This document shows, one piece after another, positions 1 to 64,000 of a DNA stretch of 64,000 nt (the first letter of the stretch is position 1; each line of letters begins with the position of its first letter). Below the pieces are notes generated by a model. That model was not told the origin of the DNA. It saw nothing but the letters and a program-made list of their open reading frames with translations, and made no database searches. Source of the DNA: an uncultured Litoreibacter sp. (lineage in GTDB: Bacteria; Pseudomonadota; Alphaproteobacteria; Rhodobacterales; Rhodobacteraceae); NCBI RefSeq assembly GCF_947487515.1, contig NZ_CANKWO010000003.1, positions 637,103 to 701,102 of the forward strand, written 5' to 3'. A program made the position numbers and the translations under genes.

Positions 1-340
1 TGTCTGCAACAGCCATCAACGCAGCAACCGTGAACAAGGCAACCACGGGCTTATAGGTCGTGGCATCATCAGCCATGGTGGCTTTCCCAAAGTATGCATT
101 CAGATCGTCGAAGCCACCAATGCGGGTTTCACCAATGAATGTCTGCGGCGTCGTCCTTACTTCATGCTTGGCCTTGAACGCATCAACCTCGTCACGGCTG
201 GTGAGGTGGCGATCATCAACTTGATAGCCCTGACGTTCCAGCAAGTCTTTCGACTTCAATCCGTACGGACACATGTGATCGGTCATTACCATCCTAAAGA
301 GGGTCGCAGTTTTGTTGGCGGTATACTTGGGCATGGTCAT
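1..340 (-). CDS. Glutaredoxin-domain / MauE-DoxX-like redox membrane protein (partial, C-terminus off window)
   Basis: The reading frame runs from ATG at 340 off the left edge, so about 113 residues are visible. The N-terminal part looks like a glutaredoxin: a CPYG active-site motif (only one Cys, so monothiol-like), a TTPQ cis-proline segment and a GG-D motif. The last visible residues (VVALFTVAALMAV) begin a membrane segment, matching glutaredoxin proteins that continue into a MauE/DoxX-type membrane domain. It is divergent from a CueR-like regulator and carries the CueR-type promoter, so a role in copper or thiol stress is likely. In-frame ATGs at 340 and 334 are both possible starts. The fold is fairly sure, the exact function is not. 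Confidence 0.75.
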   Translation of the reverse strand, partial: MTMPKYTANKTATLFRMVMTDHMCPYGLKSKDLLERQGYQVDDRHLTSRDEVDAFKAKHEVRTTPQTFIGETRIGGFDDLNAYFGKATMADDATTYKPVVALFTVAALMAVAD

Positions 341-401
341 TCTTTTCTTACGCAGGTGCGGGCATCCATCCGACTGGCGCCCTTGAAACTCATTCAGCAT
401 C

Positions 402-432
402 AACCTAATCCCTCCAGTAACTAGAAGGTTAA
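402..432 (-). promoter_or_regulatory. CueR-type promoter/operator with 19-bp spacer
   Basis: Read on the minus strand, a -35 element TTAACC (427-432) and a -10 element TAGGTT (402-407) are separated by exactly 19 bp, the stretched spacing typical of MerR-family targets. The spacer contains a near palindrome, plus-strand 410-428 CCCTCCAGTAACTAGAAGG, which differs by two bases from the classic CueR/MerR-type operator CCTTCCAGTAACTGGAAGG. It points toward the glutaredoxin/MauE gene, so that gene is the predicted activated target. Confidence 0.85.
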
Positions 433-444
433 GAGGTGAGTTCG

Positions 445-828
445 GTGAATATTTCTGCTGCATCAAAGGCTGCGGGTCTCCCCGTCAAAACTGTGCGCTA
501 TTACGCTGACATTGGCCTCGTTCAAGCTCCGTCGCGTTCTGATGCAGGGTACCGCACTTATGACGATGCTTCTGTGCGAAAGCTGGTCTTCATCCGACGA
601 TCACGAGAGTTTGGCTTCACCATCGAAGAATGCCGTGAACCTCTCGGACTATACCAGGATCAAGATCGCACCAGCGCAGAAGTGAAACGTATAGCATCCA
701 AGCGGCTGGAAGAAATCGAAGAGAAGCAACGTGAGCTGCAGTCACTGCATGACGAATTGGCGCATTTGGTGACAACTTGCCGTGGTGATCATATGCCTGA
801 CTGTCCAATTATTGATTATCTTGGGTAA
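445..828 (+). CDS. cueR: CueR-like MerR-family copper-responsive regulator
   Basis: This 127-residue protein has an N-terminal winged helix-turn-helix (NISAASKAAGLPVKTVRYY), a long dimerisation helix (about residues 80-110) and a C-terminal metal loop TTCRGDHMPDCPII. I chose GTG at 445 over GTG at 436: AGAGGTGAG lies well spaced upstream, the N-terminus then matches CueR (MNIS-), and the metal ligands fall at Cys112 and Cys120, the same numbers as in E. coli CueR. The CX7C loop indicates a monovalent metal sensor (Cu+, Ag+ or Au+). It is divergent from the glutaredoxin/MauE gene, whose promoter contains the predicted CueR operator. Confidence 0.88.
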   Translation: MNISAASKAAGLPVKTVRYYADIGLVQAPSRSDAGYRTYDDASVRKLVFIRRSREFGFTIEECREPLGLYQDQDRTSAEVKRIASKRLEEIEEKQRELQSLHDELAHLVTTCRGDHMPDCPIIDYLG

Positions 829-1633
829 AGTTAGCAGCTCCGTATTTCTCATAAGCCGACCTTCGCTGCGTAACAGAAAAATGTAGGTATGGGCTCCTAG
901 CGGACATTCTCTGCGCAAACCATGAAAGTCTGTTCTCAGCAGGTGAAATTGACAAAGTGGCTGTAAAATGGACGAACATGAGCAGAACTCACCGGAAATT
1001 GTAGGGTGTTCAAAAGAAAAGCTACGGTGTGCTTCAGACAAAGAAAATCCAATGAAATCAATAGGCATCTTTTGCTGCTTGGAAAAGTTATGATGTGTCT
1101 AACAGGATTGTTGGAAATAGATGAGTGCTTTCGCATCTATTGCGGTTCTATACAACGCATCTGCAGCACGGCCAGTTTCGATCCGGCAAGAGCATTTGGA
1201 ACGTTTGGGTAGGTGGGGCGCTGACACCAAGTTGACCGCCCCCTTTGGCGCGACACGGCCCAAAGCATATCTTTTACTCAGGCTTTAGGATAAATCCGTC
1301 TTGGGGACGGGGAAGCTGAGCCTCAATCAGCTTATGCAACAAAGCTCCCTCTCAACCTTGCATCGCAGCCACCGCCTCCACCAAAGGACGGGGGAGGCCC
1401 AAAGCAATGGTATGGCGCTGTTGAGCAGTTTCATCTGGACAGAAAGAGGATTGCGCCTTAGACGCATTCCCATGATCAAAACCGCACATATTACCATTTT
1501 GCGACGCCGACGCTGATTTAGCGTCTGATCACCTGTGCGCATTGCGCGCCTTCTCTTCCCTCTATCAAATTGACTTGTACCGGAACTTCCTAACATATCT
1601 GGATTTCCGCTGCGTATTAAGGAAACAAACGCG
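829..1633. other. 805-bp stretch without a convincing gene
   Basis: Only short overlapping frames of no recognisable family occur here on either strand, with weak starts. By eye 850-1150 is richer in A+T than the flanking genes. A 7-bp inverted repeat (ATAGATG / CATCTAT) lies at 1117-1140, and GACGCT / AGCGTC at about 1507-1523. I saw no IS terminal repeats or tRNA. Decayed sequence or an old recombination scar is the simplest reading; the last 65 bp hold the probable argD promoter. Confidence 0.5.
1570..1599 (+). promoter_or_regulatory. Probable sigma-70 promoter for argD
   Basis: A TTGACT hexamer (1570-1575) is followed after 18 bp by CATATC (1594-1599), about 35 bp before the argD start. 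The match is by eye and the -10 is imperfect. Confidence 0.4.
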
Positions 1634-2812
1634 ATGACATCTGCTGTACTGCCGACCTATTCACGGGCGAATATGAGCTTTGAAACCGGTGAGGGGAGCT
1701 GGTTGATCGCGCGAGATGGCACGCGATATTTGGACTTGGGCGCTGGCATTGCGGTAACGGGGCTTGGGCACGCCCATCCGGCTTTGGTCAAGGTGCTGCA
1801 AGATCAGGCGGGCGCGCTTTGGCACACCTCCAACCTTTACCAAATTCCACACCAAGAGGCGTTGGCCCAGAAGTTGAGCGACGCGACATTCGCAGACACG
1901 ATGTTTTTCACCAATTCGGGCGCCGAAGCGATGGAATGCGCAATCAAGATGGCGCGCAAATACTGGTACGACAAAGGCCAGCCGGACCGGGTGAACATCA
2001 TCACTTTCACGGGCTCCTTTCACGGACGGACATTGGCGACGATTTCCGCCGCAGGAAGCGAGAAACTCACAAAGGGGTTTGGCCCGTTGGTTGAAGGTTT
2101 CATAAACTTGCCAGCGGGGGACCACGAGGCCCTGCAAGACGCGTTGGACGACACCATCGCTGCGGTGATTGTGGAGCCAGTGCAGGGCGAAGGCGGGATT
2201 ATTCCATTGCCAGACGCCTGCCTCAAAGGGTTGCGCGACATGTGCGACACGACCGGTGCGCTGTTGGTGTTCGACGAAATTCAATGTGGCGTCGGCCGGA
2301 CAGGCAAACTGTTTGCGCATGAGTGGGCTGGCGTTACCCCCGATATCATGGCCATCGCCAAGGGCATCGGCAACGGCTTCCCGTTGGGCGCATGTTTGGC
2401 GACCGAAGAGGCGGCAAGTGGCATGACTGCGGGCACGCATGGCTCCACCTATGGAGGCAACCCCTTGGCCTGCGCGGTTGGTAGCGCAGTGATGGACATC
2501 GTGGCGGATCATGACTTCTTGAGCGAAGTGTCGCGGAAGTCAGGTTTGTTGCGTCAAAGTTTAGAAGGATTGGTGGCGTCTCATCCGACGATATTTGAAT
2601 TGGTACGCGGGGCAGGGCTTATGATTGGCCTGAAATGCGTGGTGCCCAACAGTGACGTGGTGAATGCCTGCTATGACACGCATCTGTTGACCGTTCCAGG
2701 CGGCGACAACGTCATTCGGTTGTTGCCTGCCATGACGATCAGTGACGACGAAATTAAGGAGGCCGTGGCACGACTGCATCGGGCCGCGACAGCCTTGGAG
2801 GGCACACAGTGA
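1634..2812 (+). CDS. argD: Acetylornithine aminotransferase (class III PLP aminotransferase)
   Basis: The 392-residue protein matches the ArgD family in length and motifs: [14 protein letters not shown] for the phosphate-binding region, [12 protein letters not shown] before the PLP site, and [12 protein letters not shown] with the Schiff-base lysine. It transfers an amino group between N-acetylglutamate semialdehyde and glutamate in arginine synthesis; the family often also acts on succinyldiaminopimelate. An AAGGAAA sequence lies about 10 bp before the ATG. It overlaps argF by four bases (GTGA), so the two are translationally coupled. Confidence 0.95.
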
Positions 2813-3714
2813 ATCATTTCCTAGACATCCATAAAACAGACCCAGCCGATTTGCGCCGGATCATCGACACTGCGCTGTCGGTCAAGCAGGCCCGCGCGGG
2901 CAAACCCAAGGGTGCTTTGGATGCGGATCAGCCTTTGAAAGACCACATGGTCGCGTTGATTTTCGAAAAACCTTCGACGCGCACGCGTGTCTCCTTCGAC
3001 GTAGGTGTGCGTCAAATGGGCGGGCAGAGCATGGTGCTGTCGGGCACCGATATGCAGCTCGGCCATGGCGAGACGATTGCCGACACCGCCCGCGTTCTGT
3101 CGCGCTATGTCGATATGATCATGATGCGTACGTTTGAAGAAGACACGCTGTTGGAGATGGCCGAATACGCCACCGTTCCGGTCATTAACGGGCTGACGGA
3201 CCGCACACACCCGTGCCAGATCATGGCTGACATCCTGACGTTCGAGGAACACAATGGCCCGATCAAAGGTAAAAAGGTCGTCTGGGCGGGAGATGGCAAC
3301 AACGTTTTCGCCAGCTTCGCGCATGCCGCCAAGCAGTTCGAGTTCGATCTGGTGTTCTCGGGGCCGCAGCCTCTGGACCCTGAGGAGGCTTTGGACGGGC
3401 TATACACCACCGAGCGCAACCCGCGTGAGGCCGTCGAAGGGGCCGATTTGGTCGTGACCGACACTTGGGTGTCGATGCATGACCCGCAATCCGCGCGCGA
3501 ACGTCGTCACAACCAGCTGCGCGGCTATCAGGTGAACAAGGACCTGATGGATCACGCCAAACCTGATGCACTCTTCATGCATTGCCTTCCCGCGCACCGC
3601 GAAGATGAGGCAACGTCGGAAGTGATGGACGGGCCAAATTCAGTGATCTTTGACGAGGCCGAAAACCGTCTGCACGCCCAAAAGGCGGTGATGCGCTGGT
3701 GTCTGGAGGGGTAA
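2809..3714 (+). CDS. argF: Ornithine carbamoyltransferase
   Basis: The 301-residue protein makes citrulline from ornithine and carbamoyl phosphate. The diagnostic sequences are present: KPSTRTR (carbamoyl-phosphate binding), HPCQ in the central region, and HCLPAHR (ornithine side). Length is normal. It starts at GTG 2809 inside the argD stop. The argD-argF pair is a common alphaproteobacterial order. Confidence 0.96.
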
Positions 3715-3805
3715 CGCCTGCAGGCCGCAACCAGAGCCCTAGGAGGCTTAGCGGATATGACCTTGTCTGCTGTGCCGAGGCCGTCGAAATCTTGGGGGGC
3801 TTTCC

Positions 3806-3829
3806 CATCCCTATATGTTGACAGGGATG
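3806..3829 (+). terminator. Possible hairpin downstream of argF
   Basis: A perfect 7-bp inverted repeat CATCCCT / AGGGATG with a 10-nt loop lies about 95 bp after the argF stop. There is no T-run, so intrinsic termination is uncertain. The rest of 3715-3922 holds no supported gene. Confidence 0.3.
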
Positions 3830-3922
3830 CAGCCTCGGGGCGGCGATCTGCAGTCTGACCCAGAACACAATATGCCGTTGCGACGGCCTGAGTTACGGCG
3901 CTTTCATTGACGAAACACATGC

Positions 3923-3943
3923 TTTATGTTCATAAAACATAAA
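3923..3943. promoter_or_regulatory. Palindromic operator before the winged-helix regulator
   Basis: TTTATGTT and AACATAAA form a perfect 8-bp inverted repeat with a 5-nt centre (CATAA), ending three bases before the regulator start. This is the position expected for autoregulation by the winged-helix protein encoded next to it. Confidence 0.65.
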
Positions 3944-3946
3944 TGA

Positions 3947-4480
3947 ATGGATGATGAGATGTCTGAGAACGCCGACCCCAAGCGCCGTATCGTTTCCTCG
4001 CGCCACCTGTCAGAAGGTGAGGGTTGGGAGGCCTCTGAAGTCGAATACGGTATGATCATTGCCTATAACGCGTTCTCGCGATGGATGACCCGCTGTATGT
4101 CGGCGGCTGGGAATACGGACCTTACGCCTCTGGAAATTCTCGTGTTGCACAACACAAATCATCGAGGACGGGACAAGCGTCTGACGGACATATGTTTCCT
4201 CCTGAACATCGAAGACACCCACACGGTGAACTATGCGCTAAGAAAACTGATGAAGATGGAGCTTCTGTCATCTGAAAAACGCGGCAAGGAGGTGTTCTAC
4301 AGCACCTCAAAAACGGGGGCAGATCTTTGTGAAGCCTACCGTCAGGTGCGCAATCGCTGTTTCCTTGACGGGTTGTCCCATCTCGATATGACAGGCAACG
4401 AGATGCGCGAGATCGCGGCCAGCTTGCGTACCCTTTCCGGGCAATACGACCAAGCCAGCCGCGCAGCAGCGTCTCTTTAA
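3947..4480 (+). CDS. MarR-like winged-helix transcriptional regulator
   Basis: The 177-residue protein has a central winged-helix region: LTPLEILVLHNT, then RLTDICFLLNIEDTHTVNYALRKLMKMELL as the recognition part, and a wing with KRGKEVFYS. This resembles the MarR/COG3355-type regulators found near TRAP transporters in Rhodobacterales. Other in-frame ATGs (for example 3959) are possible. It sits tail to tail with dctM, stops overlapping, so it may regulate the TRAP/5-oxoprolinase locus, its own gene, or both. The effector is unknown. Confidence 0.75.
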   Translation: MDDEMSENADPKRRIVSSRHLSEGEGWEASEVEYGMIIAYNAFSRWMTRCMSAAGNTDLTPLEILVLHNTNHRGRDKRLTDICFLLNIEDTHTVNYALRKLMKMELLSSEKRGKEVFYSTSKTGADLCEAYRQVRNRCFLDGLSHLDMTGNEMREIAASLRTLSGQYDQASRAAASL

Positions 4481-5778
4481 CCCCCCATTAAGTTTGGCAA
4501 TGCGGTCACGATTTGCGGGAACACCGTGATGAGGATGACCCCCAGTAAAAGCAGCAAGAAAAAGGGAAAAGCCGCTTTGGCTATCCGCAAAATGTCGATC
4601 CCCGTCAGCCCCTGAATGACAAAAAGGTTGAAGCCTACGGGGGGGGTGATCTGGCTCATCTCAACCACAATCACCAGATAGATACCGAACCACAACGGAT
4701 CGATGCCCACGGCCGCGACCATCGGCATGATGATCGATGTGGTAAGTACGATGACCGAAATCCCGTCCAAAAAGCAGCCCAAAACGATGAAGAATATCGT
4801 CAAGGCGAACAGCAAAGCCGTTACGGATAAATCCATGCTGGATATCCACGCCGCCAGATTACGCGGCAAGCCCGTGAACCCCATGGAAACGGACAGGAAC
4901 GCTGCCCCCAGCAAAATCAACGCGATCATGCAGGAAGTGCGTGTCGCGGACATGACCGCCGCCCCGAAGAGGGACCAGCTAAATGATCCAGATGCCCACG
5001 CCAGAATAGTAGCAAGAACCACCCCCAATGCGGCCGCATCCGTTGGGGAGGCAAGGCCACCATAGATGGACCCGATGACACCACCGATTAGTAGGGCAAC
5101 CGGCACCAACCTGCGCGAAGCCCTGAGCTTTTCACGAAGCGAGAACCTCTCATGGATTGGCGGGATCAGTTCGGGGTTCATCCACGCTCTTACCGCGACA
5201 TATCCGGCGAACAAGGTGATCAGCATAATTCCAGGCAAAATGCCTGCGATGAATAACCGCGCGATAGATTGCTCGGTTGCGACGCCGTAAACAATGAGGA
5301 TGATTGAAGGCGGGATTAAAAGGCCCAAGGTGGCAGAGCCCGCAAGAGTTCCCAAAATCAGGCTTTCAGGGTAGCCACGTTTGGTCAGCTCTGGCACAGA
5401 CATCCGACCGATTGTCGCGGCAGTGGCAGCCGAAGATCCCGACACAGCTGCAAAGATCGCACAGCCGAATATATTGACGTGTAAAAGCCTTCCGGGCGCT
5501 CGGCTCAGCCATGGCACCAGACCTGTGAACATGTCATCACTCATGCGCGACCTAAGCAAAATCTCTCCCATGAGGATAAACAGCGGCAGTGCCGTCAGCG
5601 CCCAGCTGTGCGAATGCCCCCAAAACGTGGTCGCGATGATCAGGCCGGCGGGGGCGTTGGAGAAAAACACCAAGCCCACAAGCCCGACGATTGACAAGGA
5701 AACGGCAACCCAAACCCCGCATGCAAGCAGTGCGATCAGTAAGGATAGAAGTACCAGTGCAACTATTGGATCGGTCAT
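4477..5778 (-). CDS. dctM: TRAP transporter large permease (DctM family)
   Basis: The 433-residue, very hydrophobic protein has the usual length and about 12 predicted membrane segments. DctM-type features include GSSAATAATIGRMSVPELTKRGY near residue 125 and EMSQITPPVGFNLFVIQG near residue 370. It forms the ion-coupled channel of a tripartite uptake system with DctQ and DctP. It follows dctQ by three bases. The stop overlaps that of the convergent winged-helix regulator. Confidence 0.93.
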   Translation of the reverse strand: MTDPIVALVLLSLLIALLACGVWVAVSLSIVGLVGLVFFSNAPAGLIIATTFWGHSHSWALTALPLFILMGEILLRSRMSDDMFTGLVPWLSRAPGRLLHVNIFGCAIFAAVSGSSAATAATIGRMSVPELTKRGYPESLILGTLAGSATLGLLIPPSIILIVYGVATEQSIARLFIAGILPGIMLITLFAGYVAVRAWMNPELIPPIHERFSLREKLRASRRLVPVALLIGGVIGSIYGGLASPTDAAALGVVLATILAWASGSFSWSLFGAAVMSATRTSCMIALILLGAAFLSVSMGFTGLPRNLAAWISSMDLSVTALLFALTIFFIVLGCFLDGISVIVLTTSIIMPMVAAVGIDPLWFGIYLVIVVEMSQITPPVGFNLFVIQGLTGIDILRIAKAAFPFFLLLLLGVILITVFPQIVTALPNLMGG

Positions 5779-5781
5779 GGG

Positions 5782-6306
5782 CTACACCTCGTCCGGAGTT
5801 GAAAGAACGGGTTTTCCCGCCCGAATAAGGTCAAAGAGCGTGTGCAGGATCGCGACAAAAAGCAAAGACACCCCGAAGGCCGCCACACTTTGCGGTATCC
5901 ACAAGGCTACGGGAATGATGCCATTAGAGACGTCACCATAGTGCACACTCTCTTGGACCAAGCCGATCATAAACCATGCAGCAAAACCGATAAGGCCTGC
6001 CGCGGTCAGCAGAACGAAACCTTCTGCGAAGGTCTGAATATGTACAGGCAATCGTGCGGTAACGAGGTTCACCCGAATATGGCCCCCCGCGCGCAGGGTA
6101 TGTGCCATCGCAAGAAATGTGGCTCCTGCCAACATGAAGCCTGAAAAGTCGGCATAGGACGGGATCGTTGAAGGAAGCGTTCCTGGGCTCAATCTTCCGG
6201 CAGCATTGAGCAAAATCTGGGCGCTGATCAGCAGGCAAATGCAAAGGATTAGCCCCCCGGAAAGAGCCGCGCATATGTCATAGAGACGTTGTAGTAGACG
6301 GCCCAT
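5782..6306 (-). CDS. dctQ: TRAP transporter small permease (DctQ family)
   Basis: The 174-residue membrane protein has four predicted helices, as expected for DctQ. A longer frame runs to 6435, but that start lies inside dctP; ATG at 6306 is preceded by AAGGGGGAC and begins MGRLLQRLYD. It pairs with DctM to receive substrate from DctP. It lies 68 bp downstream of dctP in the same operon. Confidence 0.88.
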   Translation of the reverse strand: MGRLLQRLYDICAALSGGLILCICLLISAQILLNAAGRLSPGTLPSTIPSYADFSGFMLAGATFLAMAHTLRAGGHIRVNLVTARLPVHIQTFAEGFVLLTAAGLIGFAAWFMIGLVQESVHYGDVSNGIIPVALWIPQSVAAFGVSLLFVAILHTLFDLIRAGKPVLSTPDEV

Positions 6307-6374
6307 ATGGCGTCCCCCTTGCAGTAAAAAATGGCCGGCAATACTCGAGGTATCGCCGGCCAGTATGGAGGTTA

Positions 6375-7337
6375 TTATTGGTTCGTGTAAGCGCCAAGAA
6401 TGGCCTTGGCAGAATCCGACGCATTGGTTTTCCAATTTGTCAGCATCGTTTGGCCAATGCCTTGCAATCCTTCAGAAAGCTCCGAGCTGGGCTCATAAAC
6501 CGTGATGCCATTCTTGGCGAGTTCCTCGGTTTTGCTCTTGGCTTCGGCTGCTGACATTTCCCATCCACGGGTCTCGGCGGCCTCAGCTGCAGCAAGGACG
6601 GCTGCCTGTGTTTCGGCATCAAGGCCATCGAACATACGCTGGTTCACCACCACGATGTTCTTTGGAACCCAAGCATTGATTGGCGTGTAGTGGGTCAAGA
6701 AGTCCCAAGCGGTGGAGTTAACGCCGGTGGAGGGCGATGTGATCATGGCCGCAACTTGCCCTGTGGCGAAGGCTTGGGGAATATTCGACGCTTCGATCTG
6801 AACTGGCGCTGCACCTGCCAATGTTGCGAATTCTTCCAATGCAGCGTTATAGGCGCGGAACCGCAGGCCATTCAGGTCATCAACAGTTGCGATCTCTCCG
6901 GTTGTATAGAGGCCTTGCGCTGGCCACGGCACGGAAAAGAGCGGCACCAGACCTTGTTCGGCCAGTAGCTCAGTTACAACAGGGCGCTGTACGCTCCAAA
7001 GTTTGCGTGCGTCATCGTAGCTGGTGGCAACGAAGGGCTGGCTGTCGAGGCCGAATGCCAAGTCTTCGTTAGACAGGCGCGACAAGAAAAACTCGCCGAT
7101 TGGAACTTGGCGGTTGCGTACTGCACCTTTGATTTCGGCATGCGGGAAAAGTGATCCTGCAGAGTGAACTGTGATGTCCAACCCGCCGTCTGTTGCGGCG
7201 CGAACGTCATCAGCAAACTGGCTGATATTCTGTGTGTGGAATGTTGAATCGCCATAGGGCGTTGGCATGTCCCAGCTCTCGGCGGTGGCGGATGTCGCAG
7301 CAGCGATGGCAGCGGCGCAGATAAGTAAGTGCTTCAT
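6375..7337 (-). CDS. dctP: TRAP transporter periplasmic substrate-binding protein (DctP family)
   Basis: The 320-residue protein begins at ATG 7337 with a Sec signal peptide (MKHLLICAAAIAAATSATA, cleavage about residue 19) and GGGAGA just upstream. A longer frame to 7556 crosses the divergent promoter and is rejected. The DctP fold is supported by the GLRFRAY region and the FATGQVAAMITSP stretch. The divergent 5-oxoprolinase-like gene suggests the ligand may be a cyclic amide such as 5-oxoproline or a hydantoin; this is inference from context only. Confidence 0.9.
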   Translation of the reverse strand: MKHLLICAAAIAAATSATAESWDMPTPYGDSTFHTQNISQFADDVRAATDGGLDITVHSAGSLFPHAEIKGAVRNRQVPIGEFFLSRLSNEDLAFGLDSQPFVATSYDDARKLWSVQRPVVTELLAEQGLVPLFSVPWPAQGLYTTGEIATVDDLNGLRFRAYNAALEEFATLAGAAPVQIEASNIPQAFATGQVAAMITSPSTGVNSTAWDFLTHYTPINAWVPKNIVVVNQRMFDGLDAETQAAVLAAAEAAETRGWEMSAAEAKSKTEELAKNGITVYEPSSELSEGLQGIGQTMLTNWKTNASDSAKAILGAYTNQ

Positions 7338-7385
7338 TTTTAGTCTCCCATGTCGGTCCGGATTGGCCCGAATCCATTCATCTTC

Positions 7386-7412
7386 ATAACGTTGACAATT
7401 TGTCAGCGTTAT
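7386..7412. promoter_or_regulatory. 27-bp operator palindrome between dctP and the 5-oxoprolinase gene
   Basis: The arms ATAACGTTGACAA (7386-7398) and TTGTCAGCGTTAT (7400-7412) are inverted repeats with one mismatch around a single central base. The site contains a plus-strand -35-like TTGACA (7392-7397) with CATAAA 18 bp downstream, so a bound regulator could control both divergent units. Confidence 0.75.
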
Positions 7413-7452
7413 AACCATAAAGCAACAATAAACTGATTCGAAGGGTTTGGTC

Positions 7453-10400
7453 ATGGAAATTTCCGACAAAAACAAATGGCAATTTTGGGTGGACCGTGGC
7501 GGCACCTTCACCGATGTCGTGGCGCGGACACCTTCAGGCGCGCTAAAAACCCACAAATTGCTATCAGAAAACCCCGAAGTTTACCCCGATGCTGCTGTTC
7601 ATGGGATTAAGTCGCTTCTTGGACTAGAGGGCAAAGCCGAAATTCCGTCTGGGCAGATTTCAGCCGTAAAAATGGGGACGACGGTTGCCACCAACGCGCT
7701 GCTAGAGCGAAAGGGTGAACGCACTCTATTGCTGATAACCAAAGGGTTCGGTGATCTCTTGCGCATAGGATACCAGAACAGACCTGACCTTTTTGAACTG
7801 GAAATCAAGTTACCTGAGTTGCTGTATAGTGACGTGATTGAGGTCGAAGAACGTGTGGAGGCCAATGGCGAAGTTATTACTCCGCTTGAGCTGGGCCAAA
7901 CACGAGAGGCATTATCTCGGGCCTATGGAATGGGCTACAGGTCCGTCGCGGTTGCACTAATGCATGGGTACCGCTTTACCGAGCACGAAGAAAAAATCGG
8001 GGAGATGGCCCGCCAGTCGGGCTTTACGCAAATCTCCCTCAGTCACGAAGCAAGCCCCTTGATTAAACTCGTCTCGCGTGGGGATACGGCGGTTGTTGAT
8101 GCCTATCTCTCCCCAATATTGCGGCGCTATGTTGATCAGGTGACCACCGCGCTCAACGCCACGAATGGCGGCTGCGACCGTCTGATGTTCATGCAATCGA
8201 ATGGCGGGTTAACGGATGCGCGCCTGTTTCAAGGAAAGGACGCCATCCTGTCGGGCCCTGCAGGTGGGGTCGTTGGCATGGTCCGTACGGCTGCTGAACA
8301 GGGCTTCGACAAACTTATCGGCTTTGACATGGGCGGCACCTCGACGGATGTCTGCCACTACGCAGGGGAATTTGAACGCTCTTTCGAGACCGAAGTCGCG
8401 GGCGTGCGAATGCGGGCACCAATGATGTCCATTCACACCGTCGCGGCGGGGGGCGGGTCTATCTTGTCGTTCAGTGACGGGCGCATGCAGGTCGGACCCG
8501 AAAGCGCGGGTGCCAATCCCGGCCCTGCGGCCTACCGCAAGGGCGGGCCGCTCACCGTGACCGACTGCAACGTGTTGCTTGGTAAACTCCAGCCCAGCCA
8601 GTTCCCGTCAGTCTTCGGCCCCAATGCGGATCAACCTTTGGACGCTGACGTGGTGCGCGAGAAATTTGACGCCTTGGCGCAGGAAATCGGCGGCAACAGA
8701 TCGGTTGAAGACATCGCTGAGGGCTTTTTGCGCATCGCTGTAGAGAACATGGCGAATGCAATCAAAAAGATCAGCGTACAACGCGGGTATGACGTCACGA
8801 AATACACGATGAATTGTTTCGGCGGGGCCGGTGGGCAGCATGCCTGCCTTGTCGCGGATGCCTTGGGTATGGAAAGTGTGTTTATCCATCCCTTTGCAGG
8901 GGTGCTCTCTGCCTTTGGCATGGGGCTGGCGGATGTGAGGGCCATCCATGAACATCAATTCGCGCAGCCCTTGGAGGCAATCGAACAGGCGCAGCAGGCG
9001 ATGGCGTCCTTGGCCCTTCGCGTGCAGGAAGAAGTCGTCGGGCAGGGGGTGCAGCCAAGCGATGTGTCCGTTGTTAAAGTTGCCCACATCCGTACAGATG
9101 GCGCACATCAAACTCTCGAGGTGCCCTTTGGCTCACCCGCCGAAATGACGGCGTCCTTTGAGGCCTCGCATCGCCAACGTTTTGGCTTTGTCCCGAGTTA
9201 TGCGGGCTTGATCATTGATCTGCTGACTGCTGAGGCCATCGGGGCTACGGGTGAAACTGTAACATTGAGCGAGTCTCTGGGCGACACCGCCGATCCGCAG
9301 AACGCCAAGATGTTCAGCCATGGCGAGTGGCGCGATGTGCCCTTGGTAGACCGCGCAACACTTTGTGTCGGTGACAAAGTGGACGGTCCGGCGATACTGA
9401 CAGAACCGACAGGCACGAATATCCTAGAGGCTGGGTGGCAGGCGGAATGCGCTCGCGGTGGAAATCTGGTGTTGACGCGGGTTGTGCCTTTGGATCGTCA
9501 AGAAGCCATCGGGACTTCGGTAGACCCCGTGATGCTGGAAGTTTTTAACAACCTCTTCATGTCCATCGCAGAACAGATGGGGGCCACGTTGGCCAACACT
9601 GCCTATTCGGTGAACATCAAAGAGCGGTTTGATTTCTCTTGCGCCATTTTTGACGGAAACGGCGATCTTGTCGCGAATGCGCCGCATGTTCCGGTACATC
9701 TTGGATCGATGTCCGACAGCGTACGCACCGTGTTGCGCCAAAATGCAGGTAAAATCCGCCCAGGCGACGTTTATATGATGAACAACCCCTATAATGGCGG
9801 CACGCATTTGCCAGACGTCACGGTTATCACACCGGTGTTCGATGATGCCGGAAAAGACATTATATACACTGTCGCCTCGCGGGGGCATCACGCGGATATT
9901 GGCGGAACAACGCCTGGATCGGCCCCCCCTGATAGCCGTCACATCGAGGAAGAGGGCGTATTGATCGACAACGTCTTGCTGGTGCAAGAGGGCGTTTTGC
10001 AAGATGAGGCCGCGCGGGCTTTACTGGCGTCGGGCAAGTATCCATGCCGGAACGTAGATCAGAACATGGCGGATCTCGCAGCGCAGGTTGCGGCCAATGC
10101 CACGGGTGTGCTGGAACTTACAAAGATCACTCGGCACTTCGGCTTGGAAGTGGTGCATGCCTATATGGGCCATGTCCAAGACAATGCGGAAGAAAGCGTG
10201 CGTCGCGTACTTGATGTCCTGAAGGACTGTGATTTCACCTATCCGCTTGATAGCGGGGCGCACATCAAAGTGGCGATCTCCGTTGATCGTCAGGCGCGTG
10301 AGGCGACCATCGATTTCACAGGCACATCCGCACAAGATCCGTTTAACTACAACGCCCCCAAGGCAATCTGCCATGCCGTTGTTCTATATGTCTTCCGAAC

Positions 10401-11055
10401 CCTTGTTGGGGCGAATATTCCAATGAACGAAGGCTGCTTGAAACCCCTGAACCTGATCGTGCCAGAAGGGTCGATGATTAACCCCAAGGCACCGGCCGCG
10501 GTCATTTCTGGGAATACCGAGGTTAGTCAGGCCATTGCCGATACTCTTTACGGCGCTCTGGGGGTGATCGCAGGTAGCCAAGGGACCATGAACAATTTTG
10601 TGTATGGCAACGAGGAGTTTCAAAACTATGAAACCATCTGTGGAGGGACCGGTGCAGGGGACGGCTTCAACGGGGCAAGTGGCGTTCACAGCCATATGAC
10701 CAATACGCGGATGACCGACCCTGAGGTACTGGAAACGCGTTTTCCGGTCCGAGTTGACGAATTTTCCATCCGCCATGGCTCCGGAGGGGACGGGCAGTTT
10801 TCGGGCGGCGAAGGAATTATTCGCAAGTTGCGCTTCTTGGAGCCAATGACCGCGACCGTTTTGTCCTCGCATCGCCAAACGACACCGCATGGGGCGTCGG
10901 GTGGTCAATCCGGTGCACCGGGTGAAAACTCTGTCCTTCGCGTGGATGGCACCATTGAGCCGCTCCAAGGGAATGATGTTGCGCAAATGAACAAGGATGA
11001 TGTGTTTGTTCTGAAGTCCCCCGGTGGGGGTGGATACGGCAAACGCGTGCAGTAA
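7453..11055 (+). CDS. 5-oxoprolinase / hydantoinase A-B fusion protein
   Basis: The 1200-residue protein joins two domains that are separate in many bacteria. The N-terminal half (about 1-690) is HyuA/OplA-like, with an ATPase-type GGTFTDVV motif and [11 protein letters not shown] near residue 295. The C-terminal half (about 695-1200) is HyuB-like, starting [20 protein letters not shown] and including [13 protein letters not shown]. Eukaryotic and some bacterial 5-oxoprolinases share this layout and length. Likely reaction: ATP-dependent opening of 5-oxoproline, or of a related hydantoin or lactam. ATG 7453 is preferred over TTG 7447 because GAAGGG is spaced correctly. It is divergent from dctPQM. 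Confidence 0.88.
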
Positions 11056-11132
11056 GCGTGGGCCAACGCCGATCTCAGAGCGGTATCGGGCGTTCGCGTA
11101 TGGACGCCGGATAAGCCCCGTGATCCTACGCG

Positions 11133-11163
11133 CATACGCCCCATCCAAAAGATGGGGCGTATG
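11133..11163 (+). terminator. Strong hairpin after the 5-oxoprolinase gene
   Basis: CATACGCCCCATC and GATGGGGCGTATG form a perfect 13-bp stem with a 5-nt loop (CAAAA), 78 bp after the stop. There is no T-run, so it may end transcripts with help, or stabilise a 3' end. It lies between convergent genes. Confidence 0.6.
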
Positions 11164-11236
11164 TCATTTGGAATGCAACGGCTTTGATCGAGATGTGCAT
11201 GCGGCCAAGCCGAAGGGATCCCTCGCGTATCGGTGA

Positions 11237-11845
11237 CTAGGCTTGGGTGTTCGCGCCCTCTTTTTGCATCACTTTAGCCAGCGCTGGACGGTTGGCGCAT
11301 CGCTTGATCCAGTCTTGAATTGGCGGCAGCGGTGGAACGGCGTCAGGCAACCAGTGGAAAGGGCTGGAAAGCAACAGGTCGACCGCGGAGTAATCCTCTC
11401 CAAGAAGGTAGGGTTGATGCGCCAAGGCAGTCGTCAAACTTGCAGTCACAGCGTCCATGTCGCGAAAGGTCTCGTGCAAAAGCGGGTGTTCGATCTTGGC
11501 CGAAGAGAGAAGCAGAACAGGTTCCACCACGCCTTGGTAATAGAACAGCCAGCTTAGAAATTCCCCTCGTTGAGGATGCCCCACGGGTCGGCCCAGCCCT
11601 GTGTCGGGAAACATATCGGTCAAATAGGTGACGATTGCTCCACGTTCACGCAGATGGTCCTCGCCGTCGATCAAATAGGGCACTTTCTTTTCGGGATGAG
11701 GATTGCGGGTATCGGCCGCTTCTGTGTCAACTTCTCGGACAATATTAACCTTGAGCACGTCGATCTGATCGGCGATGCCCATTTCTTCGATCAAGTGAAG
11801 GATCGACGTCGAGCGAGTGTTCGGGGCGTGATAAAGTGTCGGCAT
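11237..11845 (-). CDS. Glutathione S-transferase family protein
   Basis: The 202-residue protein has an N-terminal thioredoxin-like domain (about 1-78; LYHAPNTRSTSILHLIEEM, with KKVPYLIDG before the cis-proline) and an all-helical C-terminal domain ending near the usual GST length. The conserved N-capping Asp region (GEDYSAVDLLLSS) is present. It is a cytosolic glutathione transferase-like protein of unknown substrate, divergent from the WYL-domain regulator. Confidence 0.88.
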   Translation of the reverse strand: MPTLYHAPNTRSTSILHLIEEMGIADQIDVLKVNIVREVDTEAADTRNPHPEKKVPYLIDGEDHLRERGAIVTYLTDMFPDTGLGRPVGHPQRGEFLSWLFYYQGVVEPVLLLSSAKIEHPLLHETFRDMDAVTASLTTALAHQPYLLGEDYSAVDLLLSSPFHWLPDAVPPLPPIQDWIKRCANRPALAKVMQKEGANTQA

Positions 11846-11912
11846 TTAGCGGGTATCCTGAAATTACGTTATGCCTTGATCTAGCTGAGGCCTGCTGACA
11901 GATTACGTCAGT

Positions 11913-12596
11913 ATGGCCCGAACTGATCGCCTTATGCGCCTTATGGATGCGCTGCGCCGTTTACCGGCGCCTGTCACGGCTGCGCGGCTGGCGACCGAGA
12001 CAGGCGTGTCGCCTCGGCAGTTGTATCGGGACATTGCTACATTGCGCGCAGGCGGTGCTTTGATCGATGGGGAAGCGGGGGTCGGATACCGGTTGACGGA
12101 AGATCCTGCCTTGCCCCCGCAAAGCTTTTCGCAACTCGAGATCGAGGCGCTTGTCCTTGCCGTAGGGGATCTGTCGCATACTGGTGACGCGACGTTGGAG
12201 GCTGCCGGTCGCTCGGCTCTTGCGCGGATCATCGCGACATTGGCTGACCGGCAGTCACGCCAAGCGATGCACACCGTTCTGCGAAGTTTCAGAGCCCCAC
12301 CTGCGGAGTTTAAGCTGGATGTAGACATGGCGTTATTGCGTCGTGCTTGTTGGGAAGAACTGGCGTTGAACGTGCGGTACAGGGACCTCAAGGATTGCGT
12401 CACAGAGCGCGAGGTCTGGCCGCTTGGCATCAGCTATTCAGACCGTGCGCTAATTGTGCTGGTTTGGTGCTGCATGCGTAAGGATTGGCGGCTGTTCAAT
12501 GCGTCGAGGATCGAACAGGCCTCTCTGAACGGGCGCAGTTTTAGGCCACGCCGTGTGCCTTTGTTACGCGATTACGCTTCGTTGCAAAGGCGATGA
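11913..12596 (+). CDS. HTH_11 / WYL-domain transcriptional regulator (YafY type)
   Basis: The 227-residue protein begins with a helix-turn-helix (TAARLATETGVSPRQLYRDIATLRAGG, residues about 20-45) followed by a C-terminal WYL-type ligand domain. The expected WYL tripeptide is not obvious, but the context VRYRDLKDCVTEREVWPLGI matches that domain. It is divergent from the GST gene with 67 bp between, so regulation of that gene is the likeliest job. The ligand is unknown. Confidence 0.85.
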   Translation: MARTDRLMRLMDALRRLPAPVTAARLATETGVSPRQLYRDIATLRAGGALIDGEAGVGYRLTEDPALPPQSFSQLEIEALVLAVGDLSHTGDATLEAAGRSALARIIATLADRQSRQAMHTVLRSFRAPPAEFKLDVDMALLRRACWEELALNVRYRDLKDCVTEREVWPLGISYSDRALIVLVWCCMRKDWRLFNASRIEQASLNGRSFRPRRVPLLRDYASLQRR

Positions 12597-12631
12597 CCTA
12601 GCGCGAAATTTTCGTCACCGGTTTTTGGGCC

Positions 12632-13705
12632 CTAGCTTGATGAAAGAACCGCAGGGCGTTCATATGTAAGCTCTTTATGCAATTGCGAGCATCCTTTGGG
12701 TTTGATCGTTTGGCTGGCCACGCTGGGCACAATTTCCAAGGGAATTCCGTTGGCCGCGAATATATCCGTGGCGACTTTAGACGCATCATCTGTGCCGCCG
12801 CACTGCACCCTGACAACACGCTTCCCTTGCCGCGCGGCGGCCAGCAAAACGCCCGATGTGTTTGCTTGTGACAGCTCGGCTGTCGCCAATGCAGGGGTGA
12901 TGACAACGCGTTCGGCATCGCGCCGCGCAAGGTCAAGTATGTCTTGGGGCAACGCGCGGTCATAAAAGATGACATCTGCTTCTTGCAAGCGCTGCACCGC
13001 GCGCAATGTGATCAGGTCTTTTGCGTCGGGATCGGCCTCTATCAATGTGACGGAGCCTGACTGCTCGGGCCCAAAGTTTGCGGTGTCGATCGCTTGTTTG
13101 ATGATCCGTGCGGCTTCGCGTTCACTGCCGCGGGCATGCGCCTTTCGAGCAGGCCCCGCAAAGACCCAACGCCACAGATCACGACGGGCACGCGGGGACA
13201 GTCGGTCATAGGCACGTGCGCGCAATCGACCTGCAAGGGCCGCCAGTTCGCCCAGCCGAGGTTCTAGAATTTCTTCAACGCGTGTTTTGATCTGGCGCGC
13301 GAGAACCGGCGCGGTCCCTTCAGTGCCAATAGCCACCACAACCGGCGAGCGATCAACGATTGAAGGCGTGTATGCGTCGCATAAATGCGGTTGATCAACT
13401 ACGTTAACCGTCGCGCCCGCGCATTTGGCCAACGCATGTAAGCTGGCATCAATCGCAGGGCAGCCGGTCGCGATGAACACGAGGGCCGCGTCGGAGAAAT
13501 GAGAGGACGAAATGGGGGCGCTGTTCCAATCGATGCGCGCTTCATTGAAAAGGTCGGATAGCTCGGGGTCTAGCGCAGGGGCCAATATGGTAATCGCGGC
13601 TTCGGTCTTTAGGATCAGGCGGCACTTTTGAGCGGCTTGCTCTCCGCCCCCAACAATGACGACGCGACGTCCCTGCATTTTCAAGAACATGGGAAAGGTT
13701 TTCAT
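12632..13705 (-). CDS. cysG: Siroheme synthase CysG with shortened methyltransferase domain
   Basis: The N-terminal 210 residues are a normal precorrin-2 dehydrogenase/sirohydrochlorin ferrochelatase module (VVIVGGGEQAAQKC NAD motif). The C-terminal part resembles uroporphyrinogen-III methyltransferase but is only about 140 residues instead of about 245. The SAM-binding motif usually read as G-x-G-P-G-x-x-D-L is EADPDAKDLIT, and the catalytic core after the first third is missing. So this copy probably performs only the oxidation and iron-insertion steps, with methylation from a separate CobA outside the window. It ends the nitrate operon, where siroheme serves NirB. Overlap with the upstream gene is ATGA. 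Confidence 0.82.
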   Translation of the reverse strand: MKTFPMFLKMQGRRVVIVGGGEQAAQKCRLILKTEAAITILAPALDPELSDLFNEARIDWNSAPISSSHFSDAALVFIATGCPAIDASLHALAKCAGATVNVVDQPHLCDAYTPSIVDRSPVVVAIGTEGTAPVLARQIKTRVEEILEPRLGELAALAGRLRARAYDRLSPRARRDLWRWVFAGPARKAHARGSEREAARIIKQAIDTANFGPEQSGSVTLIEADPDAKDLITLRAVQRLQEADVIFYDRALPQDILDLARRDAERVVITPALATAELSQANTSGVLLAAARQGKRVVRVQCGGTDDASKVATDIFAANGIPLEIVPSVASQTIKPKGCSQLHKELTYERPAVLSSS

Positions 13706-14640
13706 CTGGCGCTCCTGATTTTCGGGTGACGGTCAGCCCAGATTTCTGTCGCAATGGCCGAAGCTTCGGGGATTGTGGGGGCTGCATCCAAGGTCCACAA
13801 AGCCAGCGCCGCCGTGCCGATGACAACATCCTTCGCGAAAGCGTCGGTTTGTGCGCCGCTCCAGAGCGCGCCCAGATCAACCGCGCAGGCAGAGGGCAAA
13901 GGTCGGCTGCCCGCGCAGCTGGCCACGGCGCGTTCATTCAGCTCGATCCCGTTTCGAAGCCCAAAAACCGCGATGTCTTTTGCCGGATTGCGTTCGAATT
14001 CGCCGCCGCCGCCCTTGATGACGGTGAGGTTCCGATCCCCCAGCAGATGTGCGGCCCGTGACTGCAACCCGCGGTAAGACGGGTGAAACACCCCTTGCAC
14101 CGATGCTGATGCTGCGGTCGGGTTCCACATTCGCAACACGGTGTTTATGCAACTTCTTAGACCAAAGGTGTCTCGCAGCCTCAACAGATGAAAGGCTTGC
14201 GGGCTGACGGTCTCGAGCGGCAGATAGGTTAGCCCATCACCTTCAAGCTGCAACTTGTTCAAAACGTGCCGGGGATCAGCCCCTTGGCTTTGATGCGAAT
14301 TCCATCCGTGCAGGGCCACGCGGTAGCCAGCCTGTGCCACAAGCTTGGCGGCCAGAAGAAAAAGCGGGGCTCCGCGTGTGCGGCCTGCGGCGTAGCAAGG
14401 CCAGTCCAAATCCGCCGTTACCGCCTGAGGGGAAGCCGCGCGCAGGGCGGCAGTGAACCCTGCGATTTCGCATGCGGTCTCCCCTCGCAGTCGCAAGACC
14501 ATAAGAAGCGCGCCCACGGCTTCGGGCGCCGCATTTCCGGATAAGATCAACTCCATTGCTTGCGCGGCTTCGTCCTGCGTCATGGCGCGGGCGCGGCCTT
14601 TGCCTTGGGCAACGATGCGAACAAACGGCGCGAGGCTCAT
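13702..14640 (-). CDS. TrpD2/YbiB-like glycosyltransferase-family protein
   Basis: The 312-residue protein has the anthranilate phosphoribosyltransferase-like fold signature: an N-terminal helical part (MTQDEAAQAMELILSGNAAPEAVGALLMVLRL) and an alpha/beta part. The phosphoribosyl pyrophosphate motif of true TrpD (KHGNR) is LHGWNSHQS here, so tryptophan synthesis is unlikely; YbiB relatives bind nucleic acid. ATG 14640 overlaps the nasA stop (ATGA); the longer frame to 14808 is rejected. It is embedded in the nitrate operon, a link without a known mechanism. Confidence 0.75.
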   Translation of the reverse strand: MSLAPFVRIVAQGKGRARAMTQDEAAQAMELILSGNAAPEAVGALLMVLRLRGETACEIAGFTAALRAASPQAVTADLDWPCYAAGRTRGAPLFLLAAKLVAQAGYRVALHGWNSHQSQGADPRHVLNKLQLEGDGLTYLPLETVSPQAFHLLRLRDTFGLRSCINTVLRMWNPTAASASVQGVFHPSYRGLQSRAAHLLGDRNLTVIKGGGGEFERNPAKDIAVFGLRNGIELNERAVASCAGSRPLPSACAVDLGALWSGAQTDAFAKDVVIGTAALALWTLDAAPTIPEASAIATEIWADRHPKIRSAR

Positions 14641-17216
14641 TCTGCCACCATAGGGAGGCGGGCGCTGCTGAGAAGATTGGCCAACTCTGGCTTGCAAGAC
14701 CCGCAGTTGGTCCCCGCGCAGGTCGCGGCCCCCAATGCGTCGATGCCGTCGGCCCCTGATGCAATGGCCCCGTGGATTGTGTTGATCCCGACGTTCATGC
14801 AGGCGCAAACAATAGGGCCGGGGTCGGGTTGATCAATATCACCACGCCCCGCGAGGGCACGGAGCGATGGGGTTTGAGTGCCAATAAGCGATATCGCTTG
14901 AGTGCGCGCCAAAGTGACCGGAGTAGGGCCTGCGAAGAACAATCCCTTTAGCAGTTCGCCATCGTGAAAGGCGATGCGGGTTTGCCCGCTTCGGCGGTCG
15001 CACATTTCTGAGGCAACCCCTAGGTCCCCTCCTAGCAATCCCCGCGCCAATCCTTCCCAATCTTGAGGATGCGAAAGACCTGCGTACTCTGCTTGCCAGC
15101 CTGTCAGCGACCGCGCGATCGCGGAATAGCTGGCCGTTGCTTGGGGTTTGTCGAGCACCGCCGCGAAAGCAAACCACTGGGCGGGGTATTTGCGCAGCGC
15201 CACCTGAGCGATCTTGGTTGCAGGTTGACCTGAAACAGGGTCGACGGCGGGGGGAATTACCGCATTTACCCAGCTGGCACTGCTGTGCTGCCGCGTCCAG
15301 TGAATGGGGGCGAACAACTGGCCTTTCGCAGTGCGTTCGGTGATCAACGCGCGAAGAATTGACGCGCCGTGGGGGCTGCTCACTTCAAGCAGGTCTCCGG
15401 TGCCGACCTTCAATTGATCTGCGTCTTGGGGATGAATTTCCGCATAGGGTTCTGCCAGATGCGCCCCCAGTTTCGGAGCCTTCCCGCTGCGTGACATCGT
15501 GTGCCATTGGTCACGATTGCGCCCAGTGTTGAGCGTAAAGGCGGTGCGTTCCACAGGTGTGGGGTCCTGAATCGGCAGCATGCGTGCCTTGCCATCAGAG
15601 TGGTAGAAATCGCCATCAGCAAAGAAACGTTTGCCCTCCTGCGGCCATTGGGTGGGGATCAAATTTGCGTAATCCACATCGGCAAAGATGCTCAAATCCA
15701 GATCCCGTCCGAAATCAGAGGTGGCGGACGACAGGGCAACATACTCGGCGAATATCTGTGCTGGGGTCTCAAAGTTGAAGGCTTTGGACCAGCCCATGCG
15801 CGATGCCACGTCACATATTATTTTCCAGTCGGGGCGCGTATCTTTAGGGGCAGGGAGGAACGCGCGTTGGCGCGAGATGCGGCGCTCTGAGTTGGTGACA
15901 GTGCCGTCCTTCTCTCCCCAGCCAGTGGCGGGCAAAAGCACATCGGCAAGATCGCCGGTATCGGTCTGGGCCATGATGTCAGACACGGCCACAAAGGGCA
16001 CGTTTGAGATAGCCCTTGCCACTTGGTCCGCATCTGGCAAGCTGACGGCAGGGTTGGTCGACATGACCCAAAGGGCTTTGATTTTTCCAGATGCGCAGGC
16101 GTCGAACAGATCGACAGCCTTCAACCCAGCAGCGGTTGGGATATTTGGGCTGGCCCAAAACTTTTGAACACAGTCGCGGTGTTCGGCGTTCTCGATGTCC
16201 AGATGATTGGCGAGCATATTGGCAAGGCCGCCCACTTCACGCCCGCCCATGGCATTGGGCTGACCGGTAACCGAAAACGGCCCACATCCGCGTTGCCCAA
16301 TTCGCCCTGTGGCGAGGTGGCAATTCAAAATCGAATTGACCTTATCGGTGCCGCATCCAGACTGGTTCACCCCTTGCGAATAGACGGTAACGACCTTTTT
16401 GGTCTCCGCCCAAAGCTGGTAGAAATGCGCAAGCTCGCTGGCGGACAAGCCACTTTGCAACGGATCGCTCAGGTTGGCCTGTGCAATGGCCTCTGGGCTG
16501 CCCGAAACATGAGCTTGGAGAAAGTCAGCATCGGTTTTCCCCGTTGCGACCAGATGGGCCAACAGCCCGTTAAACAATGGGATGTCGCCGTCGGGCAGGA
16601 TCCTCAAATGGTGGTCCGCGATCGCGGATGTAGCGGTTTTGCGTGGATCAACATTGACGACCGTAAGCGACGGACGGGCACTCTTCGCCGCTTCAATCCG
16701 TTGATGAAGCACGGGGTGGCACCACGCCAAGTTGGAACCCACCAGAACGATCAAGTCGGCCTCTTCCAAGTCCTCATAGGTGCCCGGGACGGTGTCCGAC
16801 CCAAAGGCGCGCTTGTGCCCTGCTACCGATGAGGCCATGCAAAGTCTTGAATTCGTGTCAATATTTGCCGATCCAATGAAACCTTTCATCAGTTTATTCG
16901 CGACGTAGTAATCTTCGGTAAGCAGTTGGCCCGAGACATAGAACGCCACGCTATCTGGGCCATGATCACGGATCGCAGCGCTAAATTTTTCTGCCACCCT
17001 ATCCAAAGCAGCATCCCATGTGGCCTCTGCCCCGTTTACCTGAGGAGCAAGAAGGCGACCTTCAAGGTCGATGGTGTCCCCCAGTGCCGTGCCTTTGGAG
17101 CACAGCCTGCCAAAGTTGGCCGGATGGTCAGGGTCGCCTTTAATGGTGCCATCTGGGCCCGCAAGAATGCCGCAACCAACCCCGCAATAGGGGCACACGG
17201 TTTTGGTCAAAGTCAT
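14637..17216 (-). CDS. nasA: Assimilatory nitrate reductase catalytic subunit
   Basis: The 859-residue molybdopterin oxidoreductase has an N-terminal [4Fe-4S] motif (Cys8, Cys11, Cys15, Cys39 in CPYCGVGC...RLCSKG), the bis-MGD domains, and a C-terminal BFD-like [2Fe-2S] domain (VCACMNVG...CAGTNCGSCKPEL). This length and the extra cluster match NasA. It reduces nitrate to nitrite in the cytoplasm. No separate NasC-type diaphorase is nearby, so the electron donor is unclear. The start overlaps the nirD stop by ATGA. Confidence 0.95.
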   Translation of the reverse strand: MTLTKTVCPYCGVGCGILAGPDGTIKGDPDHPANFGRLCSKGTALGDTIDLEGRLLAPQVNGAEATWDAALDRVAEKFSAAIRDHGPDSVAFYVSGQLLTEDYYVANKLMKGFIGSANIDTNSRLCMASSVAGHKRAFGSDTVPGTYEDLEEADLIVLVGSNLAWCHPVLHQRIEAAKSARPSLTVVNVDPRKTATSAIADHHLRILPDGDIPLFNGLLAHLVATGKTDADFLQAHVSGSPEAIAQANLSDPLQSGLSASELAHFYQLWAETKKVVTVYSQGVNQSGCGTDKVNSILNCHLATGRIGQRGCGPFSVTGQPNAMGGREVGGLANMLANHLDIENAEHRDCVQKFWASPNIPTAAGLKAVDLFDACASGKIKALWVMSTNPAVSLPDADQVARAISNVPFVAVSDIMAQTDTGDLADVLLPATGWGEKDGTVTNSERRISRQRAFLPAPKDTRPDWKIICDVASRMGWSKAFNFETPAQIFAEYVALSSATSDFGRDLDLSIFADVDYANLIPTQWPQEGKRFFADGDFYHSDGKARMLPIQDPTPVERTAFTLNTGRNRDQWHTMSRSGKAPKLGAHLAEPYAEIHPQDADQLKVGTGDLLEVSSPHGASILRALITERTAKGQLFAPIHWTRQHSSASWVNAVIPPAVDPVSGQPATKIAQVALRKYPAQWFAFAAVLDKPQATASYSAIARSLTGWQAEYAGLSHPQDWEGLARGLLGGDLGVASEMCDRRSGQTRIAFHDGELLKGLFFAGPTPVTLARTQAISLIGTQTPSLRALAGRGDIDQPDPGPIVCACMNVGINTIHGAIASGADGIDALGAATCAGTNCGSCKPELANLLSSARLPMVAE

Positions 17217-17548
17217 GCGACCGCCCTGTGTTGCAAAAACTCGGTGTCCAGATAGATGCGCCCGTCTGTGACCTTTGCGCGGTAGGTCGCGACTTGCCCT
17301 TCATCTGCGCCTTGGGCCATGCCTGTCTCCAGTGAGATGACCCAATTGTGCAGCGGGCAAGTCACCTGTGTGCCGTGCACGATACCGTCAGCCAAAGGGC
17401 CGCCTTTGTGGGGGCAGGCATTGTCCAAGGCGTAAACCTCATCCGTGGCGGTGCGGAAAACCGCCACGCACCCGAGGGGGGTTTTTACCAAGCGCGCGCC
17501 GCGTTGCGGGATGGCATCAAGGGCGGATATTTCGATCCATTGGCTCAT
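17213..17548 (-). CDS. nirD: Nitrite reductase small subunit (Rieske-like)
   Basis: The 111-residue protein matches NirD: a Rieske-type fold with CPHKGGPL and CPLHNW, so here the Cys-His pairs of a true [2Fe-2S] Rieske site appear to be present. It partners NirB in NAD(P)H-dependent nitrite reduction to ammonium. ATG 17548 overlaps the nirB stop (ATGA); the longer frame to 17617 lies in nirB and is rejected. Confidence 0.92.
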   Translation of the reverse strand: MSQWIEISALDAIPQRGARLVKTPLGCVAVFRTATDEVYALDNACPHKGGPLADGIVHGTQVTCPLHNWVISLETGMAQGADEGQVATYRAKVTDGRIYLDTEFLQHRAVA

Positions 17549-19974
17549 TCCGCGGCCTCCAAGGCTAAGTCTGTAAGGGGGTGGTAGGCGTCGTCTTTGG
17601 CGACATGCTGTGCCCATGGGTCTTTGCGATAGACTGTTTGGGACAGGTCAAATCGTGCGGCAAGGGCAGCACGGGTGTCGCGATCGTTGATCTGCTCTTG
17701 AATCCATTCAAGTCCGACCTTCGCCATCCACTTGTAGATGCGGTCAAGATATTTGGCGTTCTCTCGGTAGGACTGAGTGACGGCCTTGACGACCTCTATC
17801 ACGTCCTCTTCTGTGGGGACCTGACACAAGGGCTGTGTTTCGCGCACATCCATGCCCGCGGCCCCGCCGATGCTGATTTGAAAGCCGCTGTCGACACAAA
17901 CGATGCCAATGTCTTTGCAGGTCGCCTCGGCGCAGTTTCGGGGGCATCCAGAGACAGCCAGTTTCAACTTGTGAGGCGTCCACGAGCCCCAGAGTATTTT
18001 CTCCAGCTTGATCCCCAAACCGGTGCTGTCTTGTGTGCCAAACCGGCAATGATCTGTACCGACGCAGGTTTTCACCGTACGCAGACCTTTGGAATACGCA
18101 TGCCCCGAGACCATGCCAGCCTTGTTCAGGTCGCTCCAGATTTCTGGAAGATCTTCGCCTTTGACGCCCAACAGGTCGATGCGTTGTCCGCCGGTCACCT
18201 TCACCGTTGGCACCTCGAATTTGTCGGCGGCATCGGCAATCGCACGAAGTTCGTCTGGGGTGGTAATCCCGCCCCACATTCGCGGCACGACGCTAAAGGT
18301 GCCGTCTTTTTGGATATTGGCATGTTTACGTTCGTTGACGAAACGCGATTGCGGATCATCAAGGTAGTCCAGCGGCCAGTCCGACAACAGATAGTAGTTC
18401 AATGCAGGGCGGCAAATGTGACAACCGCAAGATGTCTTCCACCCGCATTCCTGCCATACAGCGGGCATTGATTTCAGGCTTTGGCTCTTGATCATGCGCC
18501 GCACGTCTTCATGGGTCATGTCGGTGCAGCCGCAGATGGAAGCAGCGGCAGGGACAACAAAGTCATCCCCCAAGGTGACAGCCAGCACTTGTTCCACCAA
18601 TCCGGTGCAGGTGCCGCAGGACGCGGAGGCCTTGGTTGTGGATTTGATCGCGTTTAGGTCGGATGCTCCGGCGGCGATGGCGTCCTCAATTTGCCCTTTG
18701 CAAATGCCGTTGCAGCCACAAATCTCCGCATCACGCGGTAAGGCTGCAACGGCTAAGAGCGGGTCCGAAGGGGTTCCCCCTTGGAACGCAGGTCCGAAAA
18801 TCAACGTGTCGCGCATGTCCGTGATGTCGACCTTGTCGCGGATTAATCCGAAGAACCAGTTGCTGTCTGCGGTGTCGCCATACATCACCACCCCGATCAC
18901 CTGATTGTTGGCAATGACCAAGCGCCGGTAAACCCCGCGGGCAGGGTCGCGAAACACGATGTCTTCACGGCCCTCACCTTCTGCGAAGTCGCCAGCGCTG
19001 AACAGATCGCAGCCGGTTACTTTCAGCTTGGTGGATAGTTCCTTTTGGACGAACTGGGCCTCTTGTCCCATCAAAGTCGACGCCGCGACCTTGGCTTGGT
19101 CATACAGCGGTGCCACAAGGCCGAAAATCGCGCCGTTGTGCTCGACACATTCTCCGACCGCCAGAATATCCGCGTCCGAGGTCACCATGTGATCGTCCAC
19201 ATGTATGCCCCTTCCCACCGCCAGATCAGAGTCTGCTGCGAGCGCCACATTGGGGCGGATGCCCACGGCCATAACCAGCAAATCGCAGGGCAATTCGGTT
19301 CCGTCGTCCAGCCGCAAGGCTTTGACATGCCCGTCTTCGCCAAGAATTTCAGAGGAGTTGGCCGAGCATTTGACCGTGATGCCTTTGTCTACAAGCGCCT
19401 TGCGCAGCAGGTAGCCTGCGGCTTCATCCAACTGCCTTTCCATCAAGTGCCCCATGATATGGACAACGGTCACATCGACGCCGCGTGCAGCCATTCCCGC
19501 GGCCGCCTCCAGCCCCAGCAGGCCGCCCCCGATGACCACACATTTGTTATCGGGTCCCAGACCCATCATGCGTTCAGTGTCCTCCAAGTCGCGATAGGCG
19601 ATAACACCTTCTAACTCGTGACCGGGCAGTGGGATCATAAACGGGTTGGATCCCGTTCCAAGCAGCAGTTTGTCGTAAAACAAAACCTCGCCATTTTCTG
19701 CGGTGATACTCCGCTCGGCGCGATTGATCGAGGTGACCTTTTCGCCGAAGCGACAGGTGACGTTGTTGTCACTATACCACTGGGCGGTATGGGTTTCGAT
19801 GTCGTCGTAGGTCTTTTCGCCCGCGAGGACAGGGGACAACATGATGCGGTTGTAGTTGCCGCGGGGTTCCGCGTTGAACAGCGTGACGTTGACGTCTGCG
19901 TTGTTGTCTAAAAGATGTTCCAATGCGCGGCCTGTGGCCATGCCTGCGCCGATGATAATCAGATTCTGGGTCAT
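17545..19974 (-). CDS. nirB: NAD(P)H-dependent nitrite reductase large subunit
   Basis: The 809-residue flavoprotein has an N-terminal FAD/NAD-binding region (IIGAGMATGRALEHL; VVIGGGLLGLEAA), two BFD-like [2Fe-2S] segments (ICGCNGICKGQ and ICGCTDMTHEDV), and a C-terminal siroheme/[4Fe-4S] domain with CVGTDHCRFG and SGCPRNCAE. It reduces nitrite to ammonium. It overlaps the nrtCD stop by TAATG and the nirD start by ATGA. The siroheme is supplied by the pathway of the downstream cysG. Confidence 0.96.
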   Translation of the reverse strand: MTQNLIIIGAGMATGRALEHLLDNNADVNVTLFNAEPRGNYNRIMLSPVLAGEKTYDDIETHTAQWYSDNNVTCRFGEKVTSINRAERSITAENGEVLFYDKLLLGTGSNPFMIPLPGHELEGVIAYRDLEDTERMMGLGPDNKCVVIGGGLLGLEAAAGMAARGVDVTVVHIMGHLMERQLDEAAGYLLRKALVDKGITVKCSANSSEILGEDGHVKALRLDDGTELPCDLLVMAVGIRPNVALAADSDLAVGRGIHVDDHMVTSDADILAVGECVEHNGAIFGLVAPLYDQAKVAASTLMGQEAQFVQKELSTKLKVTGCDLFSAGDFAEGEGREDIVFRDPARGVYRRLVIANNQVIGVVMYGDTADSNWFFGLIRDKVDITDMRDTLIFGPAFQGGTPSDPLLAVAALPRDAEICGCNGICKGQIEDAIAAGASDLNAIKSTTKASASCGTCTGLVEQVLAVTLGDDFVVPAAASICGCTDMTHEDVRRMIKSQSLKSMPAVWQECGWKTSCGCHICRPALNYYLLSDWPLDYLDDPQSRFVNERKHANIQKDGTFSVVPRMWGGITTPDELRAIADAADKFEVPTVKVTGGQRIDLLGVKGEDLPEIWSDLNKAGMVSGHAYSKGLRTVKTCVGTDHCRFGTQDSTGLGIKLEKILWGSWTPHKLKLAVSGCPRNCAEATCKDIGIVCVDSGFQISIGGAAGMDVRETQPLCQVPTEEDVIEVVKAVTQSYRENAKYLDRIYKWMAKVGLEWIQEQINDRDTRAALAARFDLSQTVYRKDPWAQHVAKDDAYHPLTDLALEAAE

Positions 19975-21647
19975 TATTCTGCCGCCAGTGCTGGTTTGGG
20001 TTTAGGTTTCGCGCCGTGCTCATATTCCTCAAGGAAATCGAGAACTTCTGCGCGGTAATTGTAGTAATCCGGATGCTCGAGCAGTGCTTTGCGCGTGCGA
20101 GGACGCGGGAGATTTACATCCGTGATCTTGCCGATTGTGGCCTGCGGCCCATTGGTCATCATCACCACGCGGTCGGCCAGCAAGATCGCTTCGTCAACGT
20201 CATGGGTGACACAAACGGCGGTGACTTTGGTGCGCGACCAAACCTCCATCAGAACCTCTTGCAGTTCCCAACGGGTCAGGCTGTCGAGCATGCCGAAGGG
20301 TTCATCCAGTAGCAACAGCTTGGGCGACAGGGCGAAGGCGCGGGCGATACCAACCCGCTGCTTCATGCCGTTGGACATGCTGGAGGCCTGCTTGTCCATG
20401 CTGTCGGCCAACCCGACGCGTTCAAGGTAGTACTCGATGACGTCTTGGCGCTCGGATTGCGACGCGCGTGGGTAGACTTTATCGACCCCAATGGCGACGT
20501 TTTCCTTGGCCGATAACCAAGGGAACAGGTTGGGCGATTGAAACACCACCGCGCGCTCTGGGTCGGCGCCTTCGACGTTCCAGCCATCAAGGCGAATTGC
20601 CCCTTTGGAAATTGGGTTGAGGCCCGCGGCCATGGTCAGAACCGTGGATTTCCCGCAGCCCGAATGGCCAATCAGGCTGATGAATTCGCCTTTGTTCACC
20701 TTCAGATTGAAGTCCTCCACAACCGTAAGCGGGCCTTTGGGGGTCGGGTAAACTTTATGCAGTTTGGAAAACACAAGGTAGCGGTCCTCGATCCCCCCTT
20801 TTTGGGCCTCTTTGACAGCTGCTGGCACCGAATGGATCGGCGTCACATCTGGAAGAACACGCGTGTCCCCAGTCTTCGCGGCAATGCCAACATCCATCAG
20901 GTATTTTGTCACCTGTGCCCGCAGCGTTTTGAAGCCTTCGTCGTCATTCATCGCCCCACGATCTCTGGGGCGCGGCAGGTTTACCTCAACGGGATCAGCC
21001 AAGGTGCCATCAGGGTTCAACGGGATGATCCGGTCCGCCAGCAAGATGGCTTCATCCACGTCATTGGTGATCAGCAAGCAGGTCTTCCGCTCTGTCTCCC
21101 AAATATCAAGGATTTCATCTGCGAGATTGGCACGGGTTAACGCATCCAGAGCACTCAGCGGCTCGTCCAGCAGCAAAACTTCGGGGGTCATGGCCAATGC
21201 GCGCGCCACCGAGACCCGCTGACGCATGCCACCGGACAGCTCTGACGGGCGACGGGAGATCGCATGCGACAGCCCAACCATGCCGACATAGTGGTCGATT
21301 TTTGCCTGCCGCTCTTCGCGAGACAACTTTGGGAAGACCGCGTCCACAGCCAGCCCGACATTTCCGCCCACTGTCAGCCACGGCATCAAAGAATAGCTTT
21401 GAAACACCAATCCGCGTTCCGGACCGGGGCCGGTGATCGGGGCCCCTTTGAAGCTGACCTTGCCGGCGTCGGGCATCTCTAGCCCTGCGATCAAATTCAT
21501 CAGGGTCGATTTCCCCGTGCCCGAGAAGCCCAAGATCGCGATGAATTCCCCATCTTTGATCTCTAGGTTCACATCCTTCAGGACATCGATGCGATTGGTG
21601 CCTTGCCCGAAGGATTTCGAGACGTTTTCGAGTTTCAGAATGCTCAT
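19974..21647 (-). CDS. Nitrate ABC transporter, two fused ATP-binding domains
   Basis: The 557-residue protein carries two complete nucleotide-binding domains. NBD1 (about 1-255) has GFSGTGKST, LSGGMRQRVSVARAL and LLLDEPLSALD. NBD2 (about 280-540) has GHSGCGKST, a slightly altered signature MSNGMKQRVGIARAF, and LLLDEPFGMLD. Both resemble NrtD/NrtC-type domains, but unlike cyanobacterial NrtC there is no fused substrate-binding domain. With NrtB and NrtA it makes a nitrate importer. An NrtCD-type label is apt. Confidence 0.9.
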   Translation of the reverse strand: MSILKLENVSKSFGQGTNRIDVLKDVNLEIKDGEFIAILGFSGTGKSTLMNLIAGLEMPDAGKVSFKGAPITGPGPERGLVFQSYSLMPWLTVGGNVGLAVDAVFPKLSREERQAKIDHYVGMVGLSHAISRRPSELSGGMRQRVSVARALAMTPEVLLLDEPLSALDALTRANLADEILDIWETERKTCLLITNDVDEAILLADRIIPLNPDGTLADPVEVNLPRPRDRGAMNDDEGFKTLRAQVTKYLMDVGIAAKTGDTRVLPDVTPIHSVPAAVKEAQKGGIEDRYLVFSKLHKVYPTPKGPLTVVEDFNLKVNKGEFISLIGHSGCGKSTVLTMAAGLNPISKGAIRLDGWNVEGADPERAVVFQSPNLFPWLSAKENVAIGVDKVYPRASQSERQDVIEYYLERVGLADSMDKQASSMSNGMKQRVGIARAFALSPKLLLLDEPFGMLDSLTRWELQEVLMEVWSRTKVTAVCVTHDVDEAILLADRVVMMTNGPQATIGKITDVNLPRPRTRKALLEHPDYYNYRAEVLDFLEEYEHGAKPKPKPALAAE

Positions 21648-21653
21648 GCGGGC

Positions 21654-22727
21654 CTACCGGTTTTCTGTGAAGGTGAACATGGACTGAAGGGCAAACATCA
21701 CCCGATCCAAAAGGAAGCCGATAATCCCGATGGTGAAGACCGCAACCATGATCTTTGCCAAGGATTGAGAAGAGCCGTTTTGGAATTCATCCCAAACAAA
21801 CTTCCCCAACCCTGGGTTTTGCGCCAGCATTTCGGCGGCGATCAGCACCATCCAGCCGACCCCAAGGGACAGGCGCAGACCGGTGAAAATCAAAGGCAAT
21901 GCAGACGGCAGCACAAGCTTGGTGATTTTGGCATATGTGCTCATTTTCAGCACCTTCGACACGCTGACCAGATCGCGATCAATCGAGGAAACCCCAAGGG
22001 CGGTGTTTATCAAGGTAGGCCACAAAGAGCACAGGGTGACCGTGATGGCTGATACCAAAAATGACTTGGAAAACATGCCGTCATTGGTGGCATAGGCCGC
22101 CGATACGATCATTGTCACAATGGGAAGCCACGCCAGCGGGCTGACGGGTTTGAATATTTGAATGATGGGGTTGATGGCGGCGTTTGCAGTCGGGGACAGC
22201 CCCGCCATAATCCCCAAGGGAATGGCAACGAGGGAGCCGATCAAGAAGCCAAAGAACACCGTTTTGATAGATGTCCAAATCTGTTGGTAATAGGTTGGTT
22301 TTCCTGTGTAGACACGGCTGCGAATGTCGTCTTCGCGCCCCTGTGCGATCAACTTGGCGTTGCGGGCGTCCTGACGTTCGTAGAAGGCGGCTTCCTTGCC
22401 CCGTTCGCGGACGGCGTCGGCGTTTAGATTGACGGCTTGTTCCCACACTTGCACGGGGCCGGGGATGGCGCCAAGCGATGTGTGAACTGTCGGAGCCAAG
22501 GTGGCCCATGCCGTGATGAACACTACGATGGCCAACAAGGGCACGCCCAATAGGCGCCAGATCTCCGACATTTGCCCGCGCGGATTGTCCCCTGCGGCCG
22601 CTTTCAGGATCGGCGTCAGCCACGCAACTCCGAACACCTGAAACCAGGCATCTGCTTTGTTAATTCGCGTGAAGCGTCTGGCGCGACGAGCTTCTTGCTC
22701 GATGCTGTCTGGATCAATGGCGGTCAT
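21654..22727 (-). CDS. nrtB: Nitrate ABC transporter permease
   Basis: The 357-residue membrane protein has the BPD_transp_1 permease region with the coupling-loop sequence LGVGWMVLIAAEML (EAA-like) near residue 300. Its N-terminal extension, including a segment of about 60 charged residues (residues 105-150), is longer than in cyanobacterial NrtB but common in proteobacterial ones. It is 6 bp upstream of nrtCD and 77 bp downstream of nrtA. Confidence 0.9.
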   Translation of the reverse strand: MTAIDPDSIEQEARRARRFTRINKADAWFQVFGVAWLTPILKAAAGDNPRGQMSEIWRLLGVPLLAIVVFITAWATLAPTVHTSLGAIPGPVQVWEQAVNLNADAVRERGKEAAFYERQDARNAKLIAQGREDDIRSRVYTGKPTYYQQIWTSIKTVFFGFLIGSLVAIPLGIMAGLSPTANAAINPIIQIFKPVSPLAWLPIVTMIVSAAYATNDGMFSKSFLVSAITVTLCSLWPTLINTALGVSSIDRDLVSVSKVLKMSTYAKITKLVLPSALPLIFTGLRLSLGVGWMVLIAAEMLAQNPGLGKFVWDEFQNGSSQSLAKIMVAVFTIGIIGFLLDRVMFALQSMFTFTENR

Positions 22728-22765
22728 GTTGAAGCCTGTCTTAGAAGATGATGAAGGAGGAAGGC

Positions 22766-22796
22766 TCCACCGCGCGGTAACTCTGCGCGCGGTGGA
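22766..22796 (-). other. Intercistronic hairpin between nrtA and nrtB
   Basis: TCCACCGCGCG and CGCGCGGTGGA form a perfect 11-bp GC-rich stem around a 9-nt loop, without a T-run. Such structures after binding-protein genes often stabilise upstream mRNA, giving more binding protein than permease. That role is inferred. Confidence 0.6.
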
Positions 22797-22804
22797 AGAA
22801 GCGT

Positions 22805-24172
22805 TTAGTTCTGGATGTTGGACCCTGCGATGACCTGATCGCCTTTGAGCCCGATCGGCAGGCTCTCTAGATAGGCGTTCGGAGTGCGCCCGTCGTAGCC
22901 GATACCGTCGATGACATCTGCTGCAGGGGTCGGGGCTTTGAACCCGTCGCTATCCCATGGGAAATCAGCTTCATTTGCCAATTCCTCGTCGACCAGCAAG
23001 CGGGCCGCTTGCAAGTAGATATCGGGGCGGTAGACGGATTGCGCCGTTTCAACGAACCATTCGTCGCTTTTGGGTTCAGCGATTTGCCCCCAACGGCGCA
23101 TCTGGGACAAGTACCAGATCGCATCGGAATAGAACGGGTAGGTCGCGTTGTATCTGAAGAATACGTTGAAGTCGGGGACGTCGCGCACATCGCCTTTTTC
23201 ATATTCGAAAGTGCCGGTCATAGAGTTGGCGATGACATCCGCATCGGCCCCAACATATTCCGAACGCGCAAGGATTTCGACGGCTTCTTCACGGTTGGCG
23301 TTATTGTTCTCATCCAGCCAGATCGCAGCGCGGATCAAGGCTTTGGTCAAAGCAATGGTGGTGTTGGGGTTTTCTTTGGTGAACTCCGCGGACAGGCCGA
23401 AGACCTTTTCGGGGTTGTTGCGCCATAGTTCATAATCGGTGATGACTGGCACGCCGATCCCTTTGAAAACGGCTTGTTGGTTCCAAGGCTCACCGACGCT
23501 GTAGCCGAAGATTGTGCCTGCCTCCATGGTGGAAGGCATTTGCGGGGGCGGGGTTACGCTGAGGAAAACATCTGCCCCGATTTGCCCGCTCACATCTTCC
23601 GGAGAGTAGTATCCAGGTTCAATACCACCTGCCGCCAACCAGTACCGCAACTCGTAGTTGTGCGTGGAGACCGGAAACACCATTCCCATGTTGAACGGAA
23701 CGCCTTGGTCCTTGTATTCTTCTACCACCGGAGCAAGAGACGCCGCTGAAATTGGGTGTTGGGGGCGTCCGTCTTCCATCAACGGGACATGGGGGCGCAT
23801 TTGCTCCCAAATATCGTTGGAAACGGTGATCCCGTTGCCATTCAGGTCCATCGAAAACGGGGTTACGATATGGGCCTTCGTGCCGTAGCCAATGGTCGCG
23901 GCGAGCGGCTGGCCCGCCAACATATGCGCGCCATCCAGTTGGCCATCGATGACGCCATCCAGCAGAACTTTCCAATTGGCCTGCGCTTCAAGCCGAACGA
24001 ATAGGCCCTCGTCTTCAAAGTACCCGTTTTCATAGGCGACAGCCAAAGGGGCCATGTCAGTGAGCTTGATGAAGCCGAAGGTCAGTTCATCTTTCTCGAG
24101 ATCCAGCATTTCGGCCATGGCTGGGCTGGTGCAAAGAATAGACGAAGCAAGTAGCCATTTGAGTGTGTTCAT
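22805..24172 (-). CDS. nrtA: Nitrate-binding periplasmic protein
   Basis: The 455-residue protein starts at ATG 24172 with a Sec-type signal peptide ([20 protein letters not shown]). The rest matches the NrtA/NasF family: [23 protein letters not shown] at the start of the mature part and [19 protein letters not shown] near the middle. The frame extending to 24544 runs through the ANTAR leader and is rejected. It captures nitrate for NrtB and NrtCD. Expression is predicted to depend on antitermination by NasT in its leader. Confidence 0.93.
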
Positions 24173-24194
24173 TTTTTGAGTCCCTGTGGAAATG

Positions 24195-24249
24195 CAAAAA
24201 GCCGCACGATTGACGCACGCGGGAGGAGGTGCATGCACAATCGAGCGGC
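24195..24249 (-). terminator. Intrinsic terminator in the nrtA leader
   Basis: In the RNA, GCCGCTCGATTG (24238-24249) pairs with CAATCGTGCGGC (24201-24212) with one mismatch, followed at once by UUUUUG (24195-24200). The ATG of nrtA lies 23 bp further on. Formation of antiterminator P2 removes GCCGCUC from this stem. Confidence 0.9.
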
Positions 24250-24286
24250 GTTGCTCATAAATTCGGTAGCCAACGGCGTTGTTGGC
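24195..24286 (-). promoter_or_regulatory. ANTAR two-hairpin antiterminator leader of nrtA
   Basis: In the minus-strand RNA, hairpin P1 is GCCAAC-AACGCC-GTTGGC (24269-24286) and hairpin P2 is GAGC-AACGCC-GCTC (24243-24256). Both loops are hexamers with A at position 1 and G at position 4, the known ANTAR signature. P2 shares bases with the 5' arm of the following terminator, so the two structures exclude each other. The ANTAR protein NasT, encoded just upstream, is the obvious binder. Confidence 0.92.
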
Positions 24287-24515
24287 CGGAACAGGCATCG
24301 TTGCCTTGAAGTTAATTCTGGCCTGTTTCTTAAGCGAAGGCGACGCAGGGGGCAGCTTTTTGCGCCGCAATGCAGCAATTGATGATTTTTTTGGCATTCT
24401 TTGGGCGTGGAAGCCGAAAAAACTGCCCCAAAGAAGCCGGATCATCCGAAGAATCGGACAGGCGTTGAAGCTGAAGGAATCGTCGATAGGGGGATCGTTT
24501 GCGGTTAGGGCAGTA

Positions 24516-25100
24516 TCACTGCAAGAGATCGGCGGTGGAGACAATGGCGGTTGCTACGTCAATCACTTTGCGCCCTTGATCCATCGCGGTTTTCCGCAGC
24601 AGGTTATAGGCCTCTTGCTCCGAAACCTGACGTGCAGAGATAAGCACGCCTTTTGCGCGATCGATAGTTTTACGGTCGATCAGGGCCTGCTTGGCTGCGT
24701 CCAACTCTGTTTGCATCTTGTCGATCACTGAAAAGCGGATGATCGCGGTTTCCAGCACAGATTTGACCCGATCCGCCTGCATTCCGTTGACCACATAAGC
24801 GCTCAGGCCTGCAAAAATCGCGGCCTGCGTTCGTGCCGCGTCAGTTTGCTCTACAAACACAGCAACCGGTCGCTGATGCGCGCCGGACATCTTCCCAATC
24901 TGTTTCAACATATCACAATCGGGATTGGAGAGGTGAATGAGAATGGCATCAGGGTCTTGCAGCGCCAGTGTTTGCTCCAGCGAGGCCAAAGACGACAAGA
25001 GAGTTACAGTGCCCCAGGCGTCATGCTCCAAGGCGTCACTGATTTCGCGAGCAACGGGCGCAGCGGGGTCAACCACCAGTATGTTCAGATTGCGGTGCAC
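24516..25100 (-). CDS. nasT: ANTAR-domain antitermination regulator NasT
   Basis: The 194-residue protein has an N-terminal pseudo-receiver domain ([14 protein letters not shown]...) and a C-terminal ANTAR RNA-binding domain ([35 protein letters not shown]), the order seen in NasT. It begins at GTG 25100, the first start after an in-frame TAG. It should bind the two-hairpin leader of nrtA and prevent termination. In studied species NasT is held inactive by NasS, a nitrate-binding NrtA homologue; no nasS is adjacent here. Confidence 0.92.
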
Positions 25101-25290
25101 CCAATGTGCCTACGCCCAACCAAGACGTGAAAACACAAGATCCCCTGCATGACATCGCCAAGTAGCGTGATTCTCGCCCCCTGCCGCATAAAGCTGCGGC
25201 GCTTTGTCCAAGGAGTGATCACATTGAAAACTCCTGCGTGCGAAGGTAACTAGTGCCCGACGGTCGCTGGGGCCGATGAGGAGGACTAAT

Positions 25291-26058
25291 ATGATTTTGG
25301 GAAACAACATGGCTGCGGTCGTAACAGGCGGTGGGTCTGGCTTGGGAGAAGCCACAGCACGTGCATTGGCGGCAAAAGGGCTCAAGGTCGCGATCTTTGA
25401 CCGTAACGCCGAGGCTGGTGAAGCGGTTGCATCTGAGATCGGTGGGCTGTTTTGCAACGCGGATGTGACAGACAGTGACAGCATGAACGCGGCCTTCGAA
25501 GCCGCGCGCGCCGCACATGGGCAGGAACGTGTTTTGGTGTGCTGCGCAGGCATCGCACCTGGTGCCAAAACTGTGTCCAAAGGCGAGCCACACGACGCAC
25601 AGCTTTTCCGCACCGCGCTGGATGTGAATTTATACGGGGTCTTTTTGGCCTCGTCTCTGGCGGCCGCAGGCATGTCGGAAGCCGAAGCTATCAACGAGGA
25701 TGGCGAACGCGGCGTTATCATCAACACGGCCTCCATTGCGGCCTTTGACGGGCAAATGGGGCAAATTGCCTATGCGGCTTCTAAGGCGGGAATCGTTGGC
25801 ATGACTTTGCCAATGGCGCGCGACCTTAGCCGCTCGGGAGTTCGGGTGATGGCAATCGCACCTGGGCTGTTTGGAACCCCGATGATGAAGGGCTTGCCAC
25901 AAGAGGTTCAGGATTCACTGGCGGATAAAACACCATTCCCGCAGCGTCTTGGGGATCCGGCAGAGTTCGCGTCTCTGGTGTGCTCCATCTGTGAGAACGC
26001 CATGATGAACGGTGAAGTTATTCGTTTGGATGGCGCAATTCGCATGGCGGCCAAGTAA
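25291..26058 (+). CDS. Short-chain dehydrogenase/reductase (3-hydroxyacyl-CoA dehydrogenase type II-like)
   Basis: The 255-residue SDR has the NAD-binding TGGGSGLGEATA motif near residue 11, the active-site NTASIAAFDGQ serine region and YAASK (Tyr and Lys). The closest family by these motifs is HSD17B10-type 3-hydroxyacyl-CoA dehydrogenase. AGGAGGAC precedes ATG 25291, so the upstream frame start at 25276 is not used. It is divergent from nasT and convergent with znuA. A role in branched-chain or short-chain acyl-CoA oxidation is an inference. Confidence 0.85.
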   Translation: MILGNNMAAVVTGGGSGLGEATARALAAKGLKVAIFDRNAEAGEAVASEIGGLFCNADVTDSDSMNAAFEAARAAHGQERVLVCCAGIAPGAKTVSKGEPHDAQLFRTALDVNLYGVFLASSLAAAGMSEAEAINEDGERGVIINTASIAAFDGQMGQIAYAASKAGIVGMTLPMARDLSRSGVRVMAIAPGLFGTPMMKGLPQEVQDSLADKTPFPQRLGDPAEFASLVCSICENAMMNGEVIRLDGAIRMAAK

Positions 26059-26064
26059 ATCAAA

Positions 26065-26099
26065 GAGCCGCCCAATGACCCAAAGGTCTTGGGCGGCTC
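26065..26099. terminator. Bidirectional terminator between the SDR gene and znuA
   Basis: GAGCCGCCCAA and TTGGGCGGCTC form a perfect 11-bp stem, continued inward by GACC/GGTC. It sits between two convergent stops (26058 and 26107). The flanking T-run is short. Confidence 0.8.
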
Positions 26100-26106
26100 G
26101 ACGGCG

Positions 26107-27189
26107 TTAACAGTCAGCGATTGCGGTCGCCATGTTCACCAGCAACTTGCCATAAAGATCAGCGCCATTCTTCAGACTGGCGCCAAGCGGGTCAAGAATT
26201 GCGGTGTTCGCATCTGTGCCATCCAGCACGGTATTCACCAAACCATCAGAGAATTGAGGCTCCGAGAAGGCGCAGGTGACCTTCAGTTCGTGCACCTGCT
26301 TTTGGATTTCCTCGACGCGCGCCGGCCCGGGGCTGGAGGCGTCACTGATAGAAATCGCAGCACGGGCTTCGATGCCGAAACGGGCTTCGAAGTAGTGGTA
26401 GGCATCGTGGAACACGATGAAGTTCTTCCCTTTGGCTGGGGTCAGGATGTTCTCTACTTCGACGACTGTGGCGGCCAGTCGTTCCTTGGCGGCCTTCGCA
26501 TTTGCAGCATAGGCCGCGGCGTTGGCTGGGTCGTGTTCTGAAAGTTCGGAAGCAATAACGTCCAACCATGCCGACGCATTATCCGGATTTAGCCATGCAT
26601 GCGGATCGACACCGTCGTGATTGTGGTCGTCATGGCCCGCGTGATCATCGTGACCTTCATGTTCTTTATGGTCGTCATGGCCCGCGTGATCGTCGTGACC
26701 TTCATGCTCTTTATGGTCGTCATGGCCCGCGTGATCGTCGTGGCCTTCATGTTCTTTATGGTCGTCATGGCCCGCGTGATCATCGTGACCTTCGTGTTCT
26801 TTATGCTCTTCGTGATCCGCATGATCGTGCGCAGCAAATGTCACGCCTGTTCGAAAGTCCAACGTCTGGGTTTGCGGCAAATGAAGAAGTTCCAGATGTT
26901 CGGCCTTAGATGCGACGCGGTCCAACACCGGTTCTAACCAAGAGGTCAGATCCTCGGCAACGAAGATTACCAGATCTGCCTGCTCCAGCGCGTGCGCCTG
27001 AGACGGGCGAAGGGAAAAGCTATGCGGGGAGGCGCTACCTGTGACAAGAAGGTCCGGCGTGCCAAGATCGCCCATAACTTGCGCAACCAAAGAGTGAACT
27101 GGGGCGATATCTGCGACCACTCGCGGCGTTTCTGCCAGAGAAATCGCGGGGAGGCTTAGAAAAAGTGACGTTAGCGTGGGGCGGAGCAT
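26107..27189 (-). CDS. znuA: Zinc ABC transporter substrate-binding protein
   Basis: The 360-residue cluster A-I metal-binding protein starts at ATG 27189 with a signal peptide (MLRPTLTSLFLSLPAISLAE). ZnuA features are the first ligand region DIAPVHSLVAQVMG, PHSF, FHDAYHYFE and the ending AILDPLG. Between residues about 115 and 190 lies a very His/Asp/Glu-rich arm built from four 15-residue repeats (HAGHDDHKEHEGHDD). Such arms act as zinc chaperone or sensor loops in this family. It is divergent from zur-znuCB, with Zur-like palindromes between. Confidence 0.94.
   Translation of the reverse strand: MLRPTLTSLFLSLPAISLAETPRVVADIAPVHSLVAQVMGDLGTPDLLVTGSASPHSFSLRPSQAHALEQADLVIFVAEDLTSWLEPVLDRVASKAEHLELLHLPQTQTLDFRTGVTFAAHDHADHEEHKEHEGHDDHAGHDDHKEHEGHDDHAGHDDHKEHEGHDDHAGHDDHKEHEGHDDHAGHDDHNHDGVDPHAWLNPDNASAWLDVIASELSEHDPANAAAYAANAKAAKERLAATVVEVENILTPAKGKNFIVFHDAYHYFEARFGIEARAAISISDASSPGPARVEEIQKQVHELKVTCAFSEPQFSDGLVNTVLDGTDANTAILDPLGASLKNGADLYGKLLVNMATAIADC
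26625..26804 (-). repeat. Four tandem 45-bp repeats coding the His-rich arm of ZnuA
   Basis: Units start at 26625, 26670, 26715 and 26760, each 45 bp (15 codons), with only a few base differences between copies. They keep the reading frame and code HxxHDDHKEHEGHDD-type units. Near identity at the DNA level implies recent duplication. Confidence 0.92.
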
Positions 27190-27206
27190 GAAAGGACCTA
27201 CGTGAT

Positions 27207-27247
27207 TGTATAACATATCGCGCTTTGTTAATTGTTATTTTATAACA
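27207..27247. promoter_or_regulatory. Zur-type operators in the znuA / zur divergent promoter
   Basis: TGTTAT-TTT-ATAACA (27233-27247) is a perfect palindrome and TGTATAACA (27207-27215) is a second, partial copy. The shape (AT-rich with TATAACA halves) fits known alphaproteobacterial Zur boxes. Zur is encoded at the next gene. Confidence 0.75.
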
Positions 27248-27275
27248 CATCAACCCCAAGTGTTCAGGAGCCCCC

Positions 27276-27755
27276 ATGGATTCGTTAGGATTCAAACACC
27301 ACGACCATTCCAGCTGCATCGCAGAAGGCGTGGCAGCCGTCGCCAAGACCTGCGAAGAATCGGGTTTGCAGCTGACACCCGTGCGCAAACGGGTTTTGGA
27401 AATATTGCTGGAACGCCACCGCGCGATTGGAGCCTATGAAATACTGGAAAGCCTGCGCGAGGAAGGTCTGGGTTCGCAGCCTCCGGTTGCCTATCGGGCG
27501 CTAGACTTTTTGGTGAAAAACGGATTCGCTCATAAGATCGAGCGCCTGAATGCCTTCCTTGCCTGCGCACATCCAGGGGATTCTCATGTGCCAGCCTTTT
27601 TGATCTGCCGCAGCTGTGACGCTGTCGCAGAGGAGAAAACGGCAACCTCGGGCGGGCGACTTGGGAAAGCGGCTCAAGCCACCGGCTTTACGATTGAGCG
27701 CACGGTTCTTGAGGCCGAAGGCATTTGCCCGAACTGCCAAGGAAAACCTGAATGA
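27276..27755 (+). CDS. zur: Zinc uptake regulator Zur (Fur family)
   Basis: The 159-residue Fur-family protein has the winged helix (LQLTPVRKRVLEILLERHRAIGAYEILESL) and C-terminal metal sites (CAHPGDSHVPAFLICRSCD, GICPNC), the layout of Zur. AGGAG precedes the ATG. With zinc bound it should repress the znu genes through the sites just upstream. It overlaps znuC by four bases (ATGA). Confidence 0.92.
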   Translation: MDSLGFKHHDHSSCIAEGVAAVAKTCEESGLQLTPVRKRVLEILLERHRAIGAYEILESLREEGLGSQPPVAYRALDFLVKNGFAHKIERLNAFLACAHPGDSHVPAFLICRSCDAVAEEKTATSGGRLGKAAQATGFTIERTVLEAEGICPNCQGKPE

Positions 27756-28516
27756 GTGTATTGGTCGAGTTTCGCAATGTGGACTTGAGCTACGGGGCGC
27801 ATAACGTGCTGGACGGCGTCAACATGCGCATCTCTTCGGGAGAGATCGTTACAATTGTCGGACCAAACGGATCGGGGAAATCATCCTTGCTGCGTGCATT
27901 GATCGGGGCGCTTGTGCCGTCTTCGGGGACGATCACCCAAGCTTCGGGGCTGCGGATTGGCTATGTGCCGCAAAAACTGCATATCGACCCGACTTTGCCG
28001 ATGACCGTCACCCGCTTTCTCAGCCTTCCGCATCGCGTACCCAACTCCCAAGCGGCGGATGCTTTGACCCATGCGGGTGTGCCTGAACTTGGACGCCAGC
28101 AAATGTCGAGCCTGTCGGGTGGCCAGCTTCAACGCGTGCTGCTTGCGCGAGCCTTGCTACATAGGCCCCAACTGTTGTTGCTAGATGAGGCGACCCAAGG
28201 GCTGGACCAGCCCGGGTCAGCGGCATTCTACCAGCACATCGAACAGGTTCGAAATGACTTGAATTGCGCGGTGCTGATGATCAGCCATGAATTGCACGTC
28301 GTGATGAGCGCCTCTGACCGCGTGATTTGCCTGAATGGCCACGTGTGTTGCGAAGGCAAACCCGAAGCAGTGGCCTCGGCACCGGAATACCGCGCGCTAT
28401 TCGGATCCGGCACCGGAGGGGCATTGGCGCTATACCGCCACGACCACGACCACGACCACGTGCATGGCCACGGGGAAGACTGCGATCACAATCATTCCCA
28501 TGAGGCAGCACAGTAA
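27752..28516 (+). CDS. znuC: Zinc ABC transporter ATP-binding protein
   Basis: The 254-residue protein has Walker A (GPNGSGKSS), the signature LSGGQLQRVLLARAL and Walker B (LLLLDEATQGLD). The last 25 residues are a His/Asp-rich tail (HDHDHDHVHGHG...HNHSHE), a frequent feature of ZnuC that may bind zinc. It powers ZnuB and overlaps znuB by TAATG. Confidence 0.94.
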   Translation: MSVLVEFRNVDLSYGAHNVLDGVNMRISSGEIVTIVGPNGSGKSSLLRALIGALVPSSGTITQASGLRIGYVPQKLHIDPTLPMTVTRFLSLPHRVPNSQAADALTHAGVPELGRQQMSSLSGGQLQRVLLARALLHRPQLLLLDEATQGLDQPGSAAFYQHIEQVRNDLNCAVLMISHELHVVMSASDRVICLNGHVCCEGKPEAVASAPEYRALFGSGTGGALALYRHDHDHDHVHGHGEDCDHNHSHEAAQ

Positions 28517-29304
28517 TGTTTGATAGTTTCCTTGTTCGCGCGGCATTGGCTGGTCTGGGCGTCGCATTGGCCGCAGCACCATTGGGGTGCTTTGTTGTTT
28601 GGCGACGAATGGCTTATTTTGGCGATGCAACGGCGCATGCGTCCATCCTTGGGGTGGCATTGGCGCTGAGTTTCAACATGTCGGTATTTGCGGGCGTTTT
28701 GGTGATCGCATTGGTGATGGCCACGACAGTGTCGACCCTATCGGGGCGGGGCTATGCGATGGATACGCTTTTGGGGGTCTTGGCGCATTCGGCCATTGCC
28801 TTTGGGCTGGTTGCGGTGTCGTTTCTTGAAGGTGTGCGCATTGATCTGATGGCCTATTTGTTTGGGGATATACTGGCCGTTGGTCGTGTTGATCTTGCGG
28901 TGATTTGGGGCGGCGCGATATTGGTTCTGGCTTTGGTCGGGTGGCGTTGGCAACAGCTTCTGGCGGCGACGGTGAGCCCGGACTTGGCGCAGGCCAGCGG
29001 GATCGACCCGAAGAAAGAACAGCTGATTTTGACGATCGCTTTGGCAATTGTCGTTGCGGTGGCAATCAAAGTGATCGGGGTGTTGCTGATCGCGGCGCTG
29101 TTGATCATTCCTGCCGCCGCCGCGCGCCCCTTGTCCCAAACGCCAGAAAAAATGGCTGTCATTGCGGCCGCCATTGGTGGGGTATCTTCCTTAGGCGGCT
29201 TGAAGCTGGCCTATGACTACGACACGCCAGCAGGCCCCACGATTGTCTGCGTCGCCGCAGGGCTATTTGCGCTGACCAGCGTGTTTGGCCTGCGGCGAGG
29301 TTGA
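28516..29304 (+). CDS. znuB: Zinc ABC transporter permease
   Basis: The 262-residue hydrophobic protein is an ABC-3 family permease with about seven predicted membrane segments. MAYFGDATAHASILGVALA near residue 32 and DLMAYLFGDIL near residue 114 are typical. It completes the zur-znuC-znuB operon and is convergent with the reductive dehalogenase gene, 23 bp apart. Confidence 0.93.
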   Translation: MFDSFLVRAALAGLGVALAAAPLGCFVVWRRMAYFGDATAHASILGVALALSFNMSVFAGVLVIALVMATTVSTLSGRGYAMDTLLGVLAHSAIAFGLVAVSFLEGVRIDLMAYLFGDILAVGRVDLAVIWGGAILVLALVGWRWQQLLAATVSPDLAQASGIDPKKEQLILTIALAIVVAVAIKVIGVLLIAALLIIPAAAARPLSQTPEKMAVIAAAIGGVSSLGGLKLAYDYDTPAGPTIVCVAAGLFALTSVFGLRRG

Positions 29305-29327
29305 CCGCCGAGGTGTGGCTGCACCTG

Positions 29328-32300
29328 CTATAGATCGATCTCCACCACGCCGTTTTCGTCGCGCGCGCGCGACTGGCACAAGATAATAGTCTTGGTGCGG
29401 TCCGCATTCGAGAGCACGAAGTCGCGGTGCTCTACCTCGCCAGACACGAGCCCGCATTTGCAAACACCGCACAATCCGTCAGAGCATTTGACGTCCACAT
29501 GTATGCCCGCCCGCAGCAACGCGTCCGTGGGGGCTTCGTCCTTGCTGACGGCAATATCGCGACCAGATTTGGCCAACCTGAGGGTAAAGTCGTGGTTCAC
29601 GTAGTCAGGTTGCTCTGGCACTGAAAAAAATTCCAGATGACGGGCGTCCTCGGGGAAGCCATTGGCCTGTGCGGCATCCATGACCGCGGCCATGTAGACC
29701 TCTGGCCCGCAGGTGTAGGCATGGACATTTTCGCGGTACTTCAAGGTCGCGGCAAGATCACAGCGCGTGCCCTCGTCCGAGAAATGGTAATGAACTTTGT
29801 CAGCCCATGGCATGGTTGGTAGATCCTTCAAGAACCCAGCTCCCGCCTTGGACGAGCAGGAGTAATGCAGCGCGAAGTCCCGCCCCAAAGCATGCAGTTG
29901 ATGAGCCATAGCAATCATTGGAGTAACCCCAATGCCCCCGCCCATAAGATAGCTGAAGGAGGCGTCTTGATGCAAAGGGAAGTGGTTGATCGGCTTGGAT
30001 ATATGAACGCGCCGTCCTTTCTCAAATATCCGATGCATCAACTTGGATCCGCCACGCCCTTGGTCCTCGCGCAGGACTGCGATCTGATATTTGCTGCGAT
30101 CAGCCGGATCGCCGGACAGCGAATATTGGCGTAAGAACTCCGGGGCCACGACCACGTCGATATGGGCCCCCGCCTCAACCGGAGGCATGTCCGAGCCATC
30201 GGGCATGGAGAATTCGTATTTGGTCACCCCTTCGGACATTTGGTCCACATGCGAGATTACGGCCCCCATGACGGGGCTTTCGGTTTGATCCGCAGTATAG
30301 ATGTGTTCAGGCGCAACTCCCTTGGCGCGTCGCGCTTTATGCGCCTCTGCCGGTATCATCGCTTCATAGGCTGCAATGCCGGCCTCGCGGTCCATCGGAT
30401 AGGGGTAGGCATAGGGCGGCGGGGCCAATGGGGCAGGGTAGACCGCCAGTGTTTGGTCTTCGAACTTGAGGTCCAAGTCCTTTTGCAACCCACGGGCATT
30501 CACCGGATGCGCAGAAGGGCGGTAGGCCCCGTCGTCGACCATCTCCAAATCCCACCACCATTTTTTGACGGGGTTAATTTCGCCCTTTCCGGCCATGTCG
30601 TCCAGCTTGGCCAACGCCTTCGCGGCCTGCGGCACGGTCATGGCCAGCTTGCGAAAGGGGGCTTCGGCAAACAGGCCTTCCAAGTTCCAAGGGCAGGTTT
30701 TCATGCAGCGCCCACACATCGCGCCGTTCTTTTGGCTAACGCGGTAGGTCGTGCATTTCTGGCTGTCGGACTTCCATATCTCATAGCCGTTGAACATGAG
30801 CTTCGGCCCTGCGGTGATCGCCCCTGAAGGGCATTCACGGGCGCATTTGTTGCAGGCATCGCAGAATTTTTGCAGGCCGAAGTCGATAGGCTTGTCGTGG
30901 GTCATCGGCATATTGGTTGTGACAACGCCGGATTTCAGACGCGGGCCGAGGAAGGGGTTCAAGATCACTTCGCCGATCCGAGATACCTCCCCCAAGCCCG
31001 AGAGCAACAAAAGCGGCGGGTGCAGAACCTCGTCGTCCATGACCGAATGCACGCGAGCGGTGTAGCCAAGGTTGCGAATATGCTGTGCCAAAACCCCGCC
31101 CAACAGCGAAAACCGAAGATAGGCCCGCATAGATTGGGCGCAGGCGATCCAGTCGTCGCCGGATGCCCCTTCCATAGTTTCATGACCTTGGTCGATGATC
31201 ATGGAAATGGCGTTAGAGTGATAGGGGGTGATGGGCTGCCCCGCAGCGTCATGGCTGTAGTAGGCCCAATCGGGACAGGCGCTGAGCCCTGCGGCATCAA
31301 CGCCAAGCCAGTAAAGCGCCGCCTTTATGTTCGCTGCATTGCGGTCGGGATCACGGGTGCTGCTATGCACCGCCGAGGCATCGCCGTCTTGCAATAGCAC
31401 GAAGGCCCCAAGGGATGGGCGAAAGGCATATGCGGCTGCGGATTTACGGACGTAATTACCGTTTTTGGTGGCATCTTGAACTGATTTTCCCATGTCACCG
31501 AACAGGCCGCGCGCAAACAGATTGGCCCGCTTGGGCACCCGCGCCACATTGGGCGTGTCGATGTAGGTGGTCGGGCTGTCGACGCGATTTAGGGTCTCAA
31601 AGGGGTGCGGGCCGTCGACAAAGCGACGCTGGGCATAGGCATCGCGGGTGCGGGCTGTCTTGGCTTGTTTACCCAGCCCCAACCGCCATTCGCGTCCGGG
31701 CTTGGCCGTGCGGGCCAATGGCCTGTCAGAAGCCATCGCTAAGGTGGTCGTCACCACAGCCAACCCGTACCGGTCCCCGACAAATGGGTTCTTGCCTGTC
31801 TCATGGTTGATCCCCGCCGCCACAGCCAGCTTGCCCATGTGAACATCACTTGCTGCCATAGAATGCGCGCGGGCGTCATAGCCAAGGGTCCGAATATAAG
31901 AGGCAAGGGTCACTGCCGTCTCCATCCCGCGCAAACAGGCGCGCTGGTCTTGGGCTCCCTTTATCCAATCGCTGCCCTCTTCGCCGGCCTCCGGATCACG
32001 GGGCATGTCGTAAAGGAACACCAAGGCATGGGTGTGGTGATCGCAGGCCTTTGGCGGGGCTCGCATACTTTCGCGCAGGCCTGCCATGATGACGTCAATA
32101 CCGGCCGCCAGCGTTTTGGGCTGCAAGGTCCGTATCTTTTCCGCCAACCGGTCTACGTCGGGGTTACTCATCGGGGCGTCGAGCCATGCTTCGCGCGGAA
32201 TTGCACAGGTCCCCACCATGGAGGCATCACAGTAGTAGCCAAAGGCTTTCAGATGATGTGTGCGCTCTGACAGGCTCGTAGGGATTTCGGCGATTTCCTT

Positions 32301-32510
32301 TTTGACCATCCCCTCTCGGGTCGCATCCAGCATCGCCTGATAGTCCTGCATGGCGTTCACGATGCTCATTGGGTCATCGGCGCGGCGAAAACTGGTTTGC
32401 CGCATATCTGGCACTTGATCCAAACAGAGATGATCTGCCCGAGCCAGCTTTTCCAATGGGTAGGGACCCAAGTGCATCGGGCGATCCCGATAGGAGAAAA
32501 ATTTTGTCAT
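29328..32510 (-). CDS. Reductive dehalogenase fused to an FMN/[2Fe-2S] reductase (self-sufficient, BhbA/NpRdhA-like)
   Basis: The 1060-residue protein has two parts. Residues about 1-660 are RdhA-like, with two ferredoxin-type [4Fe-4S] motifs: Cys550, 553, 556, 560 and Cys586, 599, 602, 606. Residues about 740-1060 are a phthalate-dioxygenase-reductase-type module: FMN/NAD domain (RQYSLSGDP, GGGIGVTPMIA, CGPEVYM) and a C-terminal [2Fe-2S] ferredoxin (Cys1009, 1014, 1017, 1045). There is no Tat signal and no rdhB anchor, unlike respiratory RdhA. The same layout is known in BhbA and NpRdhA, cobalamin enzymes that debrominate or dechlorinate phenolic acids. A degenerate copy of the cobalamin-binding half (about 140-275 versus 380-545) is visible. 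The substrate here is unknown; a marine bromophenol is a guess. Confidence 0.9.
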   Translation of the reverse strand: MTKFFSYRDRPMHLGPYPLEKLARADHLCLDQVPDMRQTSFRRADDPMSIVNAMQDYQAMLDATREGMVKKEIAEIPTSLSERTHHLKAFGYYCDASMVGTCAIPREAWLDAPMSNPDVDRLAEKIRTLQPKTLAAGIDVIMAGLRESMRAPPKACDHHTHALVFLYDMPRDPEAGEEGSDWIKGAQDQRACLRGMETAVTLASYIRTLGYDARAHSMAASDVHMGKLAVAAGINHETGKNPFVGDRYGLAVVTTTLAMASDRPLARTAKPGREWRLGLGKQAKTARTRDAYAQRRFVDGPHPFETLNRVDSPTTYIDTPNVARVPKRANLFARGLFGDMGKSVQDATKNGNYVRKSAAAYAFRPSLGAFVLLQDGDASAVHSSTRDPDRNAANIKAALYWLGVDAAGLSACPDWAYYSHDAAGQPITPYHSNAISMIIDQGHETMEGASGDDWIACAQSMRAYLRFSLLGGVLAQHIRNLGYTARVHSVMDDEVLHPPLLLLSGLGEVSRIGEVILNPFLGPRLKSGVVTTNMPMTHDKPIDFGLQKFCDACNKCARECPSGAITAGPKLMFNGYEIWKSDSQKCTTYRVSQKNGAMCGRCMKTCPWNLEGLFAEAPFRKLAMTVPQAAKALAKLDDMAGKGEINPVKKWWWDLEMVDDGAYRPSAHPVNARGLQKDLDLKFEDQTLAVYPAPLAPPPYAYPYPMDREAGIAAYEAMIPAEAHKARRAKGVAPEHIYTADQTESPVMGAVISHVDQMSEGVTKYEFSMPDGSDMPPVEAGAHIDVVVAPEFLRQYSLSGDPADRSKYQIAVLREDQGRGGSKLMHRIFEKGRRVHISKPINHFPLHQDASFSYLMGGGIGVTPMIAMAHQLHALGRDFALHYSCSSKAGAGFLKDLPTMPWADKVHYHFSDEGTRCDLAATLKYRENVHAYTCGPEVYMAAVMDAAQANGFPEDARHLEFFSVPEQPDYVNHDFTLRLAKSGRDIAVSKDEAPTDALLRAGIHVDVKCSDGLCGVCKCGLVSGEVEHRDFVLSNADRTKTIILCQSRARDENGVVEIDL

Positions 32511-32623
32511 TTAACTTGCTTCAAGGGTTTGGCTGCCCGCCGCGCATTGGGCTTGTTCTTGCGGCTGTTACTTTGCACTGTCACGAAGCATTCATTGCGG
32601 GTCAAGAGAGGAACGGGCGGGAT

Positions 32624-33346
32624 ATGACAGGGCAGATCAAAGGCTTGCTGTTCGACAAGGACGGCACATTGCTAGATTTCGACGCGACATGGGGGCAATG
32701 GGCCACCCGATTTTTGTCAGATCTGGCACAAGGCGATACGAAGCTTTTCGCACGACTGTCCGATGCCGTCGGCTTTCAACCCGAGAGCACCAGCTTTCAT
32801 CCCCACAGCCCAGTGATTGCTGGGACTGCGGATGTCGCAATCGATCTTTTGCACCCTTTGGTGCCGCATTGGGACTGGCAAGAGCTGATGAACCACGCCA
32901 ATGAAATGGCCTTGAACGCCGATTTGACCCCCCCGTGCCCGCTGCCTGACCTGTTCGACCGCTTTGACGCCATGGGGCTTGTATTGGGGGTGGCGACAAA
33001 TGACACCGAAAGTGCTGCGCATATGCATATGCGTAAATTGGGAGTGGAAGGCCGTTTCGCCCGCATATTGGGGTTCGATTCAGGGTTTGGGGGGAAACCT
33101 GCGCCCGAAATGCTGTGGGCCTTCTCTAATCAGTGCGGGCTTGCTCCGAATGAGGTGGCGATGATCGGCGACAGCACGCATGATCTTCATGCTGGGCGCA
33201 ATGCGGGGATGATATGCGTGGGCGTGCTGACGGGCCCTGCGACCCGAGCTGATCTGGAACCTCATGCGGATGTGGTTTTGCAAAGCGTGGCAGATATTCC
33301 AGATTGGTTGGCGACAGGACCGCTTTACTCCAAAAACGACCCATGA
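32624..33346 (+). CDS. HAD-superfamily phosphatase (phosphoglycolate phosphatase-like)
   Basis: The 240-residue protein has all HAD motifs: LLFDKDGTLLDF (motif I), ATNDTES (motif II), the lysine in GFGGKPAPEM, and MIGDSTHDLHAGRNAG (motif IV). The helical cap places it with the Gph/PGP type. ATG 32624 is chosen; the longer frame from 32369 reads through the divergent dehalogenase gene. It is divergent from that gene with 113 bp between. The substrate is not evident. Confidence 0.9.
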   Translation: MTGQIKGLLFDKDGTLLDFDATWGQWATRFLSDLAQGDTKLFARLSDAVGFQPESTSFHPHSPVIAGTADVAIDLLHPLVPHWDWQELMNHANEMALNADLTPPCPLPDLFDRFDAMGLVLGVATNDTESAAHMHMRKLGVEGRFARILGFDSGFGGKPAPEMLWAFSNQCGLAPNEVAMIGDSTHDLHAGRNAGMICVGVLTGPATRADLEPHADVVLQSVADIPDWLATGPLYSKNDP

Positions 33347-33423
33347 GCGTCGGAAATCGCCCAACCTGAGGGCCCACCAAACGGCAAGCTGGGGGAGCTG
33401 CAAACCTCGGAGGCCGGATCGAC

Positions 33424-34980
33424 ATGGCAAGTGAACCCCTAAAACGCAAACGCGGCGGTGGCCGCGCAGGGAACACCAGACGCACGGTCTCCAAACTGCC
33501 TAAGCAAATGCCTTGGCGCCTTCCCATCAACACGGACAAACCGACCGAGCCGCTGGACGAGGAAGGCATTCAAGCCATTCACAAAGGGGCTATGCGCATC
33601 TTGTCCGAGATCGGGATTGAGTTCCTAAATCCGAAGGCCTGCGACTGCCTGAAGGCCGCAGGCTGCAAAGTCGATGGTACAAACGTCAAAATGGACGAAG
33701 ACTTCGTGATGGAAATGCTGGGGCATGCACCAGCGCAATTTGATATCACCCCCCGCAATCCTGACCGTATGATCACCATGGGCGGGAGGCATATTCTTTT
33801 TGGCAATGTCTCCTCTCCTCCAAATGCGTGGGATTTAAAGCGCGGCAAACGCTCCGGTGACTTTGAGACCTACAAGGATTTCCTCAAACTAACCCAGTTT
33901 TTCAACTGCATTCACTTTGCCGGCGGCTACCCTGTGGAACCCATCGACCTACACCCGCGAGAGCGCCACCTAGACTGTTTGTTTGAAAAGCTTACGCTGA
34001 CCGACAAAGTCGTCCACGCCTATTCCTTGGGCAAAGAGCGTGTGGAGGATGTCATGGAAATGACCCGCATCGCTGGGGGGATGACCCGCGAGGAATTCGA
34101 TGCCAAGCCGCATATGTACACCAACATAAACTCGGTCTCGCCATTGAAGCATGATTTCCCGATGCTGGAGGGCGCGATGATCCACGCGCGCCGCAACCAG
34201 CCGGTGATCGTCACGCCGTTTACACTGGCTGGCGCTATGGCCCCCGTCACCATGTCAGGCGCGGTGACCTTGTCTTTGGCCGAAGGCCTTGCGGCGATTG
34301 TGTTGTTGCAAGTGGTCAACCCAGGGGCGCCCTGCGCCATAGGCACATTCACATCCAATGTAGACATGAAAACCGGTGCGCCGGCATTCGGGACACCTGA
34401 ATACATGCGCGCGACGCAAATGACAGGGCAGATGGGGCGCTTTTACGGGGTGCCGATCCGGTCGTCTGGTGTCTGCGCGGCTAATGTGCCTGACGGGCAG
34501 GCCATGTGGGAGACGTCGAATTCTTTATGGGCCGCGGTGCAATCGGGCACGAATGTCGTCTACCACGCCGCAGGCTGGCTAGAGGGCGGGTTGATCGCCA
34601 GCCCAGAGAAATTCATCATGGATTGCGACATAATACAACAAATTCAACGGTATATGGAGCCTGCCACCTATGCAACCACGCCAGAGGACATTGCAATTGA
34701 CGCCATCCGAGAAGTGGGGCCGGATGGCCATTACTTCGGCTGCCAGCACACGCAAGATCGATATGAGAATGCCTTCTACGCGCCGTTGATCTCGGATTGG
34801 TCAAACTATGAAGCTTGGGACATGAATGGTGGTGTTTGGACCGCCGAGCGCGCACATGAGATGTACAAAGGAATTATCGAAGAGTTTGAGGCTCCGGCGA
34901 TGGACATTGCCATCCGCGAAGAACTGACGGATTTTGTTGCGCGCCGAAAGTCTGAAGGTGGGGTGCCCACGGATTTTTGA
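33424..34980 (+). CDS. MttB-family (non-pyrrolysine) trimethylamine/betaine-type methyltransferase
   Basis: The 518-residue protein belongs to the MttB superfamily (IHKGAMRILSEIGIEF near residue 50; HYFGCQHTQDRYENAFYAPLISDWSNYEAW near the C-terminus). There is no in-frame TAG, so it is the non-Pyl type, related to glycine-betaine demethylases. It should transfer a methyl group from a quaternary amine to a corrinoid protein, but no corrinoid protein gene is adjacent. GGAGG precedes ATG 33424. The amine substrate is unknown. Confidence 0.88.
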   Translation: MASEPLKRKRGGGRAGNTRRTVSKLPKQMPWRLPINTDKPTEPLDEEGIQAIHKGAMRILSEIGIEFLNPKACDCLKAAGCKVDGTNVKMDEDFVMEMLGHAPAQFDITPRNPDRMITMGGRHILFGNVSSPPNAWDLKRGKRSGDFETYKDFLKLTQFFNCIHFAGGYPVEPIDLHPRERHLDCLFEKLTLTDKVVHAYSLGKERVEDVMEMTRIAGGMTREEFDAKPHMYTNINSVSPLKHDFPMLEGAMIHARRNQPVIVTPFTLAGAMAPVTMSGAVTLSLAEGLAAIVLLQVVNPGAPCAIGTFTSNVDMKTGAPAFGTPEYMRATQMTGQMGRFYGVPIRSSGVCAANVPDGQAMWETSNSLWAAVQSGTNVVYHAAGWLEGGLIASPEKFIMDCDIIQQIQRYMEPATYATTPEDIAIDAIREVGPDGHYFGCQHTQDRYENAFYAPLISDWSNYEAWDMNGGVWTAERAHEMYKGIIEEFEAPAMDIAIREELTDFVARRKSEGGVPTDF

Positions 34981-34986
34981 GAAATT

Positions 34987-35008
34987 GCCGACCTCTTTGG
35001 CGTTTTTT
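34987..35008 (+). terminator. Weak intrinsic terminator after the MttB-family gene
   Basis: GCCGA and TTGGC form a 5-bp stem (one G-U) with a CCTCT loop, followed by GTTTTTT. The stem is short, so partial read-through into the H-NOX gene is possible. Confidence 0.45.
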
Positions 35009-35055
35009 AACGATTTTGCTTCAGATGTGTCTTCAGAACTTTGAAGGGGCATCAC

Positions 35056-35658
35056 ATGTACGGTTTGGTCCATCGCGCGTTGCAATGCTTTGCGCAGGAT
35101 ATCTATGGGGAAGATATCTGGGAAAAAGTTGTGGTCGAAGCGGAGCTACCGTTCCATGAGTATGAAGCGATGTTGCCCTATCCGGATCATCATCTGGATG
35201 ATGCTTTAACCTCCCTTTCCAACTTGTTGGAACGTTCGCCGGCACAAGTCGCGGAAGATGTTGGAACCTATCTGGTGACCCATGAACGTATGGAAACCGT
35301 GCGGCGGCTTTTGCGGTTTGGGGGCACAACTTATGTGGAGTTCATTCTTTCCCTCGAAGACGTTCATGATCGCGTTAAACTTGCTTTGCCTGATCTGGAA
35401 CTCCCTCGGTTTGAGGTGGAAGTTCATTCAGAAACCTCTTTCAGCGTTGTGTTGGATTGGTCGCGGCAGGGATTCGGTGAAGTTCTATTGGGCGTCTTGC
35501 GGGCGATGGCGGATGACTATGGAACATTGGTCATGCTGGAGGTGGGGCGCTCCTTCCGCAGCGGTGAAGTGCTAGAGGTTGTGAAGGTGGAATTGTTTGA
35601 AGTCGATTTCACCACAGGGCGCGAATTTGGTCTGATTGCTGGGGGCACAGCATCATGA
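35056..35658 (+). CDS. H-NOX heme-NO/O2-binding domain protein
   Basis: The 200-residue protein is a stand-alone H-NOX (MYGLVHRALQCFAQDIYG start; proximal His104 in EDVHDRVKLALPDLELPRF). It should sense NO and act on the HNOBA-GGDEF partner whose start overlaps its stop (ATGA). By hand alignment the usual heme-anchoring YxSxR motif is degenerate, DWSRQ at residues 134-138. ATG 35056 has GAAGGGG upstream, preferred over TTG 35041. Family assignment is firm; heme binding is not proven. Confidence 0.9.
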   Translation: MYGLVHRALQCFAQDIYGEDIWEKVVVEAELPFHEYEAMLPYPDHHLDDALTSLSNLLERSPAQVAEDVGTYLVTHERMETVRRLLRFGGTTYVEFILSLEDVHDRVKLALPDLELPRFEVEVHSETSFSVVLDWSRQGFGEVLLGVLRAMADDYGTLVMLEVGRSFRSGEVLEVVKVELFEVDFTTGREFGLIAGGTAS

Positions 35659-36776
35659 GACGTGAACAACCCACCGAACCAAGCACTCGCTACATTCCCT
35701 TTGATGAGGATGTGTTGGGAACACTGATGCCAATGCATTTGCACATCTCCCCGACGGGTCACATCCTATCGGTGGGCCCGACCTTGGCGAAGTTGAAGCC
35801 CGATCAAAGCCTGATTGGTCAGCGCTTCCTTGAAGTGTTTGAAGTCAAGAGACCCCTGAACATCGACAGCTTTGGTGACCTTCTTGAACACGAAGGATGT
35901 GTTATTAGAACGCGGTTTCGTCAAGGGGATAGGCTGGGGATGAAGGGGCTATTTGTCCCCCTGACACAGCAATCCGTAATGCTGCCTGATCGCCGAGAAG
36001 AAGGGGGCTCAGCACCGGTTTTGCGACCTTTGCTGCGCGATCATCCAGGCAGTGTTCGCGGCGCGACACGAGGTGCTTTGATCAACCTCTCGCTTGGGGT
36101 CAATGTGGTAGAAGCCGTGCAACGGTACAAGCTTAGTAGCGCGGATTTTGCGCCGGCAGATCCCACGGTAGATATGTTGTATCTGATTGAGGCAAAGTCA
36201 GTCGCTCTTGAAGAGTCCAAACGCCTGAACATGCGATTAGAAGGTGCGCGCGATGAAGCTGAAGCACAGGCCTACACCGACACGCTGACAAATTTGCAAA
36301 ACCGCCGCAGCATGGATGCCATGTTGTATCAATTGCTGCGCTCTGATCAGCCGTTTGGATTGATGCATTTGGACTTGGACTACTTCAAGCAAGTGAACGA
36401 TACCTTCGGTCATGCGGCCGGCGATCATGTTCTCAGACATGTTGCCGGCGTTCTGCAAGATGAGACGCGCGTTGGCGATTTAGTGGCGCGGGTCGGTGGT
36501 GACGAATTTGTTCTGATCATCAGGGGATGTGTCGATCTTTCCGTATTAGGCGGGATCGCTTGGCGCATCATCTCGCGACTGGAGGAGCCCATAACCTACG
36601 GTGATGATCTGTGTCAAATTTCAGCCAGTATCGGAACGACTCTCTCTAGTTTTTATGATCGCCCCGTGGCGGATCAGATGCTCAATGATGCAGATCGCGC
36701 TTTGTATTCATCGAAAGATCAGGGGCGGGCGCGCCACACAGTCTTTGATCCAAAACAGTTTTCCGCGCTGGGTTAG
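35655..36776 (+). CDS. HNOBA-GGDEF protein, probable diguanylate cyclase coupled to H-NOX
   Basis: The 373-residue protein has an N-terminal HNOBA (H-NOX-associated, PAS-like) region of about 1-170 (DVLGTLMPMHLHISPTGHILSVGPT), a coiled coil of about 185-215, and a GGDEF domain (about 215-370) with intact ARVGGDEF and an RVGD I-site five residues upstream. It should make cyclic-di-GMP, with product inhibition, under control of the overlapping H-NOX gene. No EAL domain is present. This linkage is known in several proteobacteria to tie NO to biofilm decisions. Confidence 0.9.
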   Translation: MRREQPTEPSTRYIPFDEDVLGTLMPMHLHISPTGHILSVGPTLAKLKPDQSLIGQRFLEVFEVKRPLNIDSFGDLLEHEGCVIRTRFRQGDRLGMKGLFVPLTQQSVMLPDRREEGGSAPVLRPLLRDHPGSVRGATRGALINLSLGVNVVEAVQRYKLSSADFAPADPTVDMLYLIEAKSVALEESKRLNMRLEGARDEAEAQAYTDTLTNLQNRRSMDAMLYQLLRSDQPFGLMHLDLDYFKQVNDTFGHAAGDHVLRHVAGVLQDETRVGDLVARVGGDEFVLIIRGCVDLSVLGGIAWRIISRLEEPITYGDDLCQISASIGTTLSSFYDRPVADQMLNDADRALYSSKDQGRARHTVFDPKQFSALG

Positions 36777-36840
36777 CGAATAATCAACACAGACGGGCAA
36801 ACGCGGGCTCAAAAGTTCAAAATTCGGGAAAGATACGATC

Positions 36841-36915
36841 TGGTACTCCCTAGGGGAATCGAACCCCTCTTTTCAGGTTGAAAACCTGACGTCCTAACCG
36901 ATAGACGAAGGGAGC
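36841..36915 (-). tRNA. tRNA-Glu (anticodon TTC)
   Basis: The cloverleaf folds fully: acceptor GCTCCCT / AGGGAGT (with a G-U closing pair), D arm GTCT-ATCGGTT-AGGAC, anticodon stem TCAGG / CCTGA around loop TTTTCAA (anticodon TTC), T arm AGGGG-TTCGATT-CCCCT, and an encoded 3' CCA. It is 102 bp downstream of recJ on the same strand. Confidence 0.96.
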
Positions 36916-37017
36916 ACCGGGATCGTGAGGCGCTGTCTAAGTAACCCGCGCCACGCTGGCAAGAGGAAAATGTCCACTCGGTGCGGAAAATTTTACTCAA
37001 CCCCAAATCATGTGGTT

Positions 37018-38772
37018 TTAGGCCGGTGCTTGCACCAATGCTGCGTCCTCCAAACGCAGTTGCACAGAGCGGCGGCCCTGCCATGTGTTGATCTCTACGC
37101 GACCTGCCAAATGGAAGCGGCGACCGGCATGGGCTTCGAGAGTAGGGCCTAGTTCCGAATTGAATGCTCCGAAGGCGATTGCATCCATTTTGGATGGATT
37201 GCCGTCTCCGAAACTGATCTTCAGATGTCCTTCACCGACGGGTTTGGTGAACAATATGCGCTGGTCTGGAAACACAAATCGAGGCCCCGCGGCACCAGCG
37301 CCAAAGGGGCCGGCTTGCTCGATCAATTCAATCAGCTCAACGGAGGCAGCGGCGGGCATCATTATCCCGTCCAACCGCAAATCCGACGGCCCCAACAGCC
37401 CTGCTCCTTGTTTGTCCATCATCTCGGTCAGACGGGCCATGGCGGGTTCCAGCTTGTCCCGCGAAACGGTCAAGCCCGCGGCCATTTTATGCCCTCCGCC
37501 CTTGATCAAAAGCCCCTCGGAGGCCAAGCGCTGTATTTGCGCACCCAGATCAATACCCGAGACCGAGCGACCGGAGCCCTTGCCTTCCCCGCCATCCAAC
37601 CCAATGACCACCGCAGGTCTGTTGCTGGCTTCTTTCAATCGGGCAGCGACAATGCCCACTACCCCGGGATGCCACCCTTCGCCAGCAGCCCAAACCAGTG
37701 GCGCGTCCAATCCGCGTTCTTCGGCCTGCTCCAGCGCAGATATGCGTACGGCGTTTTCGATTTCGCGGCGCTCGGTGTTCAGGGCATCAAGTCGCTCGGA
37801 CAGGGCTTGGGCTTCGTGTTCTTGGTCTGTCGACAGCAGGCGGGCACCTAAATCCGGTGCCCCGATGCGACCGCCAGCGTTGATCCGAGGCCCCAACAGA
37901 AAGCCCAGATGATAGGACGTCGGAGCCGTATCCATGCGCGCCACATCAGATAGCACCCGAAGGCCGACGCGCCGCCGCCCAGCCATAACCTTGAGGCCCT
38001 GACGCACAAGCGCGCGATTGACACCAATCAGGGGGGCTACATCCGCCACTGTTGCGAGTGCCACCAAATCCAGCATCGCCATAAGGTCAGGGAGGCTGCG
38101 CTCCCCGCGCATCACGCGGTTCACGGCCACTAACAGCAAGAACACCACGCCAGCCGCACATAGATGCGCCAGCGTGCCGTCTTCGTCTTGCCGGTTGGGG
38201 TTGACGACCGCAATCGCCGGAGGGAGCGTCTCGCCGCCCAAATGGTGGTCCAAGACGATGACATCAGCCCCTACCGCCGCCGCCAAGGCATCGTGAGACA
38301 GGGTTCCGCAGTCAACACAGATTATAAGATCGTGGTTCGCCGCCAATTCCGACATTGCGGGGGCATTCGGGCCGTACCCTTCGTCGATGCGGTCGGGGAT
38401 ATAGAGAGACGCTGCAAGCCCCATGTCACGCAGCCAGCAGATCAGCAGGGCAGCAGATGACCCGCCATCCACGTCGTAGTCGGCAAAAATGGCGATTCTT
38501 TCGCGCGCCCGAACGGCGGCGGCGACGCGGTCAGCGGCGGTGTCCATATCCTTCAGAACAGAAGGATCGGGCAGCAGATCGCGCAAGGCGGGGGTAAGGT
38601 AGGCTTCGGCGGCAGCAACCGGCACCCCCAAACGTGCAAGCGTGGCACATAGCGGGCGCGGCAGCGGTGTCTGTTGGGCCATAGCCTCGGCTTGGCGAGA
38701 CTGCTCAATTGACAGGCCCACCCAACGGCGGCCTGTCAAAGAATGCTCTACGCCGAGGAAGGCCTCGGCCAT
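37018..38772 (-). CDS. recJ: Single-stranded-DNA-specific exonuclease RecJ
   Basis: The 584-residue protein has the DHH-family motifs: ADYDVDGGSSAALL, CVDCGT and LDHH for metal binding, then the DHHA1 motif KGGGHKMAAG. Length is normal for RecJ. It degrades single-stranded DNA 5' to 3' in repair and recombination. The start overlaps the glpX stop by TAATG. Its second DHH-region motif reads VDCGT rather than the common VDNG(I/T), a minor variant. Confidence 0.95.
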   Translation of the reverse strand: MAEAFLGVEHSLTGRRWVGLSIEQSRQAEAMAQQTPLPRPLCATLARLGVPVAAAEAYLTPALRDLLPDPSVLKDMDTAADRVAAAVRARERIAIFADYDVDGGSSAALLICWLRDMGLAASLYIPDRIDEGYGPNAPAMSELAANHDLIICVDCGTLSHDALAAAVGADVIVLDHHLGGETLPPAIAVVNPNRQDEDGTLAHLCAAGVVFLLLVAVNRVMRGERSLPDLMAMLDLVALATVADVAPLIGVNRALVRQGLKVMAGRRRVGLRVLSDVARMDTAPTSYHLGFLLGPRINAGGRIGAPDLGARLLSTDQEHEAQALSERLDALNTERREIENAVRISALEQAEERGLDAPLVWAAGEGWHPGVVGIVAARLKEASNRPAVVIGLDGGEGKGSGRSVSGIDLGAQIQRLASEGLLIKGGGHKMAAGLTVSRDKLEPAMARLTEMMDKQGAGLLGPSDLRLDGIMMPAAASVELIELIEQAGPFGAGAAGPRFVFPDQRILFTKPVGEGHLKISFGDGNPSKMDAIAFGAFNSELGPTLEAHAGRRFHLAGRVEINTWQGRRSVQLRLEDAALVQAPA

Positions 38773-39740
38773 TAGCTCACCGGATTGCGGTAGCTCATGC
38801 GACGCACGGAACCGGTTTTGGAGCGCATCAGGATGGTTTCAGTCGTCAGATAGCCGACTTCGCGGCGAATGCCGTGCAGAATCGAGCCGTCCGTAACGCC
38901 AGTCGCCGCAAAAATTACGTCCTTGGTGACCATGTCGTCACGGGAGTAAATCTTGTCGAGATCGGTGATGCCAGCCTTGGCTGCGCGGCCACGTTCGTCA
39001 TCGTTGCGGAACAACAGGCGGCCGTACATCTGCCCGCCCATACATTTCAGCGCCGCCGCAGCCAGAACGCCCTCAGGTGCCCCGCCTTCGCCCATATACA
39101 TGTCGATGCCGGTTGTGGCGGCCTCGGCGCAATGCATGACACCCGCAACGTCACCATCGGTGATCAGGCGGATCGCCGCACCGGTGGAGCGGATGTCCTC
39201 AATGGTTTGCTCGTGACGTGGGCGTTCCAGCACACAAACAGTGATGTCTTGCATCGAGCACCCTTTGGCCTTGGCCAATGCGGCCACACGCTCTTTGACC
39301 GACATATCCAGCGTCACGGTATCCTCAGCATAGCCTGGTCCGATCGCGAGCTTATCCATGTAGACGTCAGGGGCATGCAACATCGAGCCGCGTGGCCCCA
39401 TAGCAATCACCGTCAGCGCGTTTGGCATGTCTTTGGCCGTCAGGGTGGTGCCTTCCAGCGGGTCCAAGGCGATGTCCACTCCGGGGCCGTTGCCGGTGCC
39501 GACTTCTTCTCCGATGAAGAGCATGGGCGCTTCGTCGCGTTCCCCTTCGCCGATGACCACGACACCCGCGATCTCCAGCATATTCAATTGCTCGCGCATC
39601 GCGTTGACGGCGGCTTGGTCAGCAGCCTTTTCGTCGCCGCGCCCGATAAGCTTGGCTGAAGCCAGTGCGGCGGCTTCGGAAACACGGGCGAGGCCCAGCG
39701 ACAGCATACGGTCTTGGAATTGGTCGGAAGAGACGCTCAT
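38772..39740 (-). CDS. glpX: Fructose-1,6-bisphosphatase class II
   Basis: The 322-residue protein matches GlpX (VVIGEGERDEAPMLFIGEEVG, DPLEGTT, GGAPEGVLAAAALKCMGGQMYGRL). It removes the 1-phosphate of fructose 1,6-bisphosphate in gluconeogenesis. The hom-(ceramidase)-glpX-recJ order is common in Rhodobacterales. It overlaps recJ. Confidence 0.95.
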   Translation of the reverse strand: MSVSSDQFQDRMLSLGLARVSEAAALASAKLIGRGDEKAADQAAVNAMREQLNMLEIAGVVVIGEGERDEAPMLFIGEEVGTGNGPGVDIALDPLEGTTLTAKDMPNALTVIAMGPRGSMLHAPDVYMDKLAIGPGYAEDTVTLDMSVKERVAALAKAKGCSMQDITVCVLERPRHEQTIEDIRSTGAAIRLITDGDVAGVMHCAEAATTGIDMYMGEGGAPEGVLAAAALKCMGGQMYGRLLFRNDDERGRAAKAGITDLDKIYSRDDMVTKDVIFAATGVTDGSILHGIRREVGYLTTETILMRSKTGSVRRMSYRNPVS

Positions 39741-39794
39741 GGAAATATCCTTAGTTGGCAGTTATGTCCCGTTTAACGAGGGACGGGCGCGGGT

Positions 39795-40475
39795 TCAAGG
39801 ATGCGCGGCGCGATGCCGGATCAGGGCTTGCAAGAGCAGGGCAATCATGACCCCGTTCAAAATGTGCCACATGAAGTGGGTGCCGACATGCAGGGCCTCG
39901 CAGGTATGAAAGTCAACGGTTCGAAACCCAAGGGACACGATGAAGATAGCGGTGGCGGAGACGAACCAATATCGCAACGGGTGGTTGCGCTTAAGGGAGA
40001 GGACCGACAGCACCAAGAGCGCAATGACCGCGGGCAGGTATTGCTCCGAGCCATTGCTCCAAGAGGCCTGTGTCGCTTGTGCGGTGTCGGCGGTGTCGAA
40101 GGCCAAAGTGCCAACAATAACGGCCGCGGCGATCCCGAGCGCAATGATAGCGATCCGTCTTGGTGGAACCCCCGCCCTGATGTGGATGCAGGCCATTATA
40201 TAGACCGCAACGAAGGTCCAAATGGGAAGCGTGTCCGCAAGTTCGGACCATGCGTTCGCATAGGTGTGAAACAGAAACGACCCAATCCCGATACAAAAGG
40301 CAAGCGCTGTCAGCGCGACAAGAATGGGGCTCTGCGTGCCGGTGTTTCGCATGGTTCGCCACGCCCAAAGGGCCGCAATGATGAAGGCGGCGTTTGAGGC
40401 AGCATTCCACGGCTCCGCCCAAAACTCTGGACTAACCCGTTCGCAATAGATGTCGACTGGGGCGGTCCAGTTCAC
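39795..40475 (-). CDS. Ceramidase-like membrane protein (alkaline ceramidase / CREST family)
   Basis: The 226-residue protein has about seven membrane segments and the conserved metal-ligand signatures of the alkaline ceramidase family: GIGSFLFHTYANAWSELADTLPI near residue 62 and the C-terminal H-x-x-x-H in ALHVGTHFMWHILNG. Bacterial members are poorly characterised; amide hydrolysis in a lipid is a family-based guess. It lies between hom and glpX, same strand, 6 bp from hom. Confidence 0.82.
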   Translation of the reverse strand: MNWTAPVDIYCERVSPEFWAEPWNAASNAAFIIAALWAWRTMRNTGTQSPILVALTALAFCIGIGSFLFHTYANAWSELADTLPIWTFVAVYIMACIHIRAGVPPRRIAIIALGIAAAVIVGTLAFDTADTAQATQASWSNGSEQYLPAVIALLVLSVLSLKRNHPLRYWFVSATAIFIVSLGFRTVDFHTCEALHVGTHFMWHILNGVMIALLLQALIRHRAAHP

Positions 40476-40481
40476 AAGGTT

Positions 40482-41765
40482 CTAGACCTCTTCGATCCGC
40501 AATGCCACGGGTTCGGAGGCCAGAACTTCTGTCTTGGGCAGTTTGGCCAATGCATCTTCCAATGCGTCACGCGACGTGGTGTGGGTGACGATCAAAACGG
40601 GCGCTTTGTCGTCCACGTGATCGTATTGGCGCATCCGGTGGATCGAAACGCTTGCGTCGCCCAAACAGGTCGCGACTTTGGCCAAGGCTCCGGGTTTGTC
40701 GTGAAGGGTCATGCGAATGTAGTAGGGGGCTGGCGCGCCCGAGTTCGCAGAGGGGGTTGTTCGAAGCGTGTCGGCAGGTTGACCGAAAGTCGCAAGGCGA
40801 AGGCCGCGCGCAACGTCGATGACATCCGACAAGACCGCCGAGGCCGTCGGGCCTTCACCCGCCCCTGCGCCCCGCAGCACGATTTGCCCGACATGGTCGC
40901 CTTCTAGGACAACCATATTGGTGCCGCCCTCCAACTGCCCCAGAGGGGACGTCGCGGGGACCAAGCAAGGGGACATGGATTGCACAAGCCCGCGCCCAGT
41001 CATCTGTGCAGTGCCAAGCAACTTGATTTTGTAGCCCATATCGGCGGCTTGGTGAATGTCCTCGATGGTGACGCGCCCGATGCCTTCGAGCTGCACCCCG
41101 TCGAATTTGACTTGTGTGCCAAAGGAAATGGCAGCCAACAGCGCCAACTTATGAGCCGCGTCAATGCCGCCGACATCAAGTTCGGGATCTGCCTCAAGGT
41201 AGCCAAGCCCGTCGGCTTCGGCAAAGGCTTCCTCATAGGTGAGATTGGCGTTTTCCATGCGGGTCAGGATGTAGTTGCACGAGCCGTTCATCACGCCCAT
41301 GACGCGGGTGATGTCATTGCCCGCCAAGCCTTCGGTCAGCGCCTTAACAACAGGAATGCCACCTGCGACGGCGGCCTCAAAGCGCAGCACGCAGCCTTCG
41401 CTTTCGGCCAAAAGAGCCAGCTCTTGGCCGTGTTCCGCCATCATGGCCTTATTCGCGGTGACCACGTCCTTGCCAGCCTTCAAGGCGGCCTCGGTCGCGG
41501 CTTTTGCGGGGCCATCCGCGCCCCCCATCAGTTCCACAAAGACGTCAACGTCATCACGGGTGGCCAGCTGCACCGGATCGTCTTCCCACGCGTAGCCGTC
41601 CAAAGCCACGCCGCGATCTTTCTTAGAGCGGGCCGAAACGGCGGTAATCACGATTTTGCGTCCGGTGCGGGCCTCTAACAGCGCCGCCTTTTGACGAATT
41701 ATGCGGACGACGCCGACGCCGACGGTTCCCAGTCCTGCAATGCCAAGGCGTAGAGGGTCAGACAT
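40482..41765 (-). CDS. hom: Homoserine dehydrogenase
   Basis: The 427-residue enzyme starts at ATG 41765 (the longer frame to 41828 has no support). The NAD-binding motif GLGTVGVGVV, the catalytic-site region VMNGSCNYILTRM and a C-terminal ACT domain (YYIRMTLHDKPGALAKVATCL) are visible. It makes homoserine for threonine and methionine; the ACT domain suggests feedback control by threonine. Confidence 0.95.
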   Translation of the reverse strand: MSDPLRLGIAGLGTVGVGVVRIIRQKAALLEARTGRKIVITAVSARSKKDRGVALDGYAWEDDPVQLATRDDVDVFVELMGGADGPAKAATEAALKAGKDVVTANKAMMAEHGQELALLAESEGCVLRFEAAVAGGIPVVKALTEGLAGNDITRVMGVMNGSCNYILTRMENANLTYEEAFAEADGLGYLEADPELDVGGIDAAHKLALLAAISFGTQVKFDGVQLEGIGRVTIEDIHQAADMGYKIKLLGTAQMTGRGLVQSMSPCLVPATSPLGQLEGGTNMVVLEGDHVGQIVLRGAGAGEGPTASAVLSDVIDVARGLRLATFGQPADTLRTTPSANSGAPAPYYIRMTLHDKPGALAKVATCLGDASVSIHRMRQYDHVDDKAPVLIVTHTTSRDALEDALAKLPKTEVLASEPVALRIEEV

Positions 41766-41839
41766 AGGGAGGGCTCCGTCAAAATAAGGTGTTTCGCGCT
41801 GGTTAGCGTGTATTTCAAAGGGGTGCAATGCAGGGTCGC

Positions 41840-42139
41840 TTAGGTCGGGCGATCCTTGACGGCATTCAGCAGGCGCAAGCGCGTCGCCCCGTCTATGATG
41901 GTGCGCCCCTTAAGGGCACTGGCGCGGGCTTTCAGGCGGGCCACACGCGCAGCAAGGGCGTCGGTTTGCACTTCTATGGTGCTTCCCGCAGAAGAGCGGG
42001 CAATCAGATCGGGCAGGGGATGCAGGGCTGGGTAGTCCGCGTTGCGCGCCGCCTCGCCGATCGTGTCATCAATAGCGGGCAGTTTGGCGGTGCATGCAGG
42101 AAGCAGCGCGAGAACAAGAACAGATAAGGTGCAGCGCAT
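41840..42139 (-). CDS. Small putative lipoprotein of unknown function
   Basis: The 99-residue protein starts at ATG 42139 with a lipoprotein signal, MRCTLSVLVLALLPAC, where LPAC is the lipobox and Cys16 the acylation site. The rest is charged, with a predicted helix (ALAARVARLKARASALKGR). I do not recognise the family. It lies between hom and the TetR gene, reading toward hom. Confidence 0.75.
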   Translation of the reverse strand: MRCTLSVLVLALLPACTAKLPAIDDTIGEAARNADYPALHPLPDLIARSSAGSTIEVQTDALAARVARLKARASALKGRTIIDGATRLRLLNAVKDRPT

Positions 42140-42218
42140 TGAGAAACGTCCGATATAAACTGAGCCGCACAATAGGCCGAGGCGGCAGGGGCGTCCAGCG
42201 CCACATATAGGGTTGATG

Positions 42219-42232
42219 TGAACGTGTGTTCA
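42219..42232. promoter_or_regulatory. Palindromic operator before the TetR gene
   Basis: TGAAC-GTGT-GTTCA is a perfect 5-bp inverted repeat 14 bp before the regulator start, suggesting autoregulation by the TetR-family protein. Confidence 0.55.
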
Positions 42233-42246
42233 GATAGGGTGATGGA

Positions 42247-42882
42247 ATGGCACGTAAAACTGGTTCACATTCCGACATCACCGGCCCGCGCGTACGCGCC
42301 GCGGCGCTGAAACTTTTCGCAGCCCACGGGTTTGCAGCGGTCTCCATGCGCCAAATCGCGGCGGAAGTCGGCGTGCAGGCGGGGGCGTTGTATCTTTATA
42401 CCCCAGACAAGCAATCGCTGCTGTTCGATTTGATGCGCGATCACATGCAAGATGTGTTGAATGCTTGGGCCGCTGAAGAAAAGCCGGAAGGTCCGGTTAA
42501 AGAGCTGGAGGCCTTTTCGCGCTTCCACATCCGCTTCCATTTGGGGCGGCCTGAAGAAGTCTTTATCTCCTACATGGAATTGCGCAATCTGGAGCCGGAC
42601 AATTTTGAGGCACTGGGGGCCATGCGCCGCACCTACGAAGGCGTTCTAGAAGATATTTTGACGCGGGGGCAGGACGAAGGGCTATTCGACGTGGATGACG
42701 TCAAGCTGACCACATTGGCGCTGATAGCCATGTTGAACGGCGTCACCAGCTGGTACAAACCGGACGGTCGCCTGTCGTTGGCACGGGTGGAAGCGATCTA
42801 TTCCGACATGGCGGGGAAATCCGTGCGCATGCCCCGTTGGAAGGAACGTCAACGCAAAGCTGAGGCGACGCAAATCGCATAA
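42247..42882 (+). CDS. TetR-family transcriptional regulator
   Basis: The 211-residue protein has an N-terminal TetR helix-turn-helix (VRAAALKLFAAHGFAAVSMRQIAAEVGVQAGALYLYTPDKQSLL) and a C-terminal ligand domain like TetR_C_33/KstR2-type regulators that bind acyl-CoA. AGGGTGA precedes ATG 42247. The ligand and targets are unknown; no fatty-acid genes are adjacent. It lies 15 bp before the exonuclease gene. Confidence 0.85.
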   Translation: MARKTGSHSDITGPRVRAAALKLFAAHGFAAVSMRQIAAEVGVQAGALYLYTPDKQSLLFDLMRDHMQDVLNAWAAEEKPEGPVKELEAFSRFHIRFHLGRPEEVFISYMELRNLEPDNFEALGAMRRTYEGVLEDILTRGQDEGLFDVDDVKLTTLALIAMLNGVTSWYKPDGRLSLARVEAIYSDMAGKSVRMPRWKERQRKAEATQIA

Positions 42883-42897
42883 TTGAGGGCTGTTGGC

Positions 42898-43797
42898 ATG
42901 TCGTTTTCCAACGAAGCACGCGCCAGTCTTGACCACTTGACCGAACTGCCAAGTGGCAACTTCCGGTTTGTGGCGCTGGATGTCGAGACTGCGAATGCCG
43001 AAGCGGGAAGCATTTGCCAGATCGGCCTTGCCTGTGTGCAGCAAAATAACGAGGTTCAGTCCTTTTCCATGCTGGTGAACCCGCGCGGGACGTTTGAGCC
43101 GTTCAATGTGCAGCTTCACGGAATTTCGGCTGACATGGTGAAGGATGCGCCTGAATTTCCCGATGCCCTGAAGCAGATTTTGCCACTTCTGACGGCCCAT
43201 CACTTAATCCAGCACAGCAGCTTTGATCAAAAGGCCATAGCATCGGCTTGCCGCGCCCACCGCTTGCCGACACCGGATTTGCGCTGGGATGATAGCGTAA
43301 AAATTGCGCGCCGCGCTTGGCCTGAATTGAAGGGCAATGGCGGCCACGGGTTGGCGAACCTAAAAAAGGTACTTGGGCTTGAGTTTTTGCACCATGACGC
43401 GGGCGAAGATGCGCGCGCCGCCGCTCAGGTTGTGCTTCTTGCGGAGGACCGGTTGGGCGTGCCCTTTGCGGATCTGATGACGCCAGCGCCCAAATCGCGC
43501 AGCAAGACCAACCCGAAGCGCGAGGCCAACCCTGACGGGCCGTTCTATGGGGCGATTGCGGTGATTTCCGGTCAACTGAACATGCCACGGGAGCGGGCCG
43601 CCAACTTTGCCGCCAAGCTGGGTATGGCAGTGCGCCCACGGGTGACGCGTCACACGACACATTTGATTGTCGGCGACGATTTTATGCCGCTGTTCACTGA
43701 CAAGGGGGCGGATGCCGCTGCGGTGAACGACCATATTCAGGTGTTGGCAGAGGAGGAATTCAAGGCCCTTCTGCGCGCAGCAGGCCAGAACGTATAA
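42898..43797 (+). CDS. DnaQ-like 3'-5' exonuclease with C-terminal BRCT domain
   Basis: The 299-residue protein has a DEDDh exonuclease domain at about 20-185: DVET (first acidic pair), HSSFD and HDAGEDAR (general-base His and final Asp). Residues about 210-295 are a BRCT domain (GAIAVISGQLNMPRERAANFAAKLG, THLIVGDD). The exonuclease plus BRCT pairing suggests DNA repair or replication editing. GTTGG precedes ATG 42898. Confidence 0.85.
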   Translation: MSFSNEARASLDHLTELPSGNFRFVALDVETANAEAGSICQIGLACVQQNNEVQSFSMLVNPRGTFEPFNVQLHGISADMVKDAPEFPDALKQILPLLTAHHLIQHSSFDQKAIASACRAHRLPTPDLRWDDSVKIARRAWPELKGNGGHGLANLKKVLGLEFLHHDAGEDARAAAQVVLLAEDRLGVPFADLMTPAPKSRSKTNPKREANPDGPFYGAIAVISGQLNMPRERAANFAAKLGMAVRPRVTRHTTHLIVGDDFMPLFTDKGADAAAVNDHIQVLAEEEFKALLRAAGQNV

Positions 43798-43823
43798 GCC
43801 CCTCGCATATAGCGAAGGGCTTA
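43795..43823. terminator. Bidirectional terminator between exonuclease and glyA
   Basis: TAAGCCCCTCGC and GCGAAGGGCTTA form a 12-bp stem with one mismatch and loop ATATA. The left arm overlaps the exonuclease stop; glyA ends at 43850 from the other side. Confidence 0.65.
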
Positions 43824-43849
43824 CACCATTGATAAAGCTGATCGACCGA

Positions 43850-45145
43850 CTACAGGTTCGGATAGATCGGGAATTTGGCGCAGAGATCCAAGACTTTGGC
43901 CTTCACCGCAGCTTCGACATCGGCGTTTCCATCTTCCCCATTGGCCGCAAGGCCGTCGACGACCTCAACGATCAGATCAGCGATCTGCCGGAACTCGGCT
44001 TCCATGAAGCCACGGGTCGTGCCCGCCGGGGACCCAAGACGGATGCCGGAGGTAATAGTCGGCTTTTCGTCATCAAAAGGGATGCCGTTTTTGTTGCAGG
44101 TGATGAAAGCGCGCCCCAGAGCCTTTTCAGTCGCGTTGCCCTTCACATTCTTGGGGCGAAGATCAACCAGCATGACATGGGTGTCGGTGCCGCCCGTCAC
44201 AATGTCCAAACCACCTTTGATTAGTTGGTCGGCCATAGCTTGCGCATTGGCGACGACCTGCTTTTGGTACTCTTTGAACTCTGGGCGCAAGGCTTCGCCA
44301 AAGGCCACGGCCTTGCCCGCGATGACATGCATCAATGGGCCACCTTGGATGCCTGGGAAAATCGCTGAGTTGATCTTTTTGGCCAGCGCTTCGTCGTTGG
44401 TCAGGATCATGCCGCCACGAGGGCCGCGCAACGTTTTGTGGGTGGTGGTGGTCGCAACATGGGCATGCGGGAAAGGCGAGGGGTGCTGACCACCGGCCAC
44501 CAGACCGGCGAAATGAGCCATGTCCACCAGAAGGAACGCCCCCACTTTATCTGCAATTTCACGCATCTTGGCGAAGTTGATCTGACGCGGAATAGCGGAG
44601 CCACCGGCGATAATCAGCTGTGGCTTGTGCTCTAGCGCCAAGGCTTCGACTTGGTCGTAGTCCAGTTCCAGCGTGTCGGCGCGCACGCCGTATTGGATGG
44701 CGTTGAACCACTTGCCCGACTGGTTTGGCTTGGCCCCATGCGTCAGGTGACCACCGGCGTCCAGCGACATGCCCAAAATGGTATCGCCGGGTTTGATCAA
44801 TGCTTGGAATGCGCCTTGGTTGGCCTGCGAGCCGGAATTCGGCTGCACGTTCACAAAGTCACAGCCGAACAGCTGCTTGGCACGATCAATGGCGAGGTTC
44901 TCGGCCACATCGACGTAGTGGCAGCCGCCGTAGTACCGGCGCCCAGGATAGCCCTCGGCGTATTTGTTGGTCAGAACGGAGCCTTGGGCTTCCATCACAG
45001 CGCGGCTTACGATGTTCTCGGAGGCGATCAATTCAATTTCGTCGCGCTGGCGACCCAGCTCGTTGGTGATGGCGCCGAAAAGCTCGGCGTCACGGGTTTC
45101 AATGCTTTCGGTGAAAAAGCCGTCATCACGGTGAGTGGCGTTCAT
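43850..45145 (-). CDS. glyA: Serine hydroxymethyltransferase
   Basis: The 431-residue enzyme has the PLP-lysine region [16 protein letters not shown] and other SHMT landmarks ([15 protein letters not shown]). ATG 45145 is used; GAAGGG lies upstream. It makes glycine and 5,10-methylene-THF from serine. I looked for a glycine riboswitch in the 87 bp to the NAD kinase frame and did not see one. Confidence 0.96.
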
Positions 45146-45328
45146 GGTAGATCCCTTCCTTAGGAGGCAGCGCAAGAATTGAGGGCCTTTTAAGGGCAAA
45201 TTACCAGAACCTAAAGCCATCAAAGCGACGGGTTGACGGCTTCTTACGCCCCAAAGTTGCCTATGATGTGCTTGTGTTTCCCGACAACCCACGCGAAGGT
45301 CTTGGAAAGACATGGAAACTTGAGCTTG

Positions 45329-46096
45329 ATGATCGACGTAAACAAAATATCATTTCTGGCATCTGAGACGGATGTCGCCTGCGAAGCGCGCGCGGCCTTG
45401 ATCGAGCGGTATGGCGACACGCCATTGGAAGACGCCGAAGTGATCGTGGCGTTGGGCGGCGACGGGTTCATGCTGCAAACTCTGCATAGCACGCAGCATC
45501 TTGATACGCCTGTATACGGGATGAATTGCGGAACCGTTGGGTTTATGATGAACGAGTATCAAGAACCCAACTTGCGCGCACGGTTGTCCGAAGCCGTGGA
45601 GGAAGACGTAAACCCCCTGCGCATGAAAGCGATCCGCGAAGACGGCACAGTCCATGAGGCCTTGGCCATCAACGAGGTGTCGCTACTGCGTGCAGGGTCG
45701 CAAGCGGCCAAGCTTCGCATCTTTGTAGATGGGCGCGAACGGTTGGAAGAACTTGTGTGTGATGGGGCGTTGGTGTCGACGCCTGCTGGTTCCACCGCAT
45801 ACAACTACTCGGCTCACGGGCCGATATTGCCCATCGGCTCCGAGGTGCTGGCATTGACGGCGATGTCTGCGTTCCGGCCGCGAAGATGGCGAGGGGCCTT
45901 GCTTCCCACGGCGGCAAAGGTGCGGTTTGACGTGTTGCAACCGAAGAAGCGCCCTGTCATGGCGGACGCGGATGGTCGGTCTGCGGGCAATGTTGTCTCG
46001 GTGGAAATCACCTCCGAGCCGAATGTCATACACCGAATTCTGTTCGATCCGGGCCACGGGCTGGAGGAACGCTTGATCCGCGAGCAATTTGCCTAA
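45329..46096 (+). CDS. nadK: NAD kinase
   Basis: The 255-residue protein has the ATP-NAD kinase motifs: [16 protein letters not shown] and [14 protein letters not shown] with the [11 protein letters not shown] stretch. The frame extends to 45233, but ATG 45329 gives the usual length and start ([12 protein letters not shown]). It is divergent from glyA and its stop overlaps the convergent VOC-cupin gene. Confidence 0.9.
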
Positions 46097-47169
46097 AGCG
46101 TGTTGAATGCCCCAGGCAAAGACACCTCGAGCAGCTCAAGGTCGTCTGACGCATCCATATATTTGGTCTTCATATCAGGTGGGATGACGAAGGCGTCCCC
46201 CGCCTGCAAGGAGTAGGGCTCTTTTCCTTCGCCGTGCAGGGTCATGCTGCCTTCCATGACGAAGGTGAACAAAATATCGGCCGTGTGGCTGGTCCAATCC
46301 GACGCGCCAGAGGCTTTGACAACCTGTACACCGGCCACCCCATTTGTGTTCTGCGCAATCGTTGTGTCGCGGCAGGTAAAGCCCTTGATCCGAAACGGCA
46401 TCCAAGTGGCGTCTTCGGCCTTATGGTGCACAAACTTTTGCCCCTGAAACTCGCGGTCGGGGTTCACGCGGTCGTTGGGCAGCTCCATGTCGTGGTCAAT
46501 GGTTGTGACATGCTCAGCTGGTACGCCAATCTCGATTACTTCTATGTTGTCGGAGGCGTAGAGCACGCGGTGGCGTATCTCGGGGGGCTGGATCACACAA
46601 TTTCCTGCGTGTAGCCTGAATGGCGCACCCTGATCTTCATACACAAGGTCGACCCAGCCCCGATAACAAAAAATCAGCTGAAACCCGACCGTGTGGTAAT
46701 GCACCATATCTGGCACCGGCCCGCCGTCGGGAATGCGAATATGCGACGCGATGATTGACCCACCCAATCGGTCAGGGATCAAGTCACGATACTGCATACC
46801 GGCGCGCCCGATGATCCATGGGGCCTGATCCGCGAGGCGGCGCACAACGAAAGCATGTTGAGTGTCGGGCATCGTCAATGGGGGGTGCCTGTCTTCGATT
46901 TCAATTTTTGTGCCATTGGGCGCCGTTAGTTGGCGTTCTCCGTTAGCAAATTCGTTAGGATTGTCAGTCAGGATGCGCAGCGTTCCAGCGGGCTCCTGCG
47001 CGCCTTTTTCGATGCGTAACCGAAGCCCATAACCCGAAAACACCGCGACCGTAGGATCGTCAGCGGGGTAAATCATGTCCATCCTCATGCCCAGCACTTT
47101 GGTATAAAACGGGATATCGTCTCGTAGCTCTCGGGTGGGCAGGCGAATTTCGGCAATGATGTCTGACAT
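46093..47169 (-). CDS. VOC (glyoxalase-like) domain fused to two cupin domains
   Basis: The 358-residue protein has an N-terminal VOC domain (about 1-115; AEIRLPTRELRDDIPFYTKVLGMRMDM) and two cupin segments: MVHYHTVGFQLIFCYRGWVDLV at about 165 and a C-terminal one near 290 (LFTFVMEGSMTLHGEGK, AGDAFVIPPDMK). The first cupin has the likely metal ligands H-x-H. No metabolic partner is adjacent, so the substrate is unknown. Detoxification or sugar/keto-acid handling are only possibilities. Confidence 0.8.
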   Translation of the reverse strand: MSDIIAEIRLPTRELRDDIPFYTKVLGMRMDMIYPADDPTVAVFSGYGLRLRIEKGAQEPAGTLRILTDNPNEFANGERQLTAPNGTKIEIEDRHPPLTMPDTQHAFVVRRLADQAPWIIGRAGMQYRDLIPDRLGGSIIASHIRIPDGGPVPDMVHYHTVGFQLIFCYRGWVDLVYEDQGAPFRLHAGNCVIQPPEIRHRVLYASDNIEVIEIGVPAEHVTTIDHDMELPNDRVNPDREFQGQKFVHHKAEDATWMPFRIKGFTCRDTTIAQNTNGVAGVQVVKASGASDWTSHTADILFTFVMEGSMTLHGEGKEPYSLQAGDAFVIPPDMKTKYMDASDDLELLEVSLPGAFNTL

Positions 47170-47263
47170 GTAACCTCCAGCTCAACACAGACTGGGCTTA
47201 GGCCGGAAGATATGCAAGTCTTGCTTCGCAGTGCGAATTACGCGACATAGTGAGATAGATTTC

Positions 47264-47289
47264 AAATTAGTTTAACATTAAACTAATTT
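47264..47289. promoter_or_regulatory. 26-bp AT-rich operator palindrome upstream of maeB
   Basis: AAATTAGTTTAA (47264-47275) and TTAAACTAATTT (47278-47289) are a perfect 12-bp inverted repeat with a 2-nt centre, ending 15 bp before the maeB start. It overlaps the likely promoter or ribosome-binding area (GGGAGAG follows), so repression is the likely mode. The binding protein is unknown. Confidence 0.8.
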
Positions 47290-47304
47290 TCAGGGAGAGA
47301 CCGC

Positions 47305-49599
47305 ATGACAGAAAAACGCAATGAGAAAGAGCGCCAGAATGCTCTTCGGCAGGCGGCCCTAGATTATCACCGCTTCCCTAAGCCTGGAAAGCTGGAAATC
47401 CGTGCGACCAAACCCTTAGCCAACGGGCGGGACCTGTCGCGCGCCTATTCTCCCGGAGTGGCGGAAGCCTGTCTTGAAATCAAAAGCGATCCCGATACCG
47501 CACAAGATTACACCTCGCGCGGAAATCTGGTTGGCGTGGTGTCCAACGGAACAGCCGTCTTGGGCTTGGGGAACATTGGTGCGCTGGCGTCCAAACCCGT
47601 TATGGAAGGGAAGGCGGTCCTGTTCAAAAAATTCGCCAATATCGACTGTTTCGACATCGAGTTGGATGAAAAGAACCCCGAAAAACTGGCCGAAATTGTC
47701 TGTGCATTGGGGCCAACCTTCGGCGCAATCAATCTGGAAGATATCAAGGCGCCGGACTGCTTTATCGTAGAAGACATCTGCCGCGAGCGCATGGATATTC
47801 CGGTTTTCCACGATGACCAACACGGCACCGCCATCGTTGTGGGGGCTGCGGCGACCAATGCCTTGAAGGTCGCAGGCAAGGCGTTCGAGGACATCAAGAT
47901 TGTCTCCACCGGCGGCGGCGCGGCTGGGATTGCCTGCTTGAACATGTTGCTGAAATTAGGCGTGAAGCGTGAAAACGTCTGGCTGTGTGACATCGCCGGA
48001 TTGGTGTACGAAGGCCGCACCGAGGAAATGACCCCGCAAAAGGCTGCATTCGCCCAAAAGTCAGACCTGCGGAGCCTGAGCGACGTGATCGCCGGCGCTG
48101 ATATGTTTCTGGGCCTGTCGGGGCCGGGGGTGCTCAAACCAGAAATGGTGGCAGAAATGACGTCGCAGCCGATCATCTTCGCGCTCGCGAATCCGACGCC
48201 GGAAATCATGCCCGATGACGCCCGAAAAGTAGCGCCGGATGCGATAATTGCGACTGGGCGAAGCGACTACCCAAATCAGGTAAACAACGTTTTGTGCTTC
48301 CCCTTCATCTTTCGCGGCGCGTTGGATGTTGGAGCCACAACGATCAACGATCAGATGAAAATTGGCTGCGTGGAAGGCATCGCTGCCCTCGCGCGTGCCA
48401 CGACCTCTGCTGAGGCCGCCGCGGCCTATCAGGGCGAACAGCTCACCTTTGGCGCGGATTACCTGATTCCCAAGCCCTTTGACCCACGCTTGATTGGGGT
48501 CGTGGCCTCCGCGGTGGCGAAGGCTGCGATGGAAAGCGGTGTGGCGAAGCGCCCTTTGGAGGATATCGAGAGCTACAAAGCAGAGCTTGATGGCTCTGTG
48601 TTTAAGTCGGCTATGATTATGCGCCCTGTGTTTGAGGCGGCGCGAACAGTATCGCGCAAAATTGTCTTCACCGAAGGGGAAAGCGAGCGTGTTTTGCGGG
48701 CCGCAAACGCGATGCTGGAGGATACAACTGATAAACCGATCCTCATTGGCCGCCCCGAAGTGATAGAGCGTCGTGCGGAACGTGCGGGGTTATCGATCAA
48801 GCCCGGTCGTGACTTTGAGCTGGTGAACCCCAATGACGACCCGCGGTATCGCGATTATTGGCAGACCTACCACCGGATCATGGCCCGCCGAGGTGTAACC
48901 CCTGATCTGGCGCGCGCGATCATGCGGACCAACACCACGGCGATTGGCGCAGTCATGGTTCATCGCGGTGACGCAGATAGCTTGATTTGCGGGACATTCG
49001 GTCAGTTTTTGTGGCACTTGAACTATGTGTCACAAGTATTGGGAGATGCCGAGCTACACCCCGTGGGAGCGTTGTCCTTAATGATCCTTGAGGATGGCCC
49101 ACTGTTCGTCGCCGATACACATGTTCACCCCGAACCCACCTCCGAGCAGATTGCAGAGACCGTGATCGCTGCGGCCCGCCATGTGCGGCGTTTTGGGGTA
49201 GAGCCGAAAATAGCGCTTTGTTCGCACTCGCAATTCGGCAATTTGGAGTGTGACACCGGCCGCAGAATGCGCGGGGCTTTGGCGATACTGGACGCTCAGC
49301 CACGTGACTTCGCCTATGAGGGTGAAATGCACACCGATGCGGCATTGGACCAAGAGCTGCGTGCGCGAATTATGCCTGAAAGTCGCTTCGAAGGGGCGGC
49401 GAATGTGCTCGTATTCGCGAACACTGATGCCGCGTCTGGGGTCCGTAACATATTGAAAATGAAGGGCGGGGGGCTAGAGGTTGGCCCGATCTTGATGGGG
49501 ATGGGCAACAAGGCCCATATCGTCACGCCGTCTATCACTGCGCGTGGTCTGCTGAATGTTTCAGCCATCGCAGGCACACCGGTCGCGCATTACGGATAG
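47305..49599 (+). CDS. maeB: NADP-type malic enzyme with phosphotransacetylase-like C-terminal domain
   Basis: The 764-residue hybrid matches MaeB: malic domain (AYSPGVAEACLEI, DDQHGTAIVV, NAD motif STGGGAAGIACLNM) up to about residue 430 and a PTA-like domain from about 445 (KIVFTEGESERVLRAANAML). It decarboxylates malate to pyruvate, making NADPH; the PTA domain is usually regulatory. GGGAGAG precedes the ATG, next to the operator palindrome. Confidence 0.95.
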   Translation: MTEKRNEKERQNALRQAALDYHRFPKPGKLEIRATKPLANGRDLSRAYSPGVAEACLEIKSDPDTAQDYTSRGNLVGVVSNGTAVLGLGNIGALASKPVMEGKAVLFKKFANIDCFDIELDEKNPEKLAEIVCALGPTFGAINLEDIKAPDCFIVEDICRERMDIPVFHDDQHGTAIVVGAAATNALKVAGKAFEDIKIVSTGGGAAGIACLNMLLKLGVKRENVWLCDIAGLVYEGRTEEMTPQKAAFAQKSDLRSLSDVIAGADMFLGLSGPGVLKPEMVAEMTSQPIIFALANPTPEIMPDDARKVAPDAIIATGRSDYPNQVNNVLCFPFIFRGALDVGATTINDQMKIGCVEGIAALARATTSAEAAAAYQGEQLTFGADYLIPKPFDPRLIGVVASAVAKAAMESGVAKRPLEDIESYKAELDGSVFKSAMIMRPVFEAARTVSRKIVFTEGESERVLRAANAMLEDTTDKPILIGRPEVIERRAERAGLSIKPGRDFELVNPNDDPRYRDYWQTYHRIMARRGVTPDLARAIMRTNTTAIGAVMVHRGDADSLICGTFGQFLWHLNYVSQVLGDAELHPVGALSLMILEDGPLFVADTHVHPEPTSEQIAETVIAAARHVRRFGVEPKIALCSHSQFGNLECDTGRRMRGALAILDAQPRDFAYEGEMHTDAALDQELRARIMPESRFEGAANVLVFANTDAASGVRNILKMKGGGLEVGPILMGMGNKAHIVTPSITARGLLNVSAIAGTPVAHYG

Positions 49600-49658
49600 C
49601 GTGGCCTGCGTCGGGCGAGCTGGGGGCGCGCAAAGATGCGCATCCCCAGTGGTCTACA

Positions 49659-50912
49659 CTACTTTTCCAAGGTGACTAGAGCGTGACGTTTTTTACCCGC
49701 TGACAGTTTTATGGGGGTCGCCAACAGATCCGCTGTGATGAACAATCCGGTTTCGGTCAGGGGCGCGTCGTTCATCTTGGCGCCATTGTCCGCAATGAGC
49801 CGTTTGGCCTCTTTGCCGGATCCCGCGAGCCCCGAACGCACGATCAGTTGCACGATGGAAATTCCCTCCCCCAGTTCGTCCGCCGTTAAGGCAAGGGTAG
49901 GCAAGCTGTCGCCCGTGCCGCCCTTTTCGAACACCTCGCGCGCCGTGGCTTCGGCTGCAATCGCCGCGTCACGCCCATGCAAAAGCGCGGTCACCTCATT
50001 TGCCAAGGTGACTTTCGCCTCGTTGATCTCTACGCCTTCAAGTGCGCCAAGACGGTTGCATTCCTCCACCGGCATCTCCGTGTAAAGCTTCAAGAACCGG
50101 CCAACATCCGCGTCAGTTGTGTTTCGCCAGAATTGCCAAAACTGGTAGGGGCTGAGCAGATCACCATTCAGCCAAACTGCGCCATCTTGGCTTTTGCCCA
50201 TTTTCTTACCGTCGCTTGTGGTCAGCAAAGGGGAAGTCAGACCAAAAATCTGGCCGTCCAGAATGCGCCGTGTCAGATCAATCCCGTTGACGATATTTCC
50301 CCATTGATCCGAGCCGCCCATTTGCAATGCGCAGCCGTAGCGACGGTGCAGCTCCATGAAGTCATAAGCCTGCAAAATCATGTAGTTGAACTCTAGGAAC
50401 GACAAGGATTGTTCACGGTCCAAACGCGACTTGACGCTTTCAAAAGCCAGCATGCGGTTGACCGAGAAATGGCGGCCAACATCACGAAGAAAGTCGAGGT
50501 AGTTCAATCCGTCCAGCCATTCAGCGTTGTTTTTCATCATGGCGTCGGTTGGCGCGTCCCCAAAGGAGACGTAATGCGAGAACACCGATTTGATGCCTTC
50601 AATGTTTTGATCGATTTGCGCGGGAGTCAGCAAAGGGCGCTCATCCGCACGAAAGCTCGGATCGCCGACTTTGGTGGTGCCGCCGCCCATCAAAACAATG
50701 GGTTTGTGGCCAGTTTTTTGCAGCCAGCGCAGCATCATGATCTGGATCAACGACCCGACATGCAGTGACGATGCGGTCGCATCAAAGCCGATATATGCAG
50801 GGACCACACCCGAGGCCAAGGCCTCGTCCAAGCCTTGATAGTCGGTGCAATCGGCTAGAAAGCCACGCTCCATCATGACAGATAGGAATTCAGATTTGGC
50901 ATGGTAAGTCAT
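49659..50912 (-). CDS. tyrS: Tyrosyl-tRNA synthetase
   Basis: The 417-residue class I synthetase has HVGS (the HIGH motif) near residue 50, [15 protein letters not shown] for tyrosine binding, and KKMGKS (the KMSKS motif) near residue 230. A C-terminal S4-like domain is present ([27 protein letters not shown]). ATG 50912 is chosen; the frame to 51062 crosses the divergent anmK gene. It charges tRNA-Tyr. Confidence 0.96.
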
Positions 50913-50979
50913 TGGGGTATCGTCCCTGTGAAACAGTATCCTGCGCCTTATAGGCGTGAGGGGCACGAAGGGGAAGACA

Positions 50980-52092
50980 TTGAAGATCACCGGTTCAATT
51001 TGGGCGCTTGGCGCGATGTCGGGAACCTCTCTGGATGGAGTGGATGCGGCTTTGCTGTTCACAGATGGCGAGGTGATATCGGCCTTCGGTCAAAGTGACT
51101 ACCGCGCCTTCAGCGCAGCTGAGCGCGCTTCGATTGCAAGGGCTTTGGGGCAATGGCCGGATGGGGCGGATGTAGCGCAAGCCGCTGAAACCGTTGAGAC
51201 AGTTCATGCGGCGCTCTTGTCACGTATGATGCGGGCGGACCCTGAGCAATCCCCACAAATCGTCGGGTTTCACGGCCAAACCTTAGCCCATGATCCCGAC
51301 CGCCAGCGCACACATCAAACAGGGGATGGCGCGTTGCTAGCGCATATATTGCAATGCCCCGTTGTCTGGGATTTCCGCAGTGCTGATGTGCAGTTGGGCG
51401 GGCAGGGCGCGCCCTTGGCGCCGTTCTTTCATTTTGCCTGCGCTCAGTATTTGTCTCTAACGGCCCCGACGGTGTTCCTCAATCTGGGGGGGGTGGGCAA
51501 CGTCACCTATGTCGACCCGAGCTATGATGCCCCCCAAGACACAGGCGCGTTGCTGGCCTTTGATACGGGGCCCGCGAATGCTCCGATCAATGATTTGATG
51601 CAAGCGCGTCAAAATCTGCCCTATGATCAAGACGGCTCTCTTGCAGCACAGGGGCACGTTGACGCGACAACCGTCGAGAGCTTCATGTCGCACGCCTATT
51701 TCCACAAAGTGCCGCCCAAATCGTTGGATCGGGACGATTTCACACAGCTTCCTCCCATGGTCGCCAAGCTTTCGGATGCAGACGCTGCGGCCACTTTGGC
51801 CGAATGCTGCGCCGCTTCGGTGGCCCGCGCGATGGAGCATATGCCAAAATCCCCCGCGCAAATTCTGGTGTGCGGAGGAGGGAGGCGAAATGCGCATATC
51901 ATGGCCCGCCTCAAGGCTTTGACCGGCGTGCAGGTTCAAGACGTTGATGAATATGGCTTGGATGGCGACATGCTCGAGGCGCAGGCCTTTGCCTATCTCG
52001 CCGTCCGCGTCGCGCGTGGCTTGCCGACAAGTTGCCCAAGCACAACCGGCGTTGCGGCAAATGTTGGTGGAGGAACGGTCAGCCAACCCTAG
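50980..52092 (+). CDS. anmK: Anhydro-N-acetylmuramic acid kinase
   Basis: The 370-residue protein has the AnmK ATPase-fold motifs: [49 protein letters not shown] and [15 protein letters not shown] chose TTG 50980 because AAGGGG is ideally spaced and the following start [13 protein letters not shown] fits the family. GTG 50956 is the longer alternative. It recycles cell-wall anhydroMurNAc. It is divergent from tyrS. Confidence 0.9.
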
Positions 52093-52173
52093 GGGGCGAA
52101 ACCAACCGCAGCATTGCGCTGCGATCGGTGATTGTCATGTACCGCGCGTACGTTAAGGGCACGCGGGTGTCAG

Positions 52174-53475
<1,302 letters not shown>

Positions 53476-53574
53476 TTACAGTTGTGGCAGGGTATAGAGG
53501 CGCAATGTGACAAGGGCAAGTCACGTGCCGTTAGCGCTAACGAAATAATGTCGCGGCAAGCGAGACTAGCGGTC

Positions 53575-55110
53575 CTACCGGCGCGCGCCCAATCCATCCA
53601 AGAGAGGCCCGAGGTGGGCCTCGTAGTTCCGCCACGCTTCAGAACTGCCTTGGTACATAGCGCGTCGCACTTGGGTTGAGGACACGGTCATAACCGCCCG
53701 TTTGTTCTTGTGAAATTCGAGACAGCCGTCTTCCCAATCCACCCCAGTAAATTCCAACAAACGTTCGGTTTGCCGTTTTTGGTTTTGGGTCAGATGTTCG
53801 TAGTCCATGTCCAATATCCGCCCTGGAAAGCGTTCATGCCAGAAAGCCATAAGATCTTGGTACATGTGGTAATATTGGGCAATATTTGCCATTGAATGCT
53901 GGTAGCTGTTCCCCGTGGTTGCAAATCCGTGGCGGAAGATTGACCAGCACACAGCGCGTGCATCACGAGAACAATGAATGATCTTAGCCTCGGGCAGGGC
54001 TTTGAGGATGAACCCGATCCAACGGAAATTCAGCGGCAGCTTGTCGGTCACGATTGGGGCGTCCGTTTCAATGTCGCCTATTCCACCAAGATATCCTGCG
54101 CGTATCTCGCGCAGGAGGGGCTCGCTCATGGGTTGCTCAAAGATACGGGCCCGTTGCAGCACATTCTCCAGCAGGTCCAGCTCTCCGGCCCCGTGTACCT
54201 GCGAATGGCTTGCTAGAATTTGTTCGGTCAACGATGTGCCGGAACGCGGCATCCCAACAATGAAAACAGGCCGTGGCGAAGCCGTTGGTATCCGCAGTTC
54301 AGGCACTGATTGACCGAAGGTCGCCTTCAAGCTTTGAAACAACCTTTGATCAGCAACGGGCGAATAGGGTGTATGGGCGTCCAACACCGCGTTCGCCTTC
54401 TCGAAATAGTCAAACGCGCGGTCATAGTCGGCCATGTCGTCATATGCCTTGCCCAACGCAAACCCCAAAGAGCCTTTGCCGGTAGGGTCCAACGCGTCAG
54501 AGGACCAAAGTGTCTCCATCTCTTGGATGTGCGGATTATCAGCGGTGTACTTTTGGCATACAGACAAATTTCGATGAGTTGGGGCGAAGTTCGGCGATAG
54601 GTCTATGGCGCGGCGTAACTCTTTGGCGGCGGCGTCATAGTCGCCCAAATGCAGCAACACATCCCCTTTGTTGGAAATGGCTTCGACGTAATCCGGCATC
54701 AGGGCAATGGCGCGGTCTAGTAGGGCAATTGCATCCTTGCTGCGGTTCATATCCTTCATCAGACAGCCCAGATTGTTCAAAGCCTCTGCGTAGTTCGGGT
54801 TCTGTTCAATCGCTGCTAGGTAATGCGTTGCGGCTTCCTTGAGACGGCCAAGATCACCTAACACAACCCCCAGGTTATTTTGCGCCTCGGCATAGTCCGG
54901 TCGCTGGGCAACTGCTGCCCTGAGGGGGGCCAAAGCGTCGACCAGCCGGCCCATCTTCGCCAAAATTAAGCCCGTCAAGTTTTGCGTGATTGGGAAGTCT
55001 GGGAATAGCTTGTCCAATGCCTGCGCCTTCGCCAGCGCGTCCTCTAATGCGCCGTCTTGGAAGGGTGCGACAATTTCCATCAGTTGTTCTTGAGTGGGGC
55101 GCGTGATCAT
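53575..55110 (-). CDS. TPR-repeat sulfotransferase
   Basis: The 511-residue protein has about five TPR units (residues 15-200; for example AEAQNNLGVVLGDLGRLKEAATHY) and a sulfotransferase domain from about 280, with the 5'-phosphosulfate loop PVFIVGMPRSGTSLTEQI. The PAPS 3'-phosphate part is likely IIHCSRDARAVCWSIF. It could sulfate a protein, lipid or sugar. The Fur-family gene overlaps its start (ATGA-type), so they share an operon. Confidence 0.88.
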   Translation of the reverse strand: MITRPTQEQLMEIVAPFQDGALEDALAKAQALDKLFPDFPITQNLTGLILAKMGRLVDALAPLRAAVAQRPDYAEAQNNLGVVLGDLGRLKEAATHYLAAIEQNPNYAEALNNLGCLMKDMNRSKDAIALLDRAIALMPDYVEAISNKGDVLLHLGDYDAAAKELRRAIDLSPNFAPTHRNLSVCQKYTADNPHIQEMETLWSSDALDPTGKGSLGFALGKAYDDMADYDRAFDYFEKANAVLDAHTPYSPVADQRLFQSLKATFGQSVPELRIPTASPRPVFIVGMPRSGTSLTEQILASHSQVHGAGELDLLENVLQRARIFEQPMSEPLLREIRAGYLGGIGDIETDAPIVTDKLPLNFRWIGFILKALPEAKIIHCSRDARAVCWSIFRHGFATTGNSYQHSMANIAQYYHMYQDLMAFWHERFPGRILDMDYEHLTQNQKRQTERLLEFTGVDWEDGCLEFHKNKRAVMTVSSTQVRRAMYQGSSEAWRNYEAHLGPLLDGLGARR

Positions 55111-55514
55111 GTGTCTTTTACCCCGTAAAGTTCAAGCCGGTGGCCTTTCAGCTTGTAGCCAAGGCGATTTGCGATTTTTTCTTGAAGCTCTTCGATTTCG
55201 GGGTCCACGAACTCGATCACCTCGCCGGTTTGCATGTCAATGAGGTGGTCGTGATGGTCGCGCTCGGCGTCTTCATAGCGGGCGCGCCCGTCGCCGAACT
55301 CCAGCCGTTCCAAAAGACCAGCTTCTTCAAACAACTTGACGGTGCGATAGACAGTGGCAATTGAGATACCTGCATCCAAAGCAGACGCCCGCGCGTGCAA
55401 TTCCTCCACGTCAGGGTGATCGACAGCCTCTTCCAAAACCTGCGCGATCACGCGGCGTTGTCCAGTCATCCGTAAGCCGCGTTCTGTGGAACGGCTTATA
55501 ATGGATTTTGCCAT
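55107..55514 (-). CDS. Fur-family metal-responsive regulator (Fur/Mur type)
   Basis: The 135-residue protein has the Fur winged helix (MTGQRRVIAQVLEEAVDHPDVEELHAR) and the metal site HHDH (residues 89-92). Among Fur proteins the alphaproteobacterial Fur/Mur (manganese) branch fits best; it lacks the heme-linked features of Irr. It should repress metal uptake genes when Mn2+ or Fe2+ is bound. It is upstream of and overlapping the TPR-sulfotransferase gene. Confidence 0.85.
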   Translation of the reverse strand: MAKSIISRSTERGLRMTGQRRVIAQVLEEAVDHPDVEELHARASALDAGISIATVYRTVKLFEEAGLLERLEFGDGRARYEDAERDHHDHLIDMQTGEVIEFVDPEIEELQEKIANRLGYKLKGHRLELYGVKDT

Positions 55515-55575
55515 GTCGTCGGCCCCCTTCGTCTTTTGGGTGCATTTTAGGCGCGGCAGAGCGCTTCCTCCAGCC

Positions 55576-55677
55576 CTAATACGGGCTCAGGCTTGACTTA
55601 TGTTGGCACAAGGCGCATTTGCCCTCCAAGCTTGCGCAATTATGGTGCCGCGTGAGTTCCGCATATTCGCGGGGCAT
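55576..55677 (-). CDS. Possible 33-residue Cys/His-rich small protein (uncertain)
   Basis: A short frame from ATG 55677 codes MPREYAELTRHHNCASL followed by EGKCALCQHKSSLSPY, with HH-C and C-x-x-C-x-H groups that could bind a metal. An open frame extends to 55788 with CC near the middle. There is no good ribosome-binding site. It lies in the 294-bp gap between the Fur-type gene and the helicase, where nothing else is seen. Confidence 0.3.
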   Translation of the reverse strand: MPREYAELTRHHNCASLEGKCALCQHKSSLSPY

Positions 55678-55808
55678 CGCACCGCCGCAGCACACACGTT
55701 CCCGAAATTCACGCGAATGGGTCCGGTGGAGGAGACGCCTCCACGACCATTTTAACGCGACCCTGCCGCCTTTTGGGCGCGGGGCCACATGTCACGAGAG
55801 GACATGAC

Positions 55809-57146
55809 TTGAATAAGTTTGAAGCATTGGGGATTTCCCCGAAAATCGCCGAGAAGTTGGAAGACAACGGCATAACAACACCAACGCCGATCCAAGAAGA
55901 GGCCATCCCGATCATCCTGACCGGCCGCGACGTCATGGGCCTTGCCCAAACCGGCACGGGTAAGACGGCGGCTTTTGGTCTGCCAATGATCCACAATCTG
56001 GTAAAAATTGGCACGAAGCCTGCGTCACGTACTGTGCGTGGCCTCATTCTTGCGCCCACCCGTGAGTTGGCCAAGCAAATCTGCGACAACCTGAAGATGT
56101 TCCAAGGCGGCGGACACCTGAAGATCAATATGGTCGTCGGCGGTGTCTCGATAAACCCGCAGAAAAAGGCGCTAGAGCGCGGGACCGACATTCTGGTCGC
56201 AACACCAGGGCGACTGATCGATCTGCTGCAACAAAAGGCGGTTGTGCTGGGGGACGCCCAGTATCTGGTGCTGGATGAGGCGGATCAAATGCTCGACATG
56301 GGCTTTATCCATGCGCTGCGCCAAATCGCACCTTTGCTGCCGAAAGATCGTCAAACGCTGTTGTTCTCGGCCACCATGCCGAAACTGATGGAAGAGTTGG
56401 CCGCGACCTATCTGGATCATCCGCGCCGCGTCCAAGTCGCAGCTCCGGGTAAAACCGCTGACAAGATCACGCAATCGGTTCACTACATAGCCAAGGCGGC
56501 TAAGAACGATTTGCTGCTTGAGCTGATGGACAAGCACCGCGATGACCTCGCACTTGTGTTCTGCCGCACCAAGCATGGTGCGGAAAAGCTGATGAAGCTT
56601 CTGGACAAGAAGGGCTTTGCGGCCGGATCCATCCACGGCAACAAGTCGCAAAACCACCGTGATCGTTCCTTGGCGGCGTTCAAGGCGGGGGATTTGAAAA
56701 TCCTCGTGGCGACCGATGTGGCCGCGCGTGGTATCGACATTCCTGGTGTGGGGTTTGTGTATAACTACGACCTTCCGAATGTGCCCGAAAGCTATGTCCA
56801 CCGCATTGGACGGACCGCGCGTGCAGGCCGCGAGGGCGAGGCGATTGCATTTTGCGCGCCCGACGAAATGGGCGAGCTGAAGGACATCGAGAAGCTGCTC
56901 AAAATCACCATTCCATTGGGTGGTGGTCGTCGCTGGGAACGCCACGAAGAGGAAAAGAAGCCCGCACGCGGAGGCGGCGGCAATCGTGGTGGCGGTCGCC
57001 CGGGTGGTGGTGGAGGCGGTCGTCGCGGCCAAGGCAAGCCGAAGCCTGCAGGCGGCGGTGGCGGCGATGCCCCATCCGGTGGCGCGCCGAAACGCAAGCG
57101 CAATCGTCGTCGTCGGGGGCAAGGTCCGGCAAACGCTGCGGCGTAA
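55809..57146 (+). CDS. DEAD-box ATP-dependent RNA helicase
   Basis: The 445-residue protein has the Q motif (TPTPIQEEAI), Walker A (AQTGTGKTA), PTREL, DEAD (LDEADQ), SAT, RGIDIP and HRIGRTARAG. The C-terminal 70 residues are Gly/Arg/Lys-rich (GGGNRGGGRPGGGGGGRRG, then KRKRNRRRR), an RNA-binding tail like RhlE. TTG 55809 is the start: GAGAGGAC is well placed and MNKFEALGIS fits the family. Confidence 0.92.
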   Translation: MNKFEALGISPKIAEKLEDNGITTPTPIQEEAIPIILTGRDVMGLAQTGTGKTAAFGLPMIHNLVKIGTKPASRTVRGLILAPTRELAKQICDNLKMFQGGGHLKINMVVGGVSINPQKKALERGTDILVATPGRLIDLLQQKAVVLGDAQYLVLDEADQMLDMGFIHALRQIAPLLPKDRQTLLFSATMPKLMEELAATYLDHPRRVQVAAPGKTADKITQSVHYIAKAAKNDLLLELMDKHRDDLALVFCRTKHGAEKLMKLLDKKGFAAGSIHGNKSQNHRDRSLAAFKAGDLKILVATDVAARGIDIPGVGFVYNYDLPNVPESYVHRIGRTARAGREGEAIAFCAPDEMGELKDIEKLLKITIPLGGGRRWERHEEEKKPARGGGGNRGGGRPGGGGGGRRGQGKPKPAGGGGGDAPSGGAPKRKRNRRRRGQGPANAAA

Positions 57147-57149
57147 GTT

Positions 57150-57419
57150 ATGAGCACCCTTCAAAAGGTCATGGCGATTATTATGACCCTAGTCACAGTC
57201 TGCTTCGGTGGGCTGTGGGCGCTGGGCTATATGTACACCATGGCGATGGCCTGTGCGTTCGGAAACCCCTCAGGCAATTGCTCCCCTCCCTTGCCTTGGC
57301 AAATGCATGGTGAAGACCTGCAGATTTTTGTTTTGGTTCCGGGGGCGATATTCTTGGGATTGCTCGGTGTGACAATACTGCTCTGGCGATCCAAGCCGGA
57401 CGCCGACAGCGAGACATGA
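57150..57419 (+). CDS. Small two-helix membrane protein of unknown function
   Basis: The 89-residue protein has two predicted membrane helices (MAIIMTLVTVCFGGLWALGYM and FVLVPGAIFLGLLGVTILLW) around a loop with two Cys (CAFGNPSGNCSPPLP). It follows the helicase gene by 3 bp in the same operon. No family is recognised. Confidence 0.75.
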   Translation: MSTLQKVMAIIMTLVTVCFGGLWALGYMYTMAMACAFGNPSGNCSPPLPWQMHGEDLQIFVLVPGAIFLGLLGVTILLWRSKPDADSET

Positions 57420-57420
57420 A

Positions 57421-57442
57421 AAAGGGGCCGCGAGGCCCCTTT
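57421..57442. terminator. Bidirectional intrinsic terminator
   Basis: AAAGGGGCC-GCGA-GGCCCCTTT is a perfect 9-bp stem with a GNRA loop, flanked by A and T runs on either side (AATTTT downstream). It serves the helicase operon and the convergent ssb gene. Confidence 0.92.
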
Positions 57443-57463
57443 AATTTTGTGCAGTTCTAATTT

Positions 57464-57985
57464 TTAGAACGGGATTTCGTCGTCGATATCGCTGGACGGG
57501 CTGGGTTGTCCGCCGCCACCGCCAGAGGGTCCGCTGTCATAGCCGCCACCCATCGGGTCGCCACCATAACCGCCGCCACCACCGCCACCAGCGTAGCCGC
57601 CGCCACCACCGCCGCCGCCTGAACCGCCACCATTCGGGCCGTCGAGCATGGTCAGCGTGCCGCCAAAGCCTTGCAACACAACCTCGGTGGAATAGCGGTC
57701 AGCGCCGCTTTGATCTTGCCATTTGCGCGTTTGCAGCTGGCCTTCGATGTAGACTTTGGAGCCTTTGCGCAAATATTGCTCTGCGATGCGGACCAAACCC
57801 TCTTGGAAGATCGCAACAGAGTGCCATTCGGTTTTTTCACGACGTTCGCCGGTGTTGCGGTCTTTCCAAGTCTCGGAAGTGGCGATGCGAAGGTTGCAGA
57901 CCTTGCCGCCGTTTTGGAAATTTCGAACTTCTGGGTCGCGCCCCAAGTTGCCGATGAGAATGACTTTGTTAACTGAACCGGCCAT
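57464..57985 (-). CDS. ssb: Single-stranded DNA-binding protein
   Basis: The 173-residue protein starts [21 protein letters not shown] and has the OB fold to about residue 110, then a long Gly-rich linker (about 50 residues, with runs of Gly) and the acidic tail DIDDEIPF that binds partner proteins. The frame to 58027 is rejected. It protects single-stranded DNA in replication and repair. Confidence 0.96.
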
Positions 57986-58157
57986 ATGCTTGCGTCTCCC
58001 GAATCTTGCTTTTGTGAACTTATACACGTCGGTATTTGGTTCATGGAAGACTTACAACCACACTCTGTAGTGGGCAGGAATTTGCGCAGGGGGTGGTTAA
58101 TACATTTGAAACATCTATATTGCGCAAACGTGCTGGTGGTGAATGGAACTGAAAACT

Positions 58158-58784
58158 ATGCGTAAGCTATTGGTGGCATTGATGGCATTTTCGATTGCCG
58201 CGCCGGTTTTACCGGACATGGGGCAGGCTGAAGGCTTGGTTGCTTCGGGATCCAGCAGCAATCGTGGATCGCTTTTCAAATCTCAGGCGCGCCTATTGGA
58301 TGGGCGCTTGTCGAAGCAGTATAAATCATCTGCCAAGTTGCGGCCGGGCAGGGCCTCTTTGGCCTCTCTCAATAGCGGCTCTTTGCGATCGACATCGATC
58401 CCCCGCTACACCGGCTCACAGAAAAGCACCTATTTGGGGGATGCGAAACGTGCTGCGCGCAAGCATGGAATCCCACAAGATTTGTTTTTGCGTCTGATCC
58501 AACAAGAAAGCGCATGGAAGCCGCAAGTGGTGTCCCACGCAGGCGCAATTGGTCTGGCGCAATTGATGCCGGGAACTGCGCGGCTGTTGAAGGTGAACCC
58601 GCGTGACCCCAAGCAAAACCTAGAAGGTGGCGCGCGCTACCTGAAGCAAATGTACCGCAAATTCGGCAGTTGGCGTTTGGCGCTTGCGGCTTATAACGCT
58701 GGCCCTGGAGCGGTTGAAAAGCACGGCGGCGTGCCCCCCTACAAAGAAACGCGCAACTACGTGCGCAAAATTCTAGGAAGCTAG
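58158..58784 (+). CDS. Lytic transglycosylase (SLT domain)
   Basis: The 208-residue protein has a signal peptide ([19 protein letters not shown]) and an SLT domain with the catalytic Glu in IQQESAW near residue 115, [13 protein letters not shown] and [26 protein letters not shown]. It cleaves peptidoglycan glycan strands. ATG 58158 has GGAAC upstream; ATG 58143 is an alternative. Its end overlaps the convergent aroB by 12 bp. Confidence 0.88.
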
Positions 58785-59891
58785 GGCGTCACTTAGGGTC
58801 GCTTTGACGATCTTGGGGTCCACCTCTGACGTGACAAACGCCTGTCCTATGCCGCGGGTCATAATGTAGTTCAGGGTGCCTTGGGTGACCTTTTTGTCTT
58901 GGCCCATCAGTGTCATCAAGGCCGCTGCGTCTGGCAGGTCACCTTCTATATCGCTGAGATCGGTTTTCATGCCCATGTCCTTAAGGTGGGCACGAACACG
59001 GCTTGGGTCTTCTTGCGAACACAGACCAAGGCGGGAGGAGACCTCAAACGCAAGCGCGCAACCGATGGCCACCCCTTCACCGTGCAACAATCGGTCAGAG
59101 TACCCTGTGGCGGCCTCTAATGCGTGCCCGAAAGTGTGCCCCAAGTTGAGCAAGGCTCGGTCACCTTTTTCGGTTTCGTCACGCTCTACGATATCGGCCT
59201 TCATCTGGCACGACCAGCGCACGGCTTCGATCCGCTTGGCAATATCGCCTTTGGCCAGAGCCGGCGCATTGCCTTCAAGCCAGTCAAAGAATGCGGCATC
59301 GCCCAAAAGTCCGTATTTTACGACTTCGCCGTATCCCGCAAGGAAATCACGCTCGGTCAAAGTTCCAAGTACCGCAACATCCGCCAGAACCAAAGAGGGC
59401 TGGTGAAACGATCCGATCAGGTTTTTCCCATGAGAGGAATTGATCGCAGTTTTTCCGCCTACAGAACTGTCCACCTGTGCCAGCAAGGACGTCGGTATCT
59501 GCACGAAACGTACCCCACGGCGCAAAATGGCCGCGGCAAAGCCAACCAAATCCCCGATGACGCCGCCGCCAAAGGCCACGACCATATCACCGCGCTCTAC
59601 CTTTTGCTCCAGCAGCCATTCAACCGTTTCGGTCAGGTAGCGCCAGCATTTGGTGGCCTCCCCTGAGGGCAGGGTCAGATGCACCATCTCCACTCCTGCG
59701 GCACGTAAGCCATTGCGCAAGCTGTCCAAATGCAGGGGCCCCACAGTGTCATCCGTGATAACGGCAACCTTTGGGCGCGACAGAAATGGGGCGACCCAAT
59801 CGCCTGCATTAGCCAGCAACCCGTGGCCGATTTCTATGCGGTAGCTGCGCTCGCCCAAGGCAACTTGGACGGTTTCATGCGGTTGGCTCAT
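58773..59891 (-). CDS. aroB: 3-dehydroquinate synthase
   Basis: The 372-residue enzyme has the AroB motifs [40 protein letters not shown] and [16 protein letters not shown] with metal-binding His residues. It makes 3-dehydroquinate in the shikimate pathway. Its start overlaps the aroK stop (ATGA), the classic aroKB pair. Confidence 0.96.
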
Positions 59892-60445
59892 GTGTTGGTC
59901 TCTTTTAGCAGGTTAGCGGTGTTCAGCGTTTCTATGACCTTTTGCGCCATATCTTCGATGGAGTACTCGGGCTGGGCTTCGACGAACATCGCCGCTTGTT
60001 CATAGATCGGGGTGCGGGCGTTAAATATTTCGGTCAATGTGGCCAGCGGGTTGTCTGTCTGCAACAAGGGGCGTGTCGTTTTATGCCGTACGCGCGACCA
60101 TAACAGTTGCAAGTCCGCCTTCAGCCAGATCGCCACGCCTTTTTCGGCAATCAGCGCACGGTTTGTATCACTTAGAAACGCCCCGCCACCGGTTGACAGA
60201 ACCGCAGGCTCACCCTCCAGCAGCCGCGCTATGACCTCCGTTTCCCGCGCACGGAAAAACGCCTCGCCATCGCGCTCGAATATCTCGGCAATCGAGCGAT
60301 CAGCTGCCCGCACCAGTTCTTCATCGCTGTCGATGAACGGGACGTCCAAGATACGTGCGACGGCCCCGCCTATGGCGGTTTTTCCGGCGCCCATCATGCC
60401 CACGAGGACCAAGGGGCGGGTCAAAGTCATGGTTTTCGGTGGCAT
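59888..60445 (-). CDS. aroK: Shikimate kinase
   Basis: The 185-residue kinase has Walker A (GMMGAGKTAIG), the shikimate-binding DSDEEL, and STGGGAF. It phosphorylates shikimate. I use ATG 60445 (MPPKTMTLTRP), which has GAGCGAGAG upstream; TTG 60457 would add four residues. Confidence 0.94.
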   Translation of the reverse strand: MPPKTMTLTRPLVLVGMMGAGKTAIGGAVARILDVPFIDSDEELVRAADRSIAEIFERDGEAFFRARETEVIARLLEGEPAVLSTGGGAFLSDTNRALIAEKGVAIWLKADLQLLWSRVRHKTTRPLLQTDNPLATLTEIFNARTPIYEQAAMFVEAQPEYSIEDMAQKVIETLNTANLLKETNT

Positions 60446-60570
60446 TCTCTCGCTCAATTTGTCGAATTCTGTCCTGAATGGCGTGAACTTGTCGGAAAAG
60501 CCATATATGATTCACTCAACAGGTACAAAAGACGGCACTAAAAAGTGCCCAGACAAAAGGCAGACGCAGC

Positions 60571-60705
60571 GTGGTAAGGCTTTTAAAAGCTCTGATTTTT
60601 CTAATCGTGATAGGTGTTATCGGCATAATCGGCTATGCGTATCTGGGCGATCTTAGCCCAAGCCGAGTCGAAGTGAATCAACCGGTTACTTTGGATGCGA
60701 ATTAG
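60571..60705 (+). CDS. 44-residue single-helix membrane protein
   Basis: GTG 60571 opens a short frame coding LLKALIFLIVIGVIGIIGYAY followed by GDLSPSRVEVNQPVTLDAN, i.e. one membrane helix and a periplasmic or cytoplasmic tail of about 20 residues. The pattern is familiar to me from small hypothetical proteins of Rhodobacterales, which supports it being real. Its stop overlaps the next gene by 11 bp. It is divergent from aroK. Confidence 0.7.
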   Translation: MVRLLKALIFLIVIGVIGIIGYAYLGDLSPSRVEVNQPVTLDAN

Positions 60706-62272
60706 AAAGACGGCAGCATTCTTGGCCATTTTTGGCTGCATGGCGACCTCAGTTGGGGGGCTGCGCGCCGAAGAGCCATTGTCAGCCATCGATTGGTTGT
60801 CAAATGCCGTCGAAGCACCCAAGGTCGTAGTCCCGCCGGTCATTCCACAAGCAAAACCCGTGGACGATGTGTCGCGCAACGCCACCCCAGAGGCCGTTGT
60901 CACCACCAAGCTGGGCGCGCCAAGCCGCGATGCGGTCGGCCTTGTTCCCAGTTCGGTCACGGGCTTGCCAACCCGCTTTTGGGGGACGAGCAGCTCGCAG
61001 TCTCTTGCGGCGGAGCTGAACAATTTACGTCCCGACCTGCCTCCGCCGCTTGCCGAACTTATACGGCGGGTGCTGTTGGCGGAATTGGCCCCGCCCATCG
61101 ACAGCGGATCAGCCGAGGTGTTGTTCCTTGCGCGGGTCGATGCGTTGCTTGCTTTGGGCGCGTTGGATCAGGCGAAAGCGCTGCTGGACCGCGCGGACCC
61201 CGGAACGGTTTCGCTGTTCCAGCGCTGGTTTGATGCAAGCTTGCTGATTGGCGATGAAGATGCCGCCTGCGCACGCATGTTGCGTCAGCCCGATTTGTCG
61301 CCCACCTATCCGGCCCGCATATTTTGTATGGCGCGTGCCGGTGACTGGACGGCTGCAAATTTGACCCTGAGTACCGCTAAGGCTCTAGACGCCATTCCCC
61401 TAGCAGAGGACGCGCTACTCGCGCGGTTTCTAGACACTGAGCTGTTTGAGGGGGAAGCGCCCTTGCCGGTACCCACCCGCGTCACGCCTTTGGCCTTCCG
61501 CATGCATGAAGCGATCGGGGAGCCCTTGTCGCTGTCCACATTGCCCAACGCTTTCGCCTTTGCAGCCCTTTCGGAGAATGGCGGCTGGAAGCCACGGATC
61601 ACGGCCGCCGAACGTCTGGCCCGTACGGGGGCCATTCCCCCTTCAAGGCTTTTGGCCAGCTATAGCGAGCGCCAGCCCGCCGCCTCTGGTGGGGTTTGGG
61701 ACCGTGCCGAAGCCGTGCAAGCCTTTGAAGTGGCGCTGATCGCGCGTGACCCAAATGCTGTCGCGACACAATTGCCCAAGGCCGTTCGCACGATGCGCCG
61801 CGCAGGTTTGGAGCCTGCATTGGCGGCGATGTTTGGCGAAGCATTACTGGGGCTGCCTTTGCCCGAAGCGACGCGGAAGGCTGCGACCCGATTGATGATG
61901 TTGTCCCCCGCATATGAAGCGGCGGCGCAGGCTGACGTTCTGGCCACCGACACGGCCGAAATTTGGACAGCGGTTGCAACAGGCGACACGGCGGCGCTGT
62001 CGCGTTTGCAACAAACCGGACATCTGGACGCGGTGGAAACAGCTGTCGCGGCAGCCTTTACCACGGATGAGATATCAACACCGATGGGGGCGTTGATAGA
62101 GGGCGGCAATCTGGGATTGGCAACCCTCAGATCGGTCAAGATGATGGAAGACGGCACCAGCGCTGACCCCAAGGCCTTGGAAGACGGCCTGCGCAGCCTG
62201 CGCCGTTTGGGGCTGATTGACATAGCGCGACGCATGGCATTGTTCGTCTTGATCACGCGGCCTGGCGAGTGA
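60695..62272 (+). CDS. Periplasmic or surface protein of unknown function
   Basis: The 525-residue protein starts with a signal peptide (MRIRKTAAFLAIFGCMATSVGG) and is Ala/Leu-rich with many helical, TPR-like stretches (for example RVDALLALGALDQAKALLDRADP). I do not recognise a family. It overlaps the 44-residue membrane-protein gene and the xerD-type gene (GTGA), so all three likely share an operon. Confidence 0.75.
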   Translation: MRIRKTAAFLAIFGCMATSVGGLRAEEPLSAIDWLSNAVEAPKVVVPPVIPQAKPVDDVSRNATPEAVVTTKLGAPSRDAVGLVPSSVTGLPTRFWGTSSSQSLAAELNNLRPDLPPPLAELIRRVLLAELAPPIDSGSAEVLFLARVDALLALGALDQAKALLDRADPGTVSLFQRWFDASLLIGDEDAACARMLRQPDLSPTYPARIFCMARAGDWTAANLTLSTAKALDAIPLAEDALLARFLDTELFEGEAPLPVPTRVTPLAFRMHEAIGEPLSLSTLPNAFAFAALSENGGWKPRITAAERLARTGAIPPSRLLASYSERQPAASGGVWDRAEAVQAFEVALIARDPNAVATQLPKAVRTMRRAGLEPALAAMFGEALLGLPLPEATRKAATRLMMLSPAYEAAAQADVLATDTAEIWTAVATGDTAALSRLQQTGHLDAVETAVAAAFTTDEISTPMGALIEGGNLGLATLRSVKMMEDGTSADPKALEDGLRSLRRLGLIDIARRMALFVLITRPGE

Positions 62273-63207
62273 TCCTTTCGGCGGATATGTCGCGTTGGAT
62301 CCAGACCTTTCTGGATGCCCAAGCCGCTGAATTGGATGCCTCCGAGAACACTTTGCTGGCCTACGGGCGTGATTTGATCAGTTTTGCCGAATGGCTGACC
62401 GACCGTGGGCCTACCTTCGAAACCGCTTCTCGGGCGGATGTGGAGGACTATTTGATCCATTGCGACGATCAGGGGCTTGCACAATCCACGCGGGCGCGAA
62501 GACTGTCGGCCATCAAGCAAATTTACCGGTTCGCCTATGAGGAAAACTGGCGAGAAGACAATCCGTCGATCCAGATTAAGGGGCCAGGGCGCAAGAAGTC
62601 CCTCCCCAAGACGCTAAGCGTGGAGGAAGTCGACAACTTGCTTGGTGCGGCGCAAACCTCTGCGCGCAGGCAGGAAGACCGGTTGCGCAACACCTGCTTG
62701 ATGGAGCTTCTCTACGCCACAGGCATGCGGGTTACGGAGCTGGTGACCTTGCCCGTCTCCGCCGCGCGCGGCGATCCGCGCATGTTGTTGGTCAAAGGGA
62801 AGGGCGGCAAGGAACGTATGGTGCCATTGGCGGCCTCCGCCCGTGATGCGCTGGCAGTCTGGATCGAGGTGCGCGACGAGTTGGATGCGGCCGCACAAGC
62901 CAAAGGCAAGCCTGCGTCCCAATTTCTCTTCGCGTCTCGCAGCAAGGCCGGTCACCTGACGCGCCACCGCTTTTACTTGTTGATCAAGGAATTGGCTGTG
63001 GCAGGCGGGGTGGACCCCGCAAAAGTGACACCGCACACCTTACGCCACGCCTTTGCGACGCATCTCTTGGCCAATGGGGCCGACTTGCGCGCCATTCAAA
63101 CGTTGCTCGGACATGCGGATATTTCAACGACCGAAATCTACACACATGTTTTGGATGAACGCTTGAAAGAGCTGGTGTTGGATCACCACCCCATGGCAAA
63201 CGGTTAG
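62269..63207 (+). CDS. xerD: Tyrosine recombinase XerC/XerD-like
   Basis: The 312-residue protein has an N-terminal SAM-like core-binding domain (about 1-95) and a C-terminal catalytic domain with Arg (ATGMRVTEL), Lys (KGKGGKERMVPL), His-x-x-Arg (TPHTLRHAFATHLL), His (LLGHADIS) and the nucleophile Tyr (TEIYTHV). It resolves chromosome dimers at dif. XerD is likelier than XerC by the N-terminus, but I cannot separate them with certainty. GTG 62269 overlaps the upstream stop; ATG 62287 is also possible. Confidence 0.9.
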   Translation: MILSADMSRWIQTFLDAQAAELDASENTLLAYGRDLISFAEWLTDRGPTFETASRADVEDYLIHCDDQGLAQSTRARRLSAIKQIYRFAYEENWREDNPSIQIKGPGRKKSLPKTLSVEEVDNLLGAAQTSARRQEDRLRNTCLMELLYATGMRVTELVTLPVSAARGDPRMLLVKGKGGKERMVPLAASARDALAVWIEVRDELDAAAQAKGKPASQFLFASRSKAGHLTRHRFYLLIKELAVAGGVDPAKVTPHTLRHAFATHLLANGADLRAIQTLLGHADISTTEIYTHVLDERLKELVLDHHPMANG

Positions 63208-63208
63208 C

Positions 63209-64000
63209 TTACTGCCTAAGTGATTGCGGAAGAACATCCTCGCTGGGCCAAATGCCAGTGCTGAGCGCAGTATCATAGCCCAAAGTTAGCCCCGCACGCG
63301 CCATGGATGCCGCCGCTTGCTCAAAATCATATTCCAACGGGTGAAAGCGAGGGCCGTCGGCGGATAGGACCGCGTAGCGGGTCTGGGGGCGCCCATCATG
63401 GGGGGGCATTCCGATAACACCCGCATTGATCCACGCCTTACCGTGGATAGAGCGTTCAAAGGGAATACCGCAATGTCCCGCGATCACCGCATCGACCGAT
63501 CCGGTTTGCGCTTCGATCAGCGCGATCTGCTCAGCAAAGACCTGCGTCCTGTCATCGGGCCAAAGGAACTGGGCGACATCACGCGCGCCGCCGTGGATCA
63601 CCGCATAGCGCTTGCCCAAATGGGTGAATACCAACCAATCGGGGGTGGTGCTCCAAAATTCGCGCGCGCGTGTTCCGATCTGCTGCGCGGCAAATGTATA
63701 CCATGACTTCGAAGCTAGATCGCAGGCGCTGCCATCTTCAAATCCGCAGCCACAATCGGATGCACCGTCCAACAATTGCTGTTCGCAATTGCCAAGGATC
63801 GCAGGGCACCCCCAAGCGGCCAAGCGTTCGGCACAAATCAACGGATCGCCGCCATAGGCCACTACATCGCCGGTAAAGATGCAATTTGACGCCGGAATGC
63901 CTTGTTGCTGTGCGACGTCCAAGAGCCGCTCCAAAGCCTGAGCATTGGAATAGATGCCGCCAAACAACACGACATCGCCGTGCAATTCCCCTAAGCTCTG
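63209..64000 (-). CDS. Metallophosphoesterase-like protein with altered metal motifs (partial, 5' end off window)
   Basis: About 264 residues are visible; the start lies beyond the right edge. The calcineurin-like fold is clear: GDVVAYGGDP, AILGNCEQQL, VIHGGARD and IAGHCGIPF. But the first metal motif, usually D-x-H, reads GGIYSNAQALE, and the GNHE motif reads GNCE, so several ligands differ. A Cys-rich part (CGCGFEDGSAC) sits in the middle. A subfamily like this occurs in Rhodobacterales. Catalytic activity is uncertain. Confidence 0.82.
   Translation of the reverse strand, partial: QSLGELHGDVVLFGGIYSNAQALERLLDVAQQQGIPASNCIFTGDVVAYGGDPLICAERLAAWGCPAILGNCEQQLLDGASDCGCGFEDGSACDLASKSWYTFAAQQIGTRAREFWSTTPDWLVFTHLGKRYAVIHGGARDVAQFLWPDDRTQVFAEQIALIEAQTGSVDAVIAGHCGIPFERSIHGKAWINAGVIGMPPHDGRPQTRYAVLSADGPRFHPLEYDFEQAAASMARAGLTLGYDTALSTGIWPSEDVLPQSLRQ

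Follow-up and report, generated by a model that had tools for sequence, protein, structure and literature searches.

A stand-alone RdhA-PDOR fusion gene of an uncultured Litoreibacter sp. encodes a probable self-sufficient reductive dehalogenase

Reductive dehalogenases (RdhAs) fall into four subfamilies, and most of the catabolic RdhAs are RdhA-PDOR fusions, according to the available part of PMC10463259. In the same text JtRdhA, a fusion from the marine bacterium Jhaorihella thermophila, is described as NADPH-driven and oxygen-tolerant; it debrominates and deiodinates ortho-halophenols, does not attack the chlorophenols tested, converts 3-bromo-4-hydroxyphenylacetate almost as fast as its best substrate (99.3% of the top rate) and can enable E. 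coli W to grow on a bromophenol. An insert specific to the RdhA-PDOR fusions is described along with it, and members from Ruegeria pomeroyi and Tropicibacter stand in the RdhA tree of that paper. A second fusion, BhbA, is encoded on plasmid pBHB of Comamonas sp. 7D-2 (NC_021077.1), and bhbA homologues are stated to be widespread in the Roseobacter clade (PMC13101508, accessible part). NpRdhA of Nitratireductor pacificus (PDB 4ras and 6zxu) has no fused reductase; the roles of its catalytic residues are given in PMC7565698 (accessible part), and a vestigial duplication of its core has been described in print. Ros_A3X954 of Roseobacter sp. MED193 is, in the accessible part of PMC13101508, a Tat-less debrominase from the same bacterial group as the one studied here which acts on 2,6-dibromophenol; it is reported to be highly oxygen-sensitive, and the position of its Fe-S region (residues 283-345) suggests a short RDase rather than the fused, duplicated-core type.

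The window analysed here, a stretch of 64,000 nucleotides from an uncultured Litoreibacter sp., contains an ORF on the minus strand (29328-32510) that begins with ATG and encodes 1060 amino acids, with a start that agrees with the N-terminus of NpRdhA 4ras. The protein scores 198.3 bits against the NCBIfam reductive dehalogenase model TIGR02486 (cut-off 160.35), and its best match among PDB sequences is 4ras (phmmer E 4.9e-164, over query residues 3-105 and 156-733); taken as sequence evidence, these two scores exclude a chance match. Over residues of about 752-1055 the matches among PDB sequences are to self-sufficient P450s and to 2pia, a phthalate dioxygenase reductase (E 9.2e-53). A Pfam scan places [4Fe-4S] and Fer2 domains over their cut-offs and the flavin domain PF00970 below it (12.8 of 21.1). 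Coordinates, motifs and homology thus agree with the initial annotation, which had read this ORF as one 1060-residue gene joining an RdhA part with two [4Fe-4S] motifs to a flavin/[2Fe-2S] reductase, and we regard family and architecture as settled.

Towards the N-terminus lies a vestigial copy of the corrinoid core (about residues 65-265; 31716-32318, minus strand), detected both by self-comparison, in which residues 158-265 align with the protein's own core at 36% identity (E 1.6e-16), and by profile-profile comparison, which gives a degenerate repeat over residues 65-269 with a probability of 99.4%. It is interrupted by a 40-residue insert relative to NpRdhA (residues 118-157; 32040-32159, minus strand); in the alignment 39-40 of these residues are filled in 85/85 relatives and none in NpRdhA. 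These 85 relatives are a chosen sample, made up of the 80 best genome loci and five full-length plasmid copies. The catalytic corrinoid core and Fe-S part, preceded by Phe332, spans residues 366-609 (30684-31415, minus strand) and includes Ser460, Met461, Tyr464, Lys526 and Arg590. Within it, residues 550-606 (30693-30863, minus strand) hold the two [4Fe-4S] motifs found by Pfam and motif scan, C550-x2-C553-x2-C556-x3-C560 and C586-x12-C599-x2-C602-x3-C606, and all eight cysteines are kept in each of the 85 relatives. The phthalate-dioxygenase-reductase-like part, with its flavin/NAD(P) region and C-terminal [2Fe-2S] domain, takes up about residues 750-1060 and the stop codon (29328-30263, minus strand) and is recognized by 2pia, Fer2 and Foldseek. 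A flavin-type RxYS motif stands at 794, with Phe in place of Tyr in 6/85 relatives, and the [2Fe-2S] motif (C1009-x4-C1014-x2-C1017...C1045) keeps its four cysteines in 85, 84, 84 and 83 of the 85, the misses being gaps.

The features of a respiratory, membrane-bound RdhA were not found. A motif scan of the whole protein gave no Tat-like pattern RRxF[LIM], in agreement with the missing Tat signal noted earlier, and a direct scan for the Dehalogenase domain PF13486 returned nothing up to E 1; a genome search for that domain at E 0.001 was also empty, a weak negative as its controls likewise matched nowhere. There is no adjacent RdhB partner. A znuB-like gene (28516-29304, PF00950) converges on rdhA and lies 23 bp from its end, and a gene for a HAD-superfamily hydrolase (32624-33346, plus strand) diverges from it, its inferred ATG at 32624 being 113 bp from the rdhA start; with one flank convergent, the other divergent and both genes of other families, an operon joining the fusion gene to an rdhB is excluded, and in this scope the earlier statement that the gene lacks rdhB holds.

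The catalytic residues of NpRdhA are all present. F291, S422, M423, Y426, K488 and R552 of NpRdhA correspond to F332, S460, M461, Y464, K526 and R590 here, and each is invariant in 85/85 of the chosen relatives. The numbering was checked on 4ras, where Y426, K488, R552, S422, F290/F291 and K307, and likewise F310/P311, A419, M423 and N452, agree with the names used in the accessible part of PMC7565698. The active-site Tyr, Lys and Arg, whose conservation the initial annotation had put forward as a check, are therefore kept; its candidate for the tyrosine, Tyr417 or Tyr418, has to be replaced by Tyr464. Around this set the pocket differs from that of NpRdhA: the alignment gives L331 for F290, T348 for K307, Y353/V354 for F310/P311, R355 for M312, C457 for A419 and V490 for N452 (that is, F290L, K307T, F310Y, P311V, M312R, A419C and N452V), with the matching less sure over NpRdhA residues 306-312, which adjoin a two-residue gap. 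Among the 85 relatives C457 is present in 74, V490 and R355 in 82 each and Y353 in 79. The substrate of NpRdhA is consequently not simply transferable to this enzyme.

Structure prediction, another of the checks suggested earlier, gave a divided answer. When an AlphaFold2 model built on 28 alignment rows was submitted to Foldseek, the top 14 matches were all NpRdhA chains (E down to 8.3e-44), followed by a self-sufficient P450 and PDR. However, mean pLDDT was 68.2, falling below 50 over residues 490-524 and 545-614, and the superposition on NpRdhA was loose, with an rmsd of about 9.5 and TM scores of 0.46 (query length) and 0.66 (target length). We rejected the model as proof of the pocket, being too weak at the active site, and our residue claims rest on the alignment instead.

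We propose, with a probability of about 0.9, that the gene encodes a cytoplasmic, self-sufficient RdhA-PDOR fusion reductive dehalogenase for which ortho-bromo- and iodophenols of marine origin are likely substrates. Family model, structure homology, catalytic residues and the enzymology of JtRdhA all point to the BhbA-type enzyme that had been suggested, and the reduction of ortho-bromo- or iodophenols is, by analogy, very likely. The initial annotation had left the substrate open with marine brominated phenols as an attractive guess; the guess fits both the published work on JtRdhA, in its accessible part, and the conserved catalytic residues. We infer cofactors, electron path, chemistry and the preference for bromine and iodine from JtRdhA and NpRdhA. 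NAD(P)H would reduce the FMN of the C-terminal part, from which electrons would pass through the [2Fe-2S] cluster and the two [4Fe-4S] clusters to base-off cobalamin. Ser460, Lys526 and Arg590 would hold an ortho-halogenated phenol whose halogen meets the reduced cobalt, and a proton from Tyr464, acting with Lys526, would allow release of halide and the dehalogenated phenol. As to the cobalamin pathway, which it had been suggested to look for, the host's own genome contains cobQ over its cut-off and cobN; PF02514 cannot separate CobN from BchH, and the PF02514 protein was therefore rescanned and identified as CobN (TIGR02257, 1464 bits against a cut-off of 822; BchH model, 621 of 829).

That the protein is instead a corrinoid reductase, QueG-like or of another kind, whose substrate carries no halogen is very improbable. 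The protein does give a weak match to the QueG profile TIGR00276, but at 23.7 bits this is far under the cut-off of 200, and the halophenol-binding set of NpRdhA (S422, K488, R552 and Y426) is kept. The initial annotation had named relatives of that kind as what would speak against dehalogenation; the nearest solved structures are those of NpRdhA.

By the description in the available part of PMC10463259, JtRdhA follows the domain order of the window protein, with the corrinoid core in duplicate, then the two [4Fe-4S] motifs and then the PDOR part. It likewise has no Tat signal, shares the catalytic residues, carries extra residues inserted relative to NpRdhA and comes from a marine alphaproteobacterium. 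Its identity to NpRdhA is reported there as about 39%, against 43.2% over 671 columns for the window protein. BhbA (L085) aligns with the window protein from end to end at 49.8% identity (1056 columns) and has the same catalytic and Fe-S residues; it differs at the positions numbered 419/452/312 in NpRdhA, which are S/A/A in BhbA and C/V/R here, and its gene adjoins those for protocatechuate 4,5-dioxygenase, whereas no neighbour of the window gene was assigned to ring cleavage. NpRdhA shares the corrinoid core, Fe-S motifs and catalytic residues but has neither the reductase part nor the insert. Of the two enzymes to which the layout had been likened, BhbA is therefore a good match, as is JtRdhA, and NpRdhA is not.

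This type of fusion has already been described and is frequent among the relatives of the bacterium; a literature search, mostly at title and abstract level, found no publication on the window gene itself. A genome scan gave 284 candidate stretches, of which 276 proved to be relatives (tblastn, E 1e-3; some of these may match one part only). The best 80 of the 276 each span at least residues 3-1009 of the query, with identities of 64-87%, which does not fit the earlier description of the fusions as few known. The search of related genomes that had been recommended located the fusion in 19/21 genomes of the genus, its own included, and in 26/37 genomes of the family. Whole-genome search gave no fused rdhA in two genomes of the genus, G005 and G020, and the copy in G011 is truncated by the end of its contig. 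Among 24 genomes searched from other families there was no full-length fusion; relatives of the RdhA part are present in two genomes from other families (G037 and G043). In a FastTree phylogeny the window protein groups with that of L. albidus (local support 99), and the nearest loci are L001-L004 and L073, which most likely places the genome in Litoreibacter or close to it. Plasmids also carry the fusion: of 961 plasmid records with a match, at least eight align over 80% or more of the query, that of BhbA (49.6% in this search) among them, and the other 32 of the 40 listed match the reductase part only. Full-length fusions occur in Ruegeria sp. TM1040 (L088) and Jannaschia sp. M317 (L089), each at 65% identity to the window protein, in Aminobacter sp. 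SS-2016 (L087) at 58% and in Nitratireductor sp. OM-1 (L086) at 49%. All four are on plasmids with neighbours unlike those of the window gene, and the OM-1 copy is close to pobA and extradiol/protocatechuate dioxygenase genes.

What the host gains from such an enzyme may be protection or carbon. One explanation, which we would put somewhat below an even chance, is that it detoxifies bromophenols of algae or marine animals and that the cells do not grow on the product. The gene stands alone, as had been noted: apart from rdhA itself, a ring-cleavage family was assigned to none of the 33 window ORFs scanned (two without a match; a cupin gene at 46093-47169 without a family), and to none of the 20 representatives scanned with Pfam (three without a match) from the 37 neighbour families that recur in at least four loci. 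Those representatives were regulators, NUDIX, DUF983, a sigma factor, EamA, nitroreductase, sulfatase, decarboxylase and others. For the cupin gene, Pfam gives Cupin and AraC-binding domains only, and there was no NCBIfam match at E 1e-5 to support a gentisate dioxygenase. The BhbA and OM-1 copies, by contrast, adjoin ring-cleavage or pobA genes. MarR-family regulators often sense phenols, and by tblastn a same-strand MarR gene lies directly upstream of rdhA in 42/83 relatives with enough flank (43/86 loci when the window is among those counted); an ORF-calling count found only 28, probably because greedy calling hid genes, and the tblastn figures are used here. However, no such regulator stands beside the window gene, and the support that JtRdhA can give to growth on a bromophenol (PMC10463259, available part) also runs against a purely protective role.

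Another possibility, which we consider doubtful, is that debromination of tyrosine-like phenols, such as 4-hydroxyphenylpyruvate derived from bromotyrosine, feeds the homogentisate pathway. The host's genome has genes for 4-hydroxyphenylpyruvate dioxygenase, homogentisate dioxygenase and fumarylacetoacetase, all over cut-off, in one cluster at about 481-487 kb of G000:C1 that is followed by a flavin aromatic-hydroxylase-like gene (NF006002). Homogentisate was the sole ring-cleavage outlet found among those tested: PobA was far below its cut-off (best 30.5 of 538.7 bits), and HpaB, intradiol dioxygenase and LigB families had no match in this genome, their controls matching in each search. The near-maximal turnover of 3-bromo-4-hydroxyphenylacetate by JtRdhA (PMC10463259, in its accessible part) would also fit. 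However, rdhA lies outside the homogentisate cluster, and homogentisate dioxygenase is present in 23/26 family genomes with the fusion against 8/11 without it (Fisher p 0.34). Two congeners, G002 and G008, both 99% complete, keep an 87%-identical rdhA and gave no homogentisate dioxygenase match, so that a catabolic role, as the initial annotation had it, is unproven in the genus; G019 also gave no hmgA match, in a genome only 57% complete. The homogentisate pathway as a necessary outlet is thus unsupported; it is a possible route for the debrominated product in this host that is not needed for retention of the gene. Retention of rdhA without an hmgA match would favour protection, and for the genus we lean slightly that way. 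Perhaps, and we say this tentatively, the enzyme is in this genus a non-catabolic, stand-alone, near-core debrominase that protects against bromophenols from algae or animals and whose pocket (Cys457, Val490, Arg355 and Tyr353) BhbA does not share. Because close relatives differ in homogentisate dioxygenase, and wider kin in the adjacent regulator, the purpose of the enzyme can be tested cleanly in this genus. The data strengthen the view that self-powered debromination is an everyday property of common marine Rhodobacteraceae and not an oddity brought about by pollutants, a point of relevance to bromine cycling in the sea.

Beyond the host's aromatic outlets and the MarR gene found upstream in relatives and not in the window, the present analysis adds that the HAD gene and the MttB-family gene next to it (PF06253; 33424-34980, plus strand) are neighbours by synteny. 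The HAD gene is upstream of rdhA in 57/81 and the MttB gene in 45/77 of the relatives with enough flank (tblastn). A functional link was rejected: G005 and G020 keep a close MttB orthologue (84 and 86%) without the fused rdhA, and G008 has rdhA without a close MttB orthologue, so that the arrangement is one of synteny. The nitrate-assimilation setting recognized in the initial annotation is present elsewhere in the window, at 14637-24544, with genes of the molybdopterin oxidoreductase, NirB-like and transporter types.

A MarR-family regulator was encoded directly upstream of the reductive dehalogenase gene, rdhA, at 42 of the 83 related loci with enough flanking sequence (for example L006, L011, L025 and L087, the last from Aminobacter sp. 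SS-2016), and no such gene was found beside rdhA in the window or in its five nearest loci. It is possible that local control of rdhA has been lost or relocated at these loci. Elsewhere in the host genome, two MarR-type regulators lie side by side (L093:5749-6648; HpaR model, below cut-off) in the homogentisate cluster, between the genes for 4-hydroxyphenylpyruvate dioxygenase and homogentisate dioxygenase.

On the forward strand of the window, a haem-NO-binding (HNOB) gene lies immediately before a GGDEF gene that also carries an HNOBA part (35041-36776), and the two are likely to form an NO-responsive c-di-GMP pair. A 525-amino-acid ORF (60695-62272, forward strand) gave no matches in Pfam and NCBIfam scans at an E-value of 1e-5. 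On the reverse strand, a single ORF (53575-55110) combines TPR repeats with a sulfotransferase domain, and a ZnuA-like zinc-binding protein (26107-27216; PF01297) contains a repeated stretch rich in His, Asp and Glu.
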